Part shown: in pieces, positions 1 through 38,006 of the stretch
Layout: each line of letters begins with the position of its first letter
How positions within the stretch are numbered: position 1 is the stretch's first letter
IMG/VR virus record: IMGVR_UViG_3300036944_000372
Span: 1-38,006 of that record
Strand: one strand, 5' to 3'
DNA: 38,006 nt
DNA from: a virus
Program-made: the position numbers and the translations under genes
Notes under the pieces: generated by a model
What the model was told of the DNA's origin: nothing
The model's database searches: none
What the model saw: only the letters and a program-made list of their open reading frames with translations

Positions 1-21
1 CATGCCACATTAAGGCTAATC
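1..21. repeat. Terminal direct repeat, copy 1
   Basis: The first 21 bases are identical to the last 21 bases (37986-38006). A short exact end overlap of this size is what a short-k-mer assembler leaves on a circular or circularly permuted molecule. It closes the genome at about 37,985 bases. It is too short to be a typical phage terminal repeat of hundreds of bases, so it should not be read as the packaged end. Confidence 0.85.
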
Positions 22-47
22 GAGTAGTCCCATCGCTACACGTGTAA

Positions 48-79
48 ATTCAATCCCTATAAGGGGGTTCGCATTGAAT
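48..79. repeat. Nested inverted repeat upstream of terS
   Basis: ATTCAAT (48-54) is the reverse complement of ATTGAAT (73-79). Between them CCC (55-57) can pair with GGG (63-65) around TATAA. It lies in the short gene-free stretch just before the small terminase gene, where cos or pac sites often sit in HK97-type phages. It could equally be a leader hairpin. Function is inferred only from position. Confidence 0.4.
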
Positions 80-107
80 CCCAAATCATTCACAAAACAC
101 ATGAAAA

Positions 108-557
108 ATGCAAAGCAAAAGCAATAAGACAAAAGCCCTTCAGGGCACATTGAATGTTTCCAGAATAAAAACATTCACATCGGGTGAAATTGGTGAACCG
201 ATGTTTAAACTTGATGCTGGCGAATTAAGAATTTACAATCGAATCCGTGAACATCTACACATTCACAAAGCAGGAAAGCAAGTTGATGAAATTTACCTTT
301 CAATAGCAGCGCGTGCCATAGGTCATTTATTACATAATGCTGAAATTTTGAGCAAAGACGGTGCAGTTATGATTCATCCAAACGGTGCAAGGCAGGTAAG
401 TGCCGAATGGACTGCATTCAAGCAAGGATTTGAACTATTTTTAGAATTATCCAGAACTTTAGGGTTAGATCCGAAGTCAAGGTTAACTTTAGAATATTTT
501 CAAGATGGTACTGGCGAAGAAGAGGATGAAATAGCAAAACTTTTAAAAATGAACTAA
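108..557 (+). CDS. terS: Terminase small subunit, P27-like
   Basis: This 149-residue protein resembles the P27 family of small terminase subunits, the DNA-recognition part of the packaging motor. The C-terminal half carries the family-like stretch VSAEWTAFKQGFELFLELS followed by a leucine-rich segment and an acidic tail (GEEEDEIAKLL). The N-terminal third is helical and basic, as expected for DNA contact. It stands immediately upstream of the large terminase with only a small membrane gene between. The stop shares its last A with the next start (TAATG). The family call is by residue pattern and position; no profile search was possible. Confidence 0.8.
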   Translation: MQSKSNKTKALQGTLNVSRIKTFTSGEIGEPMFKLDAGELRIYNRIREHLHIHKAGKQVDEIYLSIAARAIGHLLHNAEILSKDGAVMIHPNGARQVSAEWTAFKQGFELFLELSRTLGLDPKSRLTLEYFQDGTGEEEDEIAKLLKMN

Positions 558-766
558 TGAAACAAAGTATATACGAAATATTTACCTTTATTATAGTAGT
601 TGGCATCATGATAACGGCTTTATCGGTGCCATTCTATTATTTATGGAATTGGTTGTTTATAAAATTCTTTTGGTTTGATTATATCGATTATTTAGAGGCT
701 ATTGGATTTGTTAGTTTTCTATTTCTATTTCGATTTATTGCCATTGAGGTTAAAGCGACTAAATGA
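557..766 (+). CDS. Small two-span membrane protein between terminase genes
   Basis: This 69-residue protein is not recognised. Nearly the whole chain is hydrophobic: one segment at about residues 8-30 and a second at about 44-64, with Trp/Phe-rich residues between (LWNWLFIKFFW), so it should sit in the inner membrane. It overlaps the small terminase by one base (TAATG) and the large terminase by four (ATGA), so it is translated as part of the packaging operon. An unrelated membrane gene wedged between terS and terL is unusual. It may be a cargo gene, for example superinfection exclusion, but nothing in the sequence shows this. Confidence 0.65.
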   Translation: MKQSIYEIFTFIIVVGIMITALSVPFYYLWNWLFIKFFWFDYIDYLEAIGFVSFLFLFRFIAIEVKATK

Positions 767-2430
767 AATTTATTGAGGATGTTGTTTCGGGGAATATAAT
801 ATTAGGCAATTATGCAAGGTTAGCTGTTCAAAGGCATTTGAATGATTTGAAAAATAAAAAATGGGATTATGTTTACTCCGAAGCACACGCCAACAGGGCT
901 TTTGGTTTTATATCAGCCCTTAGGCATACTAAAGGTGAATACGCTGGACAAAGATTTAATATTCAACCTTTTCAAGAATTTTTTATTAAAGTCCTGTTTG
1001 GTTGGCAAAGAAAGGAAGGAGGCAGGCGATTTCGAAAGGCATATCTTGAAATAGCAAGAAAGAACGGTAAAACAGAATTAGCGGCTGCCATTGCGGTTTA
1101 TTGTTTCCTATGTGACAATGAAACGGGTGCGGAAGTATATACGGCTGCAACTACGAGGGATCAAGCTAGGATTGCTTTTGATACGGCAAAGGTATTTCTA
1201 AAATCATTAAAGGTAGATTCAAGAACATTTAACAAGTTAGTCAATGTCCTAAAATATAATTGCAACGTTCCATCTACTAACTCAAAGTTTGAAGCCGTAT
1301 CTGCTGATGCCAATACCCTTGATGGATTAAATCCACACTTTGCAGGAATTGACGAATATCATTCACATAAAACAAGCGATGTTTTAGAGGTAATGGAGAC
1401 TGGTATGGGCTCCAGAACGCAGCCATTACTTTTAATTACTACGACTGCAGGATTTAACCGAGAATCACCTTGTTATCAATTCCGAAAAGTAATGGTTGAT
1501 ATTTTAGAAAAAAGAAAGGTGGATGAATCTGTATTTCCTTTGTTGTTTTGCTTAGATGAAGGCGATGACTGGCAGGATAAAAAGAACTGGACAAAATCCA
1601 ATCCTAATCTTGGCGTCACTCCGTACATTAGTTACATGGATGACCAATTTCAAAAAGCATTAAACGAAGGGGCCGCAAAGCAAATACAATTTATGACTAA
1701 GAATTTGAACGTATGGACAACTACCTCCAGTGTCTGGATATCTAATAGTTATATTGAGGCTACAAGATTAAAATTAGACGATGACGTACTTTATAATAAA
1801 AAGTGCTTCGCTGGATTAGACTTAGCTTCTACGCGTGATATTGCAGCTTTGGTTCTTTGTTTTCCCGTACAACAGGGGATTGATAAACCACATATAAAAT
1901 CCTATTTCTTTTGTCCGGAAGATAACGTACGAGAAAGATCTCTTTCGGATGGCGTAAACTACATTCAATGGGCACAGGATGGCGATATTGTTATGACAGA
2001 CGGCAACGTTACAGATTACGACTTTATAAAAGCTAAAGTAATTGAATTAACGGCAAAGTATAAAATCGAGTGCATAGCTTTTGACCGATGGAATGCAAGC
2101 CAACTTGTTATCCAGTTAACAAACGACGGAGCAACTATGAAACCTTTCGGACAGGGATTTATTTCTATGTCCGCTCCAACTAAAGAAGTCGAAAAGATGT
2201 TTTTATCTTCAGAAATTACACACGACGGAAATCCAGTAATGGAGTGGATGATGTCAAACGTTATGCTTAGATTTGACCCTGCTGGAAATATAAAAATAGA
2301 TAAGGCGAAGTCAACTGAAAAGGTAGATGGGCCCGTAGCGATGGTAATGGCATACGCTCAAATCATGGTAGAGGATAAACCAACTATTTACACGTCTGGT
2401 GAACGCCAACAAGGCTTATTAATGTTATAG
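763..2430 (+). CDS. terL: Terminase large subunit
   Basis: This 555-residue protein is the packaging ATPase and nuclease that pumps DNA into the prohead. The ATPase part has a Walker A-like motif ARKNGKTE (about residues 98-105) and a Walker B-like IDEYH (about 196-200), followed by a Thr-rich coupling segment (LLLITTTAG). The C-terminal RNase H-like nuclease has GLDLAS (acidic D353) and a second acidic position in AFDRWN (D441). Length and motif order match the HK97/P27-type Terminase_1 family. It starts in an ATGA overlap with the preceding gene and ends in TAG. Confidence 0.95.
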   Translation: MKFIEDVVSGNIILGNYARLAVQRHLNDLKNKKWDYVYSEAHANRAFGFISALRHTKGEYAGQRFNIQPFQEFFIKVLFGWQRKEGGRRFRKAYLEIARKNGKTELAAAIAVYCFLCDNETGAEVYTAATTRDQARIAFDTAKVFLKSLKVDSRTFNKLVNVLKYNCNVPSTNSKFEAVSADANTLDGLNPHFAGIDEYHSHKTSDVLEVMETGMGSRTQPLLLITTTAGFNRESPCYQFRKVMVDILEKRKVDESVFPLLFCLDEGDDWQDKKNWTKSNPNLGVTPYISYMDDQFQKALNEGAAKQIQFMTKNLNVWTTTSSVWISNSYIEATRLKLDDDVLYNKKCFAGLDLASTRDIAALVLCFPVQQGIDKPHIKSYFFCPEDNVRERSLSDGVNYIQWAQDGDIVMTDGNVTDYDFIKAKVIELTAKYKIECIAFDRWNASQLVIQLTNDGATMKPFGQGFISMSAPTKEVEKMFLSSEITHDGNPVMEWMMSNVMLRFDPAGNIKIDKAKSTEKVDGPVAMVMAYAQIMVEDKPTIYTSGERQQGLLML

Positions 2431-2432
2431 AA

Positions 2433-2696
2433 ATGTACCTAATTGACAAAATAAAAATATCAATTATGGAAAAGTTAATGACAAAACAGGATTACGCCAA
2501 ACAAGTCAGGCAAATTAATTCTATCGATGGATATTTTAATAGGTTTTATGAGTTATCTGGAGAATGTCGAACACATCAAGAAGCATGGTTAAAATTAGAG
2601 GAAGAAAGAGACACCTTTGGACTTGATGAAAAATATAAGACATACGATAGTTTTAGAAAAGCAAAAAGCCTTTACATGGTAATTAGGTTTGTGTAA
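2433..2696 (+). CDS. Hypothetical protein between terminase and portal
   Basis: This 87-residue protein is not recognised. It starts two bases after the terL stop; an internal ATG at 2466 (MEKLMTKQDYAKQ) is an equally good start and would give 76 residues. The sequence is hydrophilic and probably helical, with a charged middle (LKLEEERDTF). Bacteroidota phages often carry a small unknown gene here. It is the last gene before the promoter-like box and hairpin that precede portal. Confidence 0.6.
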   Translation: MYLIDKIKISIMEKLMTKQDYAKQVRQINSIDGYFNRFYELSGECRTHQEAWLKLEEERDTFGLDEKYKTYDSFRKAKSLYMVIRFV

Positions 2697-2735
2697 CCTG
2701 TTACCAAAAGTACATAACTTCATACTAATCTGATA

Positions 2736-2743
2736 TATATTTG
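2736..2743 (+). promoter_or_regulatory. Candidate promoter -7 box TATATTTG upstream of portal
   Basis: TATATTTG fits the Bacteroidota -7 consensus TAnnTTTG. Transcription would start about seven bases downstream, at or within the portal start codon (2748), implying a leaderless or nearly leaderless message. No convincing -33 TTG element is visible. The 8-mer occurs by chance in AT-rich DNA, so support comes only from its position in a 51-base intergenic gap. Confidence 0.4.
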
Positions 2744-2781
2744 CCGCATGGGAATATTTAACTCCATGCGGTCTTTTTTTT
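2744..2781 (+). terminator. Terminator-like hairpin spanning the portal start codon
   Basis: CCGCATGG (2744-2751) pairs perfectly with CCATGCGG (2764-2771) around a 12-base loop, and eight T residues follow (2774-2781). This is a textbook intrinsic terminator shape, but it contains the portal ATG (2748) in its 5' arm. It may attenuate transcription between terminase and head genes, hide the start codon, or both. Confidence 0.6.
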
Positions 2782-3998
2782 CTAATACTAGAGCAAGTAT
2801 TGAAAATCCTAACACTCCTTTAAACGGTGATACATTAGGCGCATTATTTCAGCGAGGTTCTACTGCTGGTGTTGCGGTCGATGAATATTCAATTATAGGT
2901 CTTCCTGCATTTTATAGAGCTACTCAAATATTAGGAGGTGTCATTGCCTCTATTCCTTTTGATATTATCGAAAAACAGGACAATGGATTTATAAGGATAG
3001 CAAAAGACCATTCTAATTACAAAGTAATAGCAAGAGAGCCATCAGACCTATACACATCTCACACGTTTTATAAAACAATGGTACTTCACTATTTATCACA
3101 TGGTGCTTTTTACGCGTCGATAAATAGAAATAGCATAACCACAAGAATAAACTCATTCACTATTCTCAATCCTACTAAAATGGAAATGAGTTACAATAGT
3201 AGGAATGAACTTGTATTTAAGAATAAAGAGAATAATAAAACATACAGGAGCGAGAATATTATTTACATTCCAAATCTTGCATGGGATGGAGTTAAGGCGT
3301 TGTTAGTGCCAGACGTTCACCGTGACAATTTTGGGCTTGCTTTAGCAAATAGAAATTACGGTGCTAACTTTTACAAAAACGGTGCGCACTTAAACGGTGT
3401 TTTAAAACATCCTGGAAGATTAACAAATGAAGCGTACGATAGATTAAAAGGTAGTTTTAACCGTGCTTTTGGTGGTAGTCAAAACGCTGGAGGTACTGCC
3501 ATTTTAGAGGAAGGCATGGATTTCCAAAAAGTAGGGCTTAACCCTGCTGATGCTGCATTTAACGAAACTAAAAAAGCTACTATTTCCGATATAGCAAGGA
3601 TTACAGGTGTTCCAGGTGTTTTATTGGAAGATATGGATAAAGCAACTTTTGGTAATATGGAACAGTTGAGCCAAATGTTTGTGAACTACACAATAATGCC
3701 TCTTTGCGAGACAATCGAATCAGAGTTTAATAGAAAGATATTTTTTGAGGTTGAGAAAGATAAGTTTAGCACACGATTTAATTTAGATGGGTTACTTCGC
3801 GGTGACGTTGCGGCACGATCTTCTTATTATACAACTATGCGAAATGTTTTAGCTATGTCACCAAATGAAATTAGGATTAAAGAAAATATGAATCCTTATC
3901 CAGGTGGAGATTCTTATGAATTGCCTTTAGCTTCTAACATTAAGATAGAACCAACAAACGAAACTATAAACGACGATAGTAACGATACTAACGATTAA
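2748..3998 (+). CDS. Portal protein, HK97 family
   Basis: This 416-residue protein forms the dodecameric ring at the capsid vertex through which DNA passes. The family pattern is clear: an N-terminal MGIF start, a GLPAFYRATQILGGVIAS region, a central fold with HYLSHGAFYASI, and the wing/stem segment around ISDIARITGVPGVLLEDMDKA. The C-terminus is acidic and Asn/Asp-rich. It stands directly before protease and capsid, as in HK97. The start at 2748 matches family N-termini, although it lies inside a hairpin; the next in-frame ATG at 2766 is the alternative. Confidence 0.93.
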   Translation: MGIFNSMRSFFSNTRASIENPNTPLNGDTLGALFQRGSTAGVAVDEYSIIGLPAFYRATQILGGVIASIPFDIIEKQDNGFIRIAKDHSNYKVIAREPSDLYTSHTFYKTMVLHYLSHGAFYASINRNSITTRINSFTILNPTKMEMSYNSRNELVFKNKENNKTYRSENIIYIPNLAWDGVKALLVPDVHRDNFGLALANRNYGANFYKNGAHLNGVLKHPGRLTNEAYDRLKGSFNRAFGGSQNAGGTAILEEGMDFQKVGLNPADAAFNETKKATISDIARITGVPGVLLEDMDKATFGNMEQLSQMFVNYTIMPLCETIESEFNRKIFFEVEKDKFSTRFNLDGLLRGDVAARSSYYTTMRNVLAMSPNEIRIKENMNPYPGGDSYELPLASNIKIEPTNETINDDSNDTND

Positions 3999-4003
3999 AA
4001 TAT

Positions 4004-4606
4004 ATGGAAAAGAGAAGTATAAATTACGAGTTTAGGGCAATGCCAGAATCCCGTACAATAGTAGGCACTGCAACGGTTTTTAATTCTGCTTATGACATGG
4101 GATGGTATGATGAGGAAATGAGTGCGGACGTATTTAAAAATTCTGATTTTTCGGACGTGGTAGCATTATTTAATCATGATGCTAATATGGTTTTAGCAAG
4201 AACCAAATCGGGCACCTTAAAATTAAACTTAACGGGTAATGCTTTAGAATATTCTTTCGAGGCACCAAATACTTCTTTAGGTAATGACCTTTTAGAAATG
4301 GTTAAACGTGGCGATGTTTATCAATCTTCATTTGCTTTTAGCGTAGAAGCCGAAGACTGGCAGGAAAGGGAAGGAATGAAACCTAAAAGGGTTATTCGAG
4401 GAATTAAAAAAGTGTATGATGTTTCACCAGTAACTTATCCCGCTAATCCAGATACAATGGTAGCTAAAAGAAGCTACGAGCAAACGACAGGAAAGATTAA
4501 TGAAGAATTACAGAAAGTGATTGATATATCAGTTAAATCTGAAATTAATATACAAAACGAGTTACGCAGGAACGCCCTGCATTTATTAAATTTAAAAACA
4601 AAATAA
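4004..4606 (+). CDS. Prohead maturation protease, HK97 family
   Basis: This 200-residue serine protease cleaves the capsid delta domain and itself during head maturation. Visible features are the N-terminal pattern IVGTATVFNSAYDMG, the candidate catalytic His58 in FNHD and the Ser in QSSFAF (about residue 109), followed by the family ending YDVSPVTYPANP. The C-terminal tail is probably removed during self-processing. It lies five bases after portal and overlaps capsid by one base (TAATG). Confidence 0.92.
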   Translation: MEKRSINYEFRAMPESRTIVGTATVFNSAYDMGWYDEEMSADVFKNSDFSDVVALFNHDANMVLARTKSGTLKLNLTGNALEYSFEAPNTSLGNDLLEMVKRGDVYQSSFAFSVEAEDWQEREGMKPKRVIRGIKKVYDVSPVTYPANPDTMVAKRSYEQTTGKINEELQKVIDISVKSEINIQNELRRNALHLLNLKTK

Positions 4607-5838
4607 TGAACTCTAAGCTATTGAGAGAAAAGCGGGCTTCCGATTATGCGATAATGGAAGATTTGCAAAAGAGAGCATCAGCCGAGGGACGTCTAATGAA
4701 TGCCGAGGAATTGGCACAATGGGACGCAGCCGATGCGAACTTTAAAAACTATACCGACCAAATTTCAAGACTTGAAAGATGGAACGACATTAACACCGAA
4801 GAAAGAGGCGTTAAAAACATTGAGGACACTATAGCTGATTTGCCAACTGATAAAAGAGAGATTGTAAAGTCTCCTGAATATCAAGTAGCATTCATGAAAG
4901 CTATTGCCAAAAGAGAGTTAAGTAGCAAAGACCAAACGTTACTTAAAGAGATGCGTGGAACGGCAACTATAACTACTTCCGAAAGTGGCTTGGCAGGTGG
5001 TTTTGTGATTCCTTACCAATTCTCCTACGAGCTCGAAAAAACAATGGCTTATTATGGCCCAATGTTGCAGGTATCTCGTGTAATCACTACGCCTCAGGCA
5101 GGTACTTTGTACTATCCAAAAGTGAATGATACTGGAACAACAGGCTCATGGCATACAGAGGGTGGAGCGGTTACTGTTCAAGATATGACCTTTACAAGAG
5201 AGACTTTTGCTGCACACGTTATTAACACATTGGTAAAGGTATCTGTAGAATGGGCGAATGATGAATTTGGACTATTGAACACAGAATTACCTATTATGCT
5301 TGGTGAGCGTTTAGGACGTGGTTTAAATACTGCATTCACATCGGGAGATGGTTCTGGTAAACCTACGGGTTTTGCTGCTAACACTACTCAGGGTGCGGTA
5401 TCTGCAAGCCAAACGGCTTTTACTGCATCAAACTTAGTTGACCTTATTCACTCGGTGGATATTGCCTACAGAAATAGTCCATCTGCTGCATTCATGATGA
5501 ACGATACTATTTTAAGTGCGGTTAGAAAACTAAACTTAGATAACAGTAACACAACTTTATTCCAACCATCATTGAGAGACGGTATTCCTGACAGATTATT
5601 GGGTTACAATTTCTTTGTGAACAACGATCTTCCTGCAACACAGGCAACTGCTGCAAAGATTATTTACTTCGGTGATTGGTCTAAATACCTTATTCGTCAA
5701 GTATCTAACAATGTGTTGGTGCCATTACGCGAAAGGTTTATGGATGAAATGGAATTAGGATTCTTATTGTATGCAAGATATGACGGTAAACTTTTACAGA
5801 CTGCTGCCATTAAGCACCTAGCTAATAAGTTGACCTAA
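4606..5838 (+). CDS. Major capsid protein, HK97 fold
   Basis: This 410-residue protein is the main shell subunit. The first roughly 110 residues are charged and helical, as expected for a scaffolding delta domain removed by the upstream protease. From about residue 120 the sequence turns into the HK97-type shell domain (GTATITTSESGLAGGFVIPYQFS onward), with a GDGSGKPTGFA stretch and a C-terminal FLLYARYDGKLL. Position after portal and protease confirms the call. A terminator-like hairpin follows directly, which would let capsid be made in excess of downstream genes. Confidence 0.95.
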   Translation: MNSKLLREKRASDYAIMEDLQKRASAEGRLMNAEELAQWDAADANFKNYTDQISRLERWNDINTEERGVKNIEDTIADLPTDKREIVKSPEYQVAFMKAIAKRELSSKDQTLLKEMRGTATITTSESGLAGGFVIPYQFSYELEKTMAYYGPMLQVSRVITTPQAGTLYYPKVNDTGTTGSWHTEGGAVTVQDMTFTRETFAAHVINTLVKVSVEWANDEFGLLNTELPIMLGERLGRGLNTAFTSGDGSGKPTGFAANTTQGAVSASQTAFTASNLVDLIHSVDIAYRNSPSAAFMMNDTILSAVRKLNLDNSNTTLFQPSLRDGIPDRLLGYNFFVNNDLPATQATAAKIIYFGDWSKYLIRQVSNNVLVPLRERFMDEMELGFLLYARYDGKLLQTAAIKHLANKLT

Positions 5839-5849
5839 TATATAAAAAT

Positions 5850-5878
5850 GGGATGGGTAGAAATATCCATCCCTTCTT
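5850..5878 (+). terminator. Terminator hairpin after capsid gene
   Basis: GGGATGG (5850-5856) pairs with CCATCCC (5867-5873) around a 10-base loop and is followed by TTCTTT. It sits 11 bases after the capsid stop. It probably trims transcription after the highly expressed head genes. An in-frame ATG at 5853 lies inside this stem and is therefore an unlikely start for the next gene. Confidence 0.65.
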
Positions 5879-5891
5879 TAAAAAATGTACA

Positions 5892-6452
5892 ATGGCTTGG
5901 AAAGTAACGACACAACCATCTTTAGAAGTTTGGACATTAAACGAGGTAAAAAATTATTTGAAGGTAGATACATCTTCCGACGATACTTTAATTACTACTT
6001 TGCTACAGTCGGCTCGTGAAGTTGCTGAAAGGTATCTGAATCAGGCATTAATAACTCAAACGATAACGGAAAAATTAGATAGGTTAAACAAGCCTATTAT
6101 TTATTTATCCGTATCTCCCGTTATTTCGGTTACATCTTTTCAATACGCAGATAGTCAAAACACAACACAGACATACAATAGTAGTAATTACATTGTAGAT
6201 AATTTTGAAAAGCCTGCTAGATTATCTCTAGCTTACGGGAAAACATGGCCCACACTTTATGGAAATATAAATGATGTTACTATAGTTTATACAGCTGGAT
6301 ATGGAGCGGCTGCATCGAATGTGCCTATGCAAATAAGACAAGCCATTTTAATGATGGTAGCGGATGCCTACGATAATAGAGAGGATTATGTAAAGAAATT
6401 ACCTACGGCTTCGGAGTATTTACTTGATCAATATCGCGTACAAATATTATAA
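5892..6452 (+). CDS. Head-tail connector protein, gp6-like
   Basis: This 186-residue protein resembles the HK97 gp6 / YqbG connector family that forms a ring below the portal. The pattern is LEVWTLNEVKNYLKVDTSSDDTLITTLLQSAREVAERYL, split between a helical pair and a later beta region (PIIYLSVSPVISVTSFQY) and ending in a helix with AYDNRED. I chose the ATG at 5892 (MAWKV) because an upstream in-frame ATG at 5853 lies inside a terminator stem and adds 13 residues unlike the family. It ends in a TAATG joint with the next gene. Confidence 0.82.
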   Translation: MAWKVTTQPSLEVWTLNEVKNYLKVDTSSDDTLITTLLQSAREVAERYLNQALITQTITEKLDRLNKPIIYLSVSPVISVTSFQYADSQNTTQTYNSSNYIVDNFEKPARLSLAYGKTWPTLYGNINDVTIVYTAGYGAAASNVPMQIRQAILMMVADAYDNREDYVKKLPTASEYLLDQYRVQIL

Positions 6453-6796
6453 TGAGATACAACAAAAAAGAAGAGATTGGAAAACTAAGGGAAAGAATCA
6501 TAGTACAAAGTGTTACTAGGGCTGCCAGTACTACTGGTTTTGGCGTTGAAACATGGACTAATTTAGTAGAAGTTTGGGCAGTGGTTGATTACAAAGGAAT
6601 AAACAAAGAAGAAGTTGAGGGTGGCAAAATAACAGCCTTATCTCAAATAAGAGTTACCTGCAGAAATAGAACTGACATAAATGAGCAACAAAGAATTATT
6701 TGGATGAACAAATATTACCAAATCGAAAATGTACAGATAAGTGCTGATAATATGTATTTGCATTTATTTTGTTCATTTGCTCAAAATTACGCGTAA
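6452..6796 (+). CDS. Head closure / head-tail adaptor protein
   Basis: This 114-residue protein has the profile of the phage head-tail joining family (SPP1 gp16-like). Family-like features are GKLRERIIVQS near the N-terminus, WTNLVEVWAVVDYK in the middle and a beta-rich end IRVTCRNRTDI and KYYQIENVQ. Such proteins cap the connector after packaging and dock the tail. It sits in the usual place, after the gp6-like connector, with one-base overlaps on both sides. Confidence 0.8.
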   Translation: MRYNKKEEIGKLRERIIVQSVTRAASTTGFGVETWTNLVEVWAVVDYKGINKEEVEGGKITALSQIRVTCRNRTDINEQQRIIWMNKYYQIENVQISADNMYLHLFCSFAQNYA

Positions 6797-7377
6797 TGTC
6801 AATATCAAGAAGTAAATTAAATAGGCTTAGGGCGCTCGAAAACGAGACCCAAAAGAAAACAACTAAAGCAGGTAAACTCTTTAAGATGTACAACTTTGCT
6901 AAGTCTGTTACTGAACTTGATGATATGCTAAACAAAGTTACAAAAGAAAAGAGAAAAGAAATATCTGATGCAGCCGCTCCAATAGCATTAAAGGTTTATA
7001 AATCTTTTGTTCCACGTTCTAATAAACCACATAAGTTTTATTCTCGTGGAATGGAAAGAGGTAGCGGCCCTAAATACAATATTGAACCGGGAAACCTTAG
7101 ACGTTCTATTCAGAATATTTCAGATAAAAAGTCTTGGAAGGCTTTGTTAACTTCTGTTGGTCCTTTATACAAGGATGCTGGTATAAATGTTAAGCTAAGT
7201 GGCGAAGATAAGACAGATGGCTTTTATGCGCACATGGTTTTTGGTAGTACAAAAGCATGGATAAGTAAAGTAAGGAACAAGGCAGAAAAGGGAAGTCAAA
7301 ACGCGGTGATTAATAAAATGTCATCAATGGCATTAAAGTACATGAAGGAGTTTCCTCGTCAATTTTGGGAGTTATGA
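6796..7377 (+). CDS. HK97 gp10-like neck/tail component
   Basis: This 193-residue protein occupies the place of the HK97 gp10 / minor tail neck protein and has the expected mix of a helical N-terminus, a basic middle and YAHMVFGSTKAW-like strand residues (compare the family YA.yvEfGT). I start it at 6796 (MSISRSKLNR), which makes a TAATG joint with the preceding stop; the upstream ATG at 6769 would overlap the preceding gene by 28 bases. Its stop overlaps the next start as ATGA. Family assignment is moderate. Confidence 0.68.
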   Translation: MSISRSKLNRLRALENETQKKTTKAGKLFKMYNFAKSVTELDDMLNKVTKEKRKEISDAAAPIALKVYKSFVPRSNKPHKFYSRGMERGSGPKYNIEPGNLRRSIQNISDKKSWKALLTSVGPLYKDAGINVKLSGEDKTDGFYAHMVFGSTKAWISKVRNKAEKGSQNAVINKMSSMALKYMKEFPRQFWEL

Positions 7378-7763
7378 TAGGAAAAGTAATATATGGAAGA
7401 TTATCGACTGATACGACCGTAACTAATATTTGCGGCTTGTCTATTTACCCTGACATTGCACCTCAAAATGTGCAATACCCTTTTATTGTATATACGATAA
7501 CAAATAGTACTCCCGTAGATTACAAAGACGGGCAAAGCAACTTAGAAGAAATTAATTTACAAGTTGATATATACACTAATAATTACGACACTACGCAAAC
7601 ACTTGCTAATAATGTGCGTAATAGATTAGATAGGTTTGTAGGTACGATAAATAATGTTTCGGTGCAAACTATTAATTATGTTAGCAGCGATTCACAAGTT
7701 TATAACGCTGACTTAAATGTTTATTGGATGTCAGTTGATTTCATGGCAAAAATGAAAAGATAA
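7374..7763 (+). CDS. Tail completion protein, DUF3168-like
   Basis: This 129-residue protein resembles the DUF3168 / gp17-like tail completion family that caps the tail tube at the head-proximal end. The N-terminal VIYGRLSTDTTVTNI, the YPDIAPQNVQYPFIVYTI stretch and the strand-forming EINLQVDIYTNNYD are typical. Start 7374 makes an ATGA overlap with the preceding gene; an ATG at 7365 would add three residues. Confidence 0.8.
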   Translation: MIGKVIYGRLSTDTTVTNICGLSIYPDIAPQNVQYPFIVYTITNSTPVDYKDGQSNLEEINLQVDIYTNNYDTTQTLANNVRNRLDRFVGTINNVSVQTINYVSSDSQVYNADLNVYWMSVDFMAKMKR

Positions 7764-7764
7764 T

Positions 7765-8016
7765 ATGAAACTAAGACTTTTAAAAGAATGGAACGGAAAA
7801 GAAGCTGGTAATACTGGCGTTTTTCTTTCGGAATATGGCGAACAAATGATTAACGATGGAATTGCAGAACTACTTGACGAAGATTTTGTCGTTGAACAAA
7901 TGCCGCAAAAAGAGGAAGTTCAGCAAGATCCAGTCTATATTCCTATTCCAGTGCCTATGTCATATTTCAATGACGAGGCAAATGAAGAAAATATTACTAA
8001 ACCAAAAAATAAATAA
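7765..8016 (+). CDS. Small acidic hypothetical protein before the tail tube
   Basis: This 83-residue protein is not recognised. It begins with a compact segment (MKLRLLKEWNGKEAGNTGVFL) that looks like a small beta domain. It then becomes acidic and proline-rich (VEQMPQKEEVQQD, IPIPVPMSY) and ends in a low-complexity Asn/Lys tail. It stands between tail completion and tail tube and starts right after the preceding stop. A role in tail assembly is inferred from position only. Confidence 0.6.
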   Translation: MKLRLLKEWNGKEAGNTGVFLSEYGEQMINDGIAELLDEDFVVEQMPQKEEVQQDPVYIPIPVPMSYFNDEANEENITKPKNK

Positions 8017-8018
8017 CC

Positions 8019-8447
8019 ATGCCAACTACTGGAATTATAAACGGTACGTTAATGAGGCTTTATAAAGATGCTGTGGCCATTGGCTATGCTACCTCATGCC
8101 AAATGAACATTTCATCTGCTATGCGGGAAATTCTCACAAAGGATTCTGCTGCTGGAGGATGGAGGGAAGTAAAGAAAGGACAGTTATCCGGAACACTATC
8201 AACGGAGGCGTTATACGCGGGTCCGGGCGATGCTTCAACTAATTATTTGTTTGATGACTTGTTTACCGACCTCGTGGCAGGTACTGCATTGACCATTAAA
8301 TTTACTACAGACGTTGTGGGTGATAATGTTTACACAATGAGTGCCATTTGTACATCATTAGACTTAAACGCTGGTGTGGAAGAGAATGTAAGCTATTCAG
8401 CATCATTCGAAGTTACGGGAGCTATTATGAAAACTACTAAAGCATAA
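8019..8447 (+). CDS. Major tail tube protein
   Basis: This 142-residue protein has the pattern of the TP901-1-type major tail protein that stacks in rings to form the tail tube: GIINGTLMRLYKDAVAIGYATS, then a Trp-containing turn (AAGGWREVKKGQLSGTLS) and alternating strand residues ending in YSASFEVTGAIM. Position directly before the tail assembly chaperone pair and tape measure agrees. It is the only strong tube candidate in the window. Confidence 0.85.
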   Translation: MPTTGIINGTLMRLYKDAVAIGYATSCQMNISSAMREILTKDSAAGGWREVKKGQLSGTLSTEALYAGPGDASTNYLFDDLFTDLVAGTALTIKFTTDVVGDNVYTMSAICTSLDLNAGVEENVSYSASFEVTGAIMKTTKA

Positions 8448-8465
8448 TTTTAAAAATTACCTAAA

Positions 8466-8834
8466 ATGAAAACAATAAAAATAGCTAATGCGGACATTCC
8501 AATTAAATTTGGTATGTTCGTTTTAGGTACATTTTTAAGGGAAAGGAAGCTTAAATTAAGTGACCTTTCCCTCCTTGGCGAAGATTTGTTACTTGCTTTA
8601 GAACTTGCTTTTGCAGGTGTTCAACAAGGGTACAAATCTAAAGGAGAAAAATGTCCTTACGATTTACAATCCTTTTGCGATTTGGTTGATACTGATATGG
8701 GTGGAATAACTCGCATTATGGAAATGATTTCAAATGAGATTTCACCACCAGAAGATGAGACCCAAAAAAACGTAGTGGCGAAGGAGGAGAGCTTACCCTT
8801 GAATACATCGAACGCTTTTGTTTCGGAGTTTTAA
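8466..8834 (+). CDS. Tail assembly chaperone, short (G-type) product
   Basis: This 122-residue protein is the unshifted product of the tail assembly chaperone pair. In siphoviruses such proteins coat the tape measure and recruit tube subunits, and are absent from the virion. It starts with a strand-like segment (KTIKIANADIPIKFGMFVLG) followed by helices. Codons 101-102 lie in an A AAA AAC slippery site (8765-8771). Unshifted ribosomes read 20 further residues and stop at 8832-8834. Identification rests on the position between tube and tape measure and on the frameshift cassette. Confidence 0.8.
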   Translation: MKTIKIANADIPIKFGMFVLGTFLRERKLKLSDLSLLGEDLLLALELAFAGVQQGYKSKGEKCPYDLQSFCDLVDTDMGGITRIMEMISNEISPPEDETQKNVVAKEESLPLNTSNAFVSEF

Positions 8835-9112
8835 GATTCCCTCCTTCGCAATACAATGATATGAGTTTTAGAGAGGTTGTTATGGCTATGCAAGGTTATA
8901 ACAATTTCTTTGAACAACAGGAGCAAACAGAATGGGAACGAATTAGATGGCAGACAACACTTTTATTAAATGTTCATACGGCAAAAGGTAAGAGTTTAAA
9001 GCCAAAAGATTTAATTGAATTCCCGTGGGAAAATCCTACTAAAAAAGAAACTAAAAGAAGTTTGACAAATACTGACAAATCAATATTTGACAAATGGGAT
9101 AAAGAAGCATAA
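8466..9112 (+). CDS. Tail assembly chaperone, frameshifted (GT-type) product
   Basis: A -1 slip at 8765-8771 joins the first 102 residues of the short chaperone to 113 residues read from 8771 to the stop at 9110-9112, giving about 215 residues. The downstream frame is open without interruption from the slip site through the ATG-initiated frame at 8861. It carries a T-like pattern with FREVVMAMQGYNNFFEQQEQ and EWERIRWQTTLLLN. A separate start at 8861 is possible but unnecessary. The fused form is what binds the tube protein in lambda-like systems. It overlaps tape measure by one base (TAATG). Confidence 0.8.
8765..8849 (+). promoter_or_regulatory. Programmed -1 frameshift element
   Basis: The heptamer A AAA AAC (8765-8771) is in the correct phase of the upstream frame. 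Six bases later GCGAAGGAGG (8778-8787) pairs perfectly with CCTCCTTCGC (8840-8849). This makes a 10-bp GC-rich stem enclosing 52 bases that include the zero-frame stop (8832-8834). Slippery site, short spacer and stem are the three standard parts of a -1 frameshift signal. Confidence 0.85.
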
Positions 9113-11175
9113 TGGCAATAGGTAAACTACTTTTAAAGCTGGGTATTGATACCACTAATCTCGATAAAGAGTTAGGTAAGGTAGAAAAATCTATGACTAG
9201 GTTTGGACAAAATATGTCTAATCTTGGTTCAACTTTAACCCAGTCATTAACTCTACCTATTATTGGTGTTGGTGCTGCAGCTTTAAAATCTTTTGCAGAT
9301 ATGGAGAAACTGCAAAACGGTTTAATTGCCATTATGGGTAGTAGTGAAGGGGCTGCCATTGAATTAGAAAAATTACGAAAGGTTGCTGAAAATCCTGGTC
9401 TTGCTTTACCAGAGGTAGTTAAGGCTTCGGCATCATTACAAAGTGTAGGAATGAGTGCCGACGCTGCTCGCGAAACCATAACACAATTTGGCAATGCTGT
9501 AGCAAGGGCAGGAGGTGGCGCAGAACAATTTGATGGTGTAGTTTTAGCCTTATCACAAATAAGTGCCGTTGGAAAAGTTACTCAGGAAGATCTTAATCAG
9601 ATTAAAGAAAGACTTCCAGAGTTTGCAAGGGTAATGAAGGAGGAATTTGGCGTAGTTACTGCCGAAGGAATCAGAGAGCTAGGAATAAGTAGTGAAGAAT
9701 TTATACAAAGGTCTGTAGGTGCTTTAAGTAATTTAGAACGAGCCAATGGAGGATTAGGTAATGCTTTTGATAATTTAAAAGATAACGTTACAAATAGTCT
9801 TGCAGAACTTGGAAAAGCAATTAATAATAGTTTAAATTTAGAGGCAGTATTTACGGCTTTATCTGAAAAAATAAACTATTTAGTAGAGGGTTTTAAAGGT
9901 CTTAATCCTGCCACTCAGGAATTTATTGTTAAAACTGCTTTAATTGTAGCTGCTATTGGGCCCGCAATATTTATAGTAGGTAAATTAATTACGACATTTG
10001 GGGCACTTGCTGGAACTATACGATTAATTAGAACTACTATTATTTTAATGAGCACTGCTATATCTTCGGCTTTTGCATCTATTCTCGCTAATCCTACTAT
10101 TCTTGCGGTTGTGGCTGCCATAGCTGCCGTTGGTGCCATTGCTTTATACGTTTACGATAACTGGAAGGCATTTAGCGATAACTTTAAAAACATTTGGATA
10201 AATATTAAAAACTCCGTAATGCAAGGAGTAACCTTTGTGTTAGGCAAATTAGATAGTTTACAAAAGGCTTTAGGTTTAGATTTATTTGATTTATCTGGTA
10301 TGACAAAGTACCAGGAAGAACAAAGGATAGTTGCATCGGAATTTAAAAGTATAGGCGAAACTGTTGATAGTCTTAAAGGTAAATTTAAAAGTTTATTTGT
10401 AGCTACTTCAAAATCAGGAGGCAAAGGAGGCGCCGTTGTTTCTGAAGATATAATAGAGCCAACAACCACAACGACAGGCGGAGGCATAGGAGGTGGTGCA
10501 AGTCCTGTAACTGCAATAACGGCTCAATCTACAGGCATAACAAATATGTTACCCACCTTAGATTTATTGGCTATAAAATTAGATACAGCATCTGCAAGTA
10601 ATCAAAGATTAAAAGAAACAAACGAAGAAGTAAAAAATTCATTCGTAAACACTGAAGCTCAAATGATGAGTTTTGGAAACACAATGACAAGCGCATTAAT
10701 TGCAGCTACTGATGCTTTTGCTAATTTAGCGGTGCAAGGTGAAACCGATATGAAAAAGTTAGGTAGCGCAGCTATGCAAGCCGCTAGAATGATTATTAGC
10801 GCATATATAAAAGAAGGTGTAGCGGGTATTATAAAAGGTATATTAGGCGGCCCGTTGGGTAAAACTTTAGGGCCTGGTGCTTTAGCCGTAGCGGGTTCGG
10901 CTGGTGCAGGTGCGGCTGTATTATTTAATACCATGCTTAATAAAGTAGCTCCTCCAAAACTTGCTCAAGGTGGATTAGCATACGGGCCTACAATGGCAAC
11001 CGTAGGAGATAATAGAAACGCGCGAGTTGACCCGGAAGTAATTGCACCTTTATCTAAACTAAAGGGAATGTTAGACGGTGGCGGATCACCTTATATATTA
11101 ACCACCAGAGTAGCAGGAAGTGATTTATTGGTAATCATGGAAAAGGCTAGAAACATAAACTCAAGAATAAGATAA
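9112..11175 (+). CDS. Tape measure protein
   Basis: This 687-residue protein sets tail length and is injected with the DNA. It has the standard layout: a charged N-terminus with TNLDKELGKVEKSMTRFGQN, a TMP repeat-like region (LRKVAENPGLALPEVV, then ISAVGKVTQEDLNQIKERLPEFARVMKE), two or more strongly hydrophobic segments (about residues 265-350 and 560-620), a Gly-rich linker and a C-terminal GGLAYGPTMATVGDNRN motif seen at the end of many tape measures. At about 0.15 nm per residue it implies a tail of roughly 100 nm. Confidence 0.93.
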   Translation: MAIGKLLLKLGIDTTNLDKELGKVEKSMTRFGQNMSNLGSTLTQSLTLPIIGVGAAALKSFADMEKLQNGLIAIMGSSEGAAIELEKLRKVAENPGLALPEVVKASASLQSVGMSADAARETITQFGNAVARAGGGAEQFDGVVLALSQISAVGKVTQEDLNQIKERLPEFARVMKEEFGVVTAEGIRELGISSEEFIQRSVGALSNLERANGGLGNAFDNLKDNVTNSLAELGKAINNSLNLEAVFTALSEKINYLVEGFKGLNPATQEFIVKTALIVAAIGPAIFIVGKLITTFGALAGTIRLIRTTIILMSTAISSAFASILANPTILAVVAAIAAVGAIALYVYDNWKAFSDNFKNIWINIKNSVMQGVTFVLGKLDSLQKALGLDLFDLSGMTKYQEEQRIVASEFKSIGETVDSLKGKFKSLFVATSKSGGKGGAVVSEDIIEPTTTTTGGGIGGGASPVTAITAQSTGITNMLPTLDLLAIKLDTASASNQRLKETNEEVKNSFVNTEAQMMSFGNTMTSALIAATDAFANLAVQGETDMKKLGSAAMQAARMIISAYIKEGVAGIIKGILGGPLGKTLGPGALAVAGSAGAGAAVLFNTMLNKVAPPKLAQGGLAYGPTMATVGDNRNARVDPEVIAPLSKLKGMLDGGGSPYILTTRVAGSDLLVIMEKARNINSRIR

Positions 11176-13421
11176 TGGCTGCAAGATACACATCTACATT
11201 TTATTCAGAGAAAGGGCGTAAATATTATTTAGTAATAGATGACAGTACCTTTTCGGGAATGACTTATGACGTGGATGTTACAGGAGCGCAAATAGAATGG
11301 CAAGCGGATGTTGAAAACGGTTTAGAAAGATACGCTCCTATTATTGGGAGTAATTTTAAGTTCACTATAATCATTGACACAGAACAAAAACAACAATTAT
11401 TAACGGATTTTTTAACGGCACCAGAGGGTAGATTTACTATTCAATTAACTGCCTACGACACATCTAACGCAGCTAACTTTTATTGGTATGGCTACATTCT
11501 TGCTGATTTAATTGAATTTGACGACGTTCCATTAGGAATGGGATATAATTACACGATAAATGCTATTGATGGCATAGGGTGGCTAAAAGGCATTGATTAT
11601 AAACCCGATGGTAGTGATATTTATCAGGGTGACGATACCATAATTAATCATGTAAATAATTGTCTGCAAAAACTTACATACGTTCAATCAATATATGGCA
11701 CATCTATAGGGGTGTTGGCTAGTGCTTTTCAGTGGCATGAAGATAGTTGGACTTATTCGACTTCTATTGACCCACTCCTTAGAATGAGGGTAAATCATAA
11801 AGTTTTTTACACGATAGATAGCAAGGGTAATTATACTTACATGAAGTGCTATGATGTTTTAAAAAGAATGATGGTACCATTAGGCTTAAGATTCTTTTTT
11901 TCAGATAGGAAATTCTATATGGTTCAGCCAAATACCTATTTAGATTCAGCCGTTACAATCAATATTTATTACCTAACTTCTACTTTATTACAACAAAGTA
12001 GTTTTCAATCAACTATTGAAAATGATAACTATTCCGAAACAAATAAAATGCTTCGTTTTAGCGGTGGTAAATGGGGGTATTATGGACATATAAAGGATTT
12101 AGATATTGAATATGAACACATTGCATCGGTAAATTTATTGTCAGGTAAAATATTTAATAACCTAAACACAGAATTTTTTAACTCAAAGGATTTAGATTAT
12201 AATAATGATGAAGCTACTATAACATTTACTTCGGTAATGAAATATAGGGATAGTCAGGTAGGTTCTAGTACTATTGCAGAACATATAGTTGAAGGTTCTT
12301 TTGTTATTGAACTAAGACCTATCGTGGTGCCATTAATAGATTTTTTAACTGCTAATCGTTCACCTGAAATTACCACATGGACATTAGGCAGCGGATGGAC
12401 TTTTTCCGATGGTGGCGGAGCTGCTTTAGGTCATGCAAAAGCAACTAACGCTACAGGTGATTTAGTTTATACAAATTTTACTCCTACTAATGGAGCTACT
12501 TATTATGTATCTTTTGGTATTGAGGTTACAAATGGAACGCTTGTTTTAAAAATGGGTGGCGATACTTTTAGTATTACAACCACAGGAGAATATTATGAAA
12601 GAATAGTTTGTATTTCAACGCAACAATTAACTTTTGACCCTAGTGGCACATTTAACGGTAAAATTAATTACGTTAAAATTAATCATGTAAAATATTGGCT
12701 AAAAAGGGATATAACTTATAATGGATTTCAGCACACTTTTTCTGCTCAAAGTTGGGAGCAAACATTTAGTTATTATAAATTTGTTATTCCTGGTGGAGCG
12801 ACTACCTTACCTGCAGCAGGTGGAACAGTTGATAACATTATTGTAAATTGGACAACACCAACCATGCCAGAAAGTGGGGACGTTGGCGTAAGATTTTTAT
12901 TGAGTAGGATTCAAACGGCAACGGGAACGGATTTACTTACAAGCTATTTAAAATTTTACGAGTTGGGAAATTTGTTTATGGAACATTTAGCGGCTGGGAA
13001 TTTAGACGGGCAAAATGACGTGGTAGTTTATGGCTCATTTAATAACGACACAAGTAGCATAAGTGTTAAAAAACGAGTGTTCATTGGTGACGGCCCATCA
13101 TTAGGCAGTCCAGGTGCAATAAGAGTAAAAAACGATAGTAACACATGGCAAATAACTGACGGGACTGGATGGCGTGTTAAAAATATTGGAAGTGGGAAAA
13201 ACATTAATCAATTATTGGTTAATGAAATTATTAAAGGTCAGCTATTTCCAGTAAGAAAGATGTTAAGTATGTCATTTCAAATATTGGATAATAATAACCC
13301 ATGGTATCCTCATGTAGCCATTGAAAATAATGATGTTAAATTCATCATGGAAACGGCTACTATGGAATTGAAAAGCGATATAGTGCAAGGTACATTTATT
13401 GAAATTATAGACCAGTCATAA
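11175..13421 (+). CDS. Large tail tip / baseplate protein
   Basis: This 748-residue protein follows the tape measure and should form part of the tail tip hub. The first roughly 400 residues are beta-rich with a Dit/hub-like opening (WQADVENGLERYAPIIGSNFKF). At about residues 390-520 comes a Thr/Gly-rich insertion (ITTWTLGSGWTFSDGGGAAL, then TYYVSFGIEVTNGTLVLKMGG) that reads like a jelly-roll carbohydrate-binding module. The C-terminal part resumes the beta pattern. Receptor binding by the insertion is inferred. No catalytic motif is visible. Confidence 0.75.
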   Translation: MAARYTSTFYSEKGRKYYLVIDDSTFSGMTYDVDVTGAQIEWQADVENGLERYAPIIGSNFKFTIIIDTEQKQQLLTDFLTAPEGRFTIQLTAYDTSNAANFYWYGYILADLIEFDDVPLGMGYNYTINAIDGIGWLKGIDYKPDGSDIYQGDDTIINHVNNCLQKLTYVQSIYGTSIGVLASAFQWHEDSWTYSTSIDPLLRMRVNHKVFYTIDSKGNYTYMKCYDVLKRMMVPLGLRFFFSDRKFYMVQPNTYLDSAVTINIYYLTSTLLQQSSFQSTIENDNYSETNKMLRFSGGKWGYYGHIKDLDIEYEHIASVNLLSGKIFNNLNTEFFNSKDLDYNNDEATITFTSVMKYRDSQVGSSTIAEHIVEGSFVIELRPIVVPLIDFLTANRSPEITTWTLGSGWTFSDGGGAALGHAKATNATGDLVYTNFTPTNGATYYVSFGIEVTNGTLVLKMGGDTFSITTTGEYYERIVCISTQQLTFDPSGTFNGKINYVKINHVKYWLKRDITYNGFQHTFSAQSWEQTFSYYKFVIPGGATTLPAAGGTVDNIIVNWTTPTMPESGDVGVRFLLSRIQTATGTDLLTSYLKFYELGNLFMEHLAAGNLDGQNDVVVYGSFNNDTSSISVKKRVFIGDGPSLGSPGAIRVKNDSNTWQITDGTGWRVKNIGSGKNINQLLVNEIIKGQLFPVRKMLSMSFQILDNNNPWYPHVAIENNDVKFIMETATMELKSDIVQGTFIEIIDQS

Positions 13422-13786
13422 TGCCATACACGGAAAAGACAGTATTATTTAGAGGATTAGATTTTGATTCAGGAAGAACGCCAAATCATTCTGCTGGAGG
13501 TGTAGCTGGAACAGGATCGACAACGCCAACAAATAGCACGCCAAATACACAAAATAGTAGTGTTACAAAAGTGTTTAAAGAATCCTTTTTAAATAGCTAT
13601 ACAGCCATTTTAACCGTTACAAAAAATGCAGGCGTATTACCTTCAAATTTAGAGCAACTTTTAATTTTCCAAAATGGTCAGGAATTAATTAGTAGTCAAT
13701 TCTCCGTTGCTGGGTCAGTTATAACAATAGATTCATCTACTCATTACGATGGTTCTAATTATGTCATATTTTTTATAATTGTATAA
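13421..13786 (+). CDS. Small tail protein with RNGQ-type beta module
   Basis: This 121-residue protein has a Gly/Ser/Thr/Asn-rich linker (about residues 22-48) and a C-terminal beta module around LLIFQNGQELISSQFSV and YDGSNYVIFFIIV. Two similar modules occur in the next gene (VYRNGQILLPTQYTI and LLFRNGQLLLNDQFTV, each followed by YKVGENYT), so the three probably share an ancestor. It has one-base overlaps with both neighbours. It is likely a tip or fibre attachment subunit; exact role unknown. Confidence 0.65.
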   Translation: MPYTEKTVLFRGLDFDSGRTPNHSAGGVAGTGSTTPTNSTPNTQNSSVTKVFKESFLNSYTAILTVTKNAGVLPSNLEQLLIFQNGQELISSQFSVAGSVITIDSSTHYDGSNYVIFFIIV

Positions 13787-16700
13787 TGGAAGAAATTAAG
13801 GCACCAAAAAAAGAAAGAAAGTTTTTAAAAGCCATTGGAAATATTGGTAAAGTTTTAGCGGAGGAATTAGTTATGGGAATAGCAAGAAAGTTTATAGGCA
13901 AAGTAGTTGACAAAGTAAAATTTCCAAAGAAAAGAGAAACGCTATCTTTATTACTTTTGATTTCGTGTAGTATTGCTTTTGCTCAATTCCCATCTACAGG
14001 CAACAAACAAAGATTAGGATTCCAGACGACCGCGGACGGTCTCGTATGGCGCGGTTCAATTTCCGACACAGCAAGCATTCAACCCGTATCAAACCAAAAC
14101 GCATGGGTTATTCTTGACACCGTTAACTTAAAAATATACTCCTTTGATTTTACTTCCAACATTTGGAATCAAGTAGGCGGAGGTGCTTTTGCACAACCTA
14201 TTGACTCATTATTTTTTAATGTCAATGTTCCAACGAATAATGTCGATACTGCAAAAATGAGATGGGATTCCGATTTAGCTACAGTGGTGCTTGGATTAAA
14301 TGACAATGTACCAAATGAAATAGGTTTTAAAAACTTTTGGCTCGTTAAAAATCAAACAGGCTTAACCATTACAAAAGGAAGTCTTGTATATGCTAATGGC
14401 ACGGTGGGAGCAAGTGGCAGAATAACAGTTGCAAAGTTTATAGCTAACGGTTCAATAGATGCAAAATATTTATTAGGAATAACGGCACATGATTTAACGG
14501 ACGGTGAAGATGGCTACGTTATTTCATTTGGCAAAATAAGACAAGTCAACACTGATACCTTTGCGGCTGGAACTATCCTTTATCCTTCGCCAACTACTGC
14601 TGGCGTTTGGACAGATATTGAACCCATTGCGCCAAATCTTGATATGCCAATAGGATTTTGCATTAATTCTCATGTAAATAATGGTACTATTGCCATTCGT
14701 GTAGCATCGGGTTATAAATTAAGTGAGCTTCATGATTTGGCTATTTCTTCGCCTGTTACAAATGCTTCTTTATATTATTCAGGTGGATTATGGATAGATA
14801 CAACTGCCACGCTTTTAGTTAGCGATACGGCTTCCATGTTAGCCAACTATGCAACCAAAGCCTACGCAGATACAAGTGGAAGATTTTACGCAAGGCAGGA
14901 TTTTACAAATGTTTCTTCCTCAACTTTGACTTGGACGCAAAGCGACACATTAGTAGTCGGTGGCGTAAATGTGGTGCAAGTTTACAGGAATGGACAAATT
15001 TTATTACCAACCCAGTACACGATACCAACCAATGCTTCGGTTGTTATCGGTGCAACGGCTTATAAAGTAGGTGAAAATTATACAGTAATTTTTCCTCGTG
15101 GTGGCGGTGGTGGTGGAAGTGGCAGCGGATCACTTACCTCAATTTCTGGAGGTACAGGAATAATAGTTAATCCAAATCCAATCACAACTACGGGTACGGT
15201 GTCGGCTGATTTATCAATCTTAATGGAGTTGACTGATACTACTTTATTGAACCTTACTACAAGATTTGCCACTAAGCAAAAAAATATCACATTAACTACA
15301 ACGGGCACCAGTGGAGCTTCTACATTAATAGGTGATACTTTAAACATACCTCAATATAGTGGTGGAGGTGGAGGAAGTGGCACTGTTACAAGCGTAGGTA
15401 GTGGTTATGGTATATTAGGCGGCCCAATAACAACTACAGGCACACTACGAGTAGATAGCTCTACTGTTTACGATTTTGTGAGAGATAGCATTGTGGCAGT
15501 AGAAATAGGTGGTGATACAATAAAAATAATTAAACAGGAATATACACCTGCAACAAGTGACACTTTAACCTTTACTATCCTTCCTAAATTTCCTATTCAA
15601 CTAAGGCAGTTTATTTTACTTTTCCGAAATGGGCAGTTATTACTTAATGACCAATTTACCGTAATTGATACAAATAAAGTTAAGATAGCAGCCACATCTT
15701 ATAAGGTAGGCGAAAATTACACTTTAGTCACAGTAAGTGGTATTGGTTCTGTTTCGTCCGCACAATCAAATCCAATTTACCCAGAGGCAGGTATTGCCCT
15801 ATCAACAGGCACAACATGGACAACCTCAATCACAAATAATTCAAGTAATTGGAATACCGCATTTACGGATAGGCTAAAATGGGATGGAGGTAGTACAGGG
15901 CTTGTAGCATCCACAGGAAGGACAAGTTTAGGAGGTACAACTATAGGACAATCAATGTTTACTTTGACTAATCCTTCTGCAATAACTTTTCCTCGATTTA
16001 ACGCTGATAATACTGTTTCGGCTTTATCTGCTACTGACTTTCGTACAGCCATAGGAGCAGGAGTAGGAAGTGGTAATGGTACTGTAACAAGTGTAACGGT
16101 TTCCGCAACAAGTGGAAATCCTTTATCTATTTCAAATACAACTACCACTCCAGTAATTGAATTATTAAGTGCAACAAGTGGAAGAAATGGATATTTAACA
16201 TCAACAGATTGGAACACTTTTAATAATAAAGGCAGCGGAAATATTTCAGGAAATGGTTCAAATTTATATTTTCCAATTTTTACAAGTAGTTCATATATTA
16301 GTCAATCATTATTAAGATGGGATGGTAGCACCATACCAAATGCCAAATTAATTAGCGATTATAATATTAATGAATTTAATGGTACTTTATTAGCTACAGG
16401 AGCAACAACATTATCAAGTCTTATAGGCACAGGTACAAGAATGGTGGTTGCAAGTGAAACAGGATTATTATCTACACAAACAATAGGTACATCTGTTACT
16501 TCATTTAGTGCAGGAACAACAGGATTTACGCCAAATACGGCATCAACTGGAGTAGTTACTTTAGCCGGAACATTAGCCTTAACAAATGGTGGCACAGGTG
16601 GAACAAGCGCATCTACCGCAAGAACTGGATTAGGAGCAACCGTAAGAGGTGCTAATGTTTTCACCTTACCAGACATCGACCAAGTTTCCTTTATAAGATA

Positions 16701-17406
16701 TAATGCAAATAACACTGTTAGTCAAAGGACTGCTGAGGGAATAAGAATTGATTTAGGTGGTACAACAATAGGACAAAGTATGTTTATGCTTACCAATCCT
16801 TCGGCTATAACTTTTCCGAGGTTTAACGCGGACAACACGGTAAGTGCTTTGGATGCTGCAAGTTTTAGAACGGCTATTGGTGTAGGCGCGGGAGGCGTTA
16901 CAAGTGTTACAGCTTCTACTCCTCTTTCATCTTCGGGAGGTGCTACGCCTAATATTACGATAACGGATGCAGGCACTGGAGCATCGGGTGTAGTAAATAC
17001 AACTACTCAAAGTTTTGCAGGAAATAAAACATTTACGGGCACATTAAATGTTTCTTCAACTGGAACATTTGGAGGTAGAGTAAACACACCATGGTTAGAA
17101 AGACAATACACATCTTCTACAAGTTCGTCTTTTACAGTTAGTGTAAATACTACATGGTTAGATATAAATACAAATGTACTTACAACTTTAACCCTTCCTA
17201 ATGCAGCTACTTATCCGGGCAAAGAATTACATATTAGACAAACTGGCACAGGTCAAGTTCAATCTTTAAATTCTAATGTTATACCATTTACTTCTCCTCC
17301 TACTGGTAGTGCAGGTACAGCAATTTTTAATCCAACAAATAATAAAGCCGTTACCCTTGTAAGTGATGGGGCAAATTGGATAATCATGCAAAGAAGTACC
17401 AATTAA
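13786..17406 (+). CDS. Long tail fibre with internal signal-peptide-like segment
   Basis: This 1206-residue, Thr/Ser/Gly/Asn-rich protein is the main fibre candidate. The N-terminus is cationic for about 47 residues, then comes LSLLLLISCSIAFAQ, which looks like a Bacteroidota signal peptide core and cleavage site, and then a domain (FPSTGNKQRLGFQTTADGLV) shared with the next gene. Further on are two RNGQ beta modules separated by Gly-rich linkers, the common fibre motif STDWNTFNNKGSG, and three roughly 45-residue repeats (GTTIGQSMF.LTNPSAITF type). The C-terminal part has TQSFAGNKTFTGTLNVS, common in Bacteroidota fibres. No chaperone domain is present. Confidence 0.8.
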   Translation: MEEIKAPKKERKFLKAIGNIGKVLAEELVMGIARKFIGKVVDKVKFPKKRETLSLLLLISCSIAFAQFPSTGNKQRLGFQTTADGLVWRGSISDTASIQPVSNQNAWVILDTVNLKIYSFDFTSNIWNQVGGGAFAQPIDSLFFNVNVPTNNVDTAKMRWDSDLATVVLGLNDNVPNEIGFKNFWLVKNQTGLTITKGSLVYANGTVGASGRITVAKFIANGSIDAKYLLGITAHDLTDGEDGYVISFGKIRQVNTDTFAAGTILYPSPTTAGVWTDIEPIAPNLDMPIGFCINSHVNNGTIAIRVASGYKLSELHDLAISSPVTNASLYYSGGLWIDTTATLLVSDTASMLANYATKAYADTSGRFYARQDFTNVSSSTLTWTQSDTLVVGGVNVVQVYRNGQILLPTQYTIPTNASVVIGATAYKVGENYTVIFPRGGGGGGSGSGSLTSISGGTGIIVNPNPITTTGTVSADLSILMELTDTTLLNLTTRFATKQKNITLTTTGTSGASTLIGDTLNIPQYSGGGGGSGTVTSVGSGYGILGGPITTTGTLRVDSSTVYDFVRDSIVAVEIGGDTIKIIKQEYTPATSDTLTFTILPKFPIQLRQFILLFRNGQLLLNDQFTVIDTNKVKIAATSYKVGENYTLVTVSGIGSVSSAQSNPIYPEAGIALSTGTTWTTSITNNSSNWNTAFTDRLKWDGGSTGLVASTGRTSLGGTTIGQSMFTLTNPSAITFPRFNADNTVSALSATDFRTAIGAGVGSGNGTVTSVTVSATSGNPLSISNTTTTPVIELLSATSGRNGYLTSTDWNTFNNKGSGNISGNGSNLYFPIFTSSSYISQSLLRWDGSTIPNAKLISDYNINEFNGTLLATGATTLSSLIGTGTRMVVASETGLLSTQTIGTSVTSFSAGTTGFTPNTASTGVVTLAGTLALTNGGTGGTSASTARTGLGATVRGANVFTLPDIDQVSFIRYNANNTVSQRTAEGIRIDLGGTTIGQSMFMLTNPSAITFPRFNADNTVSALDAASFRTAIGVGAGGVTSVTASTPLSSSGGATPNITITDAGTGASGVVNTTTQSFAGNKTFTGTLNVSSTGTFGGRVNTPWLERQYTSSTSSSFTVSVNTTWLDINTNVLTTLTLPNAATYPGKELHIRQTGTGQVQSLNSNVIPFTSPPTGSAGTAIFNPTNNKAVTLVSDGANWIIMQRSTN
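15922..16900 (+). repeat. Three protein-level repeats in the tail fibre
   Basis: Repeats begin near 15922, 16623 and 16745. The first and third share the residue run LTNPSAITFPRFNADNTVSA but use different synonymous codons (for example Ser TCG versus AGT). The second is degenerate (FIRYNANNTVS). Conservation at protein but not DNA level points to old duplication under structural selection. Confidence 0.7.
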
Positions 17407-17424
17407 TAATTAAAAAACAAAAAC

Positions 17425-18669
17425 ATGAAACAACTCATTTCCCTTTTCATCTTCCTTTTGCCTTGCCTTGCATGGGCACAGTATCCGAGCAATGGCAATC
17501 AAAAGATAACGCTCGGAGAACAGACCACTGCCGATGGGCTTGTATATCGGGGTGTAGCATCTATTGACACACTTACAGCTACAAACAAAATTACACGAGC
17601 AAACAAACAAGATACAAGTGTTTTTATTTTACTTGATACAGTTACTAATTTATTATGGCATTATAAAACGGCAAGTAATGGATGGTCACAAGCAGGAGGC
17701 TCAACACTTGATACGGCAACAATGTTATTGCCTTATTGGAGGTCAGGTAGATTTTCAGGAGTATTACCTGTATTAAACGGTGGAACGGGAAGCGCAACGC
17801 AAAACTTTGTTGATTTAACAACAACACAAAGTAGTATTGCAGGCGCAAAGACGTTTACAAGCGCAGTCACGGCAACAAGATTTAATCCAACGGCATCAAC
17901 ATTAACGGGCACTGGAATGTTTTTACCAGTAACAAATACACTTGGATTCTCAACGGATGGAGTTGAACAAATGCGTATTTTAAGCAACGGAAATGTAGGT
18001 ATTGGCACGGCAAGTCCGAGTGCCAAATTACATCTTAATAATAATGCAAGCGTAACTACTTTTGACCGAATAATTCAGGGAAGGTCTGCTAGTAATAATT
18101 CTTTTGTGATTGGGGTTAGCGACCCAAATACCTATTTTGCAGCCGCTGGAGCTGGTGGATTGAGATTTGCTGTCAACAGTAACCTCGGTGTTAGCGGAAT
18201 TTCAGTGCCATCCAATGTAGCAATGACAATTTTAAGCACAGGAAATGTCGGCATTGGCACAGAAAACCCAGTAGTGCAATTACACACGACAGGTACGATA
18301 AGATATGCAACTTTTGCAGGTGGAGGTTCATCCACAATAACTGTTGACAATTCTGGAGATTTAACAAGAACATCAAGTATTCAATTAAAAAAAGATGTTA
18401 CAGCTATTAATTATGGATTAAATGAAATATTACAAATAAATCCAATTAATTTTAATTGGATAGATGAAGATAAATTTGGTAATGAAAATGAAAATGGATT
18501 TATCGCTGAAGATGTCATGAGTATTATACCAAATGTAGTTGGTTCAGATATACATGGTATATTCATGGATTATACAAAACTCATTCCCATCCTTACCAAA
18601 GCCATACAAGAGCAACAAGCCCAAATAGAAGCTTTAAAACAAAGATTATTAATCCTCGAAAATAAATAA
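17425..18669 (+). CDS. Tail fibre/spike with C-terminal S74 chaperone domain
   Basis: This 414-residue protein begins with a clear signal peptide (MKQLISLFIFLLPCLAWAQ, cleavage before Q) followed by YPSNGNQ and QTTADGLVYRG, a module shared with the preceding fibre. The middle is Thr/Gly-rich with two copies of GNVGIGT...P.LHL-type fibre repeats. The last roughly 100 residues match the S74 intramolecular chaperone of endosialidase (IQLKKDVTAINYGLNEILQI, then NENGFIAEDV), ending in a coiled coil. S74 domains trimerise fibres and cut themselves off at a Ser near the domain start. It lies 18 bases after the previous gene. Confidence 0.85.
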   Translation: MKQLISLFIFLLPCLAWAQYPSNGNQKITLGEQTTADGLVYRGVASIDTLTATNKITRANKQDTSVFILLDTVTNLLWHYKTASNGWSQAGGSTLDTATMLLPYWRSGRFSGVLPVLNGGTGSATQNFVDLTTTQSSIAGAKTFTSAVTATRFNPTASTLTGTGMFLPVTNTLGFSTDGVEQMRILSNGNVGIGTASPSAKLHLNNNASVTTFDRIIQGRSASNNSFVIGVSDPNTYFAAAGAGGLRFAVNSNLGVSGISVPSNVAMTILSTGNVGIGTENPVVQLHTTGTIRYATFAGGGSSTITVDNSGDLTRTSSIQLKKDVTAINYGLNEILQINPINFNWIDEDKFGNENENGFIAEDVMSIIPNVVGSDIHGIFMDYTKLIPILTKAIQEQQAQIEALKQRLLILENK

Positions 18670-18671
18670 AC

Positions 18672-19274
18672 ATGAAAAAAATACTTTTCTTTTTACTATT
18701 CCCTTTCCTTTCTTTTGCGCAAGACGTTGTCACTGATACGGTGTACATTCAAAAGCAAGGCGACATTTATTACATTGTTACTATGACCACATTCAGCGAT
18801 AGCACGGTGACAGGGAACAAACAAATACTTGGCGATTCATTAACCGCCATTGGTGCGCTTGTTACCGATGCGGAAAGGCAAAGCAACACGATTGCCATCC
18901 ATGCAAAGCCATTGATTTTAAAAGCTAAGTCTGTAAAGCGTATTAATTACTACAATGATTTGCACGTTCAAATAAGTGGTAAGCCTGTCTATTTTACAAC
19001 GGCTCAACGCGACACGGCAAAGTTTATCGGAGACTGGAGGCTAAATTTTAACGGTGAAATCATTGATGGAGTTATTGAATTAAATGTAAATAAGCGTTTA
19101 ATTTTTAATCCTGATAATGGCAAAGTTTATTCTATTTCAACTAATCTACTTTTATCCACATTTACCAATCAAGTTTCCTTTGCTTTTAATGGTGTTAAAT
19201 ACGATTTGTATAAATATGCTGAAGGTAAATTTGCAACCGTTGACGGTGATGTTAGGCTAATAAAACTTGAATAA
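18672..19274 (+). CDS. Secreted-type hypothetical protein downstream of fibres
   Basis: This 200-residue protein is not recognised. It starts with MKKILFFLLFPFLSFAQ, a strong signal peptide ending in the A-Q site typical of Bacteroidota. The rest is soluble and mostly beta-like, with TDTVYIQKQGDIYYIVTMTT near the start and YKYAEGKFATVDGDVRLIKL at the end. It lies directly after the S74 fibre and makes a TAATG joint with the holin gene. It may be a fibre accessory, or a protein placed in the host periplasm before lysis. Confidence 0.65.
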   Translation: MKKILFFLLFPFLSFAQDVVTDTVYIQKQGDIYYIVTMTTFSDSTVTGNKQILGDSLTAIGALVTDAERQSNTIAIHAKPLILKAKSVKRINYYNDLHVQISGKPVYFTTAQRDTAKFIGDWRLNFNGEIIDGVIELNVNKRLIFNPDNGKVYSISTNLLLSTFTNQVSFAFNGVKYDLYKYAEGKFATVDGDVRLIKLE

Positions 19275-19678
19275 TGAAAGCAATAATCTATAACATTTTT
19301 AAAATTGGCTACGACGGCATTGCCTATTCAATTTGTTGCGGTATCATTTTTTCATTTATATTTCCCATTAAACATTTTTTAATTTTTACAATATTCGTTG
19401 TTTTTGCGGACACGGTCACGGGAATCCTTGCGGCTAAGAAACGCAAAGAGCCTATAACAAGCAAAGGGCTGTATCGCACTTCGCAAAAGATATTAACCTA
19501 TTTTTGTGGTATCATGATTTTTCACGGTGCAAGTATAACTTTTGGACTGCCTTCTCAGATAGTTTATTCAGTTAGTTTCTTGATAGCATTCACCGAGCTA
19601 TACAGCATTTCAGAAAACATAAAATCAATTACTGGCGTTAATTTGGCAATGACAATTCTTAAATTCTTTAAAAAATAA
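19274..19678 (+). CDS. Holin, phage_holin_4-like
   Basis: This 134-residue membrane protein has three or four hydrophobic segments (about residues 8-30, 32-52, 74-92 and 97-112). Its pattern is that of the toxin-secretion/phage-lysis holin family: FADTVTGILAAKKRKEPITSKGLYRTSQK between the second and third segments. Holins open the inner membrane and release the endolysin, here the amidase two genes downstream, which has no signal peptide of its own. It overlaps the preceding gene by one base. Confidence 0.85.
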   Translation: MKAIIYNIFKIGYDGIAYSICCGIIFSFIFPIKHFLIFTIFVVFADTVTGILAAKKRKEPITSKGLYRTSQKILTYFCGIMIFHGASITFGLPSQIVYSVSFLIAFTELYSISENIKSITGVNLAMTILKFFKK

Positions 19679-19682
19679 AATT

Positions 19683-19976
19683 ATGCAGACTAATTTAAAA
19701 GATGCGCTTAAAAACGCGGAGGGAATAAAATCACCAATGGGTGACATCGCTTGTTACTCAATGAACTTTGCGGAGCTTGCTTCGGAGATAAATGTTCATC
19801 TTGAAGGAAACAAAGTAAAATTTACATGGCGCGAATATATCCAACTTGCACAAATCATTTGGGATAAGATAAAAGAAACAAGCCGCGAATGTGCAGGAAA
19901 AGAGATTGAAGTAAAACTTCCAGCTAAGTTATCAATCGTTGGTGCGGCTTTTGCACTTATCGGTTTTAAATTATAG
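19683..19976 (+). CDS. Hypothetical protein between holin and endolysin
   Basis: This 97-residue protein is not recognised. It is amphipathic and helical with a short hydrophobic C-terminus (LSIVGAAFALIGFKL) that could insert in a membrane. It sits inside the lysis cassette, four bases after the holin stop, and is followed by a hairpin. Position suggests a lysis accessory such as an antiholin- or spanin-like role, but no lipobox or signal peptide is present. Confidence 0.6.
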   Translation: MQTNLKDALKNAEGIKSPMGDIACYSMNFAELASEINVHLEGNKVKFTWREYIQLAQIIWDKIKETSRECAGKEIEVKLPAKLSIVGAAFALIGFKL

Positions 19977-20008
19977 GCGCAGACGATTCGCTACCTTATG
20001 CGGCTTCA

Positions 20009-20037
20009 GGGAGGTATATTGATTTATGCCTCCCTTT
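20009..20037 (+). terminator. Hairpin upstream of the amidase gene
   Basis: GGGAGGTAT (20009-20017) pairs with ATGCCTCCC (20026-20034) with one G-U pair and an 8-base loop. Only TTT follows, so it is a weak terminator or an attenuator that limits endolysin expression. It lies in the 74-base gap before the amidase start. Confidence 0.55.
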
Positions 20038-20050
20038 AAAATTGTAAATT

Positions 20051-20713
20051 ATGAATAAAAACGAATTTTGTATTTTTTTAGATGCTGGTCATGGTGGTAT
20101 TAATCCTAAGGTAAAATTACCTAATGGATATACTACCTATCCTTCAAAATGTGCGCAACACAATAATGGCACTTTTCATTCCTATGGATGGTTTTTTGAA
20201 GGCTTGTTTAATCGGGCGGTTGTGCAATATATTGAACAATATTTAAAAGATTGGGGCTATATCACAATGAAGGTTTATGATGAAATATTAGACATATCAC
20301 TAAGTAAAAGAGTAACGAAAGCAAACTTTGCAGCTAAAAATTTTAAAGCATCATTGTATTTAAGCATTCACGGGAATGCAGCGGAAAACAAAAGCGCTAG
20401 AGGTTGGGAAGTGTTTACTTCACCAGGGCAAACCAAATCTGATATTTATGCAGAACTTTTATTTAAGGAGGTAAAACAAAGTTTTCCAAATTGGATTTTT
20501 AGGGCAGATTTAACCGATGGCGATCATGATAAGGAAGATAGATTTTATGTTTTAACCCAGACAGATATGCCTTCAGTTTTATCGGAAAACGGTTTTTTTA
20601 CTAATTTTCATGATGCTAAATTAATGTTTGATTTAGACTTTCAAAAGAAATTAGCTTTATGTCATGCTAGGGCTGTATCTGATTATGCAGAAAAAATAGG
20701 TATAATTTTATAA
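20051..20713 (+). CDS. Endolysin, N-acetylmuramoyl-L-alanine amidase (Amidase_3)
   Basis: This 220-residue zinc amidase cuts the bond between muramic acid and the stem peptide. Ligands and catalytic residues are visible: His14 in LDAGHGG, Glu50 in FFEGLFNR, His107 in SIHGNA and Glu179 in SENGFF. It is a single catalytic domain with no signal peptide and no cell-wall-binding domain, so it needs the holin. It is the last gene of the rightward unit and faces the leftward unit across a hairpin. Confidence 0.93.
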   Translation: MNKNEFCIFLDAGHGGINPKVKLPNGYTTYPSKCAQHNNGTFHSYGWFFEGLFNRAVVQYIEQYLKDWGYITMKVYDEILDISLSKRVTKANFAAKNFKASLYLSIHGNAAENKSARGWEVFTSPGQTKSDIYAELLFKEVKQSFPNWIFRADLTDGDHDKEDRFYVLTQTDMPSVLSENGFFTNFHDAKLMFDLDFQKKLALCHARAVSDYAEKIGIIL

Positions 20714-20721
20714 AATGGAAA

Positions 20722-20742
20722 GGGATAACACAAATGTTACCC
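20722..20742. terminator. Hairpin between convergent transcription units
   Basis: GGG (20722-20724) and TAACA (20726-20730) pair with TGTTA (20735-20739) and CCC (20740-20742), with one bulged A and a CAAA loop. It lies in the 64-base gap between the amidase stop and the stop of the first leftward gene. U-tracts are weak on both strands. Position supports a bidirectional terminator. Confidence 0.5.
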
Positions 20743-20777
20743 CTCTTATTACCACTAATTAACAAAATGTAATCAAC

Positions 20778-21065
20778 CTAACTTATATATTTCTTTAATA
20801 AAGTTAATGCTAATTCTCTAACATTATCTCCATTTGATTCTTTATAAATCCTATAGGCTATTGTAATCATTCTTCCAGGCTCCATCATTTGCATTGGTGC
20901 CCTTTCATCTTTCATTAAAGGGTCAAGATAAAATTTAAGGATAGTTAATTTTGCCACTGTACCCTCGGCATATTTAATAGGTTTTGGATATTGCCTAGAA
21001 ATCTTTTCAATCTCTTTCCATGTTGTGACACTAATGCCGTCAATCATTTCACTATTTCTTTTCAT
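20778..21065 (-). CDS. Hypothetical protein at the end of the leftward operon
   Basis: This 95-residue protein is not recognised. It is helical and moderately basic (SVTTWKEIEKISRQYPKP, then LKFYLDPLMKDERAPMQM). I start it at 21065 (MKRNSEM), which overlaps the resolvase gene by 14 bases; an ATG at 21047, four bases after the resolvase stop, is a good alternative. It is the promoter-distal gene of the leftward unit. Confidence 0.6.
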   Translation of the reverse strand: MKRNSEMIDGISVTTWKEIEKISRQYPKPIKYAEGTVAKLTILKFYLDPLMKDERAPMQMMEPGRMITIAYRIYKESNGDNVRELALTLLKKYIS

Positions 21066-21543
21066 GTTTTTGGTAATTTTTAGCCTGTAAAGCAAGAGTA
21101 AAACAATCAATTTCGTCCTGACTTATTTTGGCTGGTTTAAAATTTGGTTCAAATTTGTAGCCTTCATTCTGAAATACTTTCATAAATATTTCCTTTCCCC
21201 ATTTTTTACCCTTTTGTTCCGGGGAAATATTATAGGCTTCACAACCATTTTCCTTAATCCATTCATAGGCTATTCGCGAAGCTGCTTGGTTCATGCCTAC
21301 ATTTCGGGACATACGGGAAAGAATCGCGCGGTTAATGGAAGAGTTGAAAGTTACATTCTGGAGGCTACTATCTTCAACTAAAACAACAGAGTTTGGATAA
21401 TCCATATGCCAGTAAAAAGAGTCTTCCAAAAAATCTACAAACCTTTTGTATTTTTTAAATTCAACTTCTTTGTCTGACTTTATAAAACAAGCTGCCATTC
21501 CGTTTATTCTTATAGCTGGGTCAACTCCTATGTATGTTCTCAT
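21052..21543 (-). CDS. RuvC-like Holliday junction resolvase
   Basis: This 163-residue protein has the RNase H-like fold signature of RuvC-type resolvases: YIGVDPAIRINGMAACF with Asp8 on the first strand, VVLVEDSS with Glu57 and Asp58 on the fourth, and a C-terminal helix with the acidic cluster Asp143, Glu144 and Asp146 (ISQDEIDCFTLAL). Such enzymes resolve branched DNA before packaging. This agrees with the RecT/RecE-like genes upstream. It overlaps the preceding gene by four bases (ATGA). Confidence 0.8.
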   Translation of the reverse strand: MRTYIGVDPAIRINGMAACFIKSDKEVEFKKYKRFVDFLEDSFYWHMDYPNSVVLVEDSSLQNVTFNSSINRAILSRMSRNVGMNQAASRIAYEWIKENGCEAYNISPEQKGKKWGKEIFMKVFQNEGYKFEPNFKPAKISQDEIDCFTLALQAKNYQKHEKK

Positions 21544-21920
21544 TCGTTTTTAATTATTTTAATCATTTTTTGCAAACTATGTATTTCAGCTTCTTCGTAT
21601 TTTTCAAACAATTCATGTTTAAAGCAATAGGTACTTGTTTCGATGTTAAAAACCTGAGAAGCCCATTTAAAATTTAACCTATAAATTGCGCCTTCCAAAC
21701 TATATTTTTCCCTAAAAAATCTAAATGCTTGGGATAAAGTTGGAGCTAAAATAATTCCTGATTTTTTAGTTCCTTCGTATGCCCAACCATTATTTATATC
21801 AACTGATATATTTGTTCTTAATTTACCAGAAATATTATAATAATATGTAAAACAAGGTTCATCGAATCCAAGTTCTTTAAGCTCTAAAGCCATTCCATAG
21901 CTTACAAATTCTTTTTCCAT
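21540..21920 (-). CDS. Conserved hypothetical protein of Bacteroidota phages
   Basis: This 126-residue protein has a pattern I recognise as widespread in Bacteroidota phages and prophages but without assigned function: KEFVSYGMALELKELGFDEPC near the start and ILAPTLSQAFRFFREKYSL in the middle. The second half is helical with an acidic stretch. It sits two bases after the four-span membrane gene and overlaps the resolvase by four bases. Confidence 0.7.
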   Translation of the reverse strand: MEKEFVSYGMALELKELGFDEPCFTYYYNISGKLRTNISVDINNGWAYEGTKKSGIILAPTLSQAFRFFREKYSLEGAIYRLNFKWASQVFNIETSTYCFKHELFEKYEEAEIHSLQKMIKIIKNE

Positions 21921-21922
21921 AA

Positions 21923-22459
21923 TTAAAATAGTGATAATTGATATGAGGTAATATTTCTTCTAATATTCTTAGGTACTTCTTCATTGGCATTCTTAACAAT
22001 GATTTTACGCCTCCTACGCTTTATAATTTTTGGCTCATTAATACCGTAGGCTTCTACTCCTTTATCCACAAAGTTTATTTCCAAAAGATAGCCAAAAACT
22101 ATAATAGTTCCAACAAATAAAAACATAGTTATATACTCGCCACCTTCATAATGTTCCTGCAATCCAAAGAATATTTCTATTAAAGCCACAATAGTCGCTC
22201 CTAATGCTATTTTAGGTGGGTAAGTACTTCTACCTTTAGTGGGATTAAGAAAGTCCATGAAAACGACGGCAAATCGCCCTAATTGAAGAATAGAGGATGC
22301 AATAATAGCTAACCAAAAATCTAATGGTAAAAATATGGCGGTTAGATAGGCGTTTATGCCATACGTCAAAAGGATAGTTATCAGCATAATAGTAGGAATG
22401 TTATCCGATATGCTTTCAAACGTCCATTGAAATTGAGTGTTGGTGAAATTCTTTTCCAT
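21923..22459 (-). CDS. Four-span membrane protein ending in QLSLF
   Basis: This 178-residue protein is not recognised. Four hydrophobic segments lie at about residues 22-44, 47-72, 85-102 and 110-130. A cytoplasmic tail then has a strongly basic patch (KIIKRRRRKIIVK) and ends exactly in QLSLF, the consensus pentapeptide by which proteins bind the bacterial sliding clamp. A membrane protein with a basic patch and a terminal clamp motif could tether the replication machinery to the membrane; this is inference. It lies between small unknown genes in the leftward unit. Confidence 0.7.
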   Translation of the reverse strand: MEKNFTNTQFQWTFESISDNIPTIMLITILLTYGINAYLTAIFLPLDFWLAIIASSILQLGRFAVVFMDFLNPTKGRSTYPPKIALGATIVALIEIFFGLQEHYEGGEYITMFLFVGTIIVFGYLLEINFVDKGVEAYGINEPKIIKRRRRKIIVKNANEEVPKNIRRNITSYQLSLF

Positions 22460-22460
22460 T

Positions 22461-22871
22461 TTAGCCTTGTTTTATTTGCTTATTAGTTTTACCTCCAAAA
22501 AAATTAGACGCCAAATCATTAAAGTCTTTTGTTGCAAATTTTGGTAATCCAAAATCATTTGGATAAAATTGTTTAGGTTCATCTTTTTGAGTAATTACTT
22601 TGTTTTCTTTTAAGTTTAATAATTCTTGTTTTACATCATTCCAATAACCATAACTTATTAATGTTCCTTCGCTATGAATTATTTCAATTATTTCATCAGC
22701 TGCAATTAATGAACAGTTGATAGCAGAATAATAAGATTCCCAATCATTTATATGTTCTTCTGTACAATCTATATAATTATAATTTTCATTATAAGGTCTT
22801 GTGTGATGTTGGAAACTATCTATCAATTCTTTTGCTTTTTCTTTTGGTGTCATTGGTTTATAAGTTTTCAA
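22461..22871 (-). CDS. Hypothetical protein, PKEKAKEL family, long form
   Basis: This 136-residue protein has unknown function. It shares an architecture with the 74-residue gene at 30889-31113. An N-terminal TPKEKAKELID, a middle helix with CSLIAADEIIEI, and YWNDVKQELLNL correspond to SPKEKAKELFD, CALFAVLEILEI and YWLEVKEEINNL there. This copy has a longer insert and a C-terminal extension of about 45 residues. The family is common among small early genes of Bacteroidota phages. It overlaps the preceding gene by 14 bases. Confidence 0.65.
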   Translation of the reverse strand: MKTYKPMTPKEKAKELIDSFQHHTRPYNENYNYIDCTEEHINDWESYYSAINCSLIAADEIIEIIHSEGTLISYGYWNDVKQELLNLKENKVITQKDEPKQFYPNDFGLPKFATKDFNDLASNFFGGKTNKQIKQG

Positions 22872-23094
22872 GTTCTTTAGTTAATGTTAATATTTTTTCT
22901 TTTAAAGTAAAAATGGAATGTAATACTATTTCAATTACAACTTCTTTATCAAGAATAATAAAACTATTTATTTCATGTAGCTTACCAAATTTGATATTAT
23001 GTGTTTCGCTAAATGTTAAATAATGCAGTGATTCTTTATATTCATTAATTTTTTGCAAAATATCAGATGCTTTTTTTGCTTGTTCTAAATTCAT
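22858..23094 (-). CDS. Small helical hypothetical protein
   Basis: This 78-residue protein is not recognised. It is mostly helical with heptad-like leucines at the C-terminus (HSIFTLKEKILTLTKELENL) and an N-terminal NLEQAKKASDILQKI. The start region carries the leader AAAAACCAAAATC before ATG, shared with the gene at 29514-29771. It overlaps the following gene by 14 bases. Confidence 0.6.
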   Translation of the reverse strand: MNLEQAKKASDILQKINEYKESLHYLTFSETHNIKFGKLHEINSFIILDKEVVIEIVLHSIFTLKEKILTLTKELENL

Positions 23095-23112
23095 GATTTT
23101 GGTTTTTTAAGT

Positions 23113-23958
23113 TTAAAATTGATTGTATTCTTTTTTCAAAGGGAAATTATCCCTTTTGATTTGCCAGTATTCAGCCATTAATGACGCTCTAAATTTGTAA
23201 TCGGTATCCGTGTGGTATCCCGATTTGTAAACACATTTACAAATAGATTCATATAGCTTTATTCCTTTCATCCTGTAATTTGCCTTTTTGCAAGCCGCGT
23301 ATCTTCCTGAATTAAGAACGCCTGCCCAAAGCTTCATGCCTTTTTCTGTTGATTCAGCACTCATAAATTTAGCCCTGATAAACTTGTTTTTGCCTCTGAT
23401 GACTTCCCGTGTTTTGTACGTCACATAACCATGGCCTTTAAGAGCTTTAACTCCTCCAGCGTTGGCATGCTTGCGCCACAATTCAGTTTCAACTCCTTGT
23501 GAAGTTGCCTCAATGATAAAAAAAGAATAAATCATTGATACAGGAAAATCGGTTAAAACGTGAACGTTCATCAGCATACTTTCGTAGCAATAAGCAAGGT
23601 ATATGCGACGTAATTTAGACCTGTCAACTCCTTTTAAATTCCTAAAACCGCGACCTTCCAATGTTTTACGAAGTTGTTCCCCTGATAACTTGCGCACTTC
23701 CCATCCGTATGAACGAGATCCGTAGGCGCTTTCATCTATTTCCTTCTTTTCATCTTTGCCCTGGATAGTGAGCGATGTTATTTTGTGAACGTAAACCGTA
23801 TCTTTTTGAATGATGGGAACAAAGGAAGTGTAATTGTATTGGGTATTGATTGGTGAATAAATCAACCCAACAACAAAAGCAACTCCAACGGCTCCAGCAA
23901 TCTGGTAGGGTAAACGTTTATTTTGTGGGACATAAGTCTCAATAATTGGATTTTTCAT
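23113..23958 (-). CDS. Membrane-anchored glucosaminidase-like muramidase
   Basis: This 281-residue protein has one N-terminal membrane segment (about residues 18-35, YQIAGAVGVAFVVGLIYS), an extracytoplasmic spacer, and a domain from about residue 130 resembling FlgJ-type endo-beta-N-acetylglucosaminidases: FPVSMIYSFFIIEATSQG with candidate catalytic Glu150, then HANAGGVKALKG and a KFMSAESTEKGMKLWAGVL segment. It would cut peptidoglycan from the periplasmic face. It lies in the leftward unit, away from the lysis cassette, so it may serve another purpose or act as a second endolysin. Family call is moderate. Confidence 0.65.
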   Translation of the reverse strand: MKNPIIETYVPQNKRLPYQIAGAVGVAFVVGLIYSPINTQYNYTSFVPIIQKDTVYVHKITSLTIQGKDEKKEIDESAYGSRSYGWEVRKLSGEQLRKTLEGRGFRNLKGVDRSKLRRIYLAYCYESMLMNVHVLTDFPVSMIYSFFIIEATSQGVETELWRKHANAGGVKALKGHGYVTYKTREVIRGKNKFIRAKFMSAESTEKGMKLWAGVLNSGRYAACKKANYRMKGIKLYESICKCVYKSGYHTDTDYKFRASLMAEYWQIKRDNFPLKKEYNQF

Positions 23959-23960
23959 AA

Positions 23961-24224
23961 TTAACCGATTAAAGGTTCAGCGTAAAAATATCCTCCATCG
24001 TGTTCGATAGTTTCGTCGTGTGCATCCGCAATAACATTGCCATCGCAATCCTTTACAAGACCTCCCCATAAAAAATCTTCTTCAGGGAAGTAATTTTCGT
24101 TTTGCATTTTTGAATAAACTTGTTCAACAGCGTGTCTCTTAGAGTAGGCAGCTACCTCTTCGCATAAATCCTGATAGATTGTAGCGTTACCGAAGTACAT
24201 CACGGTGTAAATCATTTTTTCCAT
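23961..24224 (-). CDS. Hypothetical acidic protein
   Basis: This 87-residue protein is not recognised beyond a small-phage-protein look. It is acidic and aromatic-rich, with YTVMYFGNATIYQDLCEEV near the start, FLWGGLVKDCDGNVIADAHD in the middle and DGGYFYAEP at the end. No metal-binding or catalytic motif is evident. It lies two bases upstream of the glucosaminidase gene and is the first gene after a terminator-containing gap. Confidence 0.6.
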   Translation of the reverse strand: MEKMIYTVMYFGNATIYQDLCEEVAAYSKRHAVEQVYSKMQNENYFPEEDFLWGGLVKDCDGNVIADAHDETIEHDGGYFYAEPLIG

Positions 24225-24317
24225 TTGTTAAAATTTAGTAGTAATAAAAATGTTTTTTTGTTTCTTTTGTAAAAATATGTATAAATAATTATATAAAAAA
24301 ATATTTATGTATTTATT

Positions 24318-24349
24318 TAAAAAAAATCCCATACCGAAAGATATGGGAT
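24318..24349 (-). terminator. Intrinsic terminator, leftward
   Basis: ATCCCATA (24326-24333) pairs with TATGGGAT (24342-24349) around an 8-base loop. On the minus strand the stem is followed by a run of T. It lies 25 bases past the stop of the 48-residue gene at 24375-24521. The next 93 bases before 24224 are extremely AT-rich and could hold a promoter, but I see no clear TAnnTTTG box there. Confidence 0.8.
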
Positions 24350-24374
24350 TAAAAACAACACTTTTAACAACTAA

Positions 24375-24521
24375 TTACTTAGCAAACTTACTAATGGAAA
24401 TTTCTTTATCTGGAACCTCAATTTTTAGCTTCTTAAAATTTTCTATCGCCTCTTCAACCGTCGGGGCGTTGGTGATTATTCTGCCTGACTTCCATTTTAT
24501 TTCCCAATACATTAGTACCAT
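24375..24521 (-). CDS. Small hypothetical protein (48 residues)
   Basis: This short open frame starts with MVLMYWEIKWKSGRI and ends in ISKFAK. Its start overlaps the stop of the preceding membrane gene by 10 bases, and its stop is followed by an intrinsic terminator, so it is placed exactly as the last gene of a unit. The charged, non-repetitive sequence (PTVEEAIENFKKLKIEVPDK) looks coding. No function can be given. Confidence 0.6.
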   Translation of the reverse strand: MVLMYWEIKWKSGRIITNAPTVEEAIENFKKLKIEVPDKEISISKFAK

Positions 24522-24640
24522 TTTTTTAAAGTGTCAACAATAAAATAAATGGCATAAGACAGCGTCAAGATACCTCCAGCGGCTACAATAATGAGAGCCA
24601 AATCCTTACCTAATTTTTGTTTCTCTTTTTCAGTCAACAT
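24512..24640 (-). CDS. Small single-span membrane protein (42 residues)
   Basis: The frame starts at 24640 with MLTEKEKQKLGKDLALIIV. One membrane segment covers about residues 15-34, followed by a short KKWY end. I prefer this start to the ATG at 24721, which would add a lysine-rich stretch overlapping the upstream gene. It overlaps the 100-residue gene upstream by 11 bases and the next gene by 10. Confidence 0.58.
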   Translation of the reverse strand: MLTEKEKQKLGKDLALIIVAAGGILTLSYAIYFIVDTLKKWY

Positions 24641-24932
24641 GATTTTTTTCTTTTTGTTTTTTACGATATTCGGCTTGATAAGCCCTATTTTTTTCTTTAT
24701 GTTTATTACGATATTCGGCATTTTTAACTAATATTTTCTCCCTATTTTGTTGATAGTAAAGCCTGTTTTTTATGCTTTGTATTTTTTTTTCTTCGGGAGT
24801 TGTAATTTTATTTCTTTTGGCATTGTATTCTTTTAACTTAAGTCGTTTTTTTTCTCTTTGAAAACGGCTCAAATTGTTTTTAAGATTTATGCGATAAGCA
24901 GTTCTTTTAGCCTTTATTTCTTCTTCGGTCAT
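24630..24932 (-). CDS. Lysine/arginine-rich repeat protein
   Basis: This 100-residue, very basic protein is built of repeats with spaced Tyr, Lys and Arg (EKILVKNAEYRNKHKEKNRAY, then QAEYRKKQKEKN). Similar basic repeats form long helices in many phage small proteins and probably bind nucleic acid. I chose the ATG at 24932 because a 39-residue membrane gene ends two bases before it; the ATG at 25007 would overlap that gene. It resembles the protein at 35454-35678 in composition. Confidence 0.6.
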   Translation of the reverse strand: MTEEEIKAKRTAYRINLKNNLSRFQREKKRLKLKEYNAKRNKITTPEEKKIQSIKNRLYYQQNREKILVKNAEYRNKHKEKNRAYQAEYRKKQKEKNHVD

Positions 24933-24934
24933 GG

Positions 24935-25054
24935 CTATCGGTTTACTAAATAATAAATTAAATTTAAAAATAGACCTAAGCCAGTCAATAAAACTACCAT
25001 TAACCATATAATAAAATTAAATATATATAATTCATTTACTTGCTTTTTTGTCAT
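24935..25054 (-). CDS. Small single-span membrane protein (39 residues)
   Basis: The frame starts MTKKQVNELYIF and has one membrane segment of about 22 residues (IIWLMVVLLTGLGLFLNLIY), ending in LVNR. It fits precisely between its neighbours: it starts two bases after the dCTP deaminase stop and ends two bases before the next start. Both it and the next gene have the leader ATAGCC before ATGAC. Function unknown. Confidence 0.6.
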   Translation of the reverse strand: MTKKQVNELYIFNFIIWLMVVLLTGLGLFLNLIYYLVNR

Positions 25055-25056
25055 GG

Positions 25057-25590
25057 CTATTTGTTTAAATAGTTCTTTGAGGCAACTGGATTTTTTCCCT
25101 GGTCTTTATACTTTGCATCCGCTTTATTTGCATAGTCTGTGTAAGGCATTTCCGAAATGTCATGATAACAGATTTGCGCTATCTTCATGCCTGGATATAT
25201 TTTGACTGGCTGGATGCAAGCAAGTTCTAAAGTCCAATGTCCTTTAAAATTCACATCTCCAAAACCTGCGGTTATATGAACGAATAAGCCTAACCTGCCT
25301 AAACTTGATTTGCCTTGAATGATTGGAACGTGCCGAAGTGTCTCCGTATATTCTACGGTTGAGGCAAGATATAAAATACCCGGTTGCAAAATCATACCTT
25401 CTTCGGGAATAATAATTTCTGCCGTTTGAGGCTTCTTCCTGACGTCAAGAACATGGTCGGTGTACATTAATAAAGTTTTGGATAGCGTTAAATCTACGCT
25501 ATTAGTACCAATGTTTGCCTCGATTAATGGCTCAATGACAATGTTGCCAGCTGCTATTTCGTCAATAATGGTCTTGTCTGTTAAAATCAT
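25057..25590 (-). CDS. dcd: dCTP deaminase
   Basis: This 177-residue enzyme converts dCTP to dUTP and ammonia, feeding dTTP synthesis. Family motifs are plain: NSVDLTLS near residue 30, GKSSLGRLGL (93-102), ITAGFGDVNFKGHWTLEL with the candidate general base Glu122, and a C-terminal tail with a Tyr/Lys-rich closing segment. Length is normal for the monofunctional enzyme. It overlaps the upstream gene by four bases. Together with the dATP/dGTP pyrophosphohydrolase-like gene it suggests the phage adjusts the dNTP pool. Confidence 0.92.
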   Translation of the reverse strand: MILTDKTIIDEIAAGNIVIEPLIEANIGTNSVDLTLSKTLLMYTDHVLDVRKKPQTAEIIIPEEGMILQPGILYLASTVEYTETLRHVPIIQGKSSLGRLGLFVHITAGFGDVNFKGHWTLELACIQPVKIYPGMKIAQICYHDISEMPYTDYANKADAKYKDQGKNPVASKNYLNK

Positions 25591-25826
25591 TTTTCTTCTT
25601 TTTTATAAGTTTCGTTGTAATATTGTTCTGCCGATATAGTTATAAAATTTCCAAAATCTGAAAGGTAATCTCTTTCATCTCCATGAGCTTCCATTATCTG
25701 CTCATTTTCCATTTCTTTGGCGATTCTAAACTGCTCTTTGTATTTATTTCTAAGGACTTCTGAATCAAAAGAAACAATTCCAAGTAATTTTAATTCTAAA
25801 ATTTCAACAGCGGTTAGTTTGCTCAT
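25587..25826 (-). CDS. Hypothetical protein in the nucleotide-metabolism cluster
   Basis: This 79-residue protein is not recognised. It is helical and acidic with LTAVEILELKLLGIVSF at the start and FGNFITISAEQYYNETYKK at the end. Four-base overlaps on both sides tie it to the dATP/dGTP pyrophosphohydrolase-like gene and to dCTP deaminase. A helper role in the same pathway is possible but unsupported. Confidence 0.6.
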   Translation of the reverse strand: MSKLTAVEILELKLLGIVSFDSEVLRNKYKEQFRIAKEMENEQIMEAHGDERDYLSDFGNFITISAEQYYNETYKKEEK

Positions 25827-26224
25827 TTCTTTAAATCATTTAGTTCTGGGTGAGTAAAATAAAACTCCGTCAACATTGCAGCGTTTGCCATTAGGTGTGC
25901 GGAATGCAAAAGTCCACTTTCTTCGTCAATCATTTCACCAAGTCGCATGGCTTCAAGGTGACGCATGGCGGAGGCGATCACTTCTGAAAATAAAAAACCT
26001 TTTTCCCAATTTCTGGCAGGATATTTTTTTAATCCTTCAGTCCAAACCTTCGCGTATTCCCTTTGCGCAATGGCTGGGCAAAGGTCGTATCTTAGCTTAT
26101 TTTCATTTATCCTAAATGCTTTGTTTTCGTCATAGTCAGGATTCCTACCCGAAGCTTTCATTAGTTCATCAACGCTTAGTTCTGAATTTTTAAAATATTT
26201 GTCATAAATGTTTTCTATTGCCAT
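25823..26224 (-). CDS. dATP/dGTP pyrophosphohydrolase-like protein (DUF5664 type)
   Basis: This 133-residue all-helical protein matches the phage family once called DUF5664, now dATP/dGTP diphosphohydrolase: LRYDLCPAIAQREYAKVWTEG, KKYPARNWEKG, FSEVIASAMRHLEAMRLGE, and the acidic DEESGLLHSAHLMANAAML. The spaced Glu, His and Asp residues probably bind the metal. I use the ATG at 26224 (MAIENIY), which sits just after a 39-base leader repeated upstream of the preceding gene. Substrate is inferred from the family. Confidence 0.78.
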   Translation of the reverse strand: MAIENIYDKYFKNSELSVDELMKASGRNPDYDENKAFRINENKLRYDLCPAIAQREYAKVWTEGLKKYPARNWEKGFLFSEVIASAMRHLEAMRLGEMIDEESGLLHSAHLMANAAMLTEFYFTHPELNDLKK

Positions 26225-26260
26225 AATTATCATTTTGTTGAGGTCAACGATATGGTTTAA
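26222..26260 (-). repeat. Duplicated 39-base leader, copy A
   Basis: These 39 bases match 26431-26469 with one mismatch. On the minus strand each copy ends at an ATG and has ACAAAATGATAATT immediately before it. This copy has the near-palindrome GTTGACCTCAAC. It includes the stop of the small membrane gene upstream. Confidence 0.9.
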
Positions 26261-26433
26261 CGAAAAAATCCAATTAACCAAATTGGACAATAAAATATCC
26301 AAGCCACAAATCTTTCAGTAAGACTTACTGCTAAGTTTTCTTTGCCTATTTCTTTACAGTCGTTTCTCCAAATTAAATAAAATGGTATAAATAAAACAAG
26401 TTGTAATAATATACAAATTAATAATGTTTTCAT
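26257..26433 (-). CDS. Small membrane protein (58 residues)
   Basis: This protein is not recognised. Two hydrophobic segments are visible, about residues 3-22 (LLICILLQLVLFIPFYLIW) and 42-57 (FVAWIFYCPIWLIGF), joined by a charged loop. I start it at 26433 (MKTLL) because copy B of the 39-base leader ends exactly there. It is the first gene downstream of the structured non-coding region. Confidence 0.6.
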   Translation of the reverse strand: MKTLLICILLQLVLFIPFYLIWRNDCKEIGKENLAVSLTERFVAWIFYCPIWLIGFFR

Positions 26434-26469
26434 AATTATCATTTTGTTGACGTCAACGATATGGTTTAA
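26431..26469 (-). repeat. Duplicated 39-base leader, copy B
   Basis: This is the second copy of the repeat at 26222-26260 (38 of 39 bases). Here the centre is a perfect 12-base palindrome GTTGACGTCAAC. On the minus strand it ends in the start codon of the small membrane gene. It could be an operator, an RNA hairpin in the leader or a translation-initiation region copied with its gene. Confidence 0.9.
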
Positions 26470-26834
26470 AATTGCCGTCTTTCCGTGCTGTCACCCGTTT
26501 ATTTTTCGCTTTGAGGACTTTATGGGTTAAGCCCTATTTAACCCTAAGCGTTTAGGGCTGCCTGCATACGGCATAAACCTGTGGCAACTTTTCTTTAACG
26601 TTTATGCCATGCTAAGTGCAAGGGCAGGATTTGATACCTGCACAGCGCGACCTTCTAATTTAGAGTACTAATGTCGTGCGCTTACGTTCTAAATTATAGC
26701 GTCTAACTTCCGCCACCTTGCTATTTATCTGTCTAATTCCAGATTGCCAATTCATCCTCTGACGCTTTTAGGTTGAAAGAAATGTTTAATTAGGGGAAAA
26801 TAACATTTACCTAAACCCGAGGTCTGCAAATATC
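26470..26834 (-). ncRNA. Gene-free structured region, candidate non-coding RNA
   Basis: No convincing protein is encoded in these 365 bases, yet they are higher in GC than the neighbours (28 of 60 bases in 26521-26580) and full of inverted repeats. In order on the minus strand: TTTAGGT+AAATGTT (plus-strand arms 26767-26773 and 26780-26786, partners 26802-26815), a tRNA-like cloverleaf (26618-26721), a 9-bp stem extended by 4 bp (26564-26578 with 26600-26612), and three mutually exclusive 6-7 bp helices in 26524-26558. Orientation is assumed from the surrounding leftward genes. No known RNA family was recognised. Confidence 0.55.
26618..26721 (-). ncRNA. tRNA-Leu-like cloverleaf element
   Basis: On the minus strand GCAAGG (26721-26716) pairs with CCTTGC (26623-26618) like an acceptor stem, followed by TGGCGGAAGTTAGACGC, close to the D-arm of bacterial tRNA-Leu. 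A 9-bp arm TAATTTAGA/TCTAAATTA replaces the anticodon stem and has a 23-base loop. A T-arm-like hairpin GCAGG/CCTGC has an 8-base loop TATCAAAT. The GG of the D-loop is missing, the acceptor is 6 bp and no CCA follows, so this is not a normal tRNA. It may be a decayed tRNA or a tRNA mimic. Confidence 0.45.
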
Positions 26835-27245
26835 TTATGTAGTCATGTGACCGACCAATATTCTTTCCTGCCTAAAGCTACTAAGCAAAGTTCTATAATT
26901 ATCCGAAGTTACTAATAATAACTTTTGAACGGCTCTACATTGCTCAAATATTGCCGTAGCTTTTGGGTATTTCCCTTTAACATAAAAATCGGTTAATGTG
27001 GAGGAGTGCTTAACTCTTTTATACTCCTCCTCTGGCATATCTCTAATACAACTCATCATAAGATAAGAATAAATACTTTCGTTCATGCCAGATATAACCG
27101 TATAGCGAGAGTAATAACCCGATAATTGACGAAGGTACTCGTCACATTCGTCTAGCATTTCAGCCGACGGGGCTGTACTTATCCAGGCGTTAACCTCTTC
27201 ACAAAAAGCCTTAATTTCTAACATCTTGCTATTATACTCTTTCAT
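26835..27245 (-). CDS. Hypothetical protein upstream of the structured region
   Basis: This 136-residue protein is not recognised. It is helical with EIKAFCEEVNAWISTAPSAEM near the start, a Tyr/Met-rich middle (IYSYLMMSCIRDMPEEEY) and a C-terminal helix with YRTLLSSFRQERIL. No domain motif is evident. It is the last gene before the gene-free region in the direction of transcription. Confidence 0.62.
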   Translation of the reverse strand: MKEYNSKMLEIKAFCEEVNAWISTAPSAEMLDECDEYLRQLSGYYSRYTVISGMNESIYSYLMMSCIRDMPEEEYKRVKHSSTLTDFYVKGKYPKATAIFEQCRAVQKLLLVTSDNYRTLLSSFRQERILVGHMTT

Positions 27246-27254
27246 GATAGTTTT

Positions 27255-27482
27255 TTAAAATGGGAATCTTTCGTCGCTTATCATTCCATCGGTGTATTTT
27301 ACTCCCTTTTCGTAGCCTTTTTCAAAAGCTTCATCTCTATCTGATTTAACTTGTTCATAGAGTTTTTCTACTTCAATCAAATCTTGTTCAAGTTCTTCTA
27401 TTTTTTTTCTTAACAATATGAAAACTTCATTCATATCATTTAATATATCATCCAATACTCTTTCTAATGATTTGTCGTTCAT
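27255..27482 (-). CDS. Small coiled-coil protein, copy 1
   Basis: This 75-residue protein is acidic and mostly coiled coil (VFILLRKKIEELEQDLIEVE) with the C-terminal pattern SDRDEAFEKGYEKGVKY. The next gene upstream (27507-27716) ends in a related pattern, NELNSAFSMGKKYGCEL, so the two are probably distant paralogues. Function unknown; possible oligomerisation or partner-binding role. Confidence 0.6.
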   Translation of the reverse strand: MNDKSLERVLDDILNDMNEVFILLRKKIEELEQDLIEVEKLYEQVKSDRDEAFEKGYEKGVKYTDGMISDERFPF

Positions 27483-27506
27483 CTTAATTTATTTTATCCT
27501 TTTGTT

Positions 27507-27716
27507 TTAAAATGAATTTGGTTTATTTCTTTTTAATTCACATCCGTATTTCTTTCCCATTGAAAAAGCTGAATTTAATTCATTTTCATGTTTTTCTTTT
27601 GCTTTTTTTATAATATTATTAGTTTCTTTTAATTTATTCATGGGTATAAAAATCATATTTGATAAATTTTTTAATAAAAAATCTAAAGATGTTAAATTCT
27701 CTTCTGGTATTTCCAT
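27507..27716 (-). CDS. Small coiled-coil protein, copy 2
   Basis: This 69-residue protein has a hydrophobic/charged helical first half (LTSLDFLLKNLSNMIFIPM) and a C-terminal ENELNSAFSMGKKYG segment resembling the gene at 27255-27482. It follows the RecE-like nuclease by 11 bases upstream and could be an accessory in the recombination cluster. No function is assigned. Confidence 0.58.
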   Translation of the reverse strand: MEIPEENLTSLDFLLKNLSNMIFIPMNKLKETNNIIKKAKEKHENELNSAFSMGKKYGCELKRNKPNSF

Positions 27717-27727
27717 AATAATTTATT

Positions 27728-28531
27728 TTAAAAATCAAAAAATCCTTCACTATCTCCCCAAAACTCGGGGCCCATATCCATGCCCTCCATATTTACCCGA
27801 TGTGCCGCTGCGATTAATCTATGCCATTGCCATCGAGCTTTTTCCCTAGCGTCACGGGAAATCTTAAAAGGAGTAACATATCCTTCATTATCAACCGCAA
27901 TAATAAAGTAATCAACTGGTATATTTTCAATATCGTATTTATGGCAGTAAATGGCAGCCTGTAAATCGTATTGATTATGCCTAATTTGGCTTCTTACAAG
28001 TTGTTCACCAGAACGCGCACCCATTCGTTTTAAATCCCAAATAACGTGCTTACCATTTCTGTCTAATCCTTCAGCATCTTTAATTCCTTTGTGTTTAAAT
28101 CCTTTATAAAAAAAATCGGTGGTTACTTGAAATTTAAAGTTATCCGCATGAAGTAAACCCTGAAACACAACCGTACTATTATTTCGTACACATTCAGCTA
28201 TTAACTCGCTATCGTCGTATTGGTCTTGCGTAATAACGATTTTATTACCTATTTGAGCCTGAATAGATTCCCATTTTTTAATTTGCTCTAAAGTTTCGGG
28301 AGCTGGCTTTTTAGCGTTTATTTGTGAGCTCGTTGGCTTCTTTACACCTTCAGGCATAATAAAAAATCTATCCTTAAATGTGTCTTTTTCAAACAAAAGG
28401 CAATCTAATAAAGTACCTTCATCCATTGCTTTAGTGGATGTTCTTGTCTGCTCAATATATCTTTTAAGGCATAAAGGCGAATGAGATAAAGCCTTTAATC
28501 TCGAAAAACTAAGATGGGTTATTTCATTCAT
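27728..28531 (-). CDS. RecE-like PD-(D/E)XK exonuclease (DUF3799 type)
   Basis: This 267-residue protein partners with RecT: it would resect double-stranded ends to expose single strands for annealing. Features are an N-terminal LSFSRLKALSHSPLCLKRYIE opening, EGTLLDCLLFE, and the nuclease core KGIKDAEGLDRNGKHVIWDLK with the Asp and the Asp-Leu-Lys of the PD-(D/E)XK motif, followed by a Gln/Tyr helix (NQYDLQAAIYCHKY). I start it at 28531 (MNEITHLSF), overlapping recT by 8 bases. Confidence 0.85.
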   Translation of the reverse strand: MNEITHLSFSRLKALSHSPLCLKRYIEQTRTSTKAMDEGTLLDCLLFEKDTFKDRFFIMPEGVKKPTSSQINAKKPAPETLEQIKKWESIQAQIGNKIVITQDQYDDSELIAECVRNNSTVVFQGLLHADNFKFQVTTDFFYKGFKHKGIKDAEGLDRNGKHVIWDLKRMGARSGEQLVRSQIRHNQYDLQAAIYCHKYDIENIPVDYFIIAVDNEGYVTPFKISRDAREKARWQWHRLIAAAHRVNMEGMDMGPEFWGDSEGFFDF

Positions 28532-29297
28532 TTGTTTTGTTTTGAATAGCATTAGCCATTTCGGTAAATAAAGCAGCGTGTTCTTTATATGCTAAATTTG
28601 ATTTGTATAAAATAGTTAATTCTTCTAAAGTAGCACAATTGATTATCTTATTTTTCAATTCATCAATATCTAATCCTACTGCTGGTTTAACTTCCGCAGC
28701 CTGTATAGTAGCATCTTCAAAAGCGGCTTTTTCTTCTTCAATATGTAGTCCTGAAAGTTCATCACTAAAAGCAATCTTTAAAGCCTTCGCCCTGGCACAT
28801 TTGGCGATCATGTTAAATGGCATTGTTGCAGCTTTAGAATAGCTATCTTTTCCCGATGAAACGGCTGGATAATATTCCGAAAACAAAACCGTGGCGGTAA
28901 ATGGGCAGCGAATCCCTCCAACAATAGCCCACACTGTTACCGTGCAGGAAATAGGCATTTCTTTTGCAGCTTTTAGTTGGCTAGATGTTTGGTAAGTGCC
29001 GTCGGACATTCTGTTATATTGCTCTTCGTCTATTCCTGCAAACCTTCCAGTACGCGCCGCCTTTTGCTGTAGTCCATCTATTCCGACAATAGTATGGTAT
29101 TTCATACCGTCGCGGCTGTTATATGCGACTAGGTAAATCTCTTTTTTAAAAGGCGATAAACCATGTTGTCGGCAACTTTCAGCAAATACCTCAACCTGTG
29201 CGGCTGGTGTTCCAGCAGGAATAACGCCTGCCTGTGCTAATGTTTCAATTTGTGCGGGCGTTATCCCAATTTTCGCTACTTCCATATTATTCTGCAT
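28524..29297 (-). CDS. RecT/Bet family single-strand annealing protein
   Basis: This 257-residue protein binds single-stranded DNA and promotes annealing and strand exchange. The Bet/RecT pattern is clear: CRQHGLSPFKKEIYLVAYNS, KYHTIVGIDGLQQKAARTG, and the conserved C-terminal part with MPFNMIAKCARAKALKIAFS, DELSGLH and EE. The C-terminal 60 residues are a variable acidic tail. It is directly followed by its nuclease partner. ATG at 29285, just after the upstream stop, is an alternative start. Confidence 0.93.
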   Translation of the reverse strand: MQNNMEVAKIGITPAQIETLAQAGVIPAGTPAAQVEVFAESCRQHGLSPFKKEIYLVAYNSRDGMKYHTIVGIDGLQQKAARTGRFAGIDEEQYNRMSDGTYQTSSQLKAAKEMPISCTVTVWAIVGGIRCPFTATVLFSEYYPAVSSGKDSYSKAATMPFNMIAKCARAKALKIAFSDELSGLHIEEEKAAFEDATIQAAEVKPAVGLDIDELKNKIINCATLEELTILYKSNLAYKEHAALFTEMANAIQNKTNE

Positions 29298-29517
29298 CTA
29301 ATTGTTCCATCATTTTTTTAAAAGTCAATCTTTCGCTTACGTAATCAAAATCTATTGATTCAACCATTAGGCTGTTAAAAAGCGATTTATATTGAGGCAA
29401 AATATTTTCAAAGTTAAAAATATCGTCGATTGCCTTTTCTACACCTTCAACCGAAGTGTCTTTTATGTGATAAACGTCTAAAAGATAGTTTAGCACCATT
29501 AGATTAGTATCGTTCAT
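29287..29517 (-). CDS. Hypothetical acidic protein upstream of recT
   Basis: This 76-residue protein is not recognised. It is helical and acidic (TSVEGVEKAIDDIFNFENIL) and ends LTFKKMMEQLDAE. It overlaps recT by 11 bases and the upstream gene by four (ATGA), so it is part of the recombination operon. Function unknown. Confidence 0.6.
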   Translation of the reverse strand: MNDTNLMVLNYLLDVYHIKDTSVEGVEKAIDDIFNFENILPQYKSLFNSLMVESIDFDYVSERLTFKKMMEQLDAE

Positions 29518-29771
29518 AATATTGATTTAAGTTTAAGTTCTTCGATAAACTTGTTATTGTCTTTAATAGCTTGTTCCAAAATGTCTTTATAATATCTGTG
29601 ATTAAAATTACTATCATCAACATCATTGACTACTGGTATTTGGTTTATAATATTTAGCATATATTCCAATCTATGTGCGCCTTCTTTACTAATGGTATTT
29701 GTCACCATTGCATAAATGGATATTTGGTAAAATGCCTCTAAAATAGCTTTTTGTCTTTCTTCTGGTGTCAT
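29514..29771 (-). CDS. First gene of the recombination operon, hypothetical
   Basis: This 85-residue helical protein (TPEERQKAILEAFYQISIYA at the start, KDILEQAIKDNNKFIEELKL near the end) is not recognised. I start it at 29771, 14 bases after the predicted transcription start of the TATCTTTG box at 29792-29799; an ATG at 29861 would run back through that promoter and the upstream terminator. Its leader AAAAACCAAAATC before ATG is identical to that of the gene at 22858-23094. Confidence 0.65.
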   Translation of the reverse strand: MTPEERQKAILEAFYQISIYAMVTNTISKEGAHRLEYMLNIINQIPVVNDVDDSNFNHRYYKDILEQAIKDNNKFIEELKLKSIL

Positions 29772-29791
29772 GATTTTGGTTTTTATTAAAT

Positions 29792-29799
29792 CAAAGATA
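29792..29799 (-). promoter_or_regulatory. Candidate promoter -7 box TATCTTTG for the recombination operon
   Basis: On the minus strand TATCTTTG matches TAnnTTTG. It lies just past an intrinsic terminator and 20 bases before the start codon at 29771, where an operon promoter is expected. The same 8-mer marks the leader at 33793-33800. No strong -33 TTG is seen at ideal spacing. Confidence 0.55.
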
Positions 29800-29834
29800 C
29801 AAATAAATAATATTACTTGTATGTATTTTGTATA

Positions 29835-29872
29835 AAAAAAATAAAAAAAGTGAGGCACCAATTATGCCTCAC
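29835..29872 (-). terminator. Intrinsic terminator, leftward
   Basis: GTGAGGCA (29850-29857) pairs perfectly with TGCCTCAC (29865-29872) around a 7-base loop. On the minus strand it is followed by TTTTTTT. It ends the unit containing the gene at 29907-30644. Confidence 0.88.
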
Positions 29873-29906
29873 CAGAAAACCAAATGATATGACAAAAAAC
29901 TAACGA

Positions 29907-30644
29907 TTAATCTCTTAATAATACCTTACGCCAAACGGCTAATTTATACGCCAGTGCCCGGGCCCTAGGCATATTACCATCTTCTATTTTGCGTAAATGA
30001 TTCTTTCTATCTATCAAATTATCAGATGTAGGTTTTTCATTCAATGCCATTTCCTGCGCTTCGGCCCACAATGCCTCTTTTTCTCCTTCGCTCCATTCAT
30101 TGATATATCCCCTTTTCACGCATTCATCATACCAAAAGATAGGTATTTCATCTAAAGTTTTATTAAAGTTCTTTAGCTTATTATCAAAATCTTTGTCGTA
30201 ATCTTCCGCTACTTTACCCAGGCGTTTAATCCTGTCCTCTTCTTCTTTCTTTGCCATTATATCGCTATCAATGGCGTAGTATATTTTTTGCCTCCATGTA
30301 ATGTATGAGGATAATATTTTCCCTATCGCATGAAGATCCACTTTGCCATATAATTTGTGGTCATTTAAATCAAGTTCTTGTTTTGCAAATTTCTCAAAAG
30401 CCAGTTTTATCTCATCGACTGAAATCAATTTGTAAGAAGCTACAAAATCTATAAGCTCCATCAACTGGTCGGGCTTTACTTCAATCCCATATACTGGCAA
30501 CAACTGATTTAAAACGTGGGTAATTTTTGGTATAGCTTCTTTAGTACCTGTCTTAAATATCCTTAATTCTCGGTTCTGTATAACAACCTGCACATCTTGT
30601 ATTTTCTCTTCAACTCGATTAGCAATCATTGGTAAGTTGTTCAT
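29907..30644 (-). CDS. Hypothetical protein downstream of the replication initiator
   Basis: This 245-residue protein is not recognised by motif. The N-terminal half has ITHVLNQLLPVYGIEVKPDQ and a helical stretch ending in LHAIGKILSSYITWRQKIYYA. A long charged helix follows (MAKKEEEDRIKRLGKVAEDY) and then a helical end. No P-loop is present, so it is not an AAA helicase loader. Its place in the replication cluster, followed by a terminator, suggests a replication accessory. The start carries the AAAAACCAAACCATT leader shared with the next gene upstream. Confidence 0.65.
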   Translation of the reverse strand: MNNLPMIANRVEEKIQDVQVVIQNRELRIFKTGTKEAIPKITHVLNQLLPVYGIEVKPDQLMELIDFVASYKLISVDEIKLAFEKFAKQELDLNDHKLYGKVDLHAIGKILSSYITWRQKIYYAIDSDIMAKKEEEDRIKRLGKVAEDYDKDFDNKLKNFNKTLDEIPIFWYDECVKRGYINEWSEGEKEALWAEAQEMALNEKPTSDNLIDRKNHLRKIEDGNMPRARALAYKLAVWRKVLLRD

Positions 30645-30667
30645 AATGGTTTGGTTTTTATTGTGTT

Positions 30668-30874
30668 TTAAAATAAACTTAATTGTTTTGGCTCAATTAT
30701 TTCTAATTCGGTAATTTGCCTCATATATTCACCATGCTCCCACTTAAAAGATAACCAACAAATACTCCAGTCGCTATTATTGAAAACAATGTGGTTAATA
30801 ATACCTTTTCTGTTCATCGTTAAGTCTAAAACCTTTTTGCCAATCAATGACTTATAATATATTTCGTTGTTCAT
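30668..30874 (-). CDS. Small protein ending in clamp-binding motif QLSLF
   Basis: This 68-residue protein has an SH3-like look (SLIGKKVLDLTMNRKGIINHI, then WSICWLSFKWEHGEY) and ends exactly in PKQLSLF. QLSLF is the consensus sliding-clamp-binding pentapeptide, and a C-terminal, exposed position is where such motifs work. Located between the initiator and other replication genes, it is a candidate clamp adaptor or clamp blocker. Function is inferred from this motif alone. Confidence 0.65.
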   Translation of the reverse strand: MNNEIYYKSLIGKKVLDLTMNRKGIINHIVFNNSDWSICWLSFKWEHGEYMRQITELEIIEPKQLSLF

Positions 30875-30888
30875 AATGGTTTGGTTTT

Positions 30889-31113
30889 TTATAAGTTATT
30901 AATTTCTTCTTTAACTTCTAGCCAGTAATGAGATAAATCAAAGTCTTTGTCAACTGAATTAATTTCTAAAATTTCAAGAACTGCAAATAAAGCGCAATTC
31001 TTTGCTAAAATTGATACAAGTATTTCATGACCTAAATCACCGCCAATATCTTGAATAAGATTGTGGTACTGGTCAAATAATTCTTTTGCTTTTTCTTTTG
31101 GTGATTTGTTCAT
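30889..31113 (-). CDS. Hypothetical protein, PKEKAKEL family, short form
   Basis: This 74-residue protein has SPKEKAKELFDQYHN at the start, CALFAVLEILEI in the middle and YWLEVKEEINNL at the end. The gene at 22461-22871 has the same three blocks, so these are paralogues 8 kb apart on the same strand. The family is common in Bacteroidota phages; function unknown. It lies three bases after the replication initiator gene. Confidence 0.65.
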   Translation of the reverse strand: MNKSPKEKAKELFDQYHNLIQDIGGDLGHEILVSILAKNCALFAVLEILEINSVDKDFDLSHYWLEVKEEINNL

Positions 31114-31116
31114 AAT

Positions 31117-32079
31117 TTATTGGTTTTCGTATTGTTTCATTTTTTCAGCGAGAAGTTCGGCAATTCGATCATTCTTTTTCTTTTCAATCATTTCTGGGCT
31201 ACTTGTCTGATACCCTGTAAATATCTTTGAAAATTGCCCGTACAAAGTATTGGGTGTAAAATTTGCCCTAATCCATTTGTCGTTTAAATTCCATGCAGCG
31301 GTTACAAAAACTTTTAGGGCTTCAATGCTATTTCCATTCCTATCTACCTGTTCCACATTTCGCATTAGGTAAACCATGCCTCCAGCATCTTTTGATGTCA
31401 TTAAATAATTTCCATTTTTGTCGGTAGGATAGTTGGCTCCAGATAATTGTTCAAAGGTTTGGCAAAATATTGTAAAGGATTCGTAGGTTAGATTTGCCTT
31501 CTTTTCTTTATTTTCTTTTGCGAAATTTTCTTTTGTTTCTTTTTTTTGTAATTCAGATATAAGTTGAAAAGGATTTACTTTGCCGTTTTTATTTTCCTTA
31601 ATTTCTATTCCATTTATTTTGATGGGCGAAAATTCTTTTGAATTTTCAGAAGAAGAAGATAATACTTTAATATGGTTAATACTTCTATTAGCTAATACTT
31701 CATGGGGCTTCATTGTTAAAGGTGTCCCCCCTTCATGGGTGAAGGTGTCCCCCTCTTCACTGGTGAATGGGGTGGTATCCAAATTTGACATACTTTTGCC
31801 TGTAATAAAGACTCCTATAAATTCAGTTTCAATTTTATAAAGGTTGCTAGTTTGGCTTCCATCGGGTCTAAACCTTTGTTTTACACTAATGATTTTTCTT
31901 GTTACCAATTCGTTTTTAATCCTCAATATCTTTGAATCGCTAAATTTACATTGCTCAATCAATTTTTTGTTTGAAGGAAAACACATTTTATTTTCATTCA
32001 TAAAATTTACAATATGGCAAAGTAGAAATAATTGGTCAGGTGTTACCTGAGGTAAAAGCCTTGTATCTATGTTTATCAT
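31117..32079 (-). CDS. Winged-helix replication initiation protein
   Basis: This 320-residue protein has an N-terminal winged-helix domain (LLPQVTPDQLFLLCHIVNFM, then FPSNKKLIEQCKFSDSKILR and a wing ending SNLYKIE), like phage O-type and plasmid initiators. A low-complexity linker of about 100 residues follows, then a C-terminal helical domain. The linker is encoded by tandem 23-base repeats that look like iterons, the arrangement seen in lambda O. I start at 32079 (MINIDTRL), one base after the upstream stop, rather than at 32124. No phage helicase or polymerase gene was found, so host enzymes are probably recruited. Confidence 0.75.
   Translation of the reverse strand: MINIDTRLLPQVTPDQLFLLCHIVNFMNENKMCFPSNKKLIEQCKFSDSKILRIKNELVTRKIISVKQRFRPDGSQTSNLYKIETEFIGVFITGKSMSNLDTTPFTSEEGDTFTHEGGTPLTMKPHEVLANRSINHIKVLSSSSENSKEFSPIKINGIEIKENKNGKVNPFQLISELQKKETKENFAKENKEKKANLTYESFTIFCQTFEQLSGANYPTDKNGNYLMTSKDAGGMVYLMRNVEQVDRNGNSIEALKVFVTAAWNLNDKWIRANFTPNTLYGQFSKIFTGYQTSSPEMIEKKKNDRIAELLAEKMKQYENQ
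31698..31780. repeat. Candidate origin iterons inside the initiator gene
   Basis: Two head-to-tail 23-base units (31708-31730 and 31731-31753) agree at 20 of 23 positions. A third related unit starts at 31755, and a partial CTTCATGGGG lies at 31698-31707. Units two and three have an inner dyad, TTCA..GGTGAA. An AT-rich stretch (31580-31697) lies on one side. Repeats, position within the initiator and the AT-rich flank fit a lambda-type origin. Confidence 0.65.
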
Positions 32080-32080
32080 T

Positions 32081-32809
32081 TTAAAATAATTGTAAAGTTT
32101 GTGATAATTCGTTTTTACATTCATGCACCCCTAAACCAATCCAAATATTTCTGTGTTGATACATATTTCCTATTAAAATGTAATTATCCTTATCTTTTGA
32201 AATATATCTAAAAGCATCTTTTTTTGCTCCAAACTTTCTTTGAAATTCATAATATTGCCAATCGTTTAGTTGTAAATTATGAATACCATCCAAATCGTTA
32301 AATGAAATTCTGGATTCTTTTAAATACTGGTCTTTAGTGTATAAGGACGTTTCAATACATTGCACATCTTCAAACATATTAAATTGACTAGTATTCACAA
32401 AGTTTTTATTTACATCCCAATAAGGTTTTAATTGATTTGTCTTAATTACTCCAATACTCTTTCTTTCTTCGTTTAACTTAGAAATACTAGGTGAAACAAT
32501 TTTTTGAAACATTGAAATTATAAAATCTTTATTTACTTTTCCAAGGCAAATAATTTCTTTTTCAAGTCCAATAAAATTGTCAGTCCTTGTCATTGAGGAT
32601 AATTTCCATGATTCTTTTCTTGTATCTCTACTATTCCTTTCAACATCAATAATATATTTATACCATCTTTTGAATCCTATTAAAGGAACAGGGTAAACTC
32701 TTATAAATCCAAGTTCTGGTGAATAGCCAACAGTGCATGAATATTCCCTCCCATCTTTTTTAGATATTTCAGGAATTGTTTTCGCTATAACAATATATTC
32801 AATTTTCAT
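32081..32809 (-). CDS. Conserved-looking hypothetical protein downstream of the DUF4326 gene
   Basis: This 242-residue protein has no family I can name. Distinct blocks suggest a conserved fold: an N-terminal beta segment with REYSCTVGYSPELGFIRVYP, then VERNSRDTRKESWKL, and a C-terminal ISKDKDNYILIGNMYQHRNI. It ends in LQLF, a weak echo of clamp motifs. It overlaps the DUF4326 gene by 11 bases, so the pair is translated together and may act together. Confidence 0.65.
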   Translation of the reverse strand: MKIEYIVIAKTIPEISKKDGREYSCTVGYSPELGFIRVYPVPLIGFKRWYKYIIDVERNSRDTRKESWKLSSMTRTDNFIGLEKEIICLGKVNKDFIISMFQKIVSPSISKLNEERKSIGVIKTNQLKPYWDVNKNFVNTSQFNMFEDVQCIETSLYTKDQYLKESRISFNDLDGIHNLQLNDWQYYEFQRKFGAKKDAFRYISKDKDNYILIGNMYQHRNIWIGLGVHECKNELSQTLQLF

Positions 32810-33683
32810 CTGCCAATTGTTTTAAATGTTCACCATGACAACGAAGTGGGTAACAATGACAACCTAACGCCTTACCTTTTAATTGCTTTACCTTTTGATT
32901 TAATTCTAATTTTAAATTAAAATATACTTTGAAAGATTCACAAACAGTATCACGATTCCCATCACCTCCAATTAAAAATGGATTTCCCCAATCGCTCCAT
33001 CTATCTATTTGTTGAAACCTTTCATTATCCTTTGCCCATTTCATAGCGTGAAAATTTGTATTCATGTTTAAAACAACCGTTTCGCCTTCTTTCATTCTAT
33101 TAATAAGTTCCAAATCTTCTAATGGAATAACCTCAGTACTTCCTTTTTGGTCAATGATTTGCCTTTTTACTTCGGCTCTTTCTTTTGCGACTTCTTTAGC
33201 TTTCTTTAATAGTTCCTCTGGAGTGCTAATTGCAAACATTGGTTCATTTTTTACTTCTTTAATTTCTTGATTTACGGGTTTCCAATTATTCACAACCGAT
33301 TGAACCTTTGCGGCTGTTATTGGCTGCCTTGTTTCCTCGCTTTGTTTTACAACTTCCTTCCAAACCTCTTTTTGAATTTCAGGCTCCAAACTTGTAAGGG
33401 GTCTAATTTGTGATTCTGATTGAGGTAAAAGTGAGCCAATTGGTTCACTTTGTAAATTAGTTACAGTTTCATAAGCTCTTATTAATCTTGTTGCGCTTTG
33501 TTGAACCATTCCCCATTTATGGGTACAATAATCCTCAAAAGTTTTAAAACTAATTCGGTATAACCGTTTTTCTTTAATAGTCATTAAAGCCTGTCCAACC
33601 TCAATAAAGGTATTTAAGCCTTGCTTAATGACAACCTCGCATCTTTCGAGTTCATGCGATTCTTCAATATTCAATATTTGCAT
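32799..33683 (-). CDS. Two-domain protein: ParB/DUF3102-like helices plus DUF4326
   Basis: This 294-residue protein has an N-terminal helical domain (ERCEVVIKQGLNTFIEVGQAL, then FEDYCTHKWGMVQQSATRLI), like DNA-binding domains seen in phage and plasmid ParB/DUF3102-like proteins. A charged linker follows, and a C-terminal DUF4326 domain (WSDWGNPFLIGGDGNRDTV, then LKGKALGCHCYPLRCHGEHL) with Cys/His residues suited to metal binding. The start at 33683 lies seven bases after a terminator T-run; an ATG at 33716 falls in the terminator loop and is rejected. It is preceded by a structured leader and overlaps the next gene. Confidence 0.75.
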   Translation of the reverse strand: MQILNIEESHELERCEVVIKQGLNTFIEVGQALMTIKEKRLYRISFKTFEDYCTHKWGMVQQSATRLIRAYETVTNLQSEPIGSLLPQSESQIRPLTSLEPEIQKEVWKEVVKQSEETRQPITAAKVQSVVNNWKPVNQEIKEVKNEPMFAISTPEELLKKAKEVAKERAEVKRQIIDQKGSTEVIPLEDLELINRMKEGETVVLNMNTNFHAMKWAKDNERFQQIDRWSDWGNPFLIGGDGNRDTVCESFKVYFNLKLELNQKVKQLKGKALGCHCYPLRCHGEHLKQLADEN

Positions 33684-33689
33684 AGGTAG

Positions 33690-33726
33690 AAAAAAAATGC
33701 CCCAATAGCTAGACATCTATCGGGGC
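33690..33726 (-). terminator. Strong intrinsic terminator before the DUF4326 gene
   Basis: On the minus strand GCCCCGATAG (33726-33717) pairs with CTATTGGGGC (33708-33699), including one G-U pair, around the 8-base loop ATGTCTAG. After two bases eight T residues follow (33697-33690). The DUF4326 start codon comes seven bases later, so read-through must be regulated or leaky for that gene to be expressed from upstream. Confidence 0.9.
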
Positions 33727-33788
33727 AAAGGTGAAACAAAGATTTGCTTCAAGCTCCTTTGGGACGTTGTCTAGTCCGTTCCAAAGGA
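33690..33788 (-). ncRNA. Structured leader RNA with loop-loop complementarity and terminator
   Basis: On the minus strand a hairpin forms from TCCTTTGG (33788-33781) with CCAAAGGA (33762-33755), extended by ACG/CGT, with loop GACTAGACAA (33776-33767). A 50-base linker leads to a terminator. CTAGACA in the first loop is complementary to TGTCTAG in the terminator loop. CAAAGG of the first stem can alternatively pair with CCTTTG (33731-33726), just before and abutting the terminator stem. The predicted RNA starts at hairpin 1 and ends in U8, so it could be a small RNA or a regulated leader of the DUF4326 gene. Confidence 0.6.
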
Positions 33789-33792
33789 TAAA

Positions 33793-33800
33793 CAAAGATA
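33793..33800 (-). promoter_or_regulatory. Candidate promoter -7 box TATCTTTG for the structured leader
   Basis: On the minus strand TATCTTTG matches TAnnTTTG and is identical to the box at 29792-29799. The predicted start, about seven bases downstream, coincides with the 5' arm of hairpin 1 of the leader. It lies just after the stop of the 45-residue gene. Confidence 0.55.
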
Positions 33801-33802
33801 AC

Positions 33803-33940
33803 CTATTTCTTATTATTTTCTACCTTACTTTTAAACTCTGGATTCCCGATTAAACTTTTTAATTTAATCCAAACCAACAACTTTTCAGGCGTTGTGTAAA
33901 TGAGTGCTTTGTCTAAAGAGGTTTTTATAAAGTCGTTCAT
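33803..33940 (-). CDS. Small hypothetical protein (45 residues)
   Basis: The frame starts MNDFIKTSLDKALIY and ends in a basic tail (KSKVENNKK). Its start overlaps the stop of the upstream gene as ATGA, and its stop (33803-33805) precedes the leader promoter, so it fits as the last gene of its unit. The sequence is amphipathic and helical. No function can be assigned. Confidence 0.6.
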   Translation of the reverse strand: MNDFIKTSLDKALIYTTPEKLLVWIKLKSLIGNPEFKSKVENNKK

Positions 33941-34164
33941 GATTCTTTTTTGCTTTTATTCATATAATCAACTAGTTCATTGTATTCCTCAATCCACTCA
34001 ATTTTAATCTTTAATCGAGCATCGTAATATCTAGCAATCGCTCCGCAAACTTCATTAAACCTTTCAACTTTAACAAGATCGTCGTGAAGTATTTTAGGTA
34101 TTAATCCTAAAGGTGGTTTGGTAGAATTATCGTTAATAAAAGTATGGTTTCGTAAGTCGTTCAT
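33937..34164 (-). CDS. Small hypothetical protein with PPLGLIPK motif
   Basis: This 75-residue protein contains KPPLGLIPKILHDDLVKVER and ends in a helix with IKIEWIEEYNELVDYMNK, a combination I have seen in uncharacterised phage proteins. It begins MNDLRNHTF, like its neighbour's MNDFIKTS. It overlaps the upstream gene by one base (TAATG) and the next by four. Function unknown. Confidence 0.62.
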   Translation of the reverse strand: MNDLRNHTFINDNSTKPPLGLIPKILHDDLVKVERFNEVCGAIARYYDARLKIKIEWIEEYNELVDYMNKSKKES

Positions 34165-34433
34165 TATTTTTTTGATTTTACAATGTTTAAAATGATATCG
34201 TCATTAAGATGCTGTAACCAATCGGTGGGAAATTCGCATATAGGATTATCAAAATTATCTTCCTGATAAGCTACAATGATTTTATCTTTACTCACATACG
34301 ACTTAGTTTTATTCGTATCAATGTTACCATACTTTTCTGGATAGCATTTTTTGTGGAGTTCTAATATTTCTATTATCCGATTAATCCAGACTTTAGTATC
34401 TGTAGAAAAAACTACTCTTTTATTTTCTTCCAT
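34164..34433 (-). CDS. Hypothetical protein, tandem paralogue B
   Basis: This 89-residue protein is not recognised but appears related to the next gene upstream. IIEILELHKKCYPEKYGNID, KDKIIVAY and DWLQHLNDDIILNIVKSKK line up with ISICMLFHQHDPELYPDICI, NKNILTVY and EWLNEDDETIIKDILEQKK there. The pair probably arose by duplication and then diverged strongly. It is soluble and acidic. Confidence 0.62.
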   Translation of the reverse strand: MEENKRVVFSTDTKVWINRIIEILELHKKCYPEKYGNIDTNKTKSYVSKDKIIVAYQEDNFDNPICEFPTDWLQHLNDDIILNIVKSKK

Positions 34434-34437
34434 TAGA

Positions 34438-34743
34438 TTAATTCTTTTTTCTTCTTGAAATATAGTAATCTTCGCGCTTCTTTTTTTGCTCTAATATATC
34501 TTTAATAATTGTTTCATCATCTTCGTTAAGCCATTCAATGTCAATGTAACAGTAAATATCTTCTTGAATAGTATTAATATTATACACGGTCAATATGTTT
34601 TTATTATTAAAATTAAAAATAATATCCTCAATACAAATATCCGGATATAACTCTGGGTCATGCTGGTGAAATAGCATACATATACTTATGATTTTATTTC
34701 TTAATTTTTCATGCTCAATAAAATAATTTTTGTAATCGTTCAT
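34438..34743 (-). CDS. Hypothetical protein, tandem paralogue A
   Basis: This 101-residue acidic protein is related in layout to the gene at 34164-34433: a first helix with His/Pro-Glu-Tyr residues, a strand-turn-strand with NKNILTVY, an acidic EWLNEDDETI segment and a basic Lys/Arg tail. It overlaps the methyltransferase gene by four bases. Function unknown. Confidence 0.62.
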   Translation of the reverse strand: MNDYKNYFIEHEKLRNKIISICMLFHQHDPELYPDICIEDIIFNFNNKNILTVYNINTIQEDIYCYIDIEWLNEDDETIIKDILEQKKKREDYYISRRKKN

Positions 34744-35390
34744 AAATTTAGTTTTAGTTGTGAAATATGATTGTTGTACCTTTTTTCTTGTGCCTCAAAA
34801 TATTCCTTATCCAATTCAAAAGCCGTAAAATCAAATCCCATTTCATAGGCTGCTATTCGACTGCTTCCAGAACCTAAATGAGTATCAAGTATTTTATCGC
34901 CTTCGTTTGCGTAATTTTGCAAAAGCCATTTGTAAAGGGCAACGGGTTTTTGAGTAGGGTGAATCCTGTTTTCAGGGCTTTGTTTTCTGAATCCATTCCA
35001 AGTCCATTTAAATTTTCTTACAGCCGTTTTAAAAGAACAACAAGCAAGCTCTCCATCGGAAAAATCTCCATATCCATCTTTATCCCAAAATAGCCAACAA
35101 GGTGTATTTGCGTTTGGTATATTTTCGATAAAATGATTTGCTCCCCAAATTATTTGGTTTTTTGATACCCTTTGCAATTCAATAAAATACTCTTTATTCG
35201 GTGGTTGTAAATCCCAATCACCGCCTTTGTATTTTTTTTGAGTGTGATGCCTGCTTTTCATTCTTTTATCATTTGCCTCACCAATCCCATAAGGAGGGTC
35301 AACAATAGCCAAATCAAAGTATTTGTCTGGATACCGCGCCATGCCTTCCATGCAATCCTCGTTTGTTACCTTGCTTATAAAATTATTCAT
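34740..35390 (-). CDS. Orphan DNA adenine N6-methyltransferase
   Basis: This 216-residue enzyme has the N6/N4 amino-methyltransferase motifs in beta-class order: catalytic DPPYGIG (residues 31-37), then a target-recognition region, then HPTQKPV (about 144-150) and the AdoMet-binding DTHLGSGSS (about 169-177). No restriction gene lies nearby, so it is an orphan enzyme that probably protects phage DNA from host restriction or marks it for packaging or replication. The second residue of motif I is Thr instead of the usual Pro. A terminator lies directly before the start. The recognition site cannot be told from sequence. Confidence 0.88.
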   Translation of the reverse strand: MNNFISKVTNEDCMEGMARYPDKYFDLAIVDPPYGIGEANDKRMKSRHHTQKKYKGGDWDLQPPNKEYFIELQRVSKNQIIWGANHFIENIPNANTPCWLFWDKDGYGDFSDGELACCSFKTAVRKFKWTWNGFRKQSPENRIHPTQKPVALYKWLLQNYANEGDKILDTHLGSGSSRIAAYEMGFDFTAFELDKEYFEAQEKRYNNHISQLKLNL

Positions 35391-35394
35391 TTGT

Positions 35395-35430
35395 TTTTTT
35401 AAAAAATAGTAAGGATTTTACTCCTTACTA
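35395..35430 (-). terminator. Intrinsic terminator before the methyltransferase gene
   Basis: TAGTAAGGA (35407-35415) pairs perfectly with TCCTTACTA (35422-35430) around a 6-base loop, and on the minus strand six T residues follow. It lies 23 bases past the stop of the basic protein gene and 17 bases before the methyltransferase start, so read-through or a promoter in the terminator is needed for the genes downstream. Confidence 0.85.
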
Positions 35431-35453
35431 CAGAACACTATAAACTAAAACAC

Positions 35454-35678
35454 TCAACTAGAAAAGTTCTTTTCGGCTTTGATTCTATGATATCTAACAT
35501 TGGAGTACTCTCTTAACCTCTCTTTATTTTCTTGATAACGTCTCTTAACTTTTTCAATCTTTTCAGCTTTCTTTTCAGGCGTTAAAGCAGCGTATCTCTT
35601 TCTCTGATATTCTAAGCCTTTAGCTATTTGATAAGCAGGCATTAACTTTCTGTATTCTTTCTTTCTTTCAGCATTCAT
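35454..35678 (-). CDS. Small basic helical protein next to SSB
   Basis: This 74-residue protein is rich in Arg, Lys and Tyr (ERKKEYRKLMPAYQIAKGLE, then KRRYQENKERLREYSNVRYH) and probably forms a long helix that binds nucleic acid. I start it at 35678 (MNAERKKEY), one base after the SSB stop; an ATG at 35702 would overlap SSB by 23 bases. It resembles the protein at 24630-24932 in composition. Confidence 0.62.
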   Translation of the reverse strand: MNAERKKEYRKLMPAYQIAKGLEYQRKRYAALTPEKKAEKIEKVKRRYQENKERLREYSNVRYHRIKAEKNFSS

Positions 35679-35679
35679 A

Positions 35680-36111
35680 TTAAAAAGGTAGTTCTTCTTC
35701 AAGATTTAATTGATTCCTTAAATCCTGTACGACTGGGTTATTTAAAGGATTAGTATAACCAGTAAGTGTAGCAGGAGCGCTCTCATTACTTGCATTAGGC
35801 TTTCCACCGAACTCTAAAGAATTGACCATGCAACGAATAACCGCTTCGGCTGCTCCAGTGTTCTTATTGATATACGCGTTAATGCCTCCCGATCCTTCCA
35901 TGACTACAAAGGTGCCCTTTAAAATATAAGGCGCTAACTTAACACCTCTCTCACCCCAAATGGAACACGTCACCCAAATCGTCTTTTCCGAAGGTGTTGG
36001 GCTATATACCTTTTCCGTATGTGCTACACTAAAAGAACATACGGTATTATCACCAACGCTCTTAACTTCGGCATCATTGCCTACTCTACCGCTTACTATT
36101 AGCTTAATCAT
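35680..36111 (-). CDS. ssb: Single-stranded DNA-binding protein
   Basis: This 143-residue protein has the SSB OB-fold pattern: IKLIVSGRVGNDAEVKSVGD, then CSFSVAHTEK, WVTCSIWGERG, LKGTFVVMEGSG. A flexible Asn/Pro-rich linker leads to the acidic tip EEELPF, the peptide that recruits partner proteins. It protects single strands during replication and RecT-mediated annealing. It is among the first genes of the leftward unit. Confidence 0.94.
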   Translation of the reverse strand: MIKLIVSGRVGNDAEVKSVGDNTVCSFSVAHTEKVYSPTPSEKTIWVTCSIWGERGVKLAPYILKGTFVVMEGSGGINAYINKNTGAAEAVIRCMVNSLEFGGKPNASNESAPATLTGYTNPLNNPVVQDLRNQLNLEEELPF

Positions 36112-36376
36112 TGTTGTTTAGTTTATTTTCGTTATTGAATAAAAAATTTAACATTACTATTCCTGCAGGAAATAATAAATCACTCCAATGTACTTTATAA
36201 TCAAGTACCATAGCTATGAGTAATATCCAGAATGTTATTTCTGCTAAAGTTGTTCTTTGTATCAAGTGAATGTGTTTTAATGTACGTTTAACAATAATAC
36301 AAAAGTAGGTAAAATTATTTAACAAAATACTTTTTAATAAATTAAAATGTATATTTGTGAAAAAATATTTAAACAT
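36104..36376 (-). CDS. Small membrane protein at the head of the leftward unit
   Basis: The open frame is 90 residues, but the first third (upstream of about 36300) contains the predicted leftward promoter box and is probably not translated. Likely starts are TTG at 36265 (53 residues) or ATG at 36211 (35 residues). Two hydrophobic segments are visible (AEITFWILLIAMVL and WSDLLFPAGIVMLNFLF). It overlaps the SSB start by eight bases. Function unknown. Confidence 0.45.
   Translation of the reverse strand: MFKYFFTNIHFNLLKSILLNNFTYFCIIVKRTLKHIHLIQRTTLAEITFWILLIAMVLDYKVHWSDLLFPAGIVMLNFLFNNENKLNNND
36300..36307 (-). promoter_or_regulatory. Candidate leftward promoter box TACTTTTG
   Basis: On the minus strand TACTTTTG fits TAnnTTTG, and a TTG lies 15 bases upstream of it, somewhat closer than usual. 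It is in the divergent region upstream of SSB, the natural place for the early promoter. Confidence 0.5.
36350..36357 (+). promoter_or_regulatory. Candidate rightward promoter box TATATTTG
   Basis: TATATTTG fits TAnnTTTG, and the predicted transcription start is about 11 bases before the start of the ribbon-helix-helix gene at 36375. It faces the leftward box at 36300-36307 about 43 bases away. No clear -33 element is visible in the A/T-only upstream sequence. Confidence 0.5.
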
Positions 36377-36536
36377 GACAGTAAGGAAGAAAAATGTAAT
36401 GATGACTGAAGATGTTCATTGCGCACTATTAGAAATGAGAATGAGGATATATAAAGAGAAAGGCGTACTTTTAACAATGGAGAAGGTTATTACCTATCTC
36501 ATTGAAAACAAATTAAAGGAAGAATGCCATTCATAA
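36375..36536 (+). CDS. Ribbon-helix-helix type small regulator
   Basis: This 53-residue protein starts MTVRKKNVMMTEDVHCALLE and continues with a Gly turn and a second helix (EKGVLLTMEKVITYLIENKL). The layout of a short N-terminal strand and two helices with a turn matches Arc/CopG-type dimeric DNA-binding proteins. It lies at the divergent promoter region and would be well placed to control the leftward genes and itself. Its end overlaps the HNH start by 13 bases, supporting both frames. Confidence 0.65.
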   Translation: MTVRKKNVMMTEDVHCALLEMRMRIYKEKGVLLTMEKVITYLIENKLKEECHS

Positions 36537-36988
36537 GGAAGTCAACACCCTCGCATATACATAAGGCCAAGTTACAACGTAAACCAACAGGCGAGCAAGG
36601 CAACTACAATAGTGCATGGGCTAAGATGTCACGCTCATATAGGCGTGCTAATCCTTTATGTGAATGCTGTTTATTGCGTGGTATAATGACAGATATAACT
36701 CCAGGTGATTATAAGGGATGTGTTGACCACATGATACCCATTACAAGAGGAGGTAGTATGTACAACCTTAGCAACTTGTTGGCGTTATGCAAAGAGTGCC
36801 ATGATTATAAGAGTATAGAGGAGGGAAAGGGAATCCCACCTGTCTCAATCTACATGGATAGCGACGGTAAGATGGCACCTCGCAACAAGGTTGAGGTCAT
36901 AGCATGGTTGAGCAAGGTCATAGCCGAGAGGGCACGAGAAAGGGCGAGAAAGGATGGAAACGACGGGGAATTAATTAATAAAAAATAA
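36524..36988 (+). CDS. HNH endonuclease, terminase-associated
   Basis: This 154-residue protein has a treble-clef HNH domain: C46-x2-C49, then CVDHMIPITRGG with Asp68-His69, Asn84 in NLSNLLALC, and C89-x2-C92-His93. HNH proteins encoded just before terS are commonly needed for cos cleavage with the terminase in HK97-like phages. The last 30 residues are basic and helical (AERARERARKDGND). The 3' end of the gene reaches 53% GC (36901-36960), well above most of the genome. Confidence 0.88.
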   Translation: MPFIRKSTPSHIHKAKLQRKPTGEQGNYNSAWAKMSRSYRRANPLCECCLLRGIMTDITPGDYKGCVDHMIPITRGGSMYNLSNLLALCKECHDYKSIEEGKGIPPVSIYMDSDGKMAPRNKVEVIAWLSKVIAERARERARKDGNDGELINKK

Positions 36989-36992
36989 TGTT

Positions 36993-37916
36993 ATGTGTCA
37001 AAGTAATATTGTTTTAAAGTTTTGCGAGAAACATAATTGCGCTTATACTCAACGTGGTAATACTGATAAGGTGCATTGTCGTAAATGTACCAATGAACGT
37101 ACTAATGAACGCAGGAAAGTTAATCCTTTAAGTGAAAATGCAAAGGAAAAAAAGCGTGAGATAGATAGGATTTATCAAGCTAAAAAAAGATTGGAGAATC
37201 CTGTTTTATTAAAAGAAATACGCGATAGATATAAACAAACAGAAAAGGGTAGGGATTGGATTATTAGAAATGCTTATGTTAAGTCATCACATATTTACTG
37301 TATTAAATGCAATATTAAAAGAGTTTATAATAATGATTATTGTAGTGAATGTGTTATTTTACTACATATAATAAAGAATCACGATTTTATATCTGTATGT
37401 AAACATTGTAATAAAGAGTATGGATTAGATATTAAAATTAATAATCATGGTAAAGTATTTCAGTTGAATAAGTATTGTTCTATTGAATGCAATAATGAAA
37501 GAAAAATACATATAAAAAAATATCATAAAATTAAAAGCCGTAAACATAGAAGTAAACATAAAAGAATTAAGGAAGATAAACAATGGGCTAAAAAGTATGG
37601 TAATAAATATGAGCCTATAAGTAGAACGATAGTATATAGAAAGCATCAATATATATGCTCATCATGTGGTGTTAAGTGTGTTCATCCTAATAAGGATAAT
37701 TATAATCAATCTAATGCAGCAACACTAGACCATATTATACCTAAATCAAAGGGTGGTTCACATACTTATGATAATGTTACTTTATTGTGTAGGTCATGTA
37801 ATACTATGAAGAGTGATAAAATATTAATGGATTATAAAAGAAACATAGGTCAAATGGAAATAGAGTTTACATCTCACATTCCGCAAGGGTCACAGTTACA
37901 ACTACAGTTACAATGA
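36993..37916 (+). CDS. Second HNH endonuclease with extra zinc fingers
   Basis: This 307-residue protein ends in an HNH domain (YICSSCGVKC, then ATLDHIIPKSKGGSHTYDNV and LLCRSCN). Before it come several Cys pairs: CEKHNC with CRKC near the N-terminus, CIKC and CSEC around residues 110-125, CKHC and a later CSIEC at about 145-175, plus a basic Lys/His-rich linker (KIKSRKHRSKHKRIKED). Composition is very AT-rich (12 of 60 GC in 37321-37380), unlike both flanks, so it looks like an inserted free-standing homing-type endonuclease. It ends in QLQLQLQ and overlaps a small downstream frame by four bases. Confidence 0.8.
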   Translation: MCQSNIVLKFCEKHNCAYTQRGNTDKVHCRKCTNERTNERRKVNPLSENAKEKKREIDRIYQAKKRLENPVLLKEIRDRYKQTEKGRDWIIRNAYVKSSHIYCIKCNIKRVYNNDYCSECVILLHIIKNHDFISVCKHCNKEYGLDIKINNHGKVFQLNKYCSIECNNERKIHIKKYHKIKSRKHRSKHKRIKEDKQWAKKYGNKYEPISRTIVYRKHQYICSSCGVKCVHPNKDNYNQSNAATLDHIIPKSKGGSHTYDNVTLLCRSCNTMKSDKILMDYKRNIGQMEIEFTSHIPQGSQLQLQLQ

Positions 37917-38006
37917 TGCAAGAAGCCTCCGAACAAGGTGCGAAACAACGAGGAGAGGTTCGAAAGACACGCGGGAGGGGTCGAGCATGCCACATTAAGG
38001 CTAATC
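37913..38006 (+). CDS. Possible small basic protein crossing the contig ends
   Basis: An ATG at 37913 overlaps the HNH stop as ATGA. The frame runs through 37985, and after joining the ends it continues from base 1 to a TAA at 45-47, giving 39 residues rich in Arg and Lys (KQRGEVRKTRGRGRA). GC is 58% in 37921-37980. It may be a real small gene, the displaced end of an older gene, or simply part of the packaging site. Coding status is uncertain. Confidence 0.3.
   Translation, partial: MMQEASEQGAKQRGEVRKTRGRGRACHIKAN
37986..38006. repeat. Terminal direct repeat, copy 2
   Basis: These 21 bases equal positions 1-21 and indicate circular closure. Removing one copy leaves about 37,985 bases and an uninterrupted gap of about 180 bases between the second HNH gene and terS. 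Confidence 0.85.

Follow-up and report, generated by a model that had tools for sequence, protein, structure and literature searches.

The window analysed here is the whole stretch of 38,006 nucleotides, a 38-kb tailed-phage record in which an HK97-type portal, a protease and a capsid gene follow the terminase genes. The upstream unit holds the terminase large subunit (763..2430, + strand; PF20441 and PF03354) and closes with a called ORF of 87 aa (2433..2696, + strand), which has no match in Pfam or PHROG and whose 3' end lies upstream of the hairpin element described below in the relatives examined. The portal gene (2748..3998, + strand; PF04860, 1.3e-84; phrog_12, 3e-93) is predicted to be leaderless when transcribed from a local promoter.

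A compact series of features on the + strand spans the portal start. A predicted Bacteroidota sigma-A -7 element, TATATTTG, was read directly at 2736..2743 and ends where the 5' arm of a stem, CCGCATGG (2744..2751), begins. This arm contains the portal ATG (2748-2750), and position 2748 is also the predicted +1. The 12-nt loop (2752..2763) comprises portal codons 2-6 and varies freely at several positions. The 3' arm, CCATGCGG (2764..2771), takes in the end of codon 6, Met7 and Arg8 (CGG), and a TC dinucleotide (2772..2773) separates it from a T8 run (U8 in RNA; 2774..2781), which forms the predicted termination zone and portal codons 9-12. Base 2743 also closes the stem, as a G.U or an A-U pair, and RNAfold draws 10 pairs, counting one G.U pair at either end. 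The promoter-like box abutting a perfect 8-bp stem, the U8 tract behind it and the portal ATG within the 5' arm had all been proposed in an initial annotation, and each was found at exactly these positions. The second ATG that it had singled out in the 3' arm (2766-2768) is present and in frame; however, CATG is its own reverse complement, so a stem laid across the start codon must carry a second ATG. This ATG is therefore a forced by-product of the stem and was set aside as independent evidence. With an 8-bp stem, six G-C pairs and U8 2 nt later, the structure has the form of an intrinsic terminator, although its 12-nt loop is long for a terminator and counts against that reading.

Other features of the record were noted alongside. 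The early region (21052-36376) encodes a dCTP deaminase, RecT, exonuclease-like proteins, a DnaD/O-like replication initiator, SSB and a DNA methyltransferase, and no integrase was found among the proteins tested. Many related contigs start 2,701-2,718 nt before the portal ATG (at about window 30-47; noted for 1-110), and these starts adjoin HNH genes that lie at the record's opposite end; the shared start may mark where the genome physically ends (cos) or where assembly broke off. In 21 of the 22 contig starts shown, a GGGGGTT motif lies shortly 5' of the small terminase gene, and the remaining one does not reach it. Just past the capsid gene and before the head-tail adaptor gene is a 10-bp terminator-like hairpin (5850-5873) that is plausibly a partial terminator. 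Two strong terminator-like hairpins with U-runs lie on the - strand in the early-gene half, at 29850-29872 and 24326-24349.

The host of this phage group is probably a member of the Bacteroidota, because Shine-Dalgarno-like 4-mers are few (upstream of 2 of the 51 genes) and the upstream regions are A-rich. Across the 51 genes, A dominates 5' of the starts, including positions -3, -6, -11, -12 and -13, and the parts of a published study available to us report an absent Shine-Dalgarno sequence, with adenine at -3 and -6 as positive determinants (PMC6847099). The portal alone among the 51 genes has four G/C at -4 to -1, which is a poor context for leadered initiation. No relatives were found in the GTDB genomes searched, and the closest named phages share only ~37% portal identity. 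The hairpin element has been established solely for a fairly narrow group, portals that share at least ~80% identity.

The hairpin observation is exact and far from chance. A scan for a perfect stem of at least 8 bp with a loop of 3-15, followed within 2 nt by eight bases of which 7 or more are T, returned the portal-start hairpin as the sole match on the + strand of the window, along with two matches on the - strand. Shuffled sequence gave 0.24 such hairpins per strand, and none across 100 shuffles when the arm had to contain 4 or more G/C. A ready-made terminator scan, whose loop limit is 8, did not list this hairpin. The 101-nt region has a modest fold z-score (-1.79), and the Rfam search of the window gave 0 matches at the gathering threshold. 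When the same peptide was randomly recoded with phage codon usage, the 3' arm arose in 0.20% of the recodings and the arm together with U8 in 0.044%. Only the portal start, among the 24 + strand gene starts examined, is covered by a stem of at least 7 perfect pairs. The box is not remarkable alone, with three occurrences of TATATTTG in the window and 42 of TAnnTTTG over both strands, but its position and conservation are; in 10 long records, the box followed by CCGCATG was found a single time per record and not at any other gene.

Relatives were collected by three portal searches of IMG/VR, the best 80 loci being taken from each, and many contigs recur between searches. Eight standard pairs and at least 7 U were found in 79/79, 75/75 and 76/76 readable loci of these overlapping sets; loci that begin too close to the element (1, 5 and 4) were left out of the counts. 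In two of the searches (75/75 and 76/76) the query portals lacked their first 30 residues, so that these searches did not select for the hairpin, whereas the search giving 79/79, whose six patterns included MGIFNSMR, retains some of that bias. One of the 75 loci (L289) was judged by eye, its portal match beginning at residue 36, probably through a frame break; the automated count is 74. Conservation in related phages had been named beforehand as a check, and these counts bear it out. A scan with the 3' arm and U8 found the exact 5' arm in 77 of 79 readable places among the matches listed (80 loci), with one further listed locus too near a contig end; the two exceptions (L208 and L210) are unrelated contigs with terminator-like hairpins. 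The converse scan, with the box and 5' arm, found the full hairpin with at least 7 U in 74 of 80 places (the matches listed, of 93 stretches) and in 40 of 57 readable places. The 6 and 17 exceptions do not begin with portal sequence and look like chance matches. When the layout was sought with another outer stem (TTTG-NNNN-ATGG...CCAT), 32 stretches were returned, none of them a portal start, and with this narrow pattern no analogue was found outside this portal group; the only one of the 32 with an ORF of more than 100 aa (L346, 131 aa) has 1 of the 4 outer pairs. One contig (L086, portal start at 713 on the reverse strand) has lost the box through a deletion that fuses the middle of the 87-aa ORF to the hairpin's edge, but it keeps the hairpin. 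With a portal ORF that stops after 180 aa, this contig may be damaged or chimeric and was not used as evidence.

Site-by-site conservation was assessed from 245 regions, of which 234 portals were kept (at least 390 aa, match beginning at residue 1); these comprise 118 distinct portals, 112 at a difference of 1% or more and 79, the representatives, at 5% or more. Changes per site were counted on a tree of the 112 portals with a length of 8.16. The spacer from -51 to -13 has a mean of 8.1 changes per site and the next 40 coding sites a mean of 7.4. Across the box the counts are 0, 0, 2, 3, 0, 0, 0 and 3. The sixteen arm sites have no changes, except three with one each, and seven of the eight U8 sites are unchanged, with a single change at the last. 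The loop ranges from 0 to 18 changes per site, and the third positions of codons 2-5 change 12, 0, 11 and 18 times. Two further blocks on the + strand stand out against the spacer mean, TGTTAC (2699..2704, -49 to -44), with 0-2 changes per site, and TTCATACT (2719..2726, -29 to -22), with 0-5. The exact TTCATACT occurs nowhere else in the window, and both blocks are possible activator or upstream promoter elements.

The main evidence is that a sequence shaped like a terminator is conserved in this way within coding sequence. Of 398 degenerate codon columns, no four in succession other than codons 8-11 are free of synonymous variation, and the lowest five-column mean falls at codons 6-11. All 79 representatives encode Arg8 with the rare CGG, a codon that makes up 6 of the 233 Arg codons in 21 structural-side genes and is the commonest at 1 of 19 conserved Arg columns. 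One portal in the set of 112, outside the 79 representatives, has CTG (Leu) at codon 8 (L064). Of the 15 conserved Ser columns, Ser9 alone keeps one codon throughout. The pair of Phe codons behind U8 carries little weight, because TTT makes up 84% of Phe codons; 5 of 19 Phe columns are invariant. The pairing itself is also maintained. Of the 306 cells given by 34 distinct sequences, 99.7% pair, a share that falls to 25-44% with the arms slid, and six of the nine pairs are invariant. The closing pair is G.U in 18 sequences, A-U in 15 and unpaired in one. A compensatory double change, C-G to A-U, occurs in one pair of L064 (one cell of 306), and G-C becomes G.U in two of the 34 sequences, of the L292/L297 type. 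The covariation is real but thin and weak.

The box was compared with what has been published for Bacteroidota promoters. In F. psychrophilum, the element is given as TAnnTTTG at -12 to -5, and 5.5% of mRNAs as leaderless, in the accessible part of that report (PMC9723704). For F. johnsoniae, the sections available describe 4 or 5 nt from element to start, no G at -10/-9, a much less evident TTTG near -33, with AT-rich motifs, centred at -18 and -28, taking the place of a -33 box (PMC6847099); a similarly consulted account of B. thetaiotaomicron reports purines as the preferred initiating bases (PMC7366714). At the portal, T-12, A-11, T-8, T-7 and T-6 are identical in 112/112 portals, and positions -10 and -9 are only A or T. 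Five random sites from -51 to -5 were all unchanged in 0.013% of draws, a figure that ignores the clustering of conserved sites. Position -5 is G in the window, which matches TAnnTTTG (TAHHTTTG) exactly, and in 77/112 portals, and A in 35/112 (TAnnTTTA), the -12 to -5 placement assuming a +1 at 2748; A in place of the near-invariant G counts against the sigma-A reading. Elsewhere upstream, -29 to -22, T-17 and T-14 are conserved in the 112 portals, and there is no TTTG at ~-33 (2711-2718). Because the variation falls only where the Bacteroidota consensus allows it, apart from -5, the box appears to fit a Bacteroidota sigma-A element and is a predicted promoter. Exactly 4 nt separate it from A2748, and the published spacing together with the box position predicts a +1 at A2748, the A of the AUG; the portal mRNA is therefore predicted to be leaderless.

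Other candidate promoters were considered. The box TAGGTTTG at 2684 was rejected, its sites changing up to 25 times on the tree. Sigma-70-type promoters were likewise rejected, since a scan gave 69 against 71.3 expected from shuffles and the type is not used by the presumed host. A second TATATTTG lies on the + strand at 36350-36357, 5' of a 44-codon ORF and the HNH/terminase unit, and it could form a divergent promoter pair with a - strand TAnnTTTG at 36307; the 36350 region has only short matches, in 2 of 8 relatives.

Predicted folding depends sharply on where the RNA begins. The readthrough RNA folds at -15.7 kcal/mol and an RNA starting at 2748 at -2.2, and the means over the 34 distinct variants are -14.6 and -2.0 kcal/mol, respectively. 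The predicted probability that A2748 is unpaired is 0.001 in the readthrough RNA, so that the start codon is paired in the long transcript as in genes of the T4 gene e type, versus 0.33-0.82, depending on RNA length, for a start at 2748. A start at 2747 gives -4.5 kcal/mol, one at 2746 or earlier gives -9.2 or stronger and leaves a stable hairpin, and one at 2749 would lose the AUG; the modelled start-site margin for escaping the hairpin is narrow.

These features suggest the following mechanism. Host RNA polymerase with a Bacteroidota-type primary sigma factor would bind TAnnTTT(G/A) at 2736-2743 and start transcription at A2748, yielding a leaderless portal mRNA that lacks the outer half of the stem. 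This local transcript could not form the terminator, and its AUG would be mostly free and hence translated. RNA arriving from the terminase genes would carry the whole 5' arm, fold an 8-9 bp hairpin before U8 and be released at ~2779-2781, and in any molecules that read through, the AUG would still be buried. A start inside the stem that tells local from incoming transcripts had been suggested in the initial annotation. The architecture of that switch is supported by the conservation of the arms, U-run and box, by the published spacing and by the predicted loss of the fold, while the action of the promoter and the terminator is a prediction. We consider it reasonably likely that these ~46 bases combine promoter, terminator and start codon, and that the portal and head genes respond only to their own promoter.

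The same hairpin might instead be a plain intrinsic terminator of the terminase unit that overlaps the portal start by chance, with the box no promoter and the portal read by regulated readthrough or antitermination. The stem and U8 make a good terminator on their own and form the sole such hairpin on the + strand, and the same 3' arm and U8 recur in the terminator-like hairpins of the unrelated contigs L208 and L210. Such a terminator, however, leaves unexplained the invariance of TA..TTT in all 112 portals, where variation is confined to the two n positions and -5, as well as the exact 4-nt spacing between box and AUG, and the RNA reading through it would keep the AUG paired; we regard it as unlikely. 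Slightly less credible again is an attenuator or protein-binding RNA operator, in which the hairpin would be present on all portal transcripts and be opened by a phage protein or another signal. Near-invariant sequence, beyond mere pairing, is what protein-bound RNA would show (six of the nine pairs never vary), and TGTTAC and TTCATACT are conserved upstream, but the loop, usually the recognised part of protein-bound RNA operators, varies freely, by up to 18 changes per site, and the model requires an additional factor.

Two further readings concern the DNA and the start codon. Transcription from 2749, with the 5-nt spacing that the available part of the F. johnsoniae study also gives as common (PMC6847099), would provide a 17-nt leader for AUG2766, which is in frame and invariant; the first AUG would then be the by-product of the stem. 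Against this, the second positions of codons 3-6 never change, whereas their first and third positions do, as in translated codons, and AUG2766 is forced by the pairing. The protein therefore appears to start at AUG2748 rather than at 2766, and we consider the later start improbable. Marginally the least probable of these explanations is a DNA palindrome bound by a dimeric protein, as an operator or a packaging site, with the RNA hairpin as a by-product. The arms are symmetric, conserved and evenly spaced in every relative, as they would be in a DNA dyad; yet the conservation runs on through U8 on one side, oriented with the gene, and the single occurrence of the box plus CCGCATG in each of the 10 long records, at no other gene, also speaks against it.

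We thus return to the combined promoter, terminator and start codon. In its fullest form, to which we give about an even chance, it is an origin-sensing, factor-free switch acting on both transcription and translation, in which one ~46 bp stretch serving as promoter, terminator and leaderless start would sort RNAs by their 5' ends and so separate packaging from the head-tail unit in a large phage group. That the purpose is to keep packaging apart from head genes is what we infer from this arrangement. If true, the element would be a minimal, protein-free insulation of two adjacent phage operons with a simple rule, whereby the position of the 5' end decides the fate of the RNA. Bacteroidota are unlike E. 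coli in their promoters and translation starts, and the element is a possible compact insulator part for Bacteroidota genetics. It would also be a clear case in which an RNA element has left its mark on the N-terminal residues of an essential structural protein (Met7-Arg8-Ser9-Phe10-Phe11). Within the open-licence literature searched, in the portions available, no description of a shared promoter, terminator and leaderless start was found, nor any study of late phage gene control in Bacteroidota.

Parts of this logic are familiar from other systems. In IS10 and IS50, RNA that reads in from outside folds so as to conceal the transposase start, and native transcripts do not. The portal element is predicted to resemble them in masking incoming but not native transcripts; to our knowledge, their protection relies on mobile-element end repeats and involves no terminator, whereas the portal element includes a predicted terminator. 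The lambda cI mRNA from PRM is a leaderless phage mRNA whose +1 is the A of the AUG, and the portal promoter appears to be placed in the same way; we know of no hairpin or terminator at the cI start. In Tn916, an intrinsic terminator near one end is described as an insulator in the portion of the report available (PMC11658703). The portal terminator would similarly shield downstream genes from outside transcription, and the likeness drawn from that portion concerns insulation only; at the portal, terminator, promoter and AUG share the same bases. The closest parallel lies in T4 genes e, soc, 49 and I-TevI, in which, according to the accessible text of two reports, a late promoter is situated next to or within a hairpin, and in the longer early transcripts this hairpin masks the start region (PMC3014915, PMC2988022). 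As predicted here, RNA from the gene's own promoter lacks the 5' arm in the T4 gene e group as there described, and only transcripts from farther upstream form the masking hairpin. The T4 hairpins, as far as those accounts go, hide a Shine-Dalgarno site and/or the AUG and act on translation only. In contrast, the portal element has no Shine-Dalgarno site, its hairpin, with U8 behind it, should end transcription as well, its start is predicted to be leaderless and its promoter to be of the host primary-sigma type. By this comparison, the start-site-dependent masking logic is already known from T4 gene e, and what the portal element would add is an intrinsic terminator and a leaderless start.
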